A stretch of DNA of 42,700 bases from Lachnospiraceae bacterium (GTDB taxonomy: Bacteria > Bacillota > Clostridia > Lachnospirales > Lachnospiraceae). A model generated the notes under the pieces. That model made no database searches. It had not been told where the DNA came from and worked only from the letters and a program-made list of their open reading frames with translations. Of the stretch, positions 1-42,700 are shown one piece after another. The position numbers and the translations under genes were made by a program. The DNA lies in assembly GCA_017480565.1 (NCBI GenBank), contig JAFVAL010000012.1, positions 1 to 42,700 of the forward strand. The letters run 5' to 3'. Numbering within the stretch: position 1 is the first letter of the stretch; each line of letters starts with the position of its first letter.

Positions 1-6
1 TAACCC

Positions 7-477
7 TTATTCCTCAGCTTCCACATAAACTTCCAGTTCGCTCGTACAATGCGGGCATCTGGTCGCTGCGATCGCGATCTCGGACTGGCAGTAAGGGCAG
101 GTCTTGGTGGTCGGTGCTTCCGGCTCTGCCGGTGCCTCAGGCTTTCTTAACTTGTTCATCGCCTTGACAATGGAGAATACAACCAGTGCAAGGATAATAA
201 AGTTAATGATTGCGGAGATAAACAGACCATAATTCAAGGTTGCTGCGCCTGCTTCCTGTGCCTCAGCGAGGGTTGCATACTTGCTGCCGTCTAAAGCGAC
301 AAACCAGTTGGAGAAGTCAATGCCGCCGGTCACAAGACTGATGATCGGCATTAAGATGTTGTCGATCAGAGCGGTAACCAGTGCACCGAACGCACCACCG
401 ACGATAACGCCGACAGCCATATCCATCATGTTGCCCTTGACTGCAAACTCTTTAAACTCTGCTAAAAACTTTTTCAT
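7..477 (-). CDS. mscL: Large-conductance mechanosensitive channel with C-terminal zinc ribbon
   Basis: MscL is a homopentameric inner-membrane safety valve that opens under membrane tension on hypo-osmotic shock. The N-terminus FLAEFKEFAVKGNMMDMAVG and the following VIVGGAFG are the classic first helix and pore-lining TM1 (residues about 15-48). TM2 lies at about 84-106. The protein is 156 residues, somewhat longer than the usual 130-140, because the C-terminal helical bundle is followed by a Pro/Ala/Glu linker and a zinc-ribbon-like tail with Cys127/130 and Cys141/144 (CPYC...CPHC). The start is preceded by GGGAGG. It is a single gene with its own promoter. Family assignment is secure; the role of the zinc ribbon is unknown. 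Confidence 0.95.
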   Translation of the reverse strand: MKKFLAEFKEFAVKGNMMDMAVGVIVGGAFGALVTALIDNILMPIISLVTGGIDFSNWFVALDGSKYATLAEAQEAGAATLNYGLFISAIINFIILALVVFSIVKAMNKLRKPEAPAEPEAPTTKTCPYCQSEIAIAATRCPHCTSELEVYVEAEE

Positions 478-509
478 AAACAGAAGTCCTCCCTTCTTAA
501 GATAGGCTT

Positions 510-538
510 ATTTTACCCCAATTCCAAGCAAGGTGCAA
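510..538 (-). promoter_or_regulatory. Candidate sigma-A promoter for mscL
   Basis: On the minus strand there is a -10 TAAAAT (510-515) 17 bases from a weak -35 TTGCAC (533-538). The -35 lies in one arm of an inverted repeat (536-543 with 551-558) that could act as a weak terminator for the upstream SGNH operon. It lacks an immediate T-run, so the terminator role is doubtful. Confidence 0.45.
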
Positions 539-570
539 GGTTTATAGAAAAAACCTTGTGCACTTCCCGA

Positions 571-1365
571 TCAGGAGCGTGCAAACAGCGCTTTCAGATA
601 CGTCTCAAACTTCGGTGTCCACCATTTCAAGTATCCGGCACGGGTCGGATGAATGCCATTTGCCATATAAAGCTTGTAATCATTCTTCGCAACCGCATTC
701 ATCTCCGGGTCATGCCACAGATCGAGAATGCCGATGCCCCACTTCTGCTGCAGCTCGTAGAGGAGCTCGATCATCTTCGCATACTGTTTGCTCCGATACT
801 TCGTGCCGACGTAGAAGATAACCGGGCAGTTCCAGGTATTCTTCGCATAGGCGATCACATATTCCAGTGCGCCCGCCACCGTATGCGTGTCGAAGAATGC
901 CGGCGCCGTGTACTCCGAGACCTCTCCGAGCGGTTTGCGAAGCGTCGCGTCATTGGTTGAGAGCTGGCAGATAAAGGCGTCCGCTTTGAAGTTCGGATCG
1001 ATCGTCTTCAAGCGGGCAATGTAAGAAGCCTTACCGCGCACTTCCTCGTCCACAAGCGTAGTTCCGCTGACCGCCTCTTTGTAAGGGATTACTCCGTCAC
1101 GCTTTTCAAGGAAGTCCACAAACGACTCGCCAAGCGCCGCGGAGCCGTACGTCACCGAGCTTCCGAGGAAAATGATCTGCTTGCCCGTCAACACATTTTC
1201 TCCTTCAAAAGGCGTGTTTTTCACGGAAAAAGCCTCGTCATTTCCCGGCAAGCCCTCGCCGGACGCATGTTTTTTCATCTGGTAGCCCAAGTACGCAAGT
1301 GCACCAGCCATGCTTGCCAGAACACCGCCGCAAATCAACAGGTTTCTCTTCGTCTTCTTTTTCAT
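571..1365 (-). CDS. SGNH/GDSL-family hydrolase, membrane-anchored
   Basis: This is a predicted esterase/acyl hydrolase of the SGNH fold, probably acting outside the membrane on acylated sugars or lipids; the substrate is unknown. An N-terminal segment of about residues 8-28 is a single membrane anchor or uncleaved signal. Block I is IIFLGSSVTYGSA with nucleophile Ser70, block III is QLSTND with Asn138, and block V is NGIHPTRAGY with His239. The residue three before this His is Asn236, where the family usually has Asp, so the triad is Ser-His with an amide in place of the acid. The start follows GGAGG, which sits in the last codons of the upstream DUF3990 gene only 4 bases away, so the two are co-transcribed. 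Confidence 0.85.
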   Translation of the reverse strand: MKKKTKRNLLICGGVLASMAGALAYLGYQMKKHASGEGLPGNDEAFSVKNTPFEGENVLTGKQIIFLGSSVTYGSAALGESFVDFLEKRDGVIPYKEAVSGTTLVDEEVRGKASYIARLKTIDPNFKADAFICQLSTNDATLRKPLGEVSEYTAPAFFDTHTVAGALEYVIAYAKNTWNCPVIFYVGTKYRSKQYAKMIELLYELQQKWGIGILDLWHDPEMNAVAKNDYKLYMANGIHPTRAGYLKWWTPKFETYLKALFARS

Positions 1366-1369
1366 ATCT

Positions 1370-1936
1370 CTACTCCTCCATTAACTCTTCTAACCGCTTC
1401 GCAAACAGCTCCTGAAACGCTTCTTCTTCCTGGGCGACCGTCTCCTGGTATGACGCAATCTCCTCGTGTGCCATCATATCCGCGCCAAGAAATGTAAGCG
1501 CATCCGCCGCTTTCTCGGTCTTGATGACCGTCTGTTCATACGCAGGTCCCAGCAAAAGCAACTCAAGCGCAATCTCCTTCGGAATCATGCCGCTCGTGAT
1601 GATACCCCAGGTGTTGTAGATAGTATCATTTGCGATCGGCCCAATGATCACATCGTAATCCGCATAGAGATCTTCCCTTGCCGCGCGGTTTGCGACGATG
1701 TATTCAAACCACTCCCGGTCACGTGAAAAGCGCTTGATCTTCAGATCTTTCGTCGCGAGCAGATACTTGTTGATATAGACCTGCTCGCCCTTTCGCTCAC
1801 GCGCCCAACGCTTTGAAAACGCTTCCTTGTCGGAGAGATAAAAGCCCTGCCCGAAGTCCGCATTTTTCCTGCCGATCTTAAGATCAGGCCGCTTTATCAC
1901 CTGGTAGCCCGCGTGAAACAGAGAAATGTCCTGCAT
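1370..1936 (-). CDS. DUF3990 family protein (ADP-ribosyltransferase-like fold), without adjacent antitoxin
   Basis: The protein has 188 residues and the DUF3990 hallmarks SLFHAGYQVIKRP, GRKNADFGQGFYLS and DVIIGPIANDTIY. From general knowledge DUF3990 proteins are toxin-like and related in fold to ADP-ribosyltransferases; the activity is not demonstrated here. Its ATG follows AAGGAG. It is divergent from a second DUF3990 gene at 2069 and shares the intergenic promoter region with it, but has no XRE partner of its own: downstream comes an SGNH hydrolase 4 bases away. The C-terminal 40 residues are very Glu-rich and probably helical. It may be a paralogue under control of the neighbouring antitoxin. 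Confidence 0.8.
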   Translation of the reverse strand: MQDISLFHAGYQVIKRPDLKIGRKNADFGQGFYLSDKEAFSKRWARERKGEQVYINKYLLATKDLKIKRFSRDREWFEYIVANRAAREDLYADYDVIIGPIANDTIYNTWGIITSGMIPKEIALELLLLGPAYEQTVIKTEKAADALTFLGADMMAHEEIASYQETVAQEEEAFQELFAKRLEELMEE

Positions 1937-1981
1937 CGCAAACTCTCCTTTTCTTGATCATCGTCCCTCCCAGCCTCTTTT

Positions 1982-2010
1982 ATTTTACACGCAAATCTAT
2001 CATTTGAAAA
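1982..2010 (-). promoter_or_regulatory. Promoter of the minus-strand DUF3990 gene
   Basis: The minus strand reads TTTTCA (2005-2010), a 17-base spacer, then TAAAAT (1982-1987). It lies back to back with the plus-strand promoter at 2018-2047; the two -35 boxes are only 7 bases apart. Confidence 0.55.
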
Positions 2011-2017
2011 GAACAAG

Positions 2018-2047
2018 TTGACAGGTGTATCGCTACAGCGATATAAT
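2018..2047 (+). promoter_or_regulatory. Consensus sigma-A promoter of the DUF3990/XRE pair, with palindromic operator
   Basis: There is a perfect TTGACA at 2018-2023 and a perfect TATAAT at 2042-2047 with an 18-base spacer. Inside it lies a perfect 16-base palindrome, TATCGCT-AC-AGCGATA (2028-2043), that overlaps the spacer and the start of the -10. This is the expected position and form of an operator for the XRE protein encoded at 2718-3362. Confidence 0.85.
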
Positions 2048-2068
2048 CAAACAAAAGGAGGTGACCAC

Positions 2069-2740
2069 ATGCTTTTATATCATGGTTCTGATCACATCGT
2101 CGAAGCGCCACGTCAAGGCGGGGGCAAGCGCACTAACGATTATGGTTATGGATTTTACATGACAGAGCATCTGGAACTTGCGAAGGAATGGGCATGTGCT
2201 AAGGGAACGGACGGATTTGCGAATATCTATGAGATCAATCTGACAGGGCTTCGCATTTTGCGTCTGAATGATCCTATGTACAGCATTTTGAATTGGCTTG
2301 CTGTCCTTGCCAGGTATCGCACGTATTGGCAGAATGGAAGTATTGCCGAAGAGGCGAAGAACTATCTGCAGCAACATTATTTCGTTGATCCCGATGCCTA
2401 TGATGTCGTCATCGGTTACCGGGCTGATGATTCTTACTTCACCTTTGCCCAGGATTTTGTCGCAGGGGTGATATCTGTTGAAAAGCTAAAAGAGGCAATG
2501 CATTTGGGAAAGCTTGGAGAACAAGTTGTCGTAAAAAGCCAAGCCGCCTTTGAACGGCTGCAGTTTCAAGGTGCGGAAGTAGCCGAGGCATCCATTTACT
2601 ATGAGAAGAAGGTGTCAAGAGACCAGGAAGCAAGGCGGCAGTATCGATTGTCAGTACGAAACTCACACCCGAGCGAAGAACTATACATGCTCGACATTAT
2701 GAGAGAAGGAATTACCAATGAAGATCCACGCTTACGATGA
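2069..2740 (+). CDS. DUF3990 family protein, toxin-like partner of an XRE protein
   Basis: The protein starts MLLYHGSDHIVEAP and has GGGKRTNDYGYGFYMT and YDVVIGYRADDSYF, the conserved blocks of DUF3990. These resemble the NAD-binding core motifs of ADP-ribosyltransferase-like toxins, which is inference. The ATG at 2069 is chosen over an in-frame start at 2018 because AAAGGAGG precedes it and because 2018 lies inside the promoter. The 3' end overlaps the start of the XRE gene by 23 bases, which suggests translational coupling, as in type II toxin-antitoxin operons. The protein has about 223 residues and a polar C-terminal tail. Confidence 0.85.
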   Translation: MLLYHGSDHIVEAPRQGGGKRTNDYGYGFYMTEHLELAKEWACAKGTDGFANIYEINLTGLRILRLNDPMYSILNWLAVLARYRTYWQNGSIAEEAKNYLQQHYFVDPDAYDVVIGYRADDSYFTFAQDFVAGVISVEKLKEAMHLGKLGEQVVVKSQAAFERLQFQGAEVAEASIYYEKKVSRDQEARRQYRLSVRNSHPSEELYMLDIMREGITNEDPRLR

Positions 2741-3362
2741 ATTATATCTGGCAAATGCGCAGAATGTTCTCGGCCATGCCTTGGACTTTGCCATCATGAC
2801 ACTGGAGCTTTCACCGGAAGCATTTGAACAAGCCTTTGTGGTCTCACACGCCTCAAAGCAATTTGGGCAAGGAAATCCTGCCTATGTGGCTGGTTTGACA
2901 GGTTGTGAATTTGCCAGAGAGGTTTTGGCCGAAGTGCACTTTTCATATGAAGACGCTGAAGATGTGATGTACCTGGATAAATCACCAGAATATTGGGCTG
3001 GTTGGGCGCTTGCCTATTATCAGTGGGAGTGTGGACTGCCTTTTTCAGAGATCCTCTCGAGCGTTTCTTTTTCGGAATTGATCGAGATGTATCCCCTCTA
3101 TCACGAGATGGACTTGTCGCACTTTGTGGAGGAAATGTATGCCCGACACCTACAGCTGATCCCACAAACCAGGCTTTCCAAGCTTCGAAAGAACGCGGGC
3201 CTTTCTCAATCACAGCTTGCAAAACTATCAGGCGTTTCACTCAGGCAAATCCAGCTCTTTGAACAGAGACAACGTGAGATCAACAAGGCCTCTGCTTTCA
3301 CTCTCCTCCAACTAAGTAAGGCCCTCCACTGTCACATGGAGGACCTCCTCGAATTCATTTGA
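2718..3362 (+). CDS. XRE-family HTH protein, putative antitoxin to DUF3990
   Basis: Residues about 152-212 form a canonical HTH_3 (LSKLRKNAGLSQSQLAKLSGVS then LRQIQLFEQRQREINKAS, abbreviated here). The N-terminal 140 residues are an acidic, mostly helical domain that I cannot name and that probably binds the DUF3990 partner. The start ATG follows AAGGA and lies inside the toxin gene. The pair shares one consensus promoter with a palindrome, which suggests autoregulation. The antitoxin role is inferred from order, overlap and domain type. Confidence 0.8.
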   Translation: MKIHAYDELYLANAQNVLGHALDFAIMTLELSPEAFEQAFVVSHASKQFGQGNPAYVAGLTGCEFAREVLAEVHFSYEDAEDVMYLDKSPEYWAGWALAYYQWECGLPFSEILSSVSFSELIEMYPLYHEMDLSHFVEEMYARHLQLIPQTRLSKLRKNAGLSQSQLAKLSGVSLRQIQLFEQRQREINKASAFTLLQLSKALHCHMEDLLEFI

Positions 3363-3368
3363 TCTCAT

Positions 3369-4241
3369 TTATCTTAATCTGTAGCAGGTGATGTACTCGC
3401 AAGGCTCATCATAGACCAACTGCTTGCAGCCGAGCACTCTCTTTACCTTCAGTGAAGCAAGGCCAGCGCCGACATTTCCGAAGGTCGGCCAATCTTCCCA
3501 GGTCGGCTCAAACCACTCGATGGTACCGTCGCAGAACGTGATCTCCGGCTTGCGGATCGGGTACGGATAGTCATCCGGTTTCACCCATTTCGGTAAAATG
3601 GTCGGGTAAGCGATCGACGGTGTCGTAAAGTTGTGGAACGGATCCTCGCCGTACTCCATCACGCCCGGGATGTATTTATAATGCATCTTGCCTGCGGAAC
3701 GCACCTCATTGTGAATCAAGGTCTGCAGATCCTGCGCCGGTTTGCTGGTATCGAGCGTCAGCTTCATGAACTGGAAGTTCCAAGCGCTCGCCAATGCGAT
3801 GTACTTGTTGTCGTTGTGCTGAATTGGCGGAATGTCGCAGTAAATCTTGCTGTAGCCCATCGTGTCACGGCCGCCGATGATCGGATCGGTATGATTCTCG
3901 AACATCACAAGCACAAGATCACCGTCTAAGTCATCTCTTTCGCCCTTAAAATGCACCGGCACGTTGACATTGATCAGATTGTAGGTCTTGCCGTTGAGCC
4001 AGCCAAGGTTCGTGAACTCGCAGACCGAAACGTTAACGAACGGATCATTTAACGTGTAACAGTCCGGAATCATCTTCTCCAGCACCTCACGGTCCGTCTC
4101 ATACGTAATGCTGGCAACGTTGACAACGCCCGGCTGGAAATGATCGGTCATGTCCTTTCCGCCCGGCTGCTGCTGCATCCAGGTCGGTCCAAAGAATACA
4201 GGCATCACATACGCTTTGTTGGGGTCAAAAATCAGTGACAT
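3369..4241 (-). CDS. Acetoacetate decarboxylase superfamily protein
   Basis: The 290-residue protein has the ADC-superfamily pattern: an N-terminal strand region, FENHTDPIIGGRDTMGYSKIY (in two parts: residues 115-125 and 124-135) and the later CDGTIEWFEPTWEDWP segment. Lys132 in MGYSKIY aligns with the Schiff-base lysine region, but the adjacent second lysine of solventogenic acetoacetate decarboxylase (PKK) is Ile here. The protein is therefore probably another beta-keto acid or enol-active member of the superfamily, not the acetone-forming enzyme. The start at 4241 is set by a strong GGAGG; an in-frame upstream start at 4277 has no ribosome site. No CoA-transferase or alcohol dehydrogenase genes are nearby. 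Confidence 0.75.
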   Translation of the reverse strand: MSLIFDPNKAYVMPVFFGPTWMQQQPGGKDMTDHFQPGVVNVASITYETDREVLEKMIPDCYTLNDPFVNVSVCEFTNLGWLNGKTYNLINVNVPVHFKGERDDLDGDLVLVMFENHTDPIIGGRDTMGYSKIYCDIPPIQHNDNKYIALASAWNFQFMKLTLDTSKPAQDLQTLIHNEVRSAGKMHYKYIPGVMEYGEDPFHNFTTPSIAYPTILPKWVKPDDYPYPIRKPEITFCDGTIEWFEPTWEDWPTFGNVGAGLASLKVKRVLGCKQLVYDEPCEYITCYRLR

Positions 4242-4292
4242 ATCTTTTACCTCCTTCACATAATGAAATTGTGTCACGTCGTTGTTGCTTTT

Positions 4293-4298
4293 ATTATA
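4293..4298 (-). promoter_or_regulatory. Candidate -10 element for the ADC-like gene
   Basis: A perfect TATAAT lies on the minus strand about 50 bases before the start, without a recognisable -35 hexamer 16-18 bases upstream. The gene could depend on an activator. Confidence 0.35.
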
Positions 4299-4318
4299 CT
4301 ACAAATGAACAGAAATGA

Positions 4319-4350
4319 AGCGGGAAAATCTAAAAAACTTTCCCGCTTTT
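4319..4350 (-). terminator. Stem-loop after the lipase gene
   Basis: AGCGGGAAA (4319-4327) pairs perfectly with TTTCCCGCT (4339-4347) around a short A-rich loop. It starts a few bases beyond the lipase stop at 4354, and T-rich sequence follows on both strands. Confidence 0.7.
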
Positions 4351-4353
4351 GTC

Positions 4354-5166
4354 TTAGAATCCTCTGTTTTTCAAGTCGGAGACGATTTCCACATATACAT
4401 TGCAAATGTCTGAGACACCCTTCCCGGCCTTCTTTGTCAGTGCACTTCTTCTCAGATCGATCGCATCCAGATGCGAGATCCCGCGAAATGCATTTCCGGA
4501 AAGGATGTGCTGCTCCTCGCCCCAGAGCGCAGATGCGACCGAAACCAGGCCATCGTTCGGCCCCTCCAGGCGGTTCACCACCCAGTTTGCAGTCGACAGA
4601 TTGATATCGGAAAACGGATGCTTCATCACGCAGGCATAGCTCTGGTAGAAAATACCCGGCATGTCCGGATTCTGCTCGTTAAACTCCGTCATCTTCTGCG
4701 TCGTAAATCCCTCGCACAGCTTTAGAAAATCCGGCTTTTTGTCCCCGACCACGCGAATCCAGTTGTTGATGGCAAATGCAGCGAGATTCCAGTAAGTTTT
4801 GGGAATCACGCCTAGCATATCGATCGTCTTCGACCCGCGATGCGGCGTCGCAATCGTTGTGATGCTTGCAATCTTGTCCGCATAGCCAAGCGAAGAAGCG
4901 ACTTTGCGAATGTCCAAACCACCCTTGGAATGCGCGATCACGTTGACCTTCTCACAGCCACTCTCCGCCAAAATCTCGTCGATTCGCTTTGCAATCGCCT
5001 CCGCGTTGGTATCAATGCTTCCCCAGCAGTCCTGCAGCCCATAATAAAGCTTCGCACCATGCGCCTCCAGCACACCGGGAATCCGCCCCCAGTAGACCGG
5101 CCATTTCAAATCACGAAAGCCAGCCCCGTGGATCAACACAATTGGATACTTTGTGTTACAGTTCAT
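4354..5166 (-). CDS. Alpha/beta-hydrolase, family I-like lipase
   Basis: The 270-residue protein starts with YPIVLIHGAGF, the oxyanion-loop motif of triacylglycerol lipases. The nucleophile elbow is AHSKGG with Ser80. The acid is probably Asp205 in GPNDGLVS and the base His232 in ISHLDAID, giving a complete triad in the expected order. TIATPHRGS (about 105-112) is also typical of this lipase group. No signal peptide is seen, so the enzyme is either cytoplasmic or exported in another way. It stands alone between the ADC-like gene and the AbiE operon and ends in a stem-loop. The substrate is unknown. Confidence 0.85.
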   Translation of the reverse strand: MNCNTKYPIVLIHGAGFRDLKWPVYWGRIPGVLEAHGAKLYYGLQDCWGSIDTNAEAIAKRIDEILAESGCEKVNVIAHSKGGLDIRKVASSLGYADKIASITTIATPHRGSKTIDMLGVIPKTYWNLAAFAINNWIRVVGDKKPDFLKLCEGFTTQKMTEFNEQNPDMPGIFYQSYACVMKHPFSDINLSTANWVVNRLEGPNDGLVSVASALWGEEQHILSGNAFRGISHLDAIDLRRSALTKKAGKGVSDICNVYVEIVSDLKNRGF

Positions 5167-5224
5167 TTGTCTTATCCTTCTTTGTCACAACAATGGTTAT
5201 CCGTTTCATTGTTCGATTACTCTT

Positions 5225-6028
5225 CTACTGCAAGGTCTCAATATAGGCAATGAGTTTGTCTATGACCGCAGAAGTATCCATTTCAAGCCAATTCTTCTTG
5301 GATTTGGAAAGGCGATTTCTATATTGCTCAGAGGCAAATGTACTTCTTATTCTTCTCCGAATATCGTCCAAATCTTTTTCTCTCATTCCAGGATCACTAA
5401 AGATATAGGTATTTAGGCAGATCTTAAGACTATCTCGATTTAACAAATTCGATAAATAACACATATCAAAGATATCTTTATATCTTGTGGAGTTCGGACC
5501 AAATTTCAACAGTGATCTCAGTTTCTCGGTAAACATCTGCTCTTTGGAATTAATAAGCAGGTTAGCTCCTTCATCAAAACAGGCAATATCAAAGCAATAT
5601 TCTTCCTGTTTAATAGAGAAGTTTTTATGCACACCCAAGTCAATCTTACTTTCGATAGAATCTCCACTATCATCTGTTATTTCTATATACACACGCTTGC
5701 CATGATAGTCCTGTTGCTTCAATTCAGTGATCTCACCGATTTGATTGAAATAAACACCCTCAAGACAATTTAATTTCTCAATAAACTGCCGAATGGCTTC
5801 ATCACTGAGCGAATACCGGATAAAATCAATATCCATATCCTGCGTTGCTCTTCGTGAGTTATGGGAAATGCTACGCATTACCACTCCACCTTTGATCGTA
5901 GCATTTTGGCTAAGCGCACTGTCAGATAATGCCTTAAGAACAAGATCCTGACAGACCTTTGCCTCGGCATTTTCATCCATGTATCCTTCTGCATTAGCCT
6001 GCCGAATCATTTCTCGGATCGTCGCCAT
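5225..6028 (-). CDS. abiEii: AbiEii/AbiGii family nucleotidyltransferase toxin
   Basis: This is the toxin of a type IV-like AbiE module. AbiEii proteins are nucleotidyltransferase-fold enzymes that halt growth and can abort phage infection. Motif I is IKGGVVMRSI at about residue 45; motif II is TQDMDIDF with the DxD metal-binding acidic residues; SKIDLG and KEQMFTEKLRSLLKF...RYKDIFDM are the further conserved blocks. At 267 residues it is a typical length. The ATG overlaps the stop of the antitoxin gene by one base (TAATG), so translation is coupled. Its base composition is clearly more AT-rich than the flanking metabolic genes, which suggests acquisition by transfer. Confidence 0.88.
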   Translation of the reverse strand: MATIREMIRQANAEGYMDENAEAKVCQDLVLKALSDSALSQNATIKGGVVMRSISHNSRRATQDMDIDFIRYSLSDEAIRQFIEKLNCLEGVYFNQIGEITELKQQDYHGKRVYIEITDDSGDSIESKIDLGVHKNFSIKQEEYCFDIACFDEGANLLINSKEQMFTEKLRSLLKFGPNSTRYKDIFDMCYLSNLLNRDSLKICLNTYIFSDPGMREKDLDDIRRRIRSTFASEQYRNRLSKSKKNWLEMDTSAVIDKLIAYIETLQ

Positions 6029-6570
6029 TAAAACACCTCCGCATCCAATGCTTCACTGATCATTTTTGATTTAGGAAATGTCGCTGCATATTCCTGTATG
6101 CGTTCGATATCAAGCTGATAAATCCTGTCTCGATAATTCCTAAGAATTTCCTTATAGTAATCAAAAGGCAACTTATTTTTGTAACGAAGGAGCTCGATAA
6201 GCATCCTCTCCCTGTCATAGATTTTGAACGATGCGTCTCTGCGAGTCATCGAGATAACACCTATATTCAAAATCTCCGAATTAATATAATATTGGCAAAT
6301 GCGATGATCGCCGAGATTAATGGAATGCTTCTCTGTCGCAATATGGTATTCATCAGGAATTACATCTGTTAACCCATGATAATAAAATGCGCTGTCCATC
6401 GTAAAGATTGCCTTTGGATACTTTGCAGAAATAACCGCAAGTGTTGATACATCTGGTGTATCCGAGTAGATTCCTTTTTCGATTTGAAACAGTTTACATT
6501 CTATTATTTGTTTTTTTATCTGATAATCTGATCCCCATCGCTCCTGGCATTCTTTATATGTATAAAGCAT
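6028..6570 (-). CDS. abiEi: AbiEi-type antitoxin/regulator
   Basis: This 180-residue protein precedes AbiEii and matches the AbiEi antitoxin type: an N-terminal winged-helix-like region (about 1-60, with FQIEKGIYSD) and a C-terminal domain with ISMTRRDASFKIYDRERML, a typical block of these transcriptional autoregulators. The ATG at 6570 is chosen because GAGAGGG precedes it; a GTG five codons earlier lies in front of that site. It probably represses the operon by binding the inverted repeat at 6595-6629. Confidence 0.85.
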   Translation of the reverse strand: MLYTYKECQERWGSDYQIKKQIIECKLFQIEKGIYSDTPDVSTLAVISAKYPKAIFTMDSAFYYHGLTDVIPDEYHIATEKHSINLGDHRICQYYINSEILNIGVISMTRRDASFKIYDRERMLIELLRYKNKLPFDYYKEILRNYRDRIYQLDIERIQEYAATFPKSKMISEALDAEVF

Positions 6571-6594
6571 GACAAACCCTCTCACGATTTTTGT

Positions 6595-6629
6595 AAATAT
6601 AGGCTAAATCTATGTTTTCGCCTATATTT
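6595..6629 (-). promoter_or_regulatory. Inverted repeat operator of the AbiE operon
   Basis: AAATATAGGC (6595-6604) and GCCTATATTT (6620-6629) are perfect 10-base inverted repeats 15 bases apart. They lie between the -10 box and the ribosome site, where bound AbiEi would block transcription. Confidence 0.75.
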
Positions 6630-6635
6630 GCTTTG

Positions 6636-6664
6636 ATTATAGACTTCGCCAGGTACTTTGTCAA
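6636..6664 (-). promoter_or_regulatory. Consensus sigma-A promoter of the AbiE operon
   Basis: On the minus strand there is TTGACA (6659-6664), a 17-base spacer and TATAAT (6636-6641): both hexamers match the consensus exactly. Confidence 0.9.
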
Positions 6665-6690
6665 GAATTCAAATGCGTAACGCGATTGTC

Positions 6691-7359
6691 TCACCCAATC
6701 TCCCAGACAACAGTCACAGTATCCGACACTTCCACATCGTCCGGGCTGATATTCATGTCGTAGCTTGCGCTCGCCATCTTCGCATTCCCATAGCCCGTGC
6801 TCATGGAGCGAAACATCGGTGTCACCTCAAAATTCAGCTCGTCCCACGAATAATCGATGGTCAGGATCTCCTTAAGAACAATACCTGCTGCCGCAGCCAG
6901 CACCTTCGCTTTCTGCGCGGCATCTTCCACCGCACGGCCAAGGAGCTCATTTTTCGCCTTCTCTTGATCTTTCACAAAGTAGCTTAACTGCAGCTCAGGC
7001 TCCACAGACGAATGTCCCAGCGCATACAACGTTCTTCCAAGCAAATCCGAATCCGACGCAAACTCAAGCTTGAGCACATGACGGAACACATATCCCACAA
7101 ACTTCTGTCTATAGTTGTGATTCTCATCCGTGTAGCTCTCGTACTGCGGATCTACATCAAACGAAAGCGTCTTCATGCTCTCTCTGGCAAATCCCAACGC
7201 TTCCAGCACATCTTTTAGCTTCTCTGTGTCTTCTGAAGAGTGCCGCAGCACCTCTCCATATTCTGCAAATTTCCCCGTTACCGTCAACGTCAGACGCGTC
7301 ATATCAGGCGTCAGCCTAAGACTTCCCTTGCCTGTCACGCGTAATGTTCTTTTCTCCAT
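6691..7359 (-). CDS. SIMPL domain protein (DUF541)
   Basis: The 222-residue protein begins RTLRVTGKGSLRLTPDMTRL and has the repeated strand pattern of SIMPL domains, including FDVDPQYESY, YVFRHVLKLEF and the C-terminal SPDDVEVSDTVTVVWEI. Family members occur in the periplasm or cytoplasm and their biochemical role is poorly known. No signal peptide is seen here. The start follows GGAGG with good spacing. The stop of the upstream deoxyribosyltransferase-like gene lies 30 bases before, so it is the last gene of the AAA-DUF4298-NDT-SIMPL transcript. Confidence 0.85.
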   Translation of the reverse strand: MEKRTLRVTGKGSLRLTPDMTRLTLTVTGKFAEYGEVLRHSSEDTEKLKDVLEALGFARESMKTLSFDVDPQYESYTDENHNYRQKFVGYVFRHVLKLEFASDSDLLGRTLYALGHSSVEPELQLSYFVKDQEKAKNELLGRAVEDAAQKAKVLAAAAGIVLKEILTIDYSWDELNFEVTPMFRSMSTGYGNAKMASASYDMNISPDDVEVSDTVTVVWEIG

Positions 7360-7389
7360 GTATGTATCCTCCGTTCTTTGAATCTATTA

Positions 7390-7704
7390 TTATGCTTCTT
7401 CCAAGTATCTCACGCCTTTTCCCGTTGCGATCGCATACTCGATCTCCGATCTTGTGCTGGACCCAAAATAGCCGCCAACATTGATCACAAAAATCTCATC
7501 TGCCATGTCGATTTTTCTCTTGTGCATATCATCCAGCATCTCTTTCGTCCCTTCCGTCCAAACTTCCGCATCACCAGAGTGTCCGAAAAGCCCAACGCTG
7601 ATCACGATATTACCTTCCAAAGTCAAGCGCTTTTGCGCTTCCATAAATGCATCCTTAAACCGCGTACTCCCGCAGAGAGTGATGACGTTATATTTGCCTA
7701 CCAT
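7390..7704 (-). CDS. Nucleoside 2-deoxyribosyltransferase-like protein
   Basis: The small protein (104 residues) opens YNVITLCGSTRFKDAF, the CGSTRF nucleotide-binding loop of the nucleoside 2-deoxyribosyltransferase-like superfamily. It ends with FVINVGGYFGSSTRSEIEYA, where the Glu of SEIEYA matches the position of the catalytic Glu. It could act on nucleotides or deoxynucleosides as a transferase or hydrolase. GGAG precedes the ATG. It lies 40 bases after the DUF4298 gene in the same direction. Confidence 0.8.
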   Translation of the reverse strand: MVGKYNVITLCGSTRFKDAFMEAQKRLTLEGNIVISVGLFGHSGDAEVWTEGTKEMLDDMHKRKIDMADEIFVINVGGYFGSSTRSEIEYAIATGKGVRYLEEA

Positions 7705-7744
7705 ATTTATCTCCTGTCATTTATACTGTTTCATACGCCATTTC

Positions 7745-8038
7745 TCATTCCTCTGCTGATAGTTCGCAACTTCTCCTTAACAGCTCTTTATTCTCTTCCA
7801 GCAAATGGTCGATCCCGTCCTCTGACAGGACGCCACACAGAAGCCCTTCTGGGAGCTCATTTCTTTCAAAGGCCTCAAAATCCTTCCTCCACGCTTTGCT
7901 GGTGTAATACTTCTCCAGCAAAGCGATCTTCTCTTGCGCGTTGAGATATGTATCCAGCGCTTCCTCATACTGTGCAAGAACCGCCGTCGCTTCCGTTAGA
8001 AGCTGCTCGTAATAATGAATTCGCTCGACTTGGTTCAT
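7745..8038 (-). CDS. DUF4298 family protein
   Basis: A small 97-residue protein, MNQVERIHYYEQLL followed by helical, coiled-coil-like sequence with ALDTYLNAQEKIALLEKYY and SEDGIDHLLEENKELL, matching the DUF4298 pattern. Function unknown; cytoplasmic. The ATG at 8038 is chosen over an in-frame start at 8095 because AAGGAGG lies directly before it. It sits 67 bases after the AAA gene and before the deoxyribosyltransferase-like gene. Confidence 0.75.
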   Translation of the reverse strand: MNQVERIHYYEQLLTEATAVLAQYEEALDTYLNAQEKIALLEKYYTSKAWRKDFEAFERNELPEGLLCGVLSEDGIDHLLEENKELLRRSCELSAEE

Positions 8039-8105
8039 AACCTTACTCCTCCTTCTGGTGCGAAGACCAGATTCCTTATCCAATACACCAACCAAAACAT
8101 TCCTA

Positions 8106-9971
8106 TCACAGTCTCTGGCTGATCTTTACATTTTTCCCGGAAAATGCAATTCCCAGCTTCAGTATCTTAACAACTCCCTCGGCCTTCATCTCCACATCAT
8201 AATTCTTCTCATCAATCTGTTCCAGTGCTTTCAAGGATAACGAGCTCAGCGCTTCGTCATCCAAATGGTTCTCCGATTTCAGCTCCATGATGATGCCAGG
8301 ATACTTTTGCTCTTTGGGGAATAGGCAGATATCATATCTGCCATCTCCGGACTCTCGGTTGGACTTAATCTTGTATTGATTATCCATGATCGCGATCAGT
8401 CCCAGGACAAGGCCGTGGTAAAAACCCTCTGCACCTGCGTCGTAATAACTGATGGACTTGTTCAGATACTCTGTAATTCCAATCTGCAGCCTCGTCCAGT
8501 CAAGCGCATATAAGCTCTCTAAGATCTTGTTGGAAGTTGACCTTGTAATCGCACCAATTTGCAGCAAATGAGACAGAATCTCGCTTCTATAGACCGCTGC
8601 AATCTCCCGGTTTGGGATCGACACTTCACAAAGCCATGAACCATCACTTTGAAGCTCCTTTTTTGGTGCCTTTAAATACCCTGCCACCAGAAGCAGACTA
8701 TAGATATTGTCCGGATCCTCCGCAATCGACCGATACACAACATTCTGATCAATTCTTGCGATGACGCGATCGCCCTTCATCAGAGCATACAATTTCTCTG
8801 AGATCTCATCTGTCGCAATCTTAAGCACATCTTCCAGAATCTCATTTCTCCCAGTATTCGCCCAGTAGATCTGCGGCAGAAATCCTTTTGAGATGTAGTT
8901 AATCACAGACCAGGGATTGTACATTTCCTTGGTTCCAAAACAATACCCGTCGTACCAACTTTTTACCTCAGTCATTTTTTCAGATGCATTATAATACGCC
9001 AACATATCTCGTACTTCTGCCCCCGTGAAGCCGAAATATTCGTCGTACTCTTCCTCCATGACAGAACTTACCGTTAAATTGTTCAGCCCGCTGAAAATAC
9101 TCTCCTGTGCAATTCTCAGAATGCCTGTTAAAAAACCAAACGACAGATACCGATTATCCTTAAAAGCGCCTGATAAGAAGTTCCGCATAAATCCAATGAT
9201 TTCGTCATAGAATTCTTTTGAATAACCTTCTTGAATCGGTGTGTCATATTCGTCAATAATGATGATTGGAGCTTTTCCATAATGTTCCGTCAACATCTTG
9301 GAAAGTCTCTGCAGGGAAGACGAAAGCTCTACTTCATTGGCAACTCCATCCATAACCTTCTGAAAATATACTTGCTCATACTTCTCAAGCTGTTTACTAT
9401 CCTTCAGCTCTGAATGCTTGCCAAATTCCTCCTGCAAAAGTTCGCCAATCTTTGCAAAAGTTGCCTCCCACGTTTCAAACTTTACATCTTTAAATGTCAG
9501 GAAAATGACAGGATACTTGCCCTGATGCTCTCGGTACTTTTCACCGCACTTCCAAATCTTTTTATCAGAGAAGTACTTACTTGTATCTTCTTTAGACAGT
9601 TCAAAAAACACCCGCAGCATATCCATGTTCAAGGTCTTGCCAAACCGCCTGGGTCTGGTAAATAAAGAAACCAGTGCTTTGCGGTCAAGGAATTCCTTTA
9701 TTAAGAGGGTTTTATCTACATAATAGTATTCTGATTGTGCCCTAATGTAATCTGAAATACCAACAGGTAACGGCCTTGGTTCTCCTGTCGGTAAATTCTT
9801 TACATATTGTCCATAACGAACTCTTCCATCTACCGGTTTCTCCGCTTCATCAGGGATCTCCCATGACTTTCCGACTTTCACAGCACCAGGCACTTTACCT
9901 TTATTACACAAATCATTAGCGGTTCGTACAGAAACTCCCCATTCTATCGCTTTTTCTCTACATGTCCTCAT
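8106..9971 (-). CDS. HTH-AAA-ATPase-PD-(D/E)XK nuclease-like fusion protein
   Basis: The 621-residue protein has three parts. Residues 1-45 form an excisionase/MerR-like HTH (AIEWGVSVRTANDLC, then GKVPGAVKVGKSWEIP). Residues about 68-330 are an AAA-ATPase_like domain with the P-loop TRPRRFGKT (105-113) and Walker B IIIIDEYDTPI (about 236-246). The C-terminus has a PD-(D/E)XK nuclease-like domain with GDGRYDICLF and IIMELKSE, the Asp and Glu-x-Lys of the core. Members are numerous in gut Clostridia and Bacteroidetes and their role is unproven; defence or mobile-element roles have been suggested. The HTH is the unusual part. Base composition is AT-rich. RBS: GAGGAG. Confidence 0.85.
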   Translation of the reverse strand: MRTCREKAIEWGVSVRTANDLCNKGKVPGAVKVGKSWEIPDEAEKPVDGRVRYGQYVKNLPTGEPRPLPVGISDYIRAQSEYYYVDKTLLIKEFLDRKALVSLFTRPRRFGKTLNMDMLRVFFELSKEDTSKYFSDKKIWKCGEKYREHQGKYPVIFLTFKDVKFETWEATFAKIGELLQEEFGKHSELKDSKQLEKYEQVYFQKVMDGVANEVELSSSLQRLSKMLTEHYGKAPIIIIDEYDTPIQEGYSKEFYDEIIGFMRNFLSGAFKDNRYLSFGFLTGILRIAQESIFSGLNNLTVSSVMEEEYDEYFGFTGAEVRDMLAYYNASEKMTEVKSWYDGYCFGTKEMYNPWSVINYISKGFLPQIYWANTGRNEILEDVLKIATDEISEKLYALMKGDRVIARIDQNVVYRSIAEDPDNIYSLLLVAGYLKAPKKELQSDGSWLCEVSIPNREIAAVYRSEILSHLLQIGAITRSTSNKILESLYALDWTRLQIGITEYLNKSISYYDAGAEGFYHGLVLGLIAIMDNQYKIKSNRESGDGRYDICLFPKEQKYPGIIMELKSENHLDDEALSSLSLKALEQIDEKNYDVEMKAEGVVKILKLGIAFSGKNVKISQRL

Positions 9972-10018
9972 AGACGCTCATCTCCTCAGTGTATACCATC
10001 CTTTATCTGTTACCGCAA

Positions 10019-10047
10019 ATAATAGCAAAAATTCCGCAATATGTCAA
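10019..10047 (-). promoter_or_regulatory. Sigma-A promoter of the HTH-AAA gene
   Basis: The minus strand has TTGACA (10042-10047), a 17-base spacer and TATTAT (10019-10024). A TTGCGGAAT box lies inside the spacer. Confidence 0.8.
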
Positions 10048-10092
10048 ATACTGATTGATATCTTGCGGAATAATGCTTGCTTCTTGCGGAAT
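10031..10092. promoter_or_regulatory. Three TTGCGGAAT boxes, candidate operator
   Basis: TTGCGGAAT occurs at 10063-10071 and 10084-10092 in the same orientation, 21 bases apart, and inverted (ATTCCGCAA) at 10031-10039, within the promoter spacer. The two direct copies are within a longer 14-base repeat TCTTGCGGAATWAT. A degenerate fourth copy (ACCGCAA) overlaps the -10 side at 10012-10018. Confidence 0.7.
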
Positions 10093-10237
10093 TATTTGCC
10101 AAATATTCTCGCAGTTTCATCTCAGTCAAATATCTCTCCAAAACATTCATCCCTGCATTGCATTTGAGAATGGCGCGTCTGGTCTTTTTGCCAAAACCTG
10201 TTAGGATAAACTTAGAAAATCAGAGGAGGTTGCCGCC

Positions 10238-12784
10238 ATGATCAAAGCCGTCAACTTAAAAAGTGCATATTTAACCAATCCTGTAGGGATCGACCTTATC
10301 CCTGTCACTCTTTCCTGGACTGTGCAGAATGCCAACAAGCAGACCGCCTACCAGCTTCGTTATTCGAAAAATGATGCCGCATGGGAGGAACTTCCGGTAA
10401 TGCAGAGCTCTTCCATGCACACGATTTTCGATCTGCCGCTGTGCAGCCGTGACCGCATCGCATGGCAGGTGCGCCTGACCGATCAGGATGGTGTCGTCGG
10501 CCTTTGGAGCGAAGATGCCTCCTTTGAGATGGGGCTTCTATCTAAAAATGACTGGAAAGCTCGTTGGATCATGGGCAATTATGATCACAGCAAGTCCGGC
10601 AAGGTGCGCTACCCCGCAGACTGCTTCCGCAAAGAATTTGAGATTGCGGGGCAGGTGACGCGTGCACGCCTCTACATCACCGCCTGCGGCATTTATGAAG
10701 CCAGGATCAATGGCAAGAAAGTGGGCGATCAGGTGTTCACTCCTGGATCGACCGCATTTCAGAAGCGTGTCCATTATCAGACCTATGATGTGACGGACCT
10801 GCTTTCTGCCAGAAATGTCTGGCACATCGATCTCTCGGATGGCTATTACGCCAGCGATATGGGCGTGTTTAATAAGCATAAACCATTTGGCTATGAGCCG
10901 AAGGTTCTGGCACAGTTGGAGATTGTGAAAGAAGACGGCAGTGTACAAACCCTGATCACCGATCCCGGCTTTGCCTGGTCAAATGATGGCCCGGTGCGTT
11001 TTGCGGACATGAAAAACGGTGAGATCGTTGATTTTTCCCTCACTCCTTCTTACAGCGGCTTTGCAAGAGAGACCTCCTATGAAGGCATCGTCTGCTGCTC
11101 TAACAGCAATCCGATTCACGAAAAAGAGCGTTTTGATCTGCCGGAAGTCCTTCACACTCCCGACGGTCATACCGTGCTTGATTTCGGACAGAATCTGGCA
11201 GGTTATGTGGAAGTAAAGCTTACCGGTGCGGCGGGCAAGACTTGTGAGATGGTCTTTGGTGAGAAGCTTGATAACGCTGGCAATTTTACGGTCAAGAACA
11301 TCTCCTATCATGGAGAATATACGGACAGCCGTTTCCAGAAGATCACCCTGACCTGTGACGCGGAATCGCACACTTATAAGCCGCGTTTTACTGTCATGGG
11401 CTTCCAGTATGTCCTGCTGCTTGACTGGTCGGAAGAGGTGCGTGCAGAGAATTTCACCGCCATCGCGGTCTACTCAGACATGGATACCACATTTGCCTTT
11501 GAAAGCTCCGATGCAGGCATCAACCAGATCGTAAAGAATACATTCTGGAGCGTGAAAGGCAATTTCTTGGATGTCCCGACCGATTGCCCGACCAGAGAAC
11601 GCGCCGGCTGGACCGGAGATGCGCAGCTCTTCTTTAACACAGGCAATTACATGATGGATCAGCGCGCTTTTTTCCGCAAATGGATGCGCGACGTGGCGGA
11701 TGGTCAAAAGGCGAACGGTCTGGTCTATAATATCAATCCTTCCGCGCCTTCCGGCAACGGGTTCATCGAGTGGGTTTCGATGGAAGGAAGCGCAGGTTGG
11801 GGCGATGCGATGATCACTATCCCCTACTATTACTGGAAGCGATACGGAGACGACGTGCTTTTACGCGAATTCTGGACGCCGATGGAGCGCTGCCTCGCCT
11901 TCTTTGAAAGCCGCATGGGCAAGCGCAATCTCTTCTCCCTAAAGAGCCCTGAGCGCAGTCCGTATGATAAGTATTTGGTCGCAAGCGGACGACATTTTGG
12001 AGAATGGACAGAGCCGGATGATTGTGCGCCTGGCAAATCCTCCCTGGTTTTGCCCGCGGCAGAAGAAGCGACCGCATATCTTTCCTACGCAGCGCGCCTG
12101 ATGGCAGAGATGGCCTCCTATCTTGGCAAGTCTGCCGATGCCACGAGGTATCAAGAGATCGCGGACCGCACGAAAGAAGCATACAATTATTACTTTGTGA
12201 AAAATGGAGATGTCACGTCGAACCGCATGTGCAAGTACGTGCGTCCCTGCGGCTTAGACCTTGCAGAAGGCACTGCCAGAGAAAAGCTTTTAGAAAAGAT
12301 TGTCACGTTAAACCGCGAGAGAAATTACAAGATTGGGACCGGCTTCTTAACCACACCGTTTGTCTTTGAGATGCTCTCCGAGGCGGGGGCAAGCGATGAT
12401 GCGTATCGGACCCTCACCAATCCGGAGCTTGGCTGGATGCAGCAGATTCATCAGGGCGCAACCACGGTCTGGGAGAACTGGACGCCGGATGCCTCCTTAA
12501 ACCATTACTCCAAAGGCGCTTGCTGCCAGTGGCTCTTTGACTGTGTCTGCGGTGTGAAGCTTGACGGAAGAGAGAATCATTTCATCATCGAGCCTCACCC
12601 AGTCAGCCAGATCGACCACATTTCTTTCACCTATACTTCCGTTTACGGTACCGTTGCAAGTGCTTGGGAGCACGTAGATGGCAATGTCCTCTATCACATC
12701 ACCGTCCCGGCAGGCTGCAGCGCACAAGTAAAGCTCCCCGGAAGAGAGCCTGTAACTCTTTTCGCGGGAAGCTATGACCTGTAA
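10238..12784 (+). CDS. Alpha-L-rhamnosidase, GH78
   Basis: The 848-residue enzyme removes terminal alpha-L-rhamnose from plant glycosides or rhamnogalacturonan fragments; no signal peptide, so it acts on imported oligosaccharides. N-terminal beta-sandwich domains run to about residue 340 and are followed by the (alpha/alpha)6 catalytic domain. The motif DCPTRERAGWTGD places Asp449, Glu454 and Asp461 at exactly the spacing of the catalytic acids known in GH78, and TVWENW gives the fourth, Glu746. A C-terminal beta-domain ends the protein. The ATG has GAGGAGG. It is a single gene, convergent with the AraC regulator and upstream of a GPH symporter that may import its substrate. Confidence 0.95.
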   Translation: MIKAVNLKSAYLTNPVGIDLIPVTLSWTVQNANKQTAYQLRYSKNDAAWEELPVMQSSSMHTIFDLPLCSRDRIAWQVRLTDQDGVVGLWSEDASFEMGLLSKNDWKARWIMGNYDHSKSGKVRYPADCFRKEFEIAGQVTRARLYITACGIYEARINGKKVGDQVFTPGSTAFQKRVHYQTYDVTDLLSARNVWHIDLSDGYYASDMGVFNKHKPFGYEPKVLAQLEIVKEDGSVQTLITDPGFAWSNDGPVRFADMKNGEIVDFSLTPSYSGFARETSYEGIVCCSNSNPIHEKERFDLPEVLHTPDGHTVLDFGQNLAGYVEVKLTGAAGKTCEMVFGEKLDNAGNFTVKNISYHGEYTDSRFQKITLTCDAESHTYKPRFTVMGFQYVLLLDWSEEVRAENFTAIAVYSDMDTTFAFESSDAGINQIVKNTFWSVKGNFLDVPTDCPTRERAGWTGDAQLFFNTGNYMMDQRAFFRKWMRDVADGQKANGLVYNINPSAPSGNGFIEWVSMEGSAGWGDAMITIPYYYWKRYGDDVLLREFWTPMERCLAFFESRMGKRNLFSLKSPERSPYDKYLVASGRHFGEWTEPDDCAPGKSSLVLPAAEEATAYLSYAARLMAEMASYLGKSADATRYQEIADRTKEAYNYYFVKNGDVTSNRMCKYVRPCGLDLAEGTAREKLLEKIVTLNRERNYKIGTGFLTTPFVFEMLSEAGASDDAYRTLTNPELGWMQQIHQGATTVWENWTPDASLNHYSKGACCQWLFDCVCGVKLDGRENHFIIEPHPVSQIDHISFTYTSVYGTVASAWEHVDGNVLYHITVPAGCSAQVKLPGREPVTLFAGSYDL

Positions 12785-12799
12785 CCCTAAATATGAACT

Positions 12800-13882
12800 T
12801 TACTTCGCCGTCCGCGCCTTTCGATACGCGGACGGTGTCATTTGATACGCCTCTTTAAAGGTCCGGCTCATGTGCGAGGCCGCCGAAAATCCGCACAGAT
12901 ACGCGATTTCTTCGAGTGACAGCTCTGTCTCGACCAGATACTGTTCCGCAATTTTTAATCTCGTCTGCATCAACAGTGCGTTGAACGTATCCCCCGTCTT
13001 CTCCTTGACGATCCGGCAAATGTACTGCTTACTGAAATGAATCGTATCCGCAAGCTCTGTCAGACTTGCAGTTTGATAATTCTTCTGCAGGTACATTTCA
13101 ATCTCACGGAACTGCTCATCCATCCGGGTCACTTTCGCAGCCGTCTCAATCTTTGTCTCCGGCGCACGAAATGCAGCCGCAAACAGAAGCGGCAGATAGC
13201 TTCGCATGACCACATTGCTGTATTCATCTTGCTTGATGTATTCCGCAAATATACTGAGAATCAATTGTCTGATCTCCTCGTTTCCATCCGTATGAATCGC
13301 AGCATACGAAGCTTTCTCTTCCTCCGCAACCGACTCCGTAATAAACCTTGAAAGCGCCGGGTGTCCCAAAAAGACCGTCTTATACTCTGCTGCCAGGTAG
13401 GATTTCCTTAAATTAATGCAGATACAAAGTCCGTCCATGCTTGTCTCCACAGAATAATAGATGTCCGGAGATATGAGAAAAAAGTCCCCCGCCCGAAGTC
13501 CGTGGGTACTTTCATCCAGGGTAATCGTTGTCGTGCCCTCCATCTGATAAAACAGTGAATAATAATTACATTTGTGGCGCAGCCCACCCGGGAAATTAAA
13601 CATTTTAGAGACCGAATAATCGTATCCGGACATGATATTCAGTGCATCTGTCACATCACCGATATCGGAAATGGACTTCGGCAGTGTCGCGGAGCTTAGA
13701 GACATCGGAAAATAAAACCGATATAAATCCTTTGAACGAAGCACATAGTTGTCAAAGTATTCCGTATAAGTCTGATATTCCTCAAAATTGTGCGGCTTGT
13801 TGGAGTATTCCATATAGGAAATCTCCAGATTCATTAAGTTTTGCAGGATATTGTAAACCTGCCTCGCATCTATCGTATTCAC
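12800..13882 (-). CDS. AraC-family transcriptional regulator
   Basis: The C-terminal 100 residues are a full AraC double HTH: SLTELADTIHFSKQYICRIV and then LSLEEIAYLCGFSAASHMSR with the closing YQMTPSAYRK. The N-terminal part has a cupin-like sugar-sensing segment (GLRAGDFFLISPDIYYSVE) after about 120 less conserved residues. At 360 residues it is longer than usual. The start is GTG, supported by AGAGG. It is divergent from the GPH symporter (218-base gap) and convergent with the rhamnosidase, so it likely controls both for rhamnosides. Confidence 0.9.
   Translation of the reverse strand: MNTIDARQVYNILQNLMNLEISYMEYSNKPHNFEEYQTYTEYFDNYVLRSKDLYRFYFPMSLSSATLPKSISDIGDVTDALNIMSGYDYSVSKMFNFPGGLRHKCNYYSLFYQMEGTTTITLDESTHGLRAGDFFLISPDIYYSVETSMDGLCICINLRKSYLAAEYKTVFLGHPALSRFITESVAEEEKASYAAIHTDGNEEIRQLILSIFAEYIKQDEYSNVVMRSYLPLLFAAAFRAPETKIETAAKVTRMDEQFREIEMYLQKNYQTASLTELADTIHFSKQYICRIVKEKTGDTFNALLMQTRLKIAEQYLVETELSLEEIAYLCGFSAASHMSRTFKEAYQMTPSAYRKARTAK
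12808..12835. terminator. Perfect hairpin at converging gene ends
   Basis: CCGTCCGCG (12808-12816) and CGCGGACGG (12827-12835) pair perfectly. The hairpin lies in the last codons of the AraC gene, 24 bases after the rhamnosidase stop. No T-run follows on either strand, so it is a weak terminator at best. Confidence 0.4.
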
Positions 13883-14100
13883 AGCATTCCTCTTTCCGGA
13901 TGACAGAATCCTTCGTTGTCTCTCATTATAGGTCTCATTTTCCTCCGGCGCAACAGCTTTTGTTTCATCTGAGATAAATGTTTTTGCCTCTCGTTCACAT
14001 TTTACAGCTGTTTGAATACCCCAGTGATTTCATTGTGAATAAAAACACTTTACAATAACAACAGAATCAAACAAGACTCTTTTTGAGGGAGGTTTTATCT

Positions 14101-15603
14101 ATGAGTGAAGTAAAAAGACTCAATGTCGCAGATGAGAAATTTTCGGGAAAGAAAGCCCTCGGCTTTTCCCTGGTTCGTTTAAGCAACATCCTTGCAGGTC
14201 TTATGGCGGGTGAGATTACCTACTTTTCCACCAACAGCTTAGGCCTTGCGATCGCAGCGATCTCCGCCGGTCTTGCCGCAAAAACCGCGATTGATGCGGT
14301 CACCGATCTGATCATGGGCGCGATCGTCGACGGTACCCATACGAAGTTCGGCAAGGCAAGACCTTGGATCCTGGCGGGCATCCCGATGTGGCTTTCCCTC
14401 GTTGCCCTTTTCCTCGCACCCAGAGCTGCCATGAGTGATGGCGCGCTGGTTGCTTACATTACGGTACTTGCTACCTTAGAGAGTGCAGTCTTCTCGACGA
14501 TGATCAGTATCGCCTATGAGACACATATCAAGCGCGCCATCGTCAAGGAAGACAACCGTATCAAGACCCTGACCATCGTCGGTGTGGTGTTTGCGATCGG
14601 TTCCCTCGGTCTGCAGGTTGCACTGCCTGCCTTGATCAATGCTTTCCACGGCTCTCAGTCCGGTTTCGTCATCATGGCTCTGGTCACCGCAGTGATCGGT
14701 ATCGCAGGCATCTTAATCTGCTTCTTTATCTGCCCGGAGTATTCTGAAGAAGACCTCGCTGCTTATGGTGGTTATGATGTCAAAGAAGCCAAAGAAAAGG
14801 TTTCGGTCGGTGTCTTCTTAAAGAGCCTGTTAAAGAATAAATACCTCTTTATGTACACCCTGATCAACTTCTTTTACATGTTAATCCTGATGAGTTCCTT
14901 CACCATCGGTCAGTACTATTTCCAGTACGTGTTTGGCAACCTTGGCACCTTCTCCCTGGTGCTTGCCGCTTCTGCCGGTATGATGCCGATCTACATCTTT
15001 ATTCCGAAGCTCTGCAAGAAATACGGCGTCTCGAAAGTCATCATGGTCTCCATGATCATCGCTGCTGCAGGCGTGATCCTTCGTATGTTCCTGCCTCACA
15101 TGTTGGTCATCCAGATGGTCGGCTATCTGTGCGCAAGCCTTCCGAATGTCTTCATCGCATGTGTCGGCTCTCAGATCAACTATCAGTGCATGGAATATGG
15201 CCAGTACAAAACCGGTGTCGTCGCAGAAGGAATGTACTCCGCATTCATCAGCTTTGCGCAGAAAATGGCAACCAGCTTAAGTTCTCTGTTAATCGGTCTG
15301 ATTCTCGCAGCCGGCGGCTTTGATGTTCTGACCCAGGCAGTCACAAAGAATGGCTTTACCGATTGGGCGGAGCTCTCCGCACTCGGCACCGCAGGCTATG
15401 AACAGTATGTCGAAGGTGGTGCAGCTGCAGTCACCAAAGCGCTCTCCGGTATCAGCTTCGCTTATAACTGGGTGCCACTCATTTTCCTGGCCCTTGATAT
15501 CGTTCTCTTCGCTTTCTTCCACTTGGATCGCGACTTAAAGAAGCTTCGCGTGGAACATGGCTTGAACGAAGACGGCAGCTTAAAGGAAGATGCCGAGGCA
15601 TAA
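14101..15603 (+). CDS. GPH-family (MelB/YicJ-like) sugar:cation symporter
   Basis: This 500-residue MFS protein has about 12 membrane segments and the GPH hallmark DAVTDLIMGAIVDGTHTKFGKARPWI in the loop between helices 2 and 3 (cited in two parts: the Asp-rich helix 2 and the DGTHTKFGKARPW loop). GPH carriers import glycosides, pentosides or hexuronides with H+ or Na+. The ATG at 14101 is chosen over 14083 because GAGGGAGG precedes it. Divergent from the AraC regulator and followed by a strong bidirectional terminator; likely substrate rhamnosides or other plant-derived oligosaccharides. Confidence 0.9.
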   Translation: MSEVKRLNVADEKFSGKKALGFSLVRLSNILAGLMAGEITYFSTNSLGLAIAAISAGLAAKTAIDAVTDLIMGAIVDGTHTKFGKARPWILAGIPMWLSLVALFLAPRAAMSDGALVAYITVLATLESAVFSTMISIAYETHIKRAIVKEDNRIKTLTIVGVVFAIGSLGLQVALPALINAFHGSQSGFVIMALVTAVIGIAGILICFFICPEYSEEDLAAYGGYDVKEAKEKVSVGVFLKSLLKNKYLFMYTLINFFYMLILMSSFTIGQYYFQYVFGNLGTFSLVLAASAGMMPIYIFIPKLCKKYGVSKVIMVSMIIAAAGVILRMFLPHMLVIQMVGYLCASLPNVFIACVGSQINYQCMEYGQYKTGVVAEGMYSAFISFAQKMATSLSSLLIGLILAAGGFDVLTQAVTKNGFTDWAELSALGTAGYEQYVEGGAAAVTKALSGISFAYNWVPLIFLALDIVLFAFFHLDRDLKKLRVEHGLNEDGSLKEDAEA

Positions 15604-15621
15604 TCTGTAAATGAATTTTAA

Positions 15622-15658
15622 AAAGCCCGAGATCGTGATGATTTCGGGCTTTCTTTTG
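15622..15658. terminator. Bidirectional terminator between symporter and larA-like gene
   Basis: AAAGCCCGAGATC (15622-15634) pairs with GATTTCGGGCTTT (15640-15652), 13 pairs with one G-U and a 5-base loop. T-rich tracts follow on the plus strand (TTTCTTTT) and on the minus strand (TTTT). Confidence 0.9.
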
Positions 15659-15677
15659 TGTTACATATGTATTGCCA

Positions 15678-16961
15678 TCAGTCTTGATTAAATTTCTCGC
15701 GGTTGATCCACAGACCCAATGCAGGGTTCGGGATGAAATACACTTCCTCACCGTCCACGGTGTTATAGCCGTACTGCAGCGTCTGCGGATTGTATTTCCT
15801 CGCCATTTCCTCGTAATCTGCGGGATGGAAACCGACAGAGGCAATCTCCTCTTTGGTGATGTCTTTCACCGCATAGGTGATGGTGAATCGTCCGTCGCTG
15901 GAGCCGTGAATCAAGTGAGCCGCCGCGCCCATGTTGGCGCGCAGGTCTTCATTTGCAGGATCACGGAACTGTGTAAGAGTATTGAGTCTTCCGCGGTAGC
16001 CATACTTGCGGATCAACTTGTCCACTAGGTCATCTTCGCCGAAGCGCTCCACACCGGGTGCCAGGATGATCAGCTCACCGCCGTCCGCCATCGCCATTCT
16101 GGTGCGGTAGACAGCCTTGTTGCCAAGCCATGTGCTCTTAAACTCTTCGGGATCTAAGTAAACCACGCACTTTTTCAAGCCGTGCTCGACGAAGTCGATA
16201 TTCTTCTCCTGCGCCAGTTTCACAGCCTCGGTCAGGCAGTCACGGCCTTCGCCGATGAAGATCCCATGCGTGTGGATCTTGCCGCCGGGCGCTGTGGTGA
16301 CGGTCAGTACAAAGAGAATCGGACGATCCTTTAAGAAATGCTCCAGGCCATAATCAAAGAGCTTGCGGACCGGGGTGTAATCCTTGCCCATCATACGCTC
16401 CATGCCATAGACCGCGCCGACCATGTGGGACTTGTTGATCATCTCGCTGCCGCCCACGCCGACAAACAGGTTCTTTGCGTGGTTTGACATGCCGATCACT
16501 TCGTGCGGCACCACCTGTCCGGGAGAAATGATCAGATCATAGCTCTCGTCCATGATGCGCTTGTTGATCTCCGCGCTGATCGCCTCGTTCCAGAGGCCTT
16601 CCGTGATGTCGGAGAGGAATTCTGCCGGGATGTCGCCCAGCTTTACCACATCCGTACGCCAGTTGTGAACCAGCATCCGCTCATAAGGTACATCGCCGAT
16701 CATTGCTTCCCACTGGCTCTTTGACACCGGAACATGGGTGCCTAATGCGGGTAAAATGTCAACCTCTACGCCGCGTTCTGTCAGGACGTGGTAATACACA
16801 TTCGTGATATATCCTGCGTTGGAATGAAACCGGGTGAAGTCAGGCGGAAGGATCAATACCTTGTGAAGGTCTCTGCCTTCCAGGCTTTTTAACAGAAGGT
16901 CCTTGATCTCCTCCGGAGACAATCCCGCGTCCGTGCTTGCAATTTTGTAAATGTCGTTCAT
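15678..16961 (-). CDS. LarA-like nickel-pincer hydroxyacid epimerase, possible gluconate/mannonate 2-epimerase
   Basis: The protein belongs to the lactate racemase LarA superfamily, which uses a nickel-pincer nucleotide bound to a lysine to epimerise C2 of hydroxy acids. Key residues are present: His76 (ALGTHVP), His153 (GQVVPHEV), Lys163 (SNHAKNLF) and His179 (INKSH). The spacings of 10 and 16 residues are identical to His174-Lys184-His200 of the L. plantarum enzyme. It is the last gene of an operon with 6-phosphogluconate dehydrogenase, a PfkB kinase and a HAD phosphatase, so the substrate is probably a sugar acid. I recall a LarA homologue described as a D-gluconate 2-epimerase; this is not checked. 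Start: GGAG lies 8 bases before this ATG and only 2 before the alternative at 16967. Cofactor genes larB/C/E are not in the window. Confidence 0.85.
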   Translation of the reverse strand: MNDIYKIASTDAGLSPEEIKDLLLKSLEGRDLHKVLILPPDFTRFHSNAGYITNVYYHVLTERGVEVDILPALGTHVPVSKSQWEAMIGDVPYERMLVHNWRTDVVKLGDIPAEFLSDITEGLWNEAISAEINKRIMDESYDLIISPGQVVPHEVIGMSNHAKNLFVGVGGSEMINKSHMVGAVYGMERMMGKDYTPVRKLFDYGLEHFLKDRPILFVLTVTTAPGGKIHTHGIFIGEGRDCLTEAVKLAQEKNIDFVEHGLKKCVVYLDPEEFKSTWLGNKAVYRTRMAMADGGELIILAPGVERFGEDDLVDKLIRKYGYRGRLNTLTQFRDPANEDLRANMGAAAHLIHGSSDGRFTITYAVKDITKEEIASVGFHPADYEEMARKYNPQTLQYGYNTVDGEEVYFIPNPALGLWINREKFNQD

Positions 16962-16963
16962 AT

Positions 16964-17797
16964 TCATCTCTCCATAAGGATTTCATTGATTGCCCGGCCA
17001 ACACCGCTGTGATCACAGTCATCGGTCAGCCGGTCCGCCACAGCCTTGACCTCGGCGTATGCATTTGCCATAGCGACGCCGATACCAGCCACGCTTAACA
17101 TATCAATATCATTCAAATCATCGCCAAATGCCATCGTCTGCGAAAGCGGAATGCCAAGGTGCTCAGAAAGCAGCCGCAGGGCATTGCCTTTGTTCGCTTC
17201 CTGGCTATTGACTTCGATGTTGTTGACAATCGAAGACGTGACCTTCATATCGGGAAATTCTTCCGGCAAGATCTTTAACATCTGCGCGCGCAGATCCATA
17301 TCCTGGAAGAACGCCTGCACCTTTTGCACGCCTCTTTGACGTGAGGCCAAACATTCTTTCAGATCCGGTACCGGTGTCCGAAGGTGTAAGATCATATCCA
17401 GGCTGTGCGGGTTCGCGGCATATTCCTCCGCTTGGTCATACAGAGCCTGCGTCATCCATCCCCAGCCGTCCTGATAACAATCGTAAATGACCGGCAAGGT
17501 GTCAAGACGCTCCATCAACGCCACCGCTCTCTCCCAGGGCAGCTCCGAGCCGCAGACCGTGCGGTCTTCCTTCACATCATAGACCTGAGCGCCGTTGATC
17601 GTGATCACATAGCGGACATAGGGGAGGTTACGGATGATTTCCGGCATGCCTTTATAAAAACGGCCTGTGGCGGGGACAATCTCTATCCCCGCCTCTGCCG
17701 CTTTCTGAAGCGCTGCCGCGTTTTCTTCGGTAAGTCGTTTGTCTGAGGTCAAAAGCGTACCGTCCAGATCAAACGCAATCAGCTTGATATTATGCAT
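16964..17797 (-). CDS. Cof-type HAD-IIB sugar phosphatase
   Basis: The protein has all four HAD motifs: [18 protein letters not shown], the KGNAL lysine and [10 protein letters not shown]. The cap domain is of type C2B (Cof-like), whose members dephosphorylate sugar phosphates. The true start is the ATG at 17797, directly before [12 protein letters not shown]; it overlaps the end of gnd by 8 bases (ATGCATAA), and its own stop nearly abuts the larA-like start. Such tight packing implies translational coupling and a shared pathway, perhaps clearing dead-end phosphates such as a phosphorylated C2 epimer. Length 277 residues, usual for the family. Confidence 0.88.
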
Positions 17798-19241
17798 TGT
17801 AAGTCGTTGCCGCGGTGTTGCCGCCGTGACCGGTCCAGTTTGTATGGAAGAACTGGCCTCTCGGGGTGTCCAGACGCTCGTAGGTGTGCGCACCGAAATA
17901 GTCGCGCTGTGCCTGAAGCAGGTTTGCAGGCAGACGCTCGGTGGTGTAACCGTCAAACCAGGTCAGTGCGGAAGTCATCGCAGGTGCCGGAACGCCGTAC
18001 TGCACTGCCGCTGCCGCAACTTTGCGCCATGCAGGAACGAGCTTTTCGATGGTCTCTTTAAAGTACGGATCCAGAATCAGGTTCTTCAGCTCCGGATTTG
18101 CATCATAAGCTTCCTTGATCTTGCCCAAGAAGACGGAACGGATGATGCAGCCGCCGCGCCACATCAGTGCGATACCGCCATAGTTTAAGTTCCAGCCGTA
18201 ATGCTGTGCTGCGGTTCTCATCAAGGTGTAGCCCTGTGCGTAGGAGACAATCTTTGCAGCGTAGAGTGCCTGACGGATCGCCTCGATCATCTCAGCCTTG
18301 TCGCCCTCAAATGCAGGAATCTTGCGGTCGAAGATCTTTGCTGCTTCCACACGCTCTTCCTTCATTGCGGAAAGGCAACGGGAGAATACGGCTTCACCGA
18401 TTAAGGTCAGCGGAACGCCCTCATCCAAAGCTGCGATGCCGGTCCACTTGCCGGTACCCTTCTGACCTGCGGTGTCCAGAATGTGCTCCACAAGCGGCTC
18501 GCCGTCGGTATCCTTATAAGCCAGGATGTCTCTGGTGATCTCGATCAGATAGCTGTCAAGCTCTGTCTTGTTCCACTCGGTGAAGACCTCATGCATCTCT
18601 TCATCGGACATGCCAAGAAGGTCACGCATCAACTGATAAGCTTCGCAGATCAGCTGCATATCACCGTACTCAATACCGTTATGAACCATCTTGACAAAAT
18701 GGCCTGCACCGTTCTCACCAACCCAGTCACAGCAAGGGTCACCGTTCTCAACATGTGCACTGATGCTCTGGAAAATGTCTTTGACATACGGCCATGCTGC
18801 CGGAGATCCGCCGGGCATCAAGGACGGTCCCTTCAGAGCGCCTTCTTCGCCGCCGGAAACGCCGGTGCCCATATAAAGCTTGCCCTTCGACTCCACATAC
18901 TCTGTGCGGCGCATGGTATCCGGGAAATGAGAGTTGCCGCCGTCGATGATGATGTCCCCATCTTCCAGCAGAGGAAGCAGCTGTTCAATCAGTGCGTCGA
19001 CTGCTGCGCCGGCCTTGACCATCATAAAGACCTTGCGCGGCTTCTCAAGATTGTCCACCAGCTCCTCAAGAGAATGGCAGCCGATGATGTTCTTACCCGC
19101 AGCGCGGCCATTTACAAAGTTGTCCACCTTGGAAGTGGTACGGTTAAATACAGCAACGGTGAAGCCCTTGGACTCCATGTTCATAACCAGGTTTTCGCCC
19201 ATGACGGCGAGGCCGATGAGGCCGATATCCGCTTTCTTCAT
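17790..19241 (-). CDS. gnd: 6-phosphogluconate dehydrogenase, decarboxylating
   Basis: The enzyme oxidises 6-phosphogluconate with NADP+ to ribulose 5-phosphate and CO2 in the cytoplasm. The Rossmann motif [13 protein letters not shown] is at residues about 10-22, the catalytic segment [14 protein letters not shown] around 190, and the family signature [13 protein letters not shown] around 260. At 483 residues it is the normal long form. It lies between a PfkB kinase and a HAD/LarA pair, not in a pentose phosphate operon, which points to a dedicated catabolic use of gluconate-level sugar acids. The upstream kinase ends 21 bases before. Confidence 0.97.
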
Positions 19242-19262
19242 ACGATTCTCAATCTCCCTTTC

Positions 19263-20327
19263 TTATCTTTGTACACGGGCATTGCCCTTATAAATGTCCC
19301 ATACCTGCTTCTCGTCTGCAGGCTCCGCATAGTCATTCAAGCTCGAAGCTGCTAACACGCCAGAAGCCCAACCAAACTGCAGCCACTTCTCAGGCTCCCA
19401 GTCCATCAGCACGCCGTAAAGCAGACCGCCGGAGAAACCGTCGCCGCCGCCGATACGGTCCATGACCTGGATCTCTCTGGGCTCTTCGACGTACCACTTT
19501 CCGTCCGCCCAAAGAATTGCGCCCCACAGATGCTCGTTCGCGCTGATGACCTGGCGAAGTGTGGTTGCATAAGCTCTTGCGTTCGGATACTTCTCACGTA
19601 CCTGATCGATCATCGCCTGGAAGCGTTCAATCTTGCTGCCAAGCTCCTTGCCGCCGGCTTCCGGTCCCGCAAATCCAAGGCAAAGCTGGAAATCTTCTTC
19701 GTTGCCCACAAGGATATCTGCGACAGAAGCGATCTCATGGAACGCTTTGCTCAGCTCTTCCTCACGGCCCTTCCAGAAGGATGCACGGTAGTTAAGGTCG
19801 AAACTCACGAGTGTACCGTACTTCTTCGCAACCCTTGCAAGCTCCAGGCATGTCCGTGTGGTATCCTCACTCATTGCAGCAATCAGGCCGGAAAGATGCA
19901 GAATGCCAACGCCCTCTTCTCCGAAAATGCGGTCGAGATCGAAGTCTTCCGGCTTCAGGGTTCTGCCGACTTCTCCTGCGCGGTCATTCCAGACACGAGG
20001 TGCACGAAGGCCGAAACCAGAGTCCGCAATATTAAACTGATGACGATATCCCCAAGGCCCGCCCTGCGGCACTTCCTTGCCCTCATAGCGGATATTCCTT
20101 GATCTTAAACCACGCTTGATAAAGTCAGCCATCGGAGATCCCTCGACAAACTTCGTCAGGACAAGGCACTCCTTGCCAAGGCTGGAAGCGACGTTAAGGA
20201 CGTTGCTCTCTGCGGACGTTACCTGCAGATAATACAGATTACTGTTCTGTACTGCCATGCGGTCCTGCGGCGTGATGCGCAGACCCATGGAAGTGACTGC
20301 GGCGATTGCGTATTTCTTGTTTTCCAT
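19263..20327 (-). CDS. PfkB-family sugar (acid) kinase
   Basis: This is a ribokinase-fold kinase of 354 residues. The anion-hole and catalytic motif is DRIGGGDGFSGG with Asp296; the second glycine-rich region is replaced by SAESNVLNVASSLG near residue 40; VSFDLNYRASFW (about 174-185) is typical of 2-keto-3-deoxygluconate kinase-like members. Conventional annotation would be KdgK. No KDPG aldolase is nearby, whereas gnd follows directly, so phosphorylation of gluconate (or mannonate) at C6 is an alternative I favour as inference. It is the first gene behind a promoter with two matching operator repeats. AGGAG precedes the ATG. Confidence 0.88.
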   Translation of the reverse strand: MENKKYAIAAVTSMGLRITPQDRMAVQNSNLYYLQVTSAESNVLNVASSLGKECLVLTKFVEGSPMADFIKRGLRSRNIRYEGKEVPQGGPWGYRHQFNIADSGFGLRAPRVWNDRAGEVGRTLKPEDFDLDRIFGEEGVGILHLSGLIAAMSEDTTRTCLELARVAKKYGTLVSFDLNYRASFWKGREEELSKAFHEIASVADILVGNEEDFQLCLGFAGPEAGGKELGSKIERFQAMIDQVREKYPNARAYATTLRQVISANEHLWGAILWADGKWYVEEPREIQVMDRIGGGDGFSGGLLYGVLMDWEPEKWLQFGWASGVLAASSLNDYAEPADEKQVWDIYKGNARVQR

Positions 20328-20382
20328 GCTTTTCTCCTTTTTTGAACGGATGATAGTCTCCTAAATTGTTGATAGTTCACAG

Positions 20383-20434
20383 ATTACATGTGATTTTATC
20401 ATAACATTTTTCAAGAGAAATGTAAATTACATGT
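20383..20434 (-). promoter_or_regulatory. Promoter and paired ACATGTAAT boxes before the kinase-gnd-HAD-larA operon
   Basis: The minus strand reads TTTACA (20421-20426), 17 bases, then TATGAT (20398-20403). ACATGTAAT occurs twice in the same orientation, at 20426-20434 overlapping the edge of the -35 and at 20383-20391 just past the -10, 43 bases apart. This is a repressor-like arrangement around a good promoter. The regulator is not identified in the window. Confidence 0.7.
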
Positions 20435-20467
20435 TTACCTTGCACAGTACGCTTTGAGGTCCAAACA

Positions 20468-21322
20468 TTATACGCCGGAATAGGCGGAGAAACCGCCATC
20501 GATTGGGATTGTGACGCCGGTGATAAAGCCTGCGGCCTCGTTGTTTAACAGAAACAGTACCGCACCGTTAAGCTCGGTATCGCTGTCACCAAAGCGTCCC
20601 ATCGGAGTCATCGACAGAAGCTTCTTGGTTCTCTCCGTCGGCGTGCCGTCGGGATGAAACAGCAGTGCATGATTCTGCTTGGTCGAGAAGAAGCCCGGGG
20701 CGATGGCATTGACCCGGATCCCCACCCTGGAGAAATAAACTGCCAGCCACTGGGTGAAGTTGGTCACCGCAGCCTTGGCACCGGAATAGGCCGGGATCTT
20801 GGTCAGCGGTTTGTAGGCGTTCATGGAGCTGATGTTAAGGATACAGCAGCCCTCGCGTCCGACCATCTGCTTGGCAAATGCCTGCGTCGGAATCAGGGTT
20901 CCGATGAAGTTTAAGTTAAAGACGAATTCGACACCGGCCTCATCCAAGTCGAAGAAGCTCTTGGTATCGGCATCGATGTCGCCGATTTCATAGTACTCCT
21001 TATCAGTGGTCGCTCTGGGGTTGTTGCCGCCGGCGCCATTGAGCAGAATGTCACAGGGTCCGAAATCCCGCAAAACCTCGTCTGCCACGGCTTCGCAGCG
21101 GGCCTTATCTGTCACATTACAAGCGTAAGCCTTGGCGATGCCGCCTTCAGCGCGGATCTCCTCTGCAAAGATCTCCGCTTTTTCCACCGTGCGGTTAAGC
21201 AGGGCAACCTTTGCGCCAGCCCTTGCCAGCACCTTCGCAAGCGTAGAGCATAGCACGCCGCCGGCGCCCGTCACGACCGCGACTTTTCCTGACAGATCCG
21301 TGTTCAAAACATTTTGCTGCAT
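20468..21322 (-). CDS. SDR-family D-mannonate oxidoreductase-like protein
   Basis: A 284-residue short-chain dehydrogenase with NAD(P) motif VVTGAGGVLC (17-25), Asn138, Ser166, and Tyr179-x3-Lys183 (AYSGAKAAV). The GAGGNNPRAT segment and the long insert after it are typical of the fructuronate reductase/D-mannonate oxidoreductase type of SDR (B. subtilis UxuB-like), which interconverts D-fructuronate and D-mannonate. The start at 21322 is chosen because AGAGG lies before it; a GTG at 21331 is part of that site. It follows a HAD gene by 18 bases and precedes the kinase promoter. Substrate assignment is from sequence feel and context. Confidence 0.8.
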   Translation of the reverse strand: MQQNVLNTDLSGKVAVVTGAGGVLCSTLAKVLARAGAKVALLNRTVEKAEIFAEEIRAEGGIAKAYACNVTDKARCEAVADEVLRDFGPCDILLNGAGGNNPRATTDKEYYEIGDIDADTKSFFDLDEAGVEFVFNLNFIGTLIPTQAFAKQMVGREGCCILNISSMNAYKPLTKIPAYSGAKAAVTNFTQWLAVYFSRVGIRVNAIAPGFFSTKQNHALLFHPDGTPTERTKKLLSMTPMGRFGDSDTELNGAVLFLLNNEAAGFITGVTIPIDGGFSAYSGV

Positions 21323-21340
21323 GAAAAGCACCTCTTTTAC

Positions 21341-22225
21341 TTAGTCCCAAGTTTGCGCATCCGGCAGAGAATTCAGGAAATTCTCCACATATGCATCCAT
21401 CTTTTGCTCACGATATACGCCCGCAACAAAGCTTGCCAAAGCCACGTCGCCCAACTCTTTCCAGCTATCGTTTTCCTTTCCGGGAACGATGGGGAAGAAC
21501 ATAACGCCGTTGTCCTGCGCAGCCTTCAGGTCGCTGGCAGCATCGCCAACCTTTAATACCTGGTCAGGGGTATAGCCGCCGGTCTCCAGAGCCATCCGGA
21601 TGCTTTCCGTCTTTGTGCCGGTGTTTTGTCCGGCGACACAGTCAAAGTAGTCAATGACACCGCAGGCGGTCAATTCGCGGATCAAAGCCTCATCCGGTGT
21701 TGCGGAGACAATCATCACGTCGGCATATTCCCGGATTTTGGTCAATGTCGGTTTGACATTCGGGAAGGGCAAAATGTTGCGGACAATGCGTCGAATATTC
21801 TCGTCGACCTCTTCTCCCCAACGGGCAGCCCTAAGCAATGTTTCGTCCTGAATGTTATTTTCCTCAACATAACGACGAAGTGCCGGCGAGGAAAGGCTCG
21901 GTGTCACTTCAATCCAGTGACGCAGCGAGGTTAAATCCGGTTTCTGAAGCCCGACCTCTTTGACCTCAGGGCGGTCATAGAGCAGGTCCAGCGTCCGTAC
22001 GAGCGCAGGGAAACGATTCCATCCTCTGGAACGAGAATACAAGTTAACAAACTCTGCTGCCTTCCTGGCATACTTAGATACCGCCTGCAGATCCCAGACA
22101 TTGACGGTTGCGGGGCAGAAGCATTCCTTATGCTTGAGCTCCATATTGTCAAGAAGGCAGCCGTCAGAATCGACACATACCAGCAGGTCATGCTTGCGAA
22201 TCAGGTTTAAGGTATTATCAGCCAT
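21341..22225 (-). CDS. HAD-family hydrolase, probable phosphatase
   Basis: The 294-residue protein has the HAD nucleophile motif CVDSDGCLLDN (Asp19, Asp21), motif II VSATPDE and motif IV KVGDAASDLKAA. A large helical insert between the first two motifs (residues about 40-180) is the cap. Substrate unknown; its place between GH2 and the mannonate-oxidoreductase-type gene suggests a phosphorylated sugar of the same pathway. The start at 22225 follows AAGGAGAG; an upstream in-frame start would run into the GH2 gene. The two HAD genes of this cluster are of different subfamilies. Confidence 0.85.
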   Translation of the reverse strand: MADNTLNLIRKHDLLVCVDSDGCLLDNMELKHKECFCPATVNVWDLQAVSKYARKAAEFVNLYSRSRGWNRFPALVRTLDLLYDRPEVKEVGLQKPDLTSLRHWIEVTPSLSSPALRRYVEENNIQDETLLRAARWGEEVDENIRRIVRNILPFPNVKPTLTKIREYADVMIVSATPDEALIRELTACGVIDYFDCVAGQNTGTKTESIRMALETGGYTPDQVLKVGDAASDLKAAQDNGVMFFPIVPGKENDSWKELGDVALASFVAGVYREQKMDAYVENFLNSLPDAQTWD

Positions 22226-22259
22226 AATGGTTCTCTCCTTATTGAAGTGTTTGAAAGTG

Positions 22260-24455
22260 TCATCCGCGCTTGATCTGCTGCAGCGCAGCGTTAACATGGC
22301 GCTTGATATTGTTGGAAATAAAGGGATTGGCCAGTGTCAAGACCTGCTCCATCGGAAGCTCCAGATCATCCAGCTCCTCTGGATGGGCCCGCAGATTGCG
22401 GATGAAGTCGCTCTCATCTTTGCCGGGACGGTTGACACAGCCAAGGACGATGGCCGCTGCTTCCTCATTTTTCATCAGGTCACAGACCCGGTCTTTCAGG
22501 TTATAGTAATCTTCCTTAAGGCCTCCGGCGTCAAACCAGTTCAGGATACCGCCCCCTTTAAGGATGTAGCTTTCGTCTGGCGTGTCCACATGTTGAATCA
22601 CGATCTCATCTCTGTGCTTTCCGCCCACAGCCTCGATGCGGTGCTCTCCGCTGATCGGTACAGCAAACGTAAACTGATACTGGCCGGTCTTCTTGGCAAA
22701 AAACGTACCGTCCACGTACAGAGCTACCTCCGGCAGATTGCTGTAGACCGTCACATCCGTCATTTCCTCCGTACGATTCTTGTAGCGTCGGCCGGTGAGA
22801 TAGACAAACGGCTCCTTTGACCAGTGGGCTTTATAAAGGTAGAACACATCTTTCTTGAGCTTTCGGTCGAAACTCACAAGCCCCTTCTGGTTGATGCCCT
22901 TGGTTCCACCCTCATCTCTGGCATCGGCAGCAAAATCAAACATGTTCCAGGCGTAGCTGCACCAAATCCACGGTCTCTTGGCCAACATGGACAGAATATG
23001 CTCGTGATAGACTCTCTGGTATTCTTCAGAGTAATCGCCCCGCTCTGGCTTAGCACTGTGGAAAGCAGGATTTGTATCACATCCGTACTCCGTAAATCCG
23101 ATCGGTACGTCTGGGTTTTTCGTGTGGAAGGTGTCAAAAAAGGCATCGTTGTCTTCCAGTTTGCCGACATACCAGCCGAAATAGATGTTGTAGGCCGTAG
23201 CGTCCGGCAGGGAAATCAGCGGATCGTCGATCTCCAGCATCATGACATTTGCCATGACGGTAAGCCGGTCCGGATCAAGCCTGTGGACAAGCGCATTGAG
23301 TTGCTCATGATTGTCGCGCAAATCATCCGAAAGGCCCTGCATTGTGATCTCGTTGGAGAGGCCCCAGCAGACAATCGAAGGATGATTATAGTTTTGTATT
23401 ATGAGCTCTCTCATCTGAGAGAAGGTATTCTCCCGTCCGTCTGGCATGTGTGCAGAAATGTACGGGATCTCCGCCCAGATGACCAGCCCGCACCGGTCGC
23501 AGAGTTCATAAAAATACGGATCATGCTGATAGTGGGCAAGGCGAATGGAATTCGCGCCCATTTCACGGATCAGCGCCATATCTTCGTCATGCTCTTTTTT
23601 TGTCAGGGCATTTCCAAGGCCAAGGCGGTCCTGATGGCGACTCACACCGCGCAGGGGATATGATCTCCCATTGAGAAAGAAACCTTGCTGCGGATCGATG
23701 GAAAAGCTCCTGCAGCCAAACCTGGTTGATACCTCATCCAACAGGGCTCCGTCTTCACCGGTCAGCTCAGCCTTCGCCTCATAAAGGAACGGATCGTTCA
23801 GGCCATCCCACAGCCGAGGATTCTTAAGGATAAATTCTGCCTTCGCATGACCCTCTTCGCTGGGAACCGTGACGTTTTGCCCATCCACGATGAAGGTTAC
23901 CATGCCCCCGTTTTGCCAGGTTTCCACGGTAACTGCATATGCTTCGCCCTCCGATATCGCCCGGACTTTGATGCCCGGGGAGCCTGAGGATACCAGTTCA
24001 AAATGAGTGCGTGGCACAACGATCAAATTCGCATCGCGGTACAGACCACCATAGAAGGTGAAGTCCGCCTGCTGGGGGTAAACCCGGTCATTTGCCGCAT
24101 TATCTGCAACCACGCAGAGCAGATCTTTGCCCGTCAGACGTCCGGTCAGCTCTGTCCGGAAGGTCGCATAGCCCCCATCATGCGTGCACAGCAGTTCCCC
24201 GTTCAGCCAGACTTCCGCACTGGAATTACACCCCAAAAACTCCAGGAAGACTGCCTCGTCATTCTGGGGATGTAGGGACAATTCCCTTGCATAAACAGCC
24301 CTGCCGCGCCAGTAGTCGTTGCCGCCATCCTGGCCGTCAAGTGCGTTCCAAGTGTGGGGCAGGCAAACCTTCGTCCATTGCTCCGGGAGTTTGGCGGGCA
24401 GCTCGGCAGCTTTTTGGAAAAACCAATCTTGATTGATGTTAATGATTTGTCTCAT
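22260..24455 (-). CDS. GH2 family glycosidase (beta-galactosidase or beta-glucuronidase type)
   Basis: The 731-residue protein has the GH2 plan: sugar-binding sandwich (1-150), immunoglobulin-like domain (150-250), TIM barrel from about 260. CWGLSNEIT gives the acid/base Glu369 and GFTEYGCD the nucleophile Glu456. An N-x-K-G motif (Asn522, Lys524, in GINQKGL) is the pattern that in gut beta-glucuronidases contacts the uronate carboxylate, but similar motifs also occur in some GH2 beta-galactosidases, so it does not settle the substrate. The C-terminal part beyond 640 is a small helical region. No signal peptide: it works on imported sugars. AAGGAG before the ATG; 30 bases after the esterase gene. 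Confidence 0.92.
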   Translation of the reverse strand: MRQIININQDWFFQKAAELPAKLPEQWTKVCLPHTWNALDGQDGGNDYWRGRAVYARELSLHPQNDEAVFLEFLGCNSSAEVWLNGELLCTHDGGYATFRTELTGRLTGKDLLCVVADNAANDRVYPQQADFTFYGGLYRDANLIVVPRTHFELVSSGSPGIKVRAISEGEAYAVTVETWQNGGMVTFIVDGQNVTVPSEEGHAKAEFILKNPRLWDGLNDPFLYEAKAELTGEDGALLDEVSTRFGCRSFSIDPQQGFFLNGRSYPLRGVSRHQDRLGLGNALTKKEHDEDMALIREMGANSIRLAHYQHDPYFYELCDRCGLVIWAEIPYISAHMPDGRENTFSQMRELIIQNYNHPSIVCWGLSNEITMQGLSDDLRDNHEQLNALVHRLDPDRLTVMANVMMLEIDDPLISLPDATAYNIYFGWYVGKLEDNDAFFDTFHTKNPDVPIGFTEYGCDTNPAFHSAKPERGDYSEEYQRVYHEHILSMLAKRPWIWCSYAWNMFDFAADARDEGGTKGINQKGLVSFDRKLKKDVFYLYKAHWSKEPFVYLTGRRYKNRTEEMTDVTVYSNLPEVALYVDGTFFAKKTGQYQFTFAVPISGEHRIEAVGGKHRDEIVIQHVDTPDESYILKGGGILNWFDAGGLKEDYYNLKDRVCDLMKNEEAAAIVLGCVNRPGKDESDFIRNLRAHPEELDDLELPMEQVLTLANPFISNNIKRHVNAALQQIKRG

Positions 24456-24485
24456 AATGGGCTCCTTATGGGGGACTGCCTCCGT

Positions 24486-25469
24486 TTATCGAAGTTGTCT
24501 CAGGCCTTCCTCAACCGCTGCAACCCCCGCAGGATCCAGTTCCATGATGGAAGCAAAGCGACGGAAGCTAATGTAGCTGAAGAAGGGATTGGCGTTCAAT
24601 AGATTTACTTGATCCGGGAACCGATCGGCGATCAGTGCCCGTGCTTGAGAATGTGCGGCAAGAATGTCGCAGCGGGTATCTAAATCCGGCTTCTTTCGGT
24701 CCAATCCGCCCCAAAGCAGGTTTTCTCCCGACCAGACATGACTTAAGAACGATACGCTCATGTCCAGCCATTTTGCGGCGTCAGGGTTTTCATCCCCTGT
24801 CGTGTGGGTAGCCAGTGCCAGACCATGATCGCCCGAGACAAAGACATGGCTCTCACAGGGTACGCCTGCCTCTACCAACTGCACAGCCATGCGCAAGGTG
24901 CTGATACAGGGCACCGTGGCATCGGGCTGTGTAGCAAATAGAAAGGCCGGCGGGGTGGTCTGATCGATCTTGTCAAACAGCGGCTCGGTCTTGACATCGC
25001 GGATTGACAGATTGTCATCATACGCCCCGTATCCCAGGATCATCGCGTTGGCCTTGTCCTCGGTCAAAAGGTTGAGAGAGGCGCTTAGATTTGCGCCGGC
25101 GGAAAACCCCACCGTAGCGATCCGGTTCGGATCAAGATGCAGCTTAGCCGCATTTTCCCGCAGATAACGGATCGCACTCTGCGCATCGGCTAAAGCGCAG
25201 GAGAAAACCTCCTCAGCCGGTTTTTGCGGACAGCCCGGGGTACGGTCCCCCGTCACACAGTACCGAAGAATGAAGGCGTTGAAACCCCGAGCCAAATAGG
25301 CCATAGCGATGGGATCTGCTTCTTTGTCCACGCAGTGCATATAGGCACCACCGGGAAAAACCAGTACGCATGGTTTCGCTTCGGATTCGGGCAATGTCAC
25401 GCTCGGCTCATAGCAAAAGCCCGTAAGCTGCGCCCCATTTGGCTCCAATGTAGTTTCAAAATATCGCAT
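24486..25469 (-). CDS. Alpha/beta-hydrolase, probable carbohydrate (acetyl) esterase
   Basis: The 327-residue protein is an alpha/beta hydrolase of the hormone-sensitive/acetyl-xylan esterase kind: oxyanion hole VFPGGAYM, nucleophile elbow GFSAG with Ser123, Asp183 in TQPDATVP and His215 in GDHGLAL. A C-terminal extension of about 85 residues is not explained by the fold. No signal peptide. It probably removes acetyl groups from imported oligosaccharides before the GH2 and GH3 enzymes act. The ATG lies 3 bases after the GH3 stop and the ribosome site is inside the GH3 gene, so the two are translationally coupled. Confidence 0.85.
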   Translation of the reverse strand: MRYFETTLEPNGAQLTGFCYEPSVTLPESEAKPCVLVFPGGAYMHCVDKEADPIAMAYLARGFNAFILRYCVTGDRTPGCPQKPAEEVFSCALADAQSAIRYLRENAAKLHLDPNRIATVGFSAGANLSASLNLLTEDKANAMILGYGAYDDNLSIRDVKTEPLFDKIDQTTPPAFLFATQPDATVPCISTLRMAVQLVEAGVPCESHVFVSGDHGLALATHTTGDENPDAAKWLDMSVSFLSHVWSGENLLWGGLDRKKPDLDTRCDILAAHSQARALIADRFPDQVNLLNANPFFSYISFRRFASIMELDPAGVAAVEEGLRQLR

Positions 25470-25472
25470 CGC

Positions 25473-27194
25473 TTATCTCCTGGTATCCCAGCGGTCGCAC
25501 CAAACCAGGTCATTTGCCTTGCCGGTGAATTCGCTCTTGCCGGTGATCTTTTCGATGGCTGCCCGAATGTACTCCCTCGTCGGTGCATACGCGTTGACGA
25601 AGGTCTTCAGCATGGGCAGATCGTAAAGGTGATTCGTATAATTTAGAGAAACTCCGATGGTCGGTACTTCGTAAACAAACCACGGAAGCTCACTGGAATG
25701 TGCAGCGGACCATTTGACGCGCACGTTGTTTTCCTGGGCGTAGCCCTTCATATGGACAAACATAAATACGACATCATATTTCTTCTTAAATTCCTCCACG
25801 GGAGGCGTTGCCATAATCTTAAAGGAATTGGCCGGGCTCATCTGCTCGCATTCCATCTCGTAATAATCTTTGTGATCGTCCACCGTAAATCCGGCGCGCT
25901 CCAGCTCCTCGATGACAATTTTCTTCGCAGGATCCGTACCGTTTAAGTTGCTGACCGGTGCGGTCTCGACATAGTAGAGGATCGCACGTGGCTTCTTTGC
26001 CGGATCGATAGGCAGCGCGTGCTGCGTGTCCTTGACCAGCGTAACAGCCTTATCCGCACAGATTGCCGCAGCCTCATGATGATCTTCGCAGCCAACAACC
26101 GAGAGACCATCTTCGGACGGGAACTGATACTTGTAAAGATTCAGCTTCGCCTTCAGGCCGAGGATGCGATGCAATGCATCGTCCAGACGTTCGGGTGTGA
26201 TGATGCCCTTCTTGTAGCCATCCATCATGTAGCCGAAGTCCTCTGCAGGGTCGTTAAAGAACAGGAACATATCACAGCCTGCCGCAATCGCGCCGGGAAC
26301 CTGCACGCTTCTGGGTGCCGCGGTGGACAGTCCTGCCATGTGGCTTGCGTCCGTCAGCACCAGACCGTTAAAGCCCAAGTGATCCCTCAGAAGATCCTGT
26401 AACAGTTCAGGAGACAGGGTTGCAGGGAGAATGTCAGCGTCGGTCATGCCGGGACGAAGCTTCTTGCTCCATGCAGGCATACAGATATGTCCGACCATGA
26501 CGCTCTCTACGCCAGCCTCAAAGACCGCGCGGTAAACCTTGCCGAACGACTTTTCCCACTCCTCGACGGAAAGATCGTTGCAGCCAAGCACCAGGTGCTG
26601 GTCACGCTCTTCCACGCCATCGCCGGGGAAGTGCTTGCAGCAGCAAGCGATACCATGCTTGTGAGCGCCCTCCATGTAGGCGATGGAATCCGCGATCACT
26701 TCGTCGGGATCGTTGCCAAAGGCACGGTTGTTGACGATGGTATTGCGCCAGTTGTAGACCACATCTGTGATCGGCGCAAATGTCCAGTTGACACCGATCG
26801 CCTTGGCCTCCTCGGCAGCCTTGTCGGCCATAAGTCTGGCCACCTCAGGACCACCCGCACCCATTGCAGGGCCGGGCGCTAAAAGTGTGCCGCCCTTTAA
26901 CGACTTCTCTGCGCCTGCCTCAAGATTGGCTGCGATCAGCACAGGGATTTTGCTATGCTCCATATAATACTTATTCTGCTCGTACTGCTCCTTCAGGGAG
27001 CCGCCCTGCCAGCGAACACCGCCGACATGGTAGTTTTCGATCATGTTTTGATAGGCTTCCTGACGATGGTCATAGTTCAGGCAAATGAATAGCTGCCCAA
27101 TCTTCTCCTCCAGCGTCATGGAAGCGATGGTGTTCTCTACCCAGTCGATTTGCTCATCGTTCAGGAAGAAGGGATTTGTTCTCAGATTGACCAT
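25473..27194 (-). CDS. GH3 glycosidase, NagZ-type with His-Asp dyad
   Basis: This 573-residue GH3 enzyme has the (beta/alpha)8 domain with nucleophile Asp282 in VLTDASHM. The loop KHFPGDGVEERDQH (187-200) holds the Asp-x-His dyad used as acid/base by the NagZ branch of GH3 (beta-N-acetylhexosaminidases, some of them phosphorylases). The C-terminal part (about 370-573) is a second domain, of alpha/beta-sandwich type, longer than minimal NagZ. No signal peptide. It is the first of the hydrolase genes after the transporter. The substrate in this cluster may not be GlcNAc; activity should be treated as open. Confidence 0.88.
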   Translation of the reverse strand: MVNLRTNPFFLNDEQIDWVENTIASMTLEEKIGQLFICLNYDHRQEAYQNMIENYHVGGVRWQGGSLKEQYEQNKYYMEHSKIPVLIAANLEAGAEKSLKGGTLLAPGPAMGAGGPEVARLMADKAAEEAKAIGVNWTFAPITDVVYNWRNTIVNNRAFGNDPDEVIADSIAYMEGAHKHGIACCCKHFPGDGVEERDQHLVLGCNDLSVEEWEKSFGKVYRAVFEAGVESVMVGHICMPAWSKKLRPGMTDADILPATLSPELLQDLLRDHLGFNGLVLTDASHMAGLSTAAPRSVQVPGAIAAGCDMFLFFNDPAEDFGYMMDGYKKGIITPERLDDALHRILGLKAKLNLYKYQFPSEDGLSVVGCEDHHEAAAICADKAVTLVKDTQHALPIDPAKKPRAILYYVETAPVSNLNGTDPAKKIVIEELERAGFTVDDHKDYYEMECEQMSPANSFKIMATPPVEEFKKKYDVVFMFVHMKGYAQENNVRVKWSAAHSSELPWFVYEVPTIGVSLNYTNHLYDLPMLKTFVNAYAPTREYIRAAIEKITGKSEFTGKANDLVWCDRWDTRR

Positions 27195-27219
27195 TTGTTT
27201 CTCCTTTATGATACAGAAA

Positions 27220-27251
27220 GGGCCACGGTATCTTCAGGATGCCGCAGCCCC
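27220..27251 (-). other. Intercistronic stem-loop between permease and GH3
   Basis: GGGCCACGGTATC (27220-27232) pairs imperfectly with GATGCCGCAGCCCC (27238-27251), with two G-U pairs and one mismatch. It may be a partial terminator or processing site that lowers expression of the hydrolase genes relative to the importer. Confidence 0.45.
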
Positions 27252-27263
27252 ATTTGGTTTTTA

Positions 27264-28280
27264 TTAAGCGGCAGCGGACTCAGCCTTGCGCTGCTTGGCC
27301 AGCTCGACGCGGGCCTTCCGTGCCTTATTGAGGCCACGGACATGACGGTTGGCCTGGAATACCAGGAACCCAATGAATACGAGCATGTTGATCACGGAGT
27401 TTACAGGGTCTGAGAACTCCATGATGGACAGGCCGTACTTAAAGATCGTCAGTGTAAATGCAGCGGTCAGAATGCCGACAGAAGAGTCGGACTTCTCGCC
27501 GATGTAGCTGCCAAGGATCATGGCAAACATGTTGGCAGTGACAACGCCGTTGGAGGTGTTGCCGAGGTTCGCGCCCATCTGTGTGGAGAAGGAAACGTCC
27601 AGCACACCTGCGATGCAGACCAGAGCGCCTGCCAGCGCGTAACACTCTACCGCATGGCGGAAAATGTTGATGCCACTGTTGCGGGCAATGAGCTGAGAGC
27701 CCTGCACCGCCTTGGTCTCGTATCCGAGCCGGGTGAAGTTCATCAGAATATACACCAGAACCGCCATGACAACAACCACGAGGATCTGGAACCAGCTCTC
27801 GGTCAGGATACCCATGCCCTCAACGCCAAAGAGGTTCAAGCCTTTGCCGCCGGAGATGACGTAAGGAACAACTTCCCAGATCAATGCCATGCCGACACCC
27901 AGAACCATGGGCGGAACGCGCAGGCTGATGAAGGCCAGACCAGTTAAAATGCCGAACGCGAAGCCGAAGACAACCGCGAAAACCAGAAGCCACAGGCCAG
28001 ACAAACCTAACGCCATCGCTAACAGTCCACCGATGATGGTGCCCGCCATACGCTGAGCACCCAGGGACAGGTCGAAACGGCCTTCCTTTAAGTTGAAGGA
28101 CAGGGCAAATGCTGTCACGGCAGCAATACCGGTGTTGCGGATGATGGTTTTAATATCCAGCATGGTGGAAATCACATGCTTGTCTTTCAGAAGCAGGCAC
28201 AGGATCTCCATGGCAAGCCAGGTAAGAACCGGAAAAGCCAGGGTGAATAATACATCCTTAAACTTGCTGCTTTTTTTCAT
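27264..28280 (-). CDS. Sugar ABC transporter permease (RbsC-like)
   Basis: A 338-residue inner-membrane protein with about 8-10 hydrophobic helices and the typical BPD_transp_2 pattern (FNLKEGRFDLSLGAQ, GYETKAVQGSQLIARNSGI near the EAA-like loop). It forms the membrane channel with the second permease at 29688. The C-terminus is a Lys/Arg/Ala-rich cytoplasmic tail. It is separated from the binding-protein gene by a strong hairpin (28304-28328). AGAGG precedes the start. Confidence 0.9.
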   Translation of the reverse strand: MKKSSKFKDVLFTLAFPVLTWLAMEILCLLLKDKHVISTMLDIKTIIRNTGIAAVTAFALSFNLKEGRFDLSLGAQRMAGTIIGGLLAMALGLSGLWLLVFAVVFGFAFGILTGLAFISLRVPPMVLGVGMALIWEVVPYVISGGKGLNLFGVEGMGILTESWFQILVVVVMAVLVYILMNFTRLGYETKAVQGSQLIARNSGINIFRHAVECYALAGALVCIAGVLDVSFSTQMGANLGNTSNGVVTANMFAMILGSYIGEKSDSSVGILTAAFTLTIFKYGLSIMEFSDPVNSVINMLVFIGFLVFQANRHVRGLNKARKARVELAKQRKAESAAA

Positions 28281-28303
28281 AATCGCACCTCTTGCTTTCT
28301 TTG

Positions 28304-28328
28304 CTCTCCGGAGGGATGCTCCGGAGAG
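28304..28328 (-). other. Perfect stem-loop after the substrate-binding protein gene
   Basis: CTCTCCGGAG (28304-28313) and CTCCGGAGAG (28319-28328) are a perfect 10-base stem with a 5-base loop. It lies just downstream of the lipoprotein stop. No T-run follows on the minus strand, so it fits an RNA-stabilising or processing structure that raises the level of the binding protein over the second permease. Confidence 0.7.
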
Positions 28329-28350
28329 ATCAGGTGATGTTAGGCGGTAA

Positions 28351-29619
28351 TTAGTTCAGTCCCTTGCGCTCCAGAAGAGTATCAACGCTTGCAAGATCAG
28401 CGAGCAGGTTGTCTAAATCCTGCCAGGTAATGCCTGCCTCTGCGTAATGCAGCAGGTCCTCAGCGGTCAGAATATACAGCTCAGGAGAGGTGTTGAGTTT
28501 CTCCATCTTCGCGTAGGTCTCCGGTCCGTTGACAGCCCAGGAACGAACACCGATCAGAACGGTCTTGCCGTTGTCCTTCATTGCATCTGCATGTCCGTCA
28601 AATGCCTGCTTCAGCTCGATGCAGTTGATAGCGCAAGCCAAGGAGAGGTCGTTTAAAATTGCGGAGTTAAGCACGGTATCGCCAGTCGGATCCTGGGTCT
28701 CGAAACCGGTCTTTGTCTGCTTCTCGATCTGAGCAGTTCCGATTACCTTGATGTCCTTGCCAAGAGAGGTCTCAACATCGGAGATCGCGTTGGTGAATGC
28801 TGCGAAAGAGAATACTGCTGCAAAGATGTCATAGTTGCCGGTCTGCAGAACAGGAAGCAGAGCGGTCACAGCATCGTTAGGGTTACGGCCGGGATAGAGG
28901 TAAATATGCACATCCGGATTGCCGGTGTTGACTTCACCGGGATCCTGCTGGTTAACAAGGTCAGCGATGGGCTTGTCATAGGTCAAACCATAAGCCTCCT
29001 GGAACGCTTCCAGAACGCCAACTGCGGAATAGAAGTGAGAAGCAGCTCCCTGGCCCTTGTCGCCGCCAACTGCAGCGCCTTCAAAGAGGATAACAGAGTG
29101 AGGCTGGCCGTCAGAAAGATACTCGGAGAAAGCTTCCTTATAAGCAGTACCTACAGCAACAGGATCTGCACCGCAGTGGCCAATGTTTTTAGGCAATTCA
29201 GCAACATCTTCCACCCATGCAGAGTTCTGGGTTACAAACCACATGCCCAGCTCGTCTGCCTTGTGAGCACCCTGGGAAATGGCGTCGTTAGAGGTAACAA
29301 GGTTGATGAAACCATCACAGCCGGCTGCGTAGCACTGCTCCATGAAAGCGATCAGGCCGTTCGCATCAGACAGGGTTTCGGAAATAACAAACTCAAAATT
29401 GTATGTGGGTGCAATGACCGTCTCAAGGTAAGTCTTTGCAATCTCCCAGTTCTCACCGCTGTGAACGGTTGCGACACCGATCTTGTGGTGCTTGGATACA
29501 TCTACGGTACCTTCGGAAGAGGTGTTGCTGCTGTTATCAGCAGGCTTGTCAGCGTTGCCGCAAGCCACAAAGCTCATTGCCATTACGACAACCAGAATCA
29601 GTGCAATTAATCTTTTCAT
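28351..29619 (-). CDS. Sugar ABC transporter substrate-binding lipoprotein
   Basis: A 422-residue exported lipoprotein. Residues 1-19 are a signal peptide with lipobox SFVAC and lipidated Cys20, then an Asn/Ser/Thr-rich linker. The rest is a type I periplasmic-binding protein (IGVATVHSGENWEIAKTYLE, FMEQCYAAGCDGFINLV, DIKVIGTAQIEK, IGVRSWAVNGPE). It captures the substrate outside the membrane for the two permeases. The start at 29619 is chosen because AAGGAG lies 6 bases before it; the ORF extends 6 codons further but those contain that site. It lies between the two permease genes, an unusual order. Confidence 0.9.
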   Translation of the reverse strand: MKRLIALILVVVMAMSFVACGNADKPADNSSNTSSEGTVDVSKHHKIGVATVHSGENWEIAKTYLETVIAPTYNFEFVISETLSDANGLIAFMEQCYAAGCDGFINLVTSNDAISQGAHKADELGMWFVTQNSAWVEDVAELPKNIGHCGADPVAVGTAYKEAFSEYLSDGQPHSVILFEGAAVGGDKGQGAASHFYSAVGVLEAFQEAYGLTYDKPIADLVNQQDPGEVNTGNPDVHIYLYPGRNPNDAVTALLPVLQTGNYDIFAAVFSFAAFTNAISDVETSLGKDIKVIGTAQIEKQTKTGFETQDPTGDTVLNSAILNDLSLACAINCIELKQAFDGHADAMKDNGKTVLIGVRSWAVNGPETYAKMEKLNTSPELYILTAEDLLHYAEAGITWQDLDNLLADLASVDTLLERKGLN

Positions 29620-29687
29620 GATAATCTCCTTTTTCATATTGCAATTGTTTTTTTATTTGACAGGAACGATGTTCCAATACTTAACGA

Positions 29688-30662
29688 TTAACCTTCCGGA
29701 GCAGGCAGACCTTTCGGACGTACCTGGGAAGCTGCGACCAGGGCCAGGAATGCGATGCCTCGGATTGCCTGGATGATCGTGGAGTCCACACCTGCCATCA
29801 GCAGGCCCTGATTTAATACCACAACGGTGATGGCTCCTACGACGCCGGAGTAGACATAGCTCTTCGATCCGCCGAAGATGCTCATGCCGCCAAGAACCAG
29901 AGCCAGCATGCAGTCCATGTTAAGGCTCGGCAGTGTGCTGGTACCGATCGAACCACCGCGAACAAGGGCAAGCAGTGCGCCGATGCCGCAGCCGACACCC
30001 GCAATGATAAAAGCAATCAGCAGGTACTTGGCCTTGGAGATACCGGTTTGCTCGGCACAGGTGTTGTTCGTTCCGATAAAACGAAGCGAGCGGCCGATGT
30101 CGGTAAAGTGGAATAAAATCACGCAAACGATGAAGAAGATCCCGAATGCGATATACATAAAGCCGTTGTTGGTCAGCGTTTGCACCAGGTCATACGGCAG
30201 AGCCACTGTGGAGCCGCCGAGGATTGCCTGCTGCAGAGCTGAGAACATGGTCATCATGACGATGGTTACGTACATAACACGCACACCCAAGGCAGTAGAA
30301 AGCAGTGCAGAGGCTGTCATCAGGATCACTCCCAGGAGGATAGCGACGATGATCATGACGAGCAGCGAGCCGGTTGCGTTGTAGGCCAAGGCTGCGATCG
30401 TTGCCGTCAGGATTGTAGTAGCACCCAGAGAAAGGCTGACATTGCCGGAGGCAAAGATAAATGCACCGCCGGTTGCAACGGTAGCAACCACGATTGCCTG
30501 CAGGATAATGATCTTTAAGCTGGCCGGTGAGACTAAGCGACCGCCGGTGATGATACCGAAGACCAGCACCAGCAAAAGCAACAGTCCAACTGGCATGATC
30601 TGGCTGAACAGACGGCTTTCCAGGATTTTCTTGATAGGATTCACTTGTTTCTTTTCGTTCAT
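29688..30662 (-). CDS. Sugar ABC transporter permease (RbsC-like)
   Basis: This 324-residue membrane protein has about 9-10 helices and the hallmark GRSLRFIGTNNTCAEQTGIS loop followed by YLLIAFIIAGVGCGIGALLALVR, typical of the ribose/xylose/galactose permease family. It pairs with the product of 27264. Its ribosome site AAGGAGG overlaps the end of the ATPase gene 13 bases upstream, so both are expressed together. Confidence 0.9.
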   Translation of the reverse strand: MNEKKQVNPIKKILESRLFSQIMPVGLLLLLVLVFGIITGGRLVSPASLKIIILQAIVVATVATGGAFIFASGNVSLSLGATTILTATIAALAYNATGSLLVMIIVAILLGVILMTASALLSTALGVRVMYVTIVMMTMFSALQQAILGGSTVALPYDLVQTLTNNGFMYIAFGIFFIVCVILFHFTDIGRSLRFIGTNNTCAEQTGISKAKYLLIAFIIAGVGCGIGALLALVRGGSIGTSTLPSLNMDCMLALVLGGMSIFGGSKSYVYSGVVGAITVVVLNQGLLMAGVDSTIIQAIRGIAFLALVAASQVRPKGLPAPEG

Positions 30663-30675
30663 GTTGGCCGCCTCC

Positions 30676-32178
30676 TTAAATCATGTAATCAATGAGGGAG
30701 CTCTCTGTAGGATTCTCAGCCCGCATAACCTCCCGGGTGACCTGACCATCCTTCATGATCAGGATACGGTCGCACATACCGATCAATTCCTGCAACTCCT
30801 CGGAGATCAGCAGGATCGCCTTGCCGGAACGCTTCATCTCAGTAAAAAGCTTATACATGGAAGCCTTGACACCAACGTCGATACCACGGGTCGGGCAGTC
30901 CAGAACCAGAATCTCTGCATCTGATGCCACCCATTTACCGAAGACTACCTTTTGTTTGTTGCCGCCGGAAAGGGTACTGACCATGTAGTTTTTGCCGGCA
31001 CATTTGATCTGCAGATCCTCGATTTGCTTGTCAACGTAGCGGGCTTCCTTCTTAAAGGAAATCAGGTTTCCAAGCACTGCATTGATCTTATAACCGGTAG
31101 AGGCAATGTTCTCGGCGATCGTACCGGAAAGGCCCAGGGATTCAGTATCACGATTTTTGGAGACGTAGGCCATCTTGTTGTCGATGGCGACGCGGGGACT
31201 GGTGATCTTGGTCCCGTTCTTCACGGTGACGCTTCCGTCCAGAACCTTCTCGATACCAAACAGAGCTTTGCCAACGGTATGCATGCCGCATTCGGACAGG
31301 CCGCCGATGCCCAGGATCTCGCCCTTGTGAAGCTCCAGATTCATGACCAACAGATCATTCAGGGTTGTCACATCCTTTGCTGTAAGCACCACTTCGTCGG
31401 AATACCCTTCGTAATCGGACCGGTAATAGTCGCCCTTGAGCTCACGGCCAACCATCATCTTACGGATGCGGTTCGGTTCGTATTCGCTCTTATCCAGCGT
31501 CCCGATGATGACACCGTCGCGGAGTACGGTCAGCTTGTCGCAATGCTCCATCATCTCATCCAGATCGTGGGAAATGAACATGACCGTCTTGTTCTCCTCG
31601 CGCTGTTTGGCCATAATCTTGTACAGGAATTGACGTCCTTCCAAAGACAATGCCGTCGAGGTTTCGTCTACAATCAGGATTTCCGGTTTCCAGTACATGC
31701 ATTTCGCAATCTCAATGATCTTGCGCATCTGCATGTCCAGGTTCCAGGTACGGTCGCTCGCGCGAAACTCTTTGATGCCGAGATCGTCGAGCAGCTTCTG
31801 TGCGTCGCTGGTAAGCTTCGCACGGTCAATGAAGGGGCCTTTTTTGAACATATTTTCATGGCCGAGGAAAATGTTCTCTGCCACGGTAATGTTCGGAATG
31901 GTGCCCGCTTCCTGAACAATCATGCCGATTCCATGTTCTTGTGCCTCCAGCATGGACATCGGCTTCCAAGGCTCTCCTTTGTAGGTCATTTCGCCCTTGG
32001 TGGCTGTCTGCATGCCTGCGATGATGGAAGATACAGTGGATTTTCCGCTGCCGTTCTCTCCGATCAAGCCATAAACATGACCACGCTCCAGAGTGAACGA
32101 TACATCATTAAGGGCTACAGTTACGCCAAAGTTCTTATCCATGTGGAGTACTTCCAGAATCGTTTGCTGATCTGTCAT
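30676..32178 (-). CDS. Sugar ABC transporter ATPase, duplicated RbsA/MglA type with one degenerate site
   Basis: A 500-residue tandem ATPase. Domain 1 has Walker A GLIGENGSGKST (about 36-47) and Walker B LIVDETSTAL, but its signature motif is degenerate (NLDMQMRKIIEIAK instead of LSGGQ). Domain 2 has a degenerate Walker A (GGLSECGMHTVG), an intact signature LSGGNKQK and Walker B LVLDCPTRGID, where the catalytic Glu is Cys. So domain 1 Walker A with domain 2 signature forms the only competent composite site, as in RbsA-like proteins but with the extra Glu-to-Cys change. First gene of the 13-gene array, behind a region with AraC-type repeats. GGAGG before the ATG. Confidence 0.92.
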   Translation of the reverse strand: MTDQQTILEVLHMDKNFGVTVALNDVSFTLERGHVYGLIGENGSGKSTVSSIIAGMQTATKGEMTYKGEPWKPMSMLEAQEHGIGMIVQEAGTIPNITVAENIFLGHENMFKKGPFIDRAKLTSDAQKLLDDLGIKEFRASDRTWNLDMQMRKIIEIAKCMYWKPEILIVDETSTALSLEGRQFLYKIMAKQREENKTVMFISHDLDEMMEHCDKLTVLRDGVIIGTLDKSEYEPNRIRKMMVGRELKGDYYRSDYEGYSDEVVLTAKDVTTLNDLLVMNLELHKGEILGIGGLSECGMHTVGKALFGIEKVLDGSVTVKNGTKITSPRVAIDNKMAYVSKNRDTESLGLSGTIAENIASTGYKINAVLGNLISFKKEARYVDKQIEDLQIKCAGKNYMVSTLSGGNKQKVVFGKWVASDAEILVLDCPTRGIDVGVKASMYKLFTEMKRSGKAILLISEELQELIGMCDRILIMKDGQVTREVMRAENPTESSLIDYMI

Positions 32179-32225
32179 TTAGCAACTCCTCCTTTTATGC
32201 TTTTGGTCACTGAGTTTCTTATGTC

Positions 32226-32231
32226 ATTATA
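32226..32231 (-). promoter_or_regulatory. -10 element of the sugar-importer operon
   Basis: A perfect TATAAT lies about 50 bases before the ATPase start with no usable -35 hexamer at 17 bases. This is typical of an activator-dependent promoter, in keeping with the AraC-type repeats upstream at 32276-32341. Confidence 0.55.
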
Positions 32232-32275
32232 TTACCAAGCCATTTCGGGGCCGTGAATTGCACGTTCTCCTATCT

Positions 32276-32341
32276 TATATTGCAATTCGTCCACATTTTC
32301 GGAATATAATTGCAAAATATATCTATATATTGCATTTCGTC
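32276..32341. promoter_or_regulatory. Direct repeats TATATTGCAWTTCGTC, candidate AraC-type operator
   Basis: TATATTGCAATTCGTC (32276-32291) and TATATTGCATTTCGTC (32326-32341) differ at one base and lie exactly 50 bases apart, about five helical turns. A weaker relative, GAATTGCACGTTC (32255-32267), would overlap the -35 region of the importer promoter. They sit between the divergent importer operon and the AraC gene. Confidence 0.7.
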
Positions 32342-32388
32342 TATTTCTGTCTTAAAATGATTTTAAGAAAACAAGGAGGTGTTTCCTC

Positions 32389-33183
32389 ATGGATTTTGAT
32401 GTTCGTTATCTGGACTATACCTTTAAGCACACAACCGCCCCCAAACCAGATCTGAAGGCGGCGCGTTATCAGCCGCACTTTCATACCAGCTATGAACTCC
32501 TGTATTTCGTCAGAGGTGACGCAGACTTTATGATTGAGAGTAAACTCTATAAGCTGAAGCCCGGCTCCCTTCTGATCATCAAGCCCGGAGAATATCATAA
32601 TACCGTGTTCCGTTCCGAAGCTCCGTACGAACGTTATGTGATCCGTTTTATGCCGCAGTCTATCTACTCCCGCCTGCAAAAGCTGCTCCCAAAAACAAAG
32701 TCCGTTTATTATATTGAAGGAACCCCTCTGGCAGCGGAATTCCACCGGATGGATGTCCATCTTAACGCTGTCCACGATGACGTGCGCGTAGGTGCCTGTC
32801 TTGGATCGCTGCAGATCATCATCGCCTACCTGGTCAGCTCCCAGGGGCTGATTCAGAGCGCAGACTATGTAAATGAGCAAAGCAGGACCATTGAGAAATA
32901 TGTGGAATCACATTTGTCTGAAATCCACTGCGCCGAGGATATTGCCCGTGCGCTGCACATGTCAAAATCCACGCTTTATAAGACCTTTTCTGCTCAGTTT
33001 CAGACACCCTTAATGTCCTATATCCGCACTCGCAAATGTATGGCTGCGCGCACGATGCTCTTTGAAGGTCTTCCTGCTACTGAGGTTGCGGAACGTTTGG
33101 GCTTTGCTCATTATTCCTCCTTCTACCGGGACTACTGTCAGGTCTTCGGCGCACCACCCACTTCTGCCAGGGAAACGAACTGA
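32389..33183 (+). CDS. AraC-family regulator of the divergent importer/hydrolase operon
   Basis: The 264-residue protein has an N-terminal cupin (YQPHFHTSYELLYFVRG, then KPGSLLIIKPGEYHNTVF) for sensing a small sugar. The C-terminal AraC HTH pair starts near residue 165: CAEDIARALHMSKSTLYKTF and ATEVAERLGFAHYSSFYRDY, closing GAPPTSARE. AAGGAGGTG precedes the ATG. It is divergent from the 13-gene importer/hydrolase array, the usual placement of a local activator, and the intergenic region carries matching direct repeats. Confidence 0.92.
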   Translation: MDFDVRYLDYTFKHTTAPKPDLKAARYQPHFHTSYELLYFVRGDADFMIESKLYKLKPGSLLIIKPGEYHNTVFRSEAPYERYVIRFMPQSIYSRLQKLLPKTKSVYYIEGTPLAAEFHRMDVHLNAVHDDVRVGACLGSLQIIIAYLVSSQGLIQSADYVNEQSRTIEKYVESHLSEIHCAEDIARALHMSKSTLYKTFSAQFQTPLMSYIRTRKCMAARTMLFEGLPATEVAERLGFAHYSSFYRDYCQVFGAPPTSARETN

Positions 33184-33229
33184 TCTCTGACCTCTTTCCA
33201 AAGGAGATCACCCACGCCCGCCAAAGGGC

Positions 33230-33261
33230 AAAAAAATACTTCCCCGTACTCGGAGAAGTAT
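33230..33261 (-). terminator. Terminator of the GH39-GH2 operon
   Basis: On the minus strand, ATACTTCTCCG and CGGGGAAGTAT (33236-33246 with 33251-33261) form an 11-pair stem with one mismatch or wobble, followed by TTTTTT. It lies 34 bases past the GH39 stop. Confidence 0.85.
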
Positions 33262-33294
33262 GAAAAGAACGTGTATATCATTTTTTAGTTGATG

Positions 33295-34857
33295 TCATGC
33301 TCGTTGAATCACATAACAGTGCACATCGTTGACGCCTATCGTTCCGGAGAGTGTTAAGACACCGTCCTGCACTTCTGCCTCGACCGTCTCGTTAACGAGC
33401 CCGGACTTCTGCTTGATCTGGGCGATCTCCTCGCGGGACATCTCCACCGGCGCGCCCATTTGCTCCCAGACCTTTTTCGGATTGCAATGATCCTCATCGA
33501 TCCGGTAGCGTGTGACCTTCTTTGCGCCATCAGGCAGTTCGATCTTTACTTCGTACTCCTTTGCGGGCTCTGCTACCTGTTTCATGCGCTGGCGGTAGAC
33601 AAAAATACGCTTCTCATCCTCGCCTTCGTAGGCTGCGATCTCCACTTCCCCGTTCGTGTAAGGAAGATCATATTTTCTGGGTCCGGTCTCGCTCATCAGC
33701 TTGAGCGCGTAAAACTGTGGTTTCGGAATTCCGTTGATCGTTAATAAGCCAAATCCGCCGGAGAATTCATCCGGGATCATCACGAATTCATCGAAAATGT
33801 CGCTGAATGCCCAGATCGAACTGCCTGTCAGGTATCCTTCCATCTCGTCGATTCCCTTGACCTGGAATGCCGCAACCTTGCGCGTATCATTTGACGGAGA
33901 CATCAAGATCGCGTTGCAATTCCATTCCGTGAGATAGATGGGGTATTCCCCTCCGACCACTTCCTGGATCTGTTCTATGATCTGCCGCATCTGCCCCTTG
34001 GGCATCTCGCTCATCTCGGATTTGTCCTGCATGACTGCCTGGCAGCCTTCTAACGTCCGTCCGTTCTTTTTCGCGCTTAAGCGTTTCACCCCGCCGACAA
34101 TTGCATCAAACATAATCTTTCCGAGGAAGACTTCACCGATCCCATCGCCCGGATAATTGTGCGTGCTGATGAAATCGCAGGGAACTTCATTTTCCTTCAC
34201 AAACTGCATAAACTCTTTGATCCAGGCACCGGTTGCGCTCGCAGGCCCTCCGACCAGAAGCTTCGGATCGATGTCTTTGACCGCCCTTGCGGTGATCTCA
34301 TAGAGATGAAAATAGTCTGCCTGGCTTCCGGAAAAGAAGGTGGACATGTTTGGCTCATTCCAGACTTCAAAGTTCCAGCTCTCCACTTCTTCTGCCCCGT
34401 AACGGTGAATCAAAAACCGGATAAATGCTTTGATGAAATCCTGCCATGCGGCATCGTCCTTTGGCATCCCACAGCGCCCGTCTGCATTGACAGTCACTTT
34501 TTTCTGCGATTTGGCAAGCCTGGAAGGCATGAAGGATAACTCCACCCAAGGCTTCATGCCTGCCGCAAGGATGTGATCGTACGCGACGGCGATATTGTGG
34601 AAGTTATAATTCTTGAAGTTTTTCGCACCTGGCAGAGGCATAAAATCATCAAGGCCCATGTATGCCTGCATACTGTCATCGAAAATACCGTGGAAACGGA
34701 CGCGCTCGATCCCAAGTTCATCGTGGATGAACTTCAACTGCTCGGCATAGTCGGAGCGCAGCGCAAGCTTTGCCTGGCCGGAGCCGACACAGTACTGCCA
34801 GTGCTTGCTATTGTTCTTTCGTGGTGTCGAATCTTTAATCTCAAATGTTGTCTTCAT
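33295..34857 (-). CDS. GH39 glycosidase (beta-xylosidase-like)
   Basis: A 520-residue clan GH-A enzyme. The acid/base motif is EVWNEPN with Glu168 and the nucleophile is in YLTEWNCN with Glu311, both typical of GH39, whose known members are beta-xylosidases and alpha-L-iduronidases. After the barrel there is a beta-sandwich domain (about 390-520). The start at 34857 is set by GGGAGGAA; in-frame codons upstream overlap the GH2 gene. No signal peptide. It is co-transcribed after the GH2 gene (23-base gap), and ends in a terminator. Confidence 0.9.
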   Translation of the reverse strand: MKTTFEIKDSTPRKNNSKHWQYCVGSGQAKLALRSDYAEQLKFIHDELGIERVRFHGIFDDSMQAYMGLDDFMPLPGAKNFKNYNFHNIAVAYDHILAAGMKPWVELSFMPSRLAKSQKKVTVNADGRCGMPKDDAAWQDFIKAFIRFLIHRYGAEEVESWNFEVWNEPNMSTFFSGSQADYFHLYEITARAVKDIDPKLLVGGPASATGAWIKEFMQFVKENEVPCDFISTHNYPGDGIGEVFLGKIMFDAIVGGVKRLSAKKNGRTLEGCQAVMQDKSEMSEMPKGQMRQIIEQIQEVVGGEYPIYLTEWNCNAILMSPSNDTRKVAAFQVKGIDEMEGYLTGSSIWAFSDIFDEFVMIPDEFSGGFGLLTINGIPKPQFYALKLMSETGPRKYDLPYTNGEVEIAAYEGEDEKRIFVYRQRMKQVAEPAKEYEVKIELPDGAKKVTRYRIDEDHCNPKKVWEQMGAPVEMSREEIAQIKQKSGLVNETVEAEVQDGVLTLSGTIGVNDVHCYVIQRA

Positions 34858-34880
34858 TTTCTCTTCCTCCCGAACCCGAT

Positions 34881-37268
34881 TCATGTAAACTGCAGTGTCA
34901 TCTCTTGCTCTGCAAGTCCCTCTGCCATCACTGTGATTCTTGCCTCACCGGCCTTGCCGGTGCTTCTCACATAAAAGCCCATGCGGCCAAACCAAGTGGT
35001 ATAAGTGTCCCCCAAGAAGCTCTCTTCGGTGACTGGATTACCGCTGCCGATGGCTGCCAGGGTTCCTTCTCCGGCAACTCTCACTGTGACCTTTCGGTCC
35101 TGTAAAAGCTTCGTGATGCCTTTTTCATCTTCAAGCACAGCCTCGACAAACACCAGACTTCCGGTATCCGCGGGTGCGCAGGTGCTTTCCGGATGCAAGA
35201 CAAGGTTCGTCTCCTGTGCCGCAGTGTGAAGCTCTGCGCTTGCGATTTCATTTCCCTGCACGTCATAGCAAACTGCCTTTAAGCTGCCCGTTTTGTAAAT
35301 GGTCTCATATGTTGCCTTGCACTCCAAAAGGGTCTTCTTCCCAAGACTTACACCATCCTGGAACAACTCCACGAGTGCTCCCGGGCTGTAGACTTCGATC
35401 TCAGCCTTTCTTCCTTCGCATCCTGGCCAGGTCCAGCTTGCCACCGCATCGGTGTCTCTCCACATGCCGAAGAAATGTTTCTCTCCGCTGTGGTTGACCG
35501 GATGCACCGCAATATAAGGCTTCTTGTACTTGCCCCAGGCGATCGCAGCCGCATACATCTCTGTATCTGCATGGCCGATCAGATCGATTGCACCGCAGCC
35601 ACCGCTCACACACGGATACGGACGGTTAAATCCCCCCTTGTTCGTTCCATAAATTGGAACCCCCACGCCGGCTTCTCCCAGATAATCCATCGCTGTCCAC
35701 ATAAAATCACCGACCAGATAGGACTCCTTTGCAATCAAAGGCCAGCGCTTTGCCATGCCGTGCGGATAGGTCTCTGACCCAAGCATGATGCGCTCCGGCG
35801 CATAGCCGTGATGCGGCTCGTAGCAGTTCTCTGCGTAGTTTAGGCCCACGATATCCACCGTATCAAAGCAAGGTTTTAGCAGCTTTTCTACCTTCTCGGG
35901 CTTTCCCATCATCTTTTGAATAAACGGAACCACCGTGACGATGATATTGGCGAGCAGGCTGGCGGTCGCTGCAGAGTTTCTCGTCTCTTCATAGGGATTT
36001 ACCACGTCCTCCGGCTTTCCCTTTGAACGGGAGCCGCCCATGTTAGATACCACCGGATTGATGCAGTTGATTGTCGGTCTCGTCGGATCGAGCGCGCGGC
36101 AGAGGTCTGAAAGCTGCTTGCTAAGCACAGCGCCTTCGGGCTTTCCGGTATCTCCGATCTCGTTGCCGATCGAATAGAGGATCACGGACGGGTGGCTCAT
36201 ATCTTTCTTCACCATCGCGCCAAGATCCTTCTTCCACTCCTGATCGAAATAAACCGAATAATCGTAATCCACTTTTTTCAGCTGCCACTGGTCAAATGCC
36301 TCATCCATCACATACATGCCCAGCGCATCGCAGGCCTCCAAAAGTCCCTTCGCCGCCGGATTGTGCGCTGAACGAATCGCGTTAAATCCTGCCTCTTTCA
36401 GCTTTTTCACCTTCTGATATTCCATGCTTCTGGTGCTCACTGCGCCGAGAATTCCGTTGGTGTGATGGATGCAGCCGCCCCGCAGCTTCGTCTCTTTCCC
36501 ATTGATCAGAAGCCCGGTCTTTGCACTCCAGGAAAGGCTGCGGATGCCCGTAAGAACCTCAGCTTCATCGAGCACGTCTCCATTCTTCTCAATCATCGCC
36601 ACAACGCGGTAGAGATAGGGATGTTCTGCACTCCAAAGCTTGGCTTCCGGCACGGTGATCTTTACGTCCTGCCCCTCACCCTCTGCCACAAGCGCTTCTC
36701 CGTCAAAGATGCGAACAATGACCTTGCTCTGCGCAGAGAGCGCACTTACCTTCGTCGTCACATGAACCACCGCCGAGGTAATCGACTCTGTCAGCACGCA
36801 GATCCCATCCGGAACGATGTGCTCTTTCGCCCCGACATGCACCCAGACGTCACGGTAAATACCGCTGCCGGTATACCAACGGCTGTTGGGGGTCTGGGAG
36901 TTGTCTGCAATCACGACGAGCTCATTTTCCTCACCGAAGACAAGCTCCTCTGTCAAATCCACGGTGTAACCCGTGTAGCCGTTGATCCAGCCACCGATCT
37001 TCTTGCCATTTAGGAGCACAGAAGAACGGCGGTAGACACCTTCCATCTCGAGGACCACATCCTGACCTCTCCAAGTCTCCTCTGGCGTAAACACCTTTTT
37101 GTAAATGTACTTCCCGCCGGGGAAAAAGCCTGCCGCAGCACCATTTTTCATGTTCGGCAGACGCGTCTCGGCAAGCATCGCATCGTGAGGTAGCGTGACG
37201 GGCATCGCCTCCGTCTTCTTTAACTCATTTCTTACCGTCCATCCAGTATTCCAGGCATATTTCTTCAT
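34881..37268 (-). CDS. GH2 family glycosidase (beta-galactosidase-like)
   Basis: This 795-residue GH2 enzyme shows the jelly-roll domain (to about 150), an Ig-like domain and the barrel with ILYSIGNEIGD (acid/base Glu370) and MLGSETYP (nucleophile Glu499). A long C-terminal portion (about 620-795) holds two further beta-domains, as in extended bacterial beta-galactosidases. It lacks an N-terminal signal. The start at 37268 is supported by AAAGGA; the ORF extends upstream without a ribosome site. It differs clearly from the other GH2 in the window, and with GH39 forms a two-gene operon, divergent from a GH35-like gene. Confidence 0.92.
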   Translation of the reverse strand: MKKYAWNTGWTVRNELKKTEAMPVTLPHDAMLAETRLPNMKNGAAAGFFPGGKYIYKKVFTPEETWRGQDVVLEMEGVYRRSSVLLNGKKIGGWINGYTGYTVDLTEELVFGEENELVVIADNSQTPNSRWYTGSGIYRDVWVHVGAKEHIVPDGICVLTESITSAVVHVTTKVSALSAQSKVIVRIFDGEALVAEGEGQDVKITVPEAKLWSAEHPYLYRVVAMIEKNGDVLDEAEVLTGIRSLSWSAKTGLLINGKETKLRGGCIHHTNGILGAVSTRSMEYQKVKKLKEAGFNAIRSAHNPAAKGLLEACDALGMYVMDEAFDQWQLKKVDYDYSVYFDQEWKKDLGAMVKKDMSHPSVILYSIGNEIGDTGKPEGAVLSKQLSDLCRALDPTRPTINCINPVVSNMGGSRSKGKPEDVVNPYEETRNSAATASLLANIIVTVVPFIQKMMGKPEKVEKLLKPCFDTVDIVGLNYAENCYEPHHGYAPERIMLGSETYPHGMAKRWPLIAKESYLVGDFMWTAMDYLGEAGVGVPIYGTNKGGFNRPYPCVSGGCGAIDLIGHADTEMYAAAIAWGKYKKPYIAVHPVNHSGEKHFFGMWRDTDAVASWTWPGCEGRKAEIEVYSPGALVELFQDGVSLGKKTLLECKATYETIYKTGSLKAVCYDVQGNEIASAELHTAAQETNLVLHPESTCAPADTGSLVFVEAVLEDEKGITKLLQDRKVTVRVAGEGTLAAIGSGNPVTEESFLGDTYTTWFGRMGFYVRSTGKAGEARITVMAEGLAEQEMTLQFT

Positions 37269-37536
37269 GACAAAATCCTTTCTGTGGCTTTGATGATTTA
37301 CTGATAATACTGTATCCGATTCTTGTCTCACATGAAATTCCTGCTGTATTTTGACAGGCTTAATTCTTGAACTTGTTTAAAATGAATTTATCTGACATGA
37401 AACAATGCCCCATTCTCGGTCGTTTACACGCTCGAAGACTGGGCTAATTTTTGACATTTTTCTCCAGTTTTCAGCTTGTCTTTTCCGCCATTTCCTGAAA
37501 TACTGTTCTTAAGAAAATGAGAATGGAGGACTTCCC

Positions 37537-39213
37537 ATGATTCAGTTAGAAAAAAGAAACCAAGACACCGTTTTGCTCGTCGATGGCAAGCCATTTATCA
37601 TGCTCGCCGGTGAAGTGCATAACTCCGACTCTTCTTCCCCCACCTACATGGAAGGCATCTGGGACATCGCAGAAGGGCTTGGCATGAACACCCTCTTACT
37701 GCCGGTGACCTGGGAGATGGTGGAGCCTGAGCAAGGCACCTTCGATTTCTCCGTGCCGCAGAAGCTGATCGAGCAGGCCAGAGCGCGAGAGATGCACATT
37801 GTCTTCTTGTGGTTTGGCAGCTGGAAGAACGCAGAGTGCATGTATGCGCCTGCCTGGGTCAAGAAAGATACCGAGACCTATAAGCGTGCCGAGATCGTGA
37901 AGGGGCAGAAGAAGGCCGGCCGCAGAGTTTCTGCCCAGATGCCGGTGCAGATCCCTTATTACTCGCTTTCTTATCTCTGTGAGGCGACATGCAAGGCGGA
38001 TGCGAAGGCATTTGCCGCGTTAATGACCTTCTTAAAGGACTTTGATGAGAAAGAGCAGACCGTTCTCGCGGTGCAGGTGGAGAATGAAACCGGCCTGTTA
38101 GGCGCAGCAAGAGAGGTCTCCGACGAAGCGGACGCAGCCTTCGCAGCGCGGGTGCCGCAGGACTTTGTCGACTATATGCGTGCGCACACCGAGACGATGG
38201 TCGATGACGTGCGTGCCAGCGTGGAAAATGGTGCCGCTTCGGGCACATGGTCTGAGGTCTTCGGTGAGAATGCAGAAGAGATCTTCAGCGCTTACTATGT
38301 CTCCTCTTACGTCAATGCAGTCGCAGCCGCGGGCAAGGCCATCTATCCCCTTCCTCTGGCAGCCAACTGCTGGCTCAACAAGCCGGATGATACACCGGGC
38401 TTTTATCCCTCCGGCGGGCCGGTCTCCCGCGTCCATGAGGTCTGGGACTTCTGTGCCCCGGCAATCGACGTCTATTGCCCGGACATCTATGTGTCCTACT
38501 TTGACGACGTCTGCAAGGAATACGTGCGGCGCGGCAATCCGCTCTTCATCCCGGAGAGTGCGACCCACAGTTACTGCGCACCGAGACTCGTCTACACCGT
38601 TGGTCATTACCACGCTATGTGCTATTCTCCCTTCGGATTTGACGACATCGGCAAGCCATTTACCGCAACCCAGGGCTACCTCTTCGGCATGGATGTGACC
38701 GATCCTGCGCTTAAGACACCGCAGAATTTCGCAGAATATGGGAAGCTTGGCTCCATCTTAAAGAGTATGATGCCTCTGCTTGGCGATGCCTACGGAACGG
38801 ATCGTCTCCAGGCGGTCAGTGCGGAAGCCTCCGGCGCTGCGAAGCTTGCAGGACTCTCCATGCAGGAGATGATGAAGCTCATGATGACCGGCCAAGTCAC
38901 CCAGCCCGTGATGCACTTTGGTGATGTAAATGTAACCGCACGCTTTACCAGCCCGATGCAGCCTCGCACCGACGGTGTCCTGCTGGCACTCAAGGTCGCT
39001 GACGACGAGCTTTATCTGGTCGGAAATGCCTGCAGCATCGACCTCGCCTCCGCAAATGCAGATGCCCCGAACCTCGATCTGCTTTTGGTCGAAGAAGGAA
39101 CATTTAAAGACAACACCTGGTGCCCGGGACGTCGTTTCAACGGCGATGAGACCGCAACGTTCTCCTTTGAAGCTCCTGGCGTCTATCATGTGAAGTATTT
39201 TACCTATAAGTAA
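37537..39213 (+). CDS. GH35-like/DUF5597 beta-galactosidase-like protein
   Basis: The 558-residue protein starts with LVDGKPFIMLAGEVHNS, then GMNTLLLPVTWEMVEPEQG, as in clan GH-A GH35-like enzymes with a DUF5597 C-terminal domain. Acid/base is Glu184 in QVENETG and the nucleophile Glu340 in FIPES. The C-terminal 150 residues (from about 410) form the beta-rich DUF5597 part. The ATG follows GGAGG. No signal peptide. Monocistronic, divergent from GH2-GH39 across a 268-base region where I see no clear paired promoter, and ends in a perfect 14-base terminator stem. Confidence 0.88.
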   Translation: MIQLEKRNQDTVLLVDGKPFIMLAGEVHNSDSSSPTYMEGIWDIAEGLGMNTLLLPVTWEMVEPEQGTFDFSVPQKLIEQARAREMHIVFLWFGSWKNAECMYAPAWVKKDTETYKRAEIVKGQKKAGRRVSAQMPVQIPYYSLSYLCEATCKADAKAFAALMTFLKDFDEKEQTVLAVQVENETGLLGAAREVSDEADAAFAARVPQDFVDYMRAHTETMVDDVRASVENGAASGTWSEVFGENAEEIFSAYYVSSYVNAVAAAGKAIYPLPLAANCWLNKPDDTPGFYPSGGPVSRVHEVWDFCAPAIDVYCPDIYVSYFDDVCKEYVRRGNPLFIPESATHSYCAPRLVYTVGHYHAMCYSPFGFDDIGKPFTATQGYLFGMDVTDPALKTPQNFAEYGKLGSILKSMMPLLGDAYGTDRLQAVSAEASGAAKLAGLSMQEMMKLMMTGQVTQPVMHFGDVNVTARFTSPMQPRTDGVLLALKVADDELYLVGNACSIDLASANADAPNLDLLLVEEGTFKDNTWCPGRRFNGDETATFSFEAPGVYHVKYFTYK

Positions 39214-39224
39214 CGAAAAGAGGG

Positions 39225-39268
39225 CGTGTGAAAAAACGTGAATACGTTTTTTCACACGTTTCTTTTTG
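39225..39268 (+). terminator. Strong terminator of the GH35-like gene
   Basis: CGTGTGAAAAAACG (39225-39238) and CGTTTTTTCACACG (39245-39258) form a perfect 14-pair stem with a 6-base loop, followed by TTTCTTTTT. A related hairpin is at 42389-42436. Confidence 0.9.
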
Positions 39269-39410
39269 TGGAAGCTTTGCAGTTTTTGTTGATAAAAGGG
39301 CAAAATCCCCCTTACCTCCATAAGGCAGATCTCTTTTGTCCTTATGCGGCACAGCTGTTTCTATTCTTTTTATTCTGATATTTATAAAGATTATGACCGA
39401 TAGAAACTAG

Positions 39411-40065
39411 AATTACCTCGAGTCTCACGGAGTTTATGCCTCTTCGTACGATTCGGCGGTACCATCGGTCATGCGTCTCGTCCACGCACACATGGATTAT
39501 ATCACGTCTACGATCTCCGATATAGACTCAATGATCAATTCGTTGGTCGAACCTTATGATAATGCTGTCAAGTTACTGTGTACCATCCCCGGAGTTGACC
39601 GCAACAGTGCGATAACTATAATCTCCGAGATTGGTACGGATATGACACAGTTTTCTAATTCCAGGCGTTTATGTTGCTGGGCTGGCCTGACTCCGGGTAA
39701 TAACGAGTCAGCCGGTAAGAAGAAATCTGTTCGGATCACGCGTGCCGGCGTCTACCTCAAACCTGCATTGGTACAAGTTGCCCATGCAGCCGTGAAATCC
39801 AACAAATCTCCTTACTACAAAGCCAAATACGAACGCATCATGAAACGTCGTGGTAAGAAACGTGCTATTTATTGCGGTCGCCAGGATGATTCTTACTGCC
39901 GCCTATCAAATGCTGTCTACGGGTGAGGTTTGGAATCCCACCGATCTTTACAAGATTGATATGCCTGAACCTCTCAAGGAAAAACAGAAGGAAAAGGCTA
40001 TCAAACAGGCTAAGAAGCTTTTAATCGCCGAAGGGATTCTTGACGAATCCTTGCTTGCCTCGTAG
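39411..40065 (+). pseudogene. IS110-family transposase remnant, truncated and frameshifted
   Basis: The frame from 39411 to 39926 encodes the C-terminal transposase_20 region of an IS110-type enzyme: LCTIPGVDRNSAITIISEIG, FSNSRRLCCWAGLTPGNNES, the KKSVRITRAG segment and YERIMKRRGKKRAI. After about 39868 the true frame continues in the next reading frame (IAVARMILTAAYQMLSTG then WNPTDLYKIDMP) to the stop at 40063-40065. An extra T within GCTATTTATTGC explains the shift. The N-terminal DEDD catalytic domain is missing upstream, so the copy is inactive unless helped in trans. A stop (TAG) at 39408 bounds it. Confidence 0.88.
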
Positions 40066-40090
40066 CAAGTCTTAATCAATCAACCTGTCG

Positions 40091-40135
40091 AAAGTGGCTA
40101 TTATTCAATAGCCTATTTAAGTGTGCCACTTTTTG
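40091..40135 (+). terminator. Stem-loop at the IS110 remnant end
   Basis: AAAGTGGC (40091-40098) pairs with GCCACTTT (40125-40132), followed by TT; inside it a smaller stem GGCTATT/AATAGCC (40096-40102 with 40107-40113) is an alternative fold. It probably marks the right end of the element and may end transcription. Confidence 0.45.
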
Positions 40136-40838
40136 GCTGTCCTCTACTTTCTTTCACATTACTTTCCTCGGCTTTTGCCTGAAACAGCATCGCTGGGTAA
40201 ATAGATAGATTTTCTGGGCATCCGAATTGATCTTTCACATCATCGATAAAATGCTTCAGACCATCTAAGTTCTCCCCATCATAATTGCAGCGAAGTGTTA
40301 CACGGATCCCCTTCTCCAGCATCCGTCCGACTGCTTCCATCATGGCTTCATAATGATATGCTGTTGGATTTACATACTGTTTCCGTGCCTCATAGTCCTT
40401 ACGTTCACCGTCAACGGATACCTGAACTGTATCCAGATGCCAGAGTGTAACAGCCTCTTCCAACAGCTCCGGAGTCATGAACGTCGCATTGGTGATGAGC
40501 TTCGATCGGAATGGGACGCCTTTCTCGACAAAAAAACCGGATCGCACCAGCTCCTCAAGTCCGGCGTTCATAAGCTCTGTCCCGCTGACCGGCTGAACCC
40601 CGGTGCTCACAATAAACGTCCACTCCAAATCGGACAGCGAAACAGCCATATCAGTCAGCGAGCTCCGGAGGAGATGAGCCCTACCTTCTGAAAAAGTGTA
40701 TGCAAGAACAGACGGGCGGTACTGCTTGTCGCAATTGATTTTTTTCTTGATGATAGCGATTACTCTTTTATCTCCGGGCAATAGGATTCTCACATAGATC
40801 CAATCTGCCATGAGCAGAGGACAAATATACTCATACAT
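40113..40838 (-). pseudogene. Radical SAM (SPASM-type) maturase remnant without the Fe-S motif
   Basis: The ORF holds N-terminal sequence of a SPASM-type radical SAM maturase (RPSVLAYTFSEGRAHLLRSS, GLEELVRSGFFVEKG) and then jumps directly to VPFRSKLITNATFMTPELLE and VQVSVDGERKDYEARKQYV, which normally follow some 70 residues later. The CxxxCxxC cluster motif and the GGEP motif are absent, so the open frame is a deletion product. The C-terminus runs into the IS110 end (last about 16 residues), so the SPASM Cys region is also gone. No ribosome site precedes the ATG. Non-functional. Confidence 0.75.
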
Positions 40839-40928
40839 GGTACAGGAGAGATGTGAAAGAGAAAACTCTACGGGAATGTGGAATTTAGATTTTCATTCTA
40901 AGACTGTCTCGTATTTTTTAATAAGTTC

Positions 40929-40957
40929 TTGACAAAGTGACCGGCGCGCTTTATTCT
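40929..40957 (+). promoter_or_regulatory. Promoter of the secreted-protein gene
   Basis: TTGACA (40929-40934), 17 bases, TATTCT (40952-40957); the coding start follows at 41031. Confidence 0.6.
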
Positions 40958-41030
40958 AATAGATAATGAGGTATCGTGACGATAAAATCTGTTTTTCTAT
41001 TGGATTTCTTATTTTAAAGCAGAGGTAATA

Positions 41031-41573
41031 ATGAAAACTATCAGAAGATTTATCTGTATGTTATTAGCCATGTTTATTGCAGTAAATTTACTTGGGTCTT
41101 TTACTGTATCCTCAAAAGAGTTACCTGATTCAGACAGCATGAAACTGTTACAAGAATCATCTGAACTTATGGCTGTTTCAAGTAGTCCTTACATTTCTAT
41201 TAACATTCACAACACATTAACAACAGATGCTACAGGAACTAAATACAAATATGAAATATATTTACGTAGTGTTGCTGGTGATCTTTCTATAATAAGTGCA
41301 ACAAAACTTAGTACATTAGAGATTAAAACTAGCTCTGGAGGCTCAAAACTATTCTCAGTAACATCTACTACCACTTATGATTACCCAATGGGCTCAAGTA
41401 GCAATATCCCTATTGGGGTTTTTTATAGAAGTATCAACACCCCATTAACGTCAGCGTACATAAAAACGACAGGAGCGAGTGTCTATGGCTATAGCAGTGG
41501 ATGGTTATCCGTATCGAACCTTCAAGGAACAGTTACAATCAATTCCCCTTCCGAAATTGTATTGGACCGATAA
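41031..41573 (+). CDS. Secreted protein of unknown function
   Basis: The 180-residue product has a Sec signal peptide (positive start, then LLAMFIAVNLLGSFTVSS) and, after about residue 28, a beta-rich mature part with many Ser, Thr and Tyr residues (ISINIHNTLTTDATGTKY; LSTLEIKTSSGGSKLFSV; GASVYGYSSGWLSVSNLQG). I do not recognise the family; there is no cysteine in the mature part, so it is not a lipoprotein. AGAGG precedes the ATG. Strongly AT-rich. Its end overlaps the next gene by 89 bases, more than usual, so its C-terminus may be altered by recombination. Confidence 0.6.
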   Translation: MKTIRRFICMLLAMFIAVNLLGSFTVSSKELPDSDSMKLLQESSELMAVSSSPYISINIHNTLTTDATGTKYKYEIYLRSVAGDLSIISATKLSTLEIKTSSGGSKLFSVTSTTTYDYPMGSSSNIPIGVFYRSINTPLTSAYIKTTGASVYGYSSGWLSVSNLQGTVTINSPSEIVLDR

Positions 41574-42351
41574 AGAATGGCGAAGCGGGATTGTCTCTGA
41601 ACTGCGGCCTTATTTCATTCTGACGAAAGCTGATTATGCAACATTTTTGATCTGGATCAATGATGAACTTGGGATTCGAGAAATGACTTCCAGAGATTTG
41701 AAAGATCAAGACTTAAAATATATGATTCATTCCATTCGGAAAGGAGTCGCAGACAACTTCTGGCTTCTTGAGAAGAATGAAAACAGTGAACTATTTTATG
41801 AAACCGAGCCTTGGGCAGAGGGAGTCGAAGAAAGAAGAATTGTGATCGGCTATAATGAGGATCTCGACGAATTCTATAGTAATTCCAACTTTTTAGATCA
41901 TGTCCTCGCATATTTTCGCGGTATTAATGAAGAGGATCTTTCAAAAGATTCACTTTTAATCTATCCTATCCGTACACCACTGGCTTATGCGAACAATCTT
42001 CATTGCGTTCTAGAACAGTACTCCGGTTATCGGGGTCTTCAAATCATTCATCGAATATTGCATGCGGAAACTCTTGCCGTTTCAGCTCAAAAAGGCCAAA
42101 AAACGACGGTCTCAGGGGAGGTGTTTTTACCGGTTTTTCAACAGACATTTGATGAGTATGATATGGACACACATTTTCCGGAGTCAAAACATGGTGAGAA
42201 GTATCAGCTTACCTTTACAGAGGCAGATGGTCAAACGTTTTCCCTGATATTTGTCGAGGGCAGATTGTATTTCGGAGAGCGGGAATATATTGAACTGGAG
42301 GAAAACCAGCGTTTATCAAGCTGGATTCGAGAAATCCTTATGTCTGAATGA
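41485..42351 (+). CDS. Hypothetical cytoplasmic protein
   Basis: A 288-residue protein with no signal peptide or membrane segment. It is rich in aromatic and acidic residues (KLYWTDKEWRSGIVSELRP, YATFLIWINDELGIREM, LLIYPIRTPLAYANNLHC) and its last part looks beta-rich (YQLTFTEADGQTFSLIFVEG, RLYFGEREYIELEENQ). I do not recognise it. The ATG at 41485 is chosen because AGGAG lies 9 bases before it; a GTG at 41479 is too close to that site. It overlaps the secreted-protein gene in another frame and may be translated with it. Followed by a terminator. Confidence 0.65.
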   Translation: MAIAVDGYPYRTFKEQLQSIPLPKLYWTDKEWRSGIVSELRPYFILTKADYATFLIWINDELGIREMTSRDLKDQDLKYMIHSIRKGVADNFWLLEKNENSELFYETEPWAEGVEERRIVIGYNEDLDEFYSNSNFLDHVLAYFRGINEEDLSKDSLLIYPIRTPLAYANNLHCVLEQYSGYRGLQIIHRILHAETLAVSAQKGQKTTVSGEVFLPVFQQTFDEYDMDTHFPESKHGEKYQLTFTEADGQTFSLIFVEGRLYFGEREYIELEENQRLSSWIREILMSE

Positions 42352-42388
42352 TTCACGGAATTTGAGATAACATGAATCATGAATCTTA

Positions 42389-42436
42389 GGGCATGTAAAA
42401 ACGTAAATGCGTTATTTCACATGCCCTTGCTTTTTC
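42389..42436 (+). terminator. Terminator after the hypothetical gene
   Basis: GGGCATGTAAAAACG (42389-42403) pairs with CGTTATTTCACATGCCC (42410-42426) with small bulges, followed by TTGCTTTTTC. Its sequence is closely related to the hairpin at 39225-39258. Confidence 0.8.
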
Positions 42437-42482
42437 TATAGCAGCTATTTTTCACAGCCTCTTTTGTATTTTTCCATCGCAC

Positions 42483-42572
42483 TTAGAATTCACACAGCCC
42501 CAACCGCATCAACGTCTTCGCGACCCCGTCCTCCTCACAAGATTCGCACACCAGATCCGAGTAGCGTAACAT
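42483..42572 (-). pseudogene. C-terminal stub of a Cof-type HAD hydrolase
   Basis: On the minus strand, reading into the stop at 42483, the frame gives SDLVCESCEEDGVAKTLMRL then GLCEF. The S-x-EEDGVAK-T/A-L pattern is the usual last helix of Cof-type HAD phosphatases. The rest of the gene is missing upstream at about 42573, next to the sequence that leads to the cut gene at 42658, so it was truncated. In the gene-free stretch 42352-42657 I see only this stub, the terminator and the leader of the cut gene. Confidence 0.6.
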
Positions 42573-42657
42573 TACATTCGGGAAAATAAAAGAGAGGGCT
42601 TGTCTCTTTGTGGTAAGATTTGTTTGCCAAAATAAATCACACGAAGGGAGGCCCTCT

Positions 42658-42700
42658 ATGTATTTAAGTGTAACAAATTTTATTGAAAATGGAATAGGCA
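42658..42700 (+). CDS. Start of a gene cut by the window edge
   Basis: An ATG after GGGAGG opens MYLSVTNFIENGIG and runs off the window. The leader has a 7-base inverted repeat, AGAGGGC (42593-42599) and GCCCTCT (42651-42657), right up to the ATG. Because it follows directly on a truncated HAD gene, it may be the first gene of an inserted mobile element, but the 14 residues do not identify it. Confidence 0.45.
   Translation, partial: MYLSVTNFIENGIG

Follow-up and report, generated by a model that had tools for sequence, protein, structure and literature searches.

The stretch of DNA analyzed here (the window) comprises 42,700 nucleotides from a Lachnospiraceae bacterium. An initial annotation of the sequence had picked out genes for an SDR, a PfkB kinase, Gnd, a HAD phosphatase and a LarA-like protein, and all five are real minus-strand open reading frames with profile matches. 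These encode an SDR D-mannonate oxidoreductase (fructuronate reductase; 20468..21331; NF006132, 427.3 bits, cut-off 281), a PfkB-family sugar-acid kinase that we propose is a gluconate 6-kinase (19263..20327; PF00294, with no NCBIfam model at cut-off), a decarboxylating 6-phosphogluconate dehydrogenase (Gnd; 17790..19241; TIGR00873, 768.5 bits, cut-off 426.7), an accessory Cof-type HAD-IIB phosphatase (16964..17809; TIGR00099, 172.2 bits, cut-off 137) and a nickel-pincer-nucleotide (NPN) hexonate 2-epimerase of the LarAH18 group (15678..16967; NF052594, 613 bits, curated cut-off 500), for which we propose D-mannonate and D-gluconate as substrates. The PfkB, Gnd, Cof-type HAD and LarA-like genes follow one another with spacings of 21, -20 and -4 bases, and the gap between the SDR and PfkB genes is 140 bases.

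This gap (20328..20467, minus strand) may hold the promoter of pfkB-gnd-cof-larAH18, as it contains a promoter-like site (20426-20398; TTTACA-17-TATGAT, with TG ahead of the second hexamer) and two copies of ACATGTAATYT. Note that the region has 11 promoter-like sites where shuffled sequence gives 8.6 on average, which makes the evidence for a promoter weak. With at most one mismatch, ACATGTAATYT has three matches in the window, all in the gap upstream of pfkB (chance mean 1.26); as many matches were reached in 10 of 100 shuffles and we therefore claim no regulon with this motif as a shared operator. A terminator-like hairpin of 14 pairs (15622..15652) lies between larAH18 and the convergent symporter gene and has the longest stem of 11 such sites in the region (shuffled mean 10.5). 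Neither a tRNA nor any Rfam family at gathering score was found in the window.

Four further genes go unmentioned in the initial annotation. Upstream of the SDR gene, on the minus strand, are genes for a putative HAD-family hydrolase (21341..22225; PF13419, 47.1 bits) and a GH2 glycosidase (22260..24455) that is probably a beta-glucuronidase releasing glucuronate. The best PDB match of the latter is the beta-glucuronidase 7kgz (844.5 bits, residues 1-729); matches two to four (800 bits) are beta-galactosidases according to their depositors and the fifth is a beta-glucuronidase, and the score to the beta-glucuronidase model NF050095 (543 bits) is under the cut-off of 950. On the other side of the cluster are a plus-strand gene for a GPH-type sugar/glucuronide symporter with a proposed role in uptake (14083..15603; PF13347 passed, TIGR00792 missed with 166.6 bits against a cut-off of 231) and, divergent from it, a minus-strand gene for an AraC-family regulator (12800..13882; PF12833).

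A proposed route for hexuronate catabolism

On the basis of homology, glucuronides would be imported by the GPH symporter and glucuronate would be liberated by the GH2 enzyme. UxaC, whose gene lies elsewhere in the organism's own genome and inside the cluster in many relatives, would convert glucuronate to fructuronate, which the SDR would reduce to D-mannonate. LarAH18, with its NPN cofactor, would invert C2 of D-mannonate to give D-gluconate, the PfkB kinase would phosphorylate this to 6-phosphogluconate, and oxidative decarboxylation by Gnd would yield ribulose 5-phosphate and CO2 and return the reducing equivalent spent by the SDR. The steps from fructuronate to ribulose 5-phosphate were put forward in the initial annotation and are supported by the loci of relatives, by the scarcity of UxuA across phyla and by the subfamily of the kinase, each described below; we infer all of the substrates, and the action of the epimerase before the kinase.

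LarAH18 retains the residues of a LarA-type epimerase

NF052594 is named 'putative hexonate epimerase', and a prediction from 2020 gave the corresponding group 18 'a hexonate' as substrate, nothing narrower (PMC7583248). No assay of any LarAH18 enzyme was found in the literature that we searched. Mapping the LarA residues listed in PMC7583248 onto the window protein through an alignment with 4nar placed D72, R75, H108, H174, K184, H200 and K298 of LarA at D43, R46, H78, H155, K165, H181 and K284. Consistent with the initial annotation, which had described the catalytic residues as complete, every one of the 81 LarAH18 sequences has all seven of these catalytic or cofactor residues intact. The loop residues E156 and V157 and the residue W280 are also present in all 81; they correspond to the loop E-V/S and the alpha-11 W, the two features examined of the three described for groups 18-20 (the third is A/V in alpha-14; PMC7583248). 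Groups 19 and 20 have been assayed on D-mannonate (PMC7583248), and their members GntE1 and GntE2 (D-gluconate 2-epimerases of LarAH19 and LarAH20) have the catalytic residues and the loop and W features in common with LarAH18, although LarAH18 is a separate phylogenetic group. The sole PDB match of the window protein at an E value of 0.01 is 4nar, GntE2 of Thermotoga maritima. We propose that LarAH18 catalyzes the C2 inversion between D-mannonate and D-gluconate. H354 and R360 are each kept in 80 of the 81 sequences (the remaining one has a gap), and because the stretch between them differs in sequence from that of GntE2, the distal end of the LarAH18 substrate may differ from that of the GntE2 substrate.

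This last difference would fit the same route with its order reversed, in which PfkB would phosphorylate D-mannonate and LarAH18 would epimerize 6-phosphomannonate to 6-phosphogluconate. According to the accessible part of PMC6978723, both a mannonate kinase and a 6-phosphomannonate 2-epimerase activity were measured in extracts of Lactobacillus suebicus, the genes being unidentified; that pathway likewise runs from mannonate through 6-phosphogluconate to Gnd and is redox neutral to ribulose 5-phosphate, but its kinase acts first and its candidate kinases are gluconate-kinase homologues. The nearest assayed relatives of LarAH18, the GntE enzymes of groups 19 and 20, nevertheless use free D-mannonate (PMC7583248), and we consider the reversed order unlikely.

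LarAH18 is linked to Gnd and PfkB in relatives

We compared 80 LarAH18 loci, counting genes within 8 kb of LarAH18 and on the same strand as linked; 42 of these loci were well covered, meaning that the sequence extended 6 kb or more upstream and 3 kb or more downstream. Gnd is near LarAH18 in 36 of the 42 well-covered loci (59 of 80 overall), PfkB is beside it in 32, and PfkB and Gnd occur together in 32. Moreover, Gnd is near in all 46 of the 80 loci that hold PfkB, and in 45 of them no more than 300 bases separate the two genes. The proximity of PfkB and Gnd to LarAH18 thus exceeds chance. UxaC is near LarAH18 in 17 of the 42 loci, UxaE in 8 and a reductase in 19 (12 SDR and 7 long-chain, the long-chain enzymes scoring best to D-arabinitol 4-dehydrogenase and below every cut-off), and UxaC, reductase, PfkB and Gnd are found jointly in 15. 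UxaE was identified by a Pfam scan of the protein at locus L035 and elsewhere as BLAST relatives of that protein; none was seen in the window itself. A Cof-type HAD is near LarAH18 in 17 of the 80 loci. Clustering of the unclassified neighbors gave few shared genes, and those that could be annotated were UxaE, a PHP-domain protein, a GntR regulator and one match resembling a 2-oxoacid dehydrogenase acyltransferase. Comparison of gene order in relatives, suggested in the initial annotation as a check on the route, therefore places UxaC, UxaE and an SDR or long-chain reductase beside LarAH18-PfkB-Gnd.

The presence of UxaE in these clusters points to fructuronate and mannonate rather than altronate; altronate is an unlikely substrate of LarAH18 because the UxaE of the clusters converts tagaturonate to fructuronate. 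More broadly, LarAH18 might act on some other hexonate or on an aldarate, as could be argued from the breadth of the prediction for group 18, from the remark in PMC7583248 that the KM of GntE1 for mannonate is very high and its substrate perhaps a different one, and from the 6 of 42 loci in which no Gnd is near LarAH18 (L040, L052, L068, L070, L077 and L102). Set against this are the linkage to Gnd in most of the 80 loci and the convergence of UxaE, UxaC and a mannonate-forming reductase on mannonate, which make a substrate outside the mannonate/gluconate pair improbable.

The Gnd-linked PfkB differs from KDG kinases

The kinase in the window is a PfkB protein, not a GntK-family gluconate kinase, and belongs to a conserved family with 31 homologues 58-88% identical to it. 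It scores 91, 54 and 29 bits to the curated KDG kinase models (cut-offs 440, 400 and 400) and 169 bits to NF041633 (cut-off 700); the Gnd-linked PfkB of Peloplasma aerotolerans strain M4Ah (L085) also has 169 bits to NF041633. Three other PfkBs, at L057, L076 and L088, are more KDG-kinase-like, with 430-476 bits to NF041633; they likewise miss the KDG kinase cut-offs, and each stands alongside a Gnd-linked PfkB in its locus. The Gnd-linked PfkB is a subfamily separate from the KDG kinases. KdgA is near LarAH18 at L057, L069, L087 and L088, and PfkBs of the KDG kinase subfamily were found in loci that include L057, L087 and L088. A role for the window kinase as KDG kinase in the usual UxuA-KdgK-KdgA route, with gnd and the larA-like gene serving something else, would accord with its closest PDB match (2afb, T. 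maritima KDG kinase, 122.7 bits), with uxuA and a KDPG aldolase gene in its own genome and with the neighbors at the 46 PfkB loci, 2 of which have UxuA nearby and 4 KdgA, but is very improbable because the linkage to Gnd is so tight and because KDG-kinase-like paralogues share some of the same loci, the three KdgA-holding ones included.

UxuA is scarce in LarAH18 genomes across phyla

The canonical UxuA-KdgK-KdgA route has UxaC and mannonate oxidoreductase in common with the bypass. Its UxuA is over cut-off in 17 of 58 LarAH18 genomes, all phyla pooled, and near LarAH18 in only 3 of the 80 loci (L041, L046 and L057); UxaC and UxuA together are near LarAH18 in none of the 80. Among UxaC-bearing genomes, a strong UxuA (at least 381 bits) is found in 12 of 48 with LarAH18 versus 62 of 72 relatives without it, and a UxuA at any score over cut-off in 17 of 48 versus 62 of 72, these being raw counts that ignore kinship, from two genome sets that differ in taxonomy. 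Within the taxonomic order of the window the difference falls short of significance (5 of 8 genomes with LarAH18 and UxaC versus 62 of 72 without LarAH18; p 0.12).

As noted in the initial annotation, UxuA and KDPG aldolase are absent from the window, and a whole-genome search puts neither on C1, the contig that holds the window. The organism's own genome carries UxuA on contig C73 and KDPG aldolase on C41, with a sub-cut-off match on C6; the two are unlinked to each other and there is no single uxuA-kdgA set. This, with the uxaC link in relatives, leaves the route unrefuted by the genomic condition that the initial annotation had set. UxaC, linked to the cluster in relatives, here lies outside it, together with a tagaturonate reductase and a galactarate/altronate-type dehydratase. 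Given UxuA and KDPG aldolase, the bypass need not be the sole route in this organism, where catabolism through UxuA might operate as well.

Genes for cofactor synthesis

The own genome has LarB and LarC on contig C74 and LarE on C46, each over cut-off. In 27 of the 58 LarAH18 genomes none of the three is over cut-off, although 50 of the LarAH18 genomes were reached through loci, without completeness figures; as a rough yardstick for absences, 10 of these 58 genomes lack UxaC. In one of the 27 (G155, locus L057), a fragment of LarE at the end of a contig scores 148.4 bits, just short of the cut-off of 150. On a LarAH18 tree of 57 rows (L012 of G133 left out), the label 'none' requires 14 changes versus a shuffled mean of 19.4 (5 of 500 shuffles needed no more than 14) and the label 'all three' requires 17 versus 18.7 (124 of 500). 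Because the latter label is unclustered, some of the absences are probably assembly gaps. The LarAH18 proteins of the 27 genomes have lost none of the NPN-binding residues, and in most of these genomes PfkB and Gnd lie next to LarAH18. It is conceivable, if rather doubtful, that the bypass operates without known NPN synthesis in a large proportion of LarAH18 species, which would either take NPN up from neighbors, as an unrecognized community vitamin, or make it with novel enzymes; members without LarB, LarC and LarE pose the question of the source of the cofactor.

Discussion

We think it probable that the cluster serves hexuronate catabolism that ends in the pentose-phosphate pathway by way of LarAH18 and bypasses dehydration by UxuA. 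The scheme itself is not new, having been proposed for T. maritima, for which Rodionova 2012 is cited in the accessible parts of PMC3750489, PMC7583248 and PMC6978723; as described there, the aldH-pelB-gnd-uxaRED-gntEK operon of the UxaR regulon (PMC3750489) groups gnd, uxaE, fructuronate reductase, a LarA-family epimerase and a kinase, and a co-regulated kdgA-kdgK-uxuB-uxuA operon is present as well. The window likewise co-locates gnd, a reductase and a LarA-family epimerase. The T. maritima epimerase, however, is LarAH20 and its kinase is the product of gntK, which we take to be of the FGGY family, whereas the window has LarAH18 and a PfkB kinase; also unlike T. maritima, relatives link the cluster to uxaC and the window links it to a GH2 glucuronidase. 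What is new is the use of another LarA group, the PfkB kinase and the wide spread, similar clusters being present in a range of other bacteria.

These findings provide a concrete substrate hypothesis for a group that carries only a putative name in NCBIfam, and they single out a PfkB family as the kinase that likely acts on gluconate. If the proposed route is correct, glucuronate released by beta-glucuronidase would be burned by a nickel-dependent, redox-neutral route in bacteria without UxuA, and metabolic models based on UxuA, KdgK and KdgA would wrongly call such bacteria unable to use hexuronates.

Results

The uronate genes of the window lie in a row on the minus strand that, in order of transcription, begins with a GH2 gene (22260-24455), continues with genes for a HAD protein (21341-22225), an SDR (20468-21331), a PfkB kinase (19263-20327), Gnd (17790-19241) and a Cof-type HAD protein (16964-17809), and ends with a larA-like gene (15678-16967). 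Family scores bore out the SDR, Gnd and LarA-like labels of the initial annotation. In particular, the SDR scores to the D-mannonate oxidoreductase subfamily, Gnd scores as a decarboxylating 6-phosphogluconate dehydrogenase, and the LarA-like protein reaches 613 bits against NF052594 ("nickel-dependent putative hexonate epimerase"; LarA-homologue group 18, here LarAH18) versus 20 bits against the LarA model. The GH2 gene lies beyond the interval marked in that annotation, and in a PDB comparison its product aligns end to end with the solved beta-glucuronidase 7kgz; three GH2 matches slightly below 7kgz carry the depositor label beta-galactosidase. (Note that two exact copies of ACATGTAATYT, a possible operator, occur at a promoter-like site upstream of pfkB at 20381-20434; the rest of the window gave no match to the motif when up to one mismatch was allowed.)

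Adjoining the uronate genes is a glycan-degradation block (24486-39213) encoding an esterase, GH3, an ABC transporter with BPD_transp_2 permeases, GH39, GH2 and a GH35-like protein. The protein at 28351-29637, with a Peripla_BP_4 match below cut-off (24.2 bits versus 35.1), is likely the substrate-binding protein of this transporter. A protein with AAA-ATPase_like and PDDEXK_9 domains is encoded at 8106-9971.

We sampled at least 80 LarAH18 loci from one scan of genome contigs, with hosts that include Clostridia, Bacilli, Spirochaetes and Verrucomicrobia-type MAGs among those listed, and counted same-strand neighbors within 8 kb. In the 42 well-covered loci (6 kb or more of upstream and 3 kb or more of downstream sequence), Gnd was near LarAH18 in 36 and PfkB in 32 (59 and 46 of all 80 listed, truncated loci included). 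Among the 46 listed loci with both, no more than 300 bases separated the two in 45. UxaC was found near LarAH18 in 17/42 (22/80), an SDR in 12/42 (24/80), UxaE in 8/42 (10/80) and a long-chain reductase in 7/42 (10/80). Three of these reductases were scanned and matched D-arabinitol 4-dehydrogenase best and fructuronate reductase second; since all fell under every cut-off, we only infer their role. UxaC, a reductase, PfkB and Gnd occurred together in 15/42 (17/80). The enzymes of the canonical route were rare neighbors: UxuA in 1/42 (3/80), KdgK in 2/42 (3/80) and KdgA in 2/42 (4/80), with UxaC and UxuA together in none of the 80. Six well-covered loci have no Gnd nearby (L040, L052, L068, L070, L077 and L102), four of them titled Victivallales, Kiritimatiellae or Verrucomicrobia. 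Of note, LarAH18 and Gnd flank a PHP-domain protein in L092 (11267-12130), L094, L096, L101 and L105, in the place of the Cof-type HAD of other loci; both might be pathway phosphatases.

The Gnd-linked PfkB family is tight, with 31 homologues at 58-88% identity to the window protein and an invariant C-terminal ARVxR. PfkBs of the KDG-kinase subfamily at loci L057, L076 and L088 score 430-476 bits against the NF041633 model; the window protein and its counterpart in L085 each score 169. These scores fit a sugar-acid kinase other than KDG kinase, and the linkage to Gnd suggests gluconate as its substrate.

We then compared UxuA across 58 LarAH18 genomes, namely eight relatives over cut-off and 50 from the 80 loci picked for length and taxonomic spread. 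UxaC was over cut-off in 48 and UxuA in 17 (12 of these with at least 381 bits). UxaC was present in 80 of the 145 relatives, and UxuA accompanied it in 62 of the 72 without LarAH18 and in five of the eight with it. Because the UxuA contrast is marked across sets (Fisher p 1e-11 for strong matches and 1e-8 for any over cut-off, uncorrected for kinship) versus p 0.12 within the relatives alone, UxuA loss is evident in the wider LarAH18 set and is not shown within the window's own order. Of the 58 LarAH18 genomes, 41 retain KDPG aldolase; as KDG has other sources, this favors neither the bypass nor the canonical route.

The window is an entire contig (C1) of a 2.78 Mb genome in 76 contigs (98.76% estimated completeness). 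A genome-wide check for a uxuA-kdgA set placed uxuA on contig C73, with no aldolase-family match on that contig and no kdgK among the inspected uxuA neighbors, and KDPG aldolase on C41. This genome may run the UxuA route as well, yet uxuA and the aldolase gene are not in one operon. On C41 the aldolase gene is in a row (L112:6132-9196) with those for a 2-hydroxyacid dehydrogenase and for an FGGY kinase that scores under the gntK cut-off, perhaps another sugar-acid pathway. UxaC is on C14, where its neighbors are a tagaturonate reductase, an SDR of the gluconate 5-dehydrogenase type and a dehydratase whose match to galactarate dehydratase stays under the cut-off. LarB and LarC are side by side on C74, with LarE on C46. 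Two further LarA homologues, L115:6230-7510 (C36) and L116:6033-7349 (C31), score as lactate racemases (594 and 627 bits; cut-off 460).

Among the 58 LarAH18 genomes, LarC was over cut-off in 30 and LarE and LarB in 26 each; 25 have all three of these cofactor-synthesis proteins, six a mixture and 27 none (one of the latter, G155, has a LarE fragment slightly under cut-off). Among the 27 are a strain with a name, Peloplasma aerotolerans M4Ah (L085), and four MAGs of spirochaetes, the LarAH18 proteins of which group in one supported clade. LarAH18 in such genomes (for example L085, L079, L082, L086 and L088) keeps all NPN-binding residues, and at the 26 loci examined PfkB and Gnd are nearby in 22, Gnd only in two and neither in two. 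Because these genomes cluster only partially on the LarAH18 tree, and completeness is not given for most, we regard the absence as unexplained rather than established. Our search of open-licence literature found no discussion of LarA homologues in genomes without LarB/C/E; the converse case, genomes with LarB/C/E that lack LarA, is mentioned in PMC11796402.

Discussion

The hexuronate bypass proposed in the initial annotation, predicted to lead in this step order from fructuronate through mannonate, gluconate and 6-phosphogluconate to ribulose 5-phosphate, is the best reading of these genes. The chemistry and scheme are already in print. PMC7583248 divided LarA homologues among numbered groups, found D-gluconate 2-epimerase (GntE) activity in assays of groups 19 and 20, and hypothesized that group 18 also epimerizes a hexonate; PMC11770544 added an oomycete GntE (a term search of its text did not find "LarAH18"). 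The gnd-uxaRED-gntEK operon of T. maritima was described in PMC3750489. PMC6978723 credited the mannonate-gluconate-6-phosphogluconate proposal to Rodionova 2012 and reported a kinase-first variant in L. suebicus. Within open-licence papers we found no LarAH18 assay, no PfkB gluconate kinase in such a setting and no description of the distribution of the LarAH18 route. Compared with the published T. maritima scheme, the predicted route is a variant that uses a different LarA group and a different kinase.
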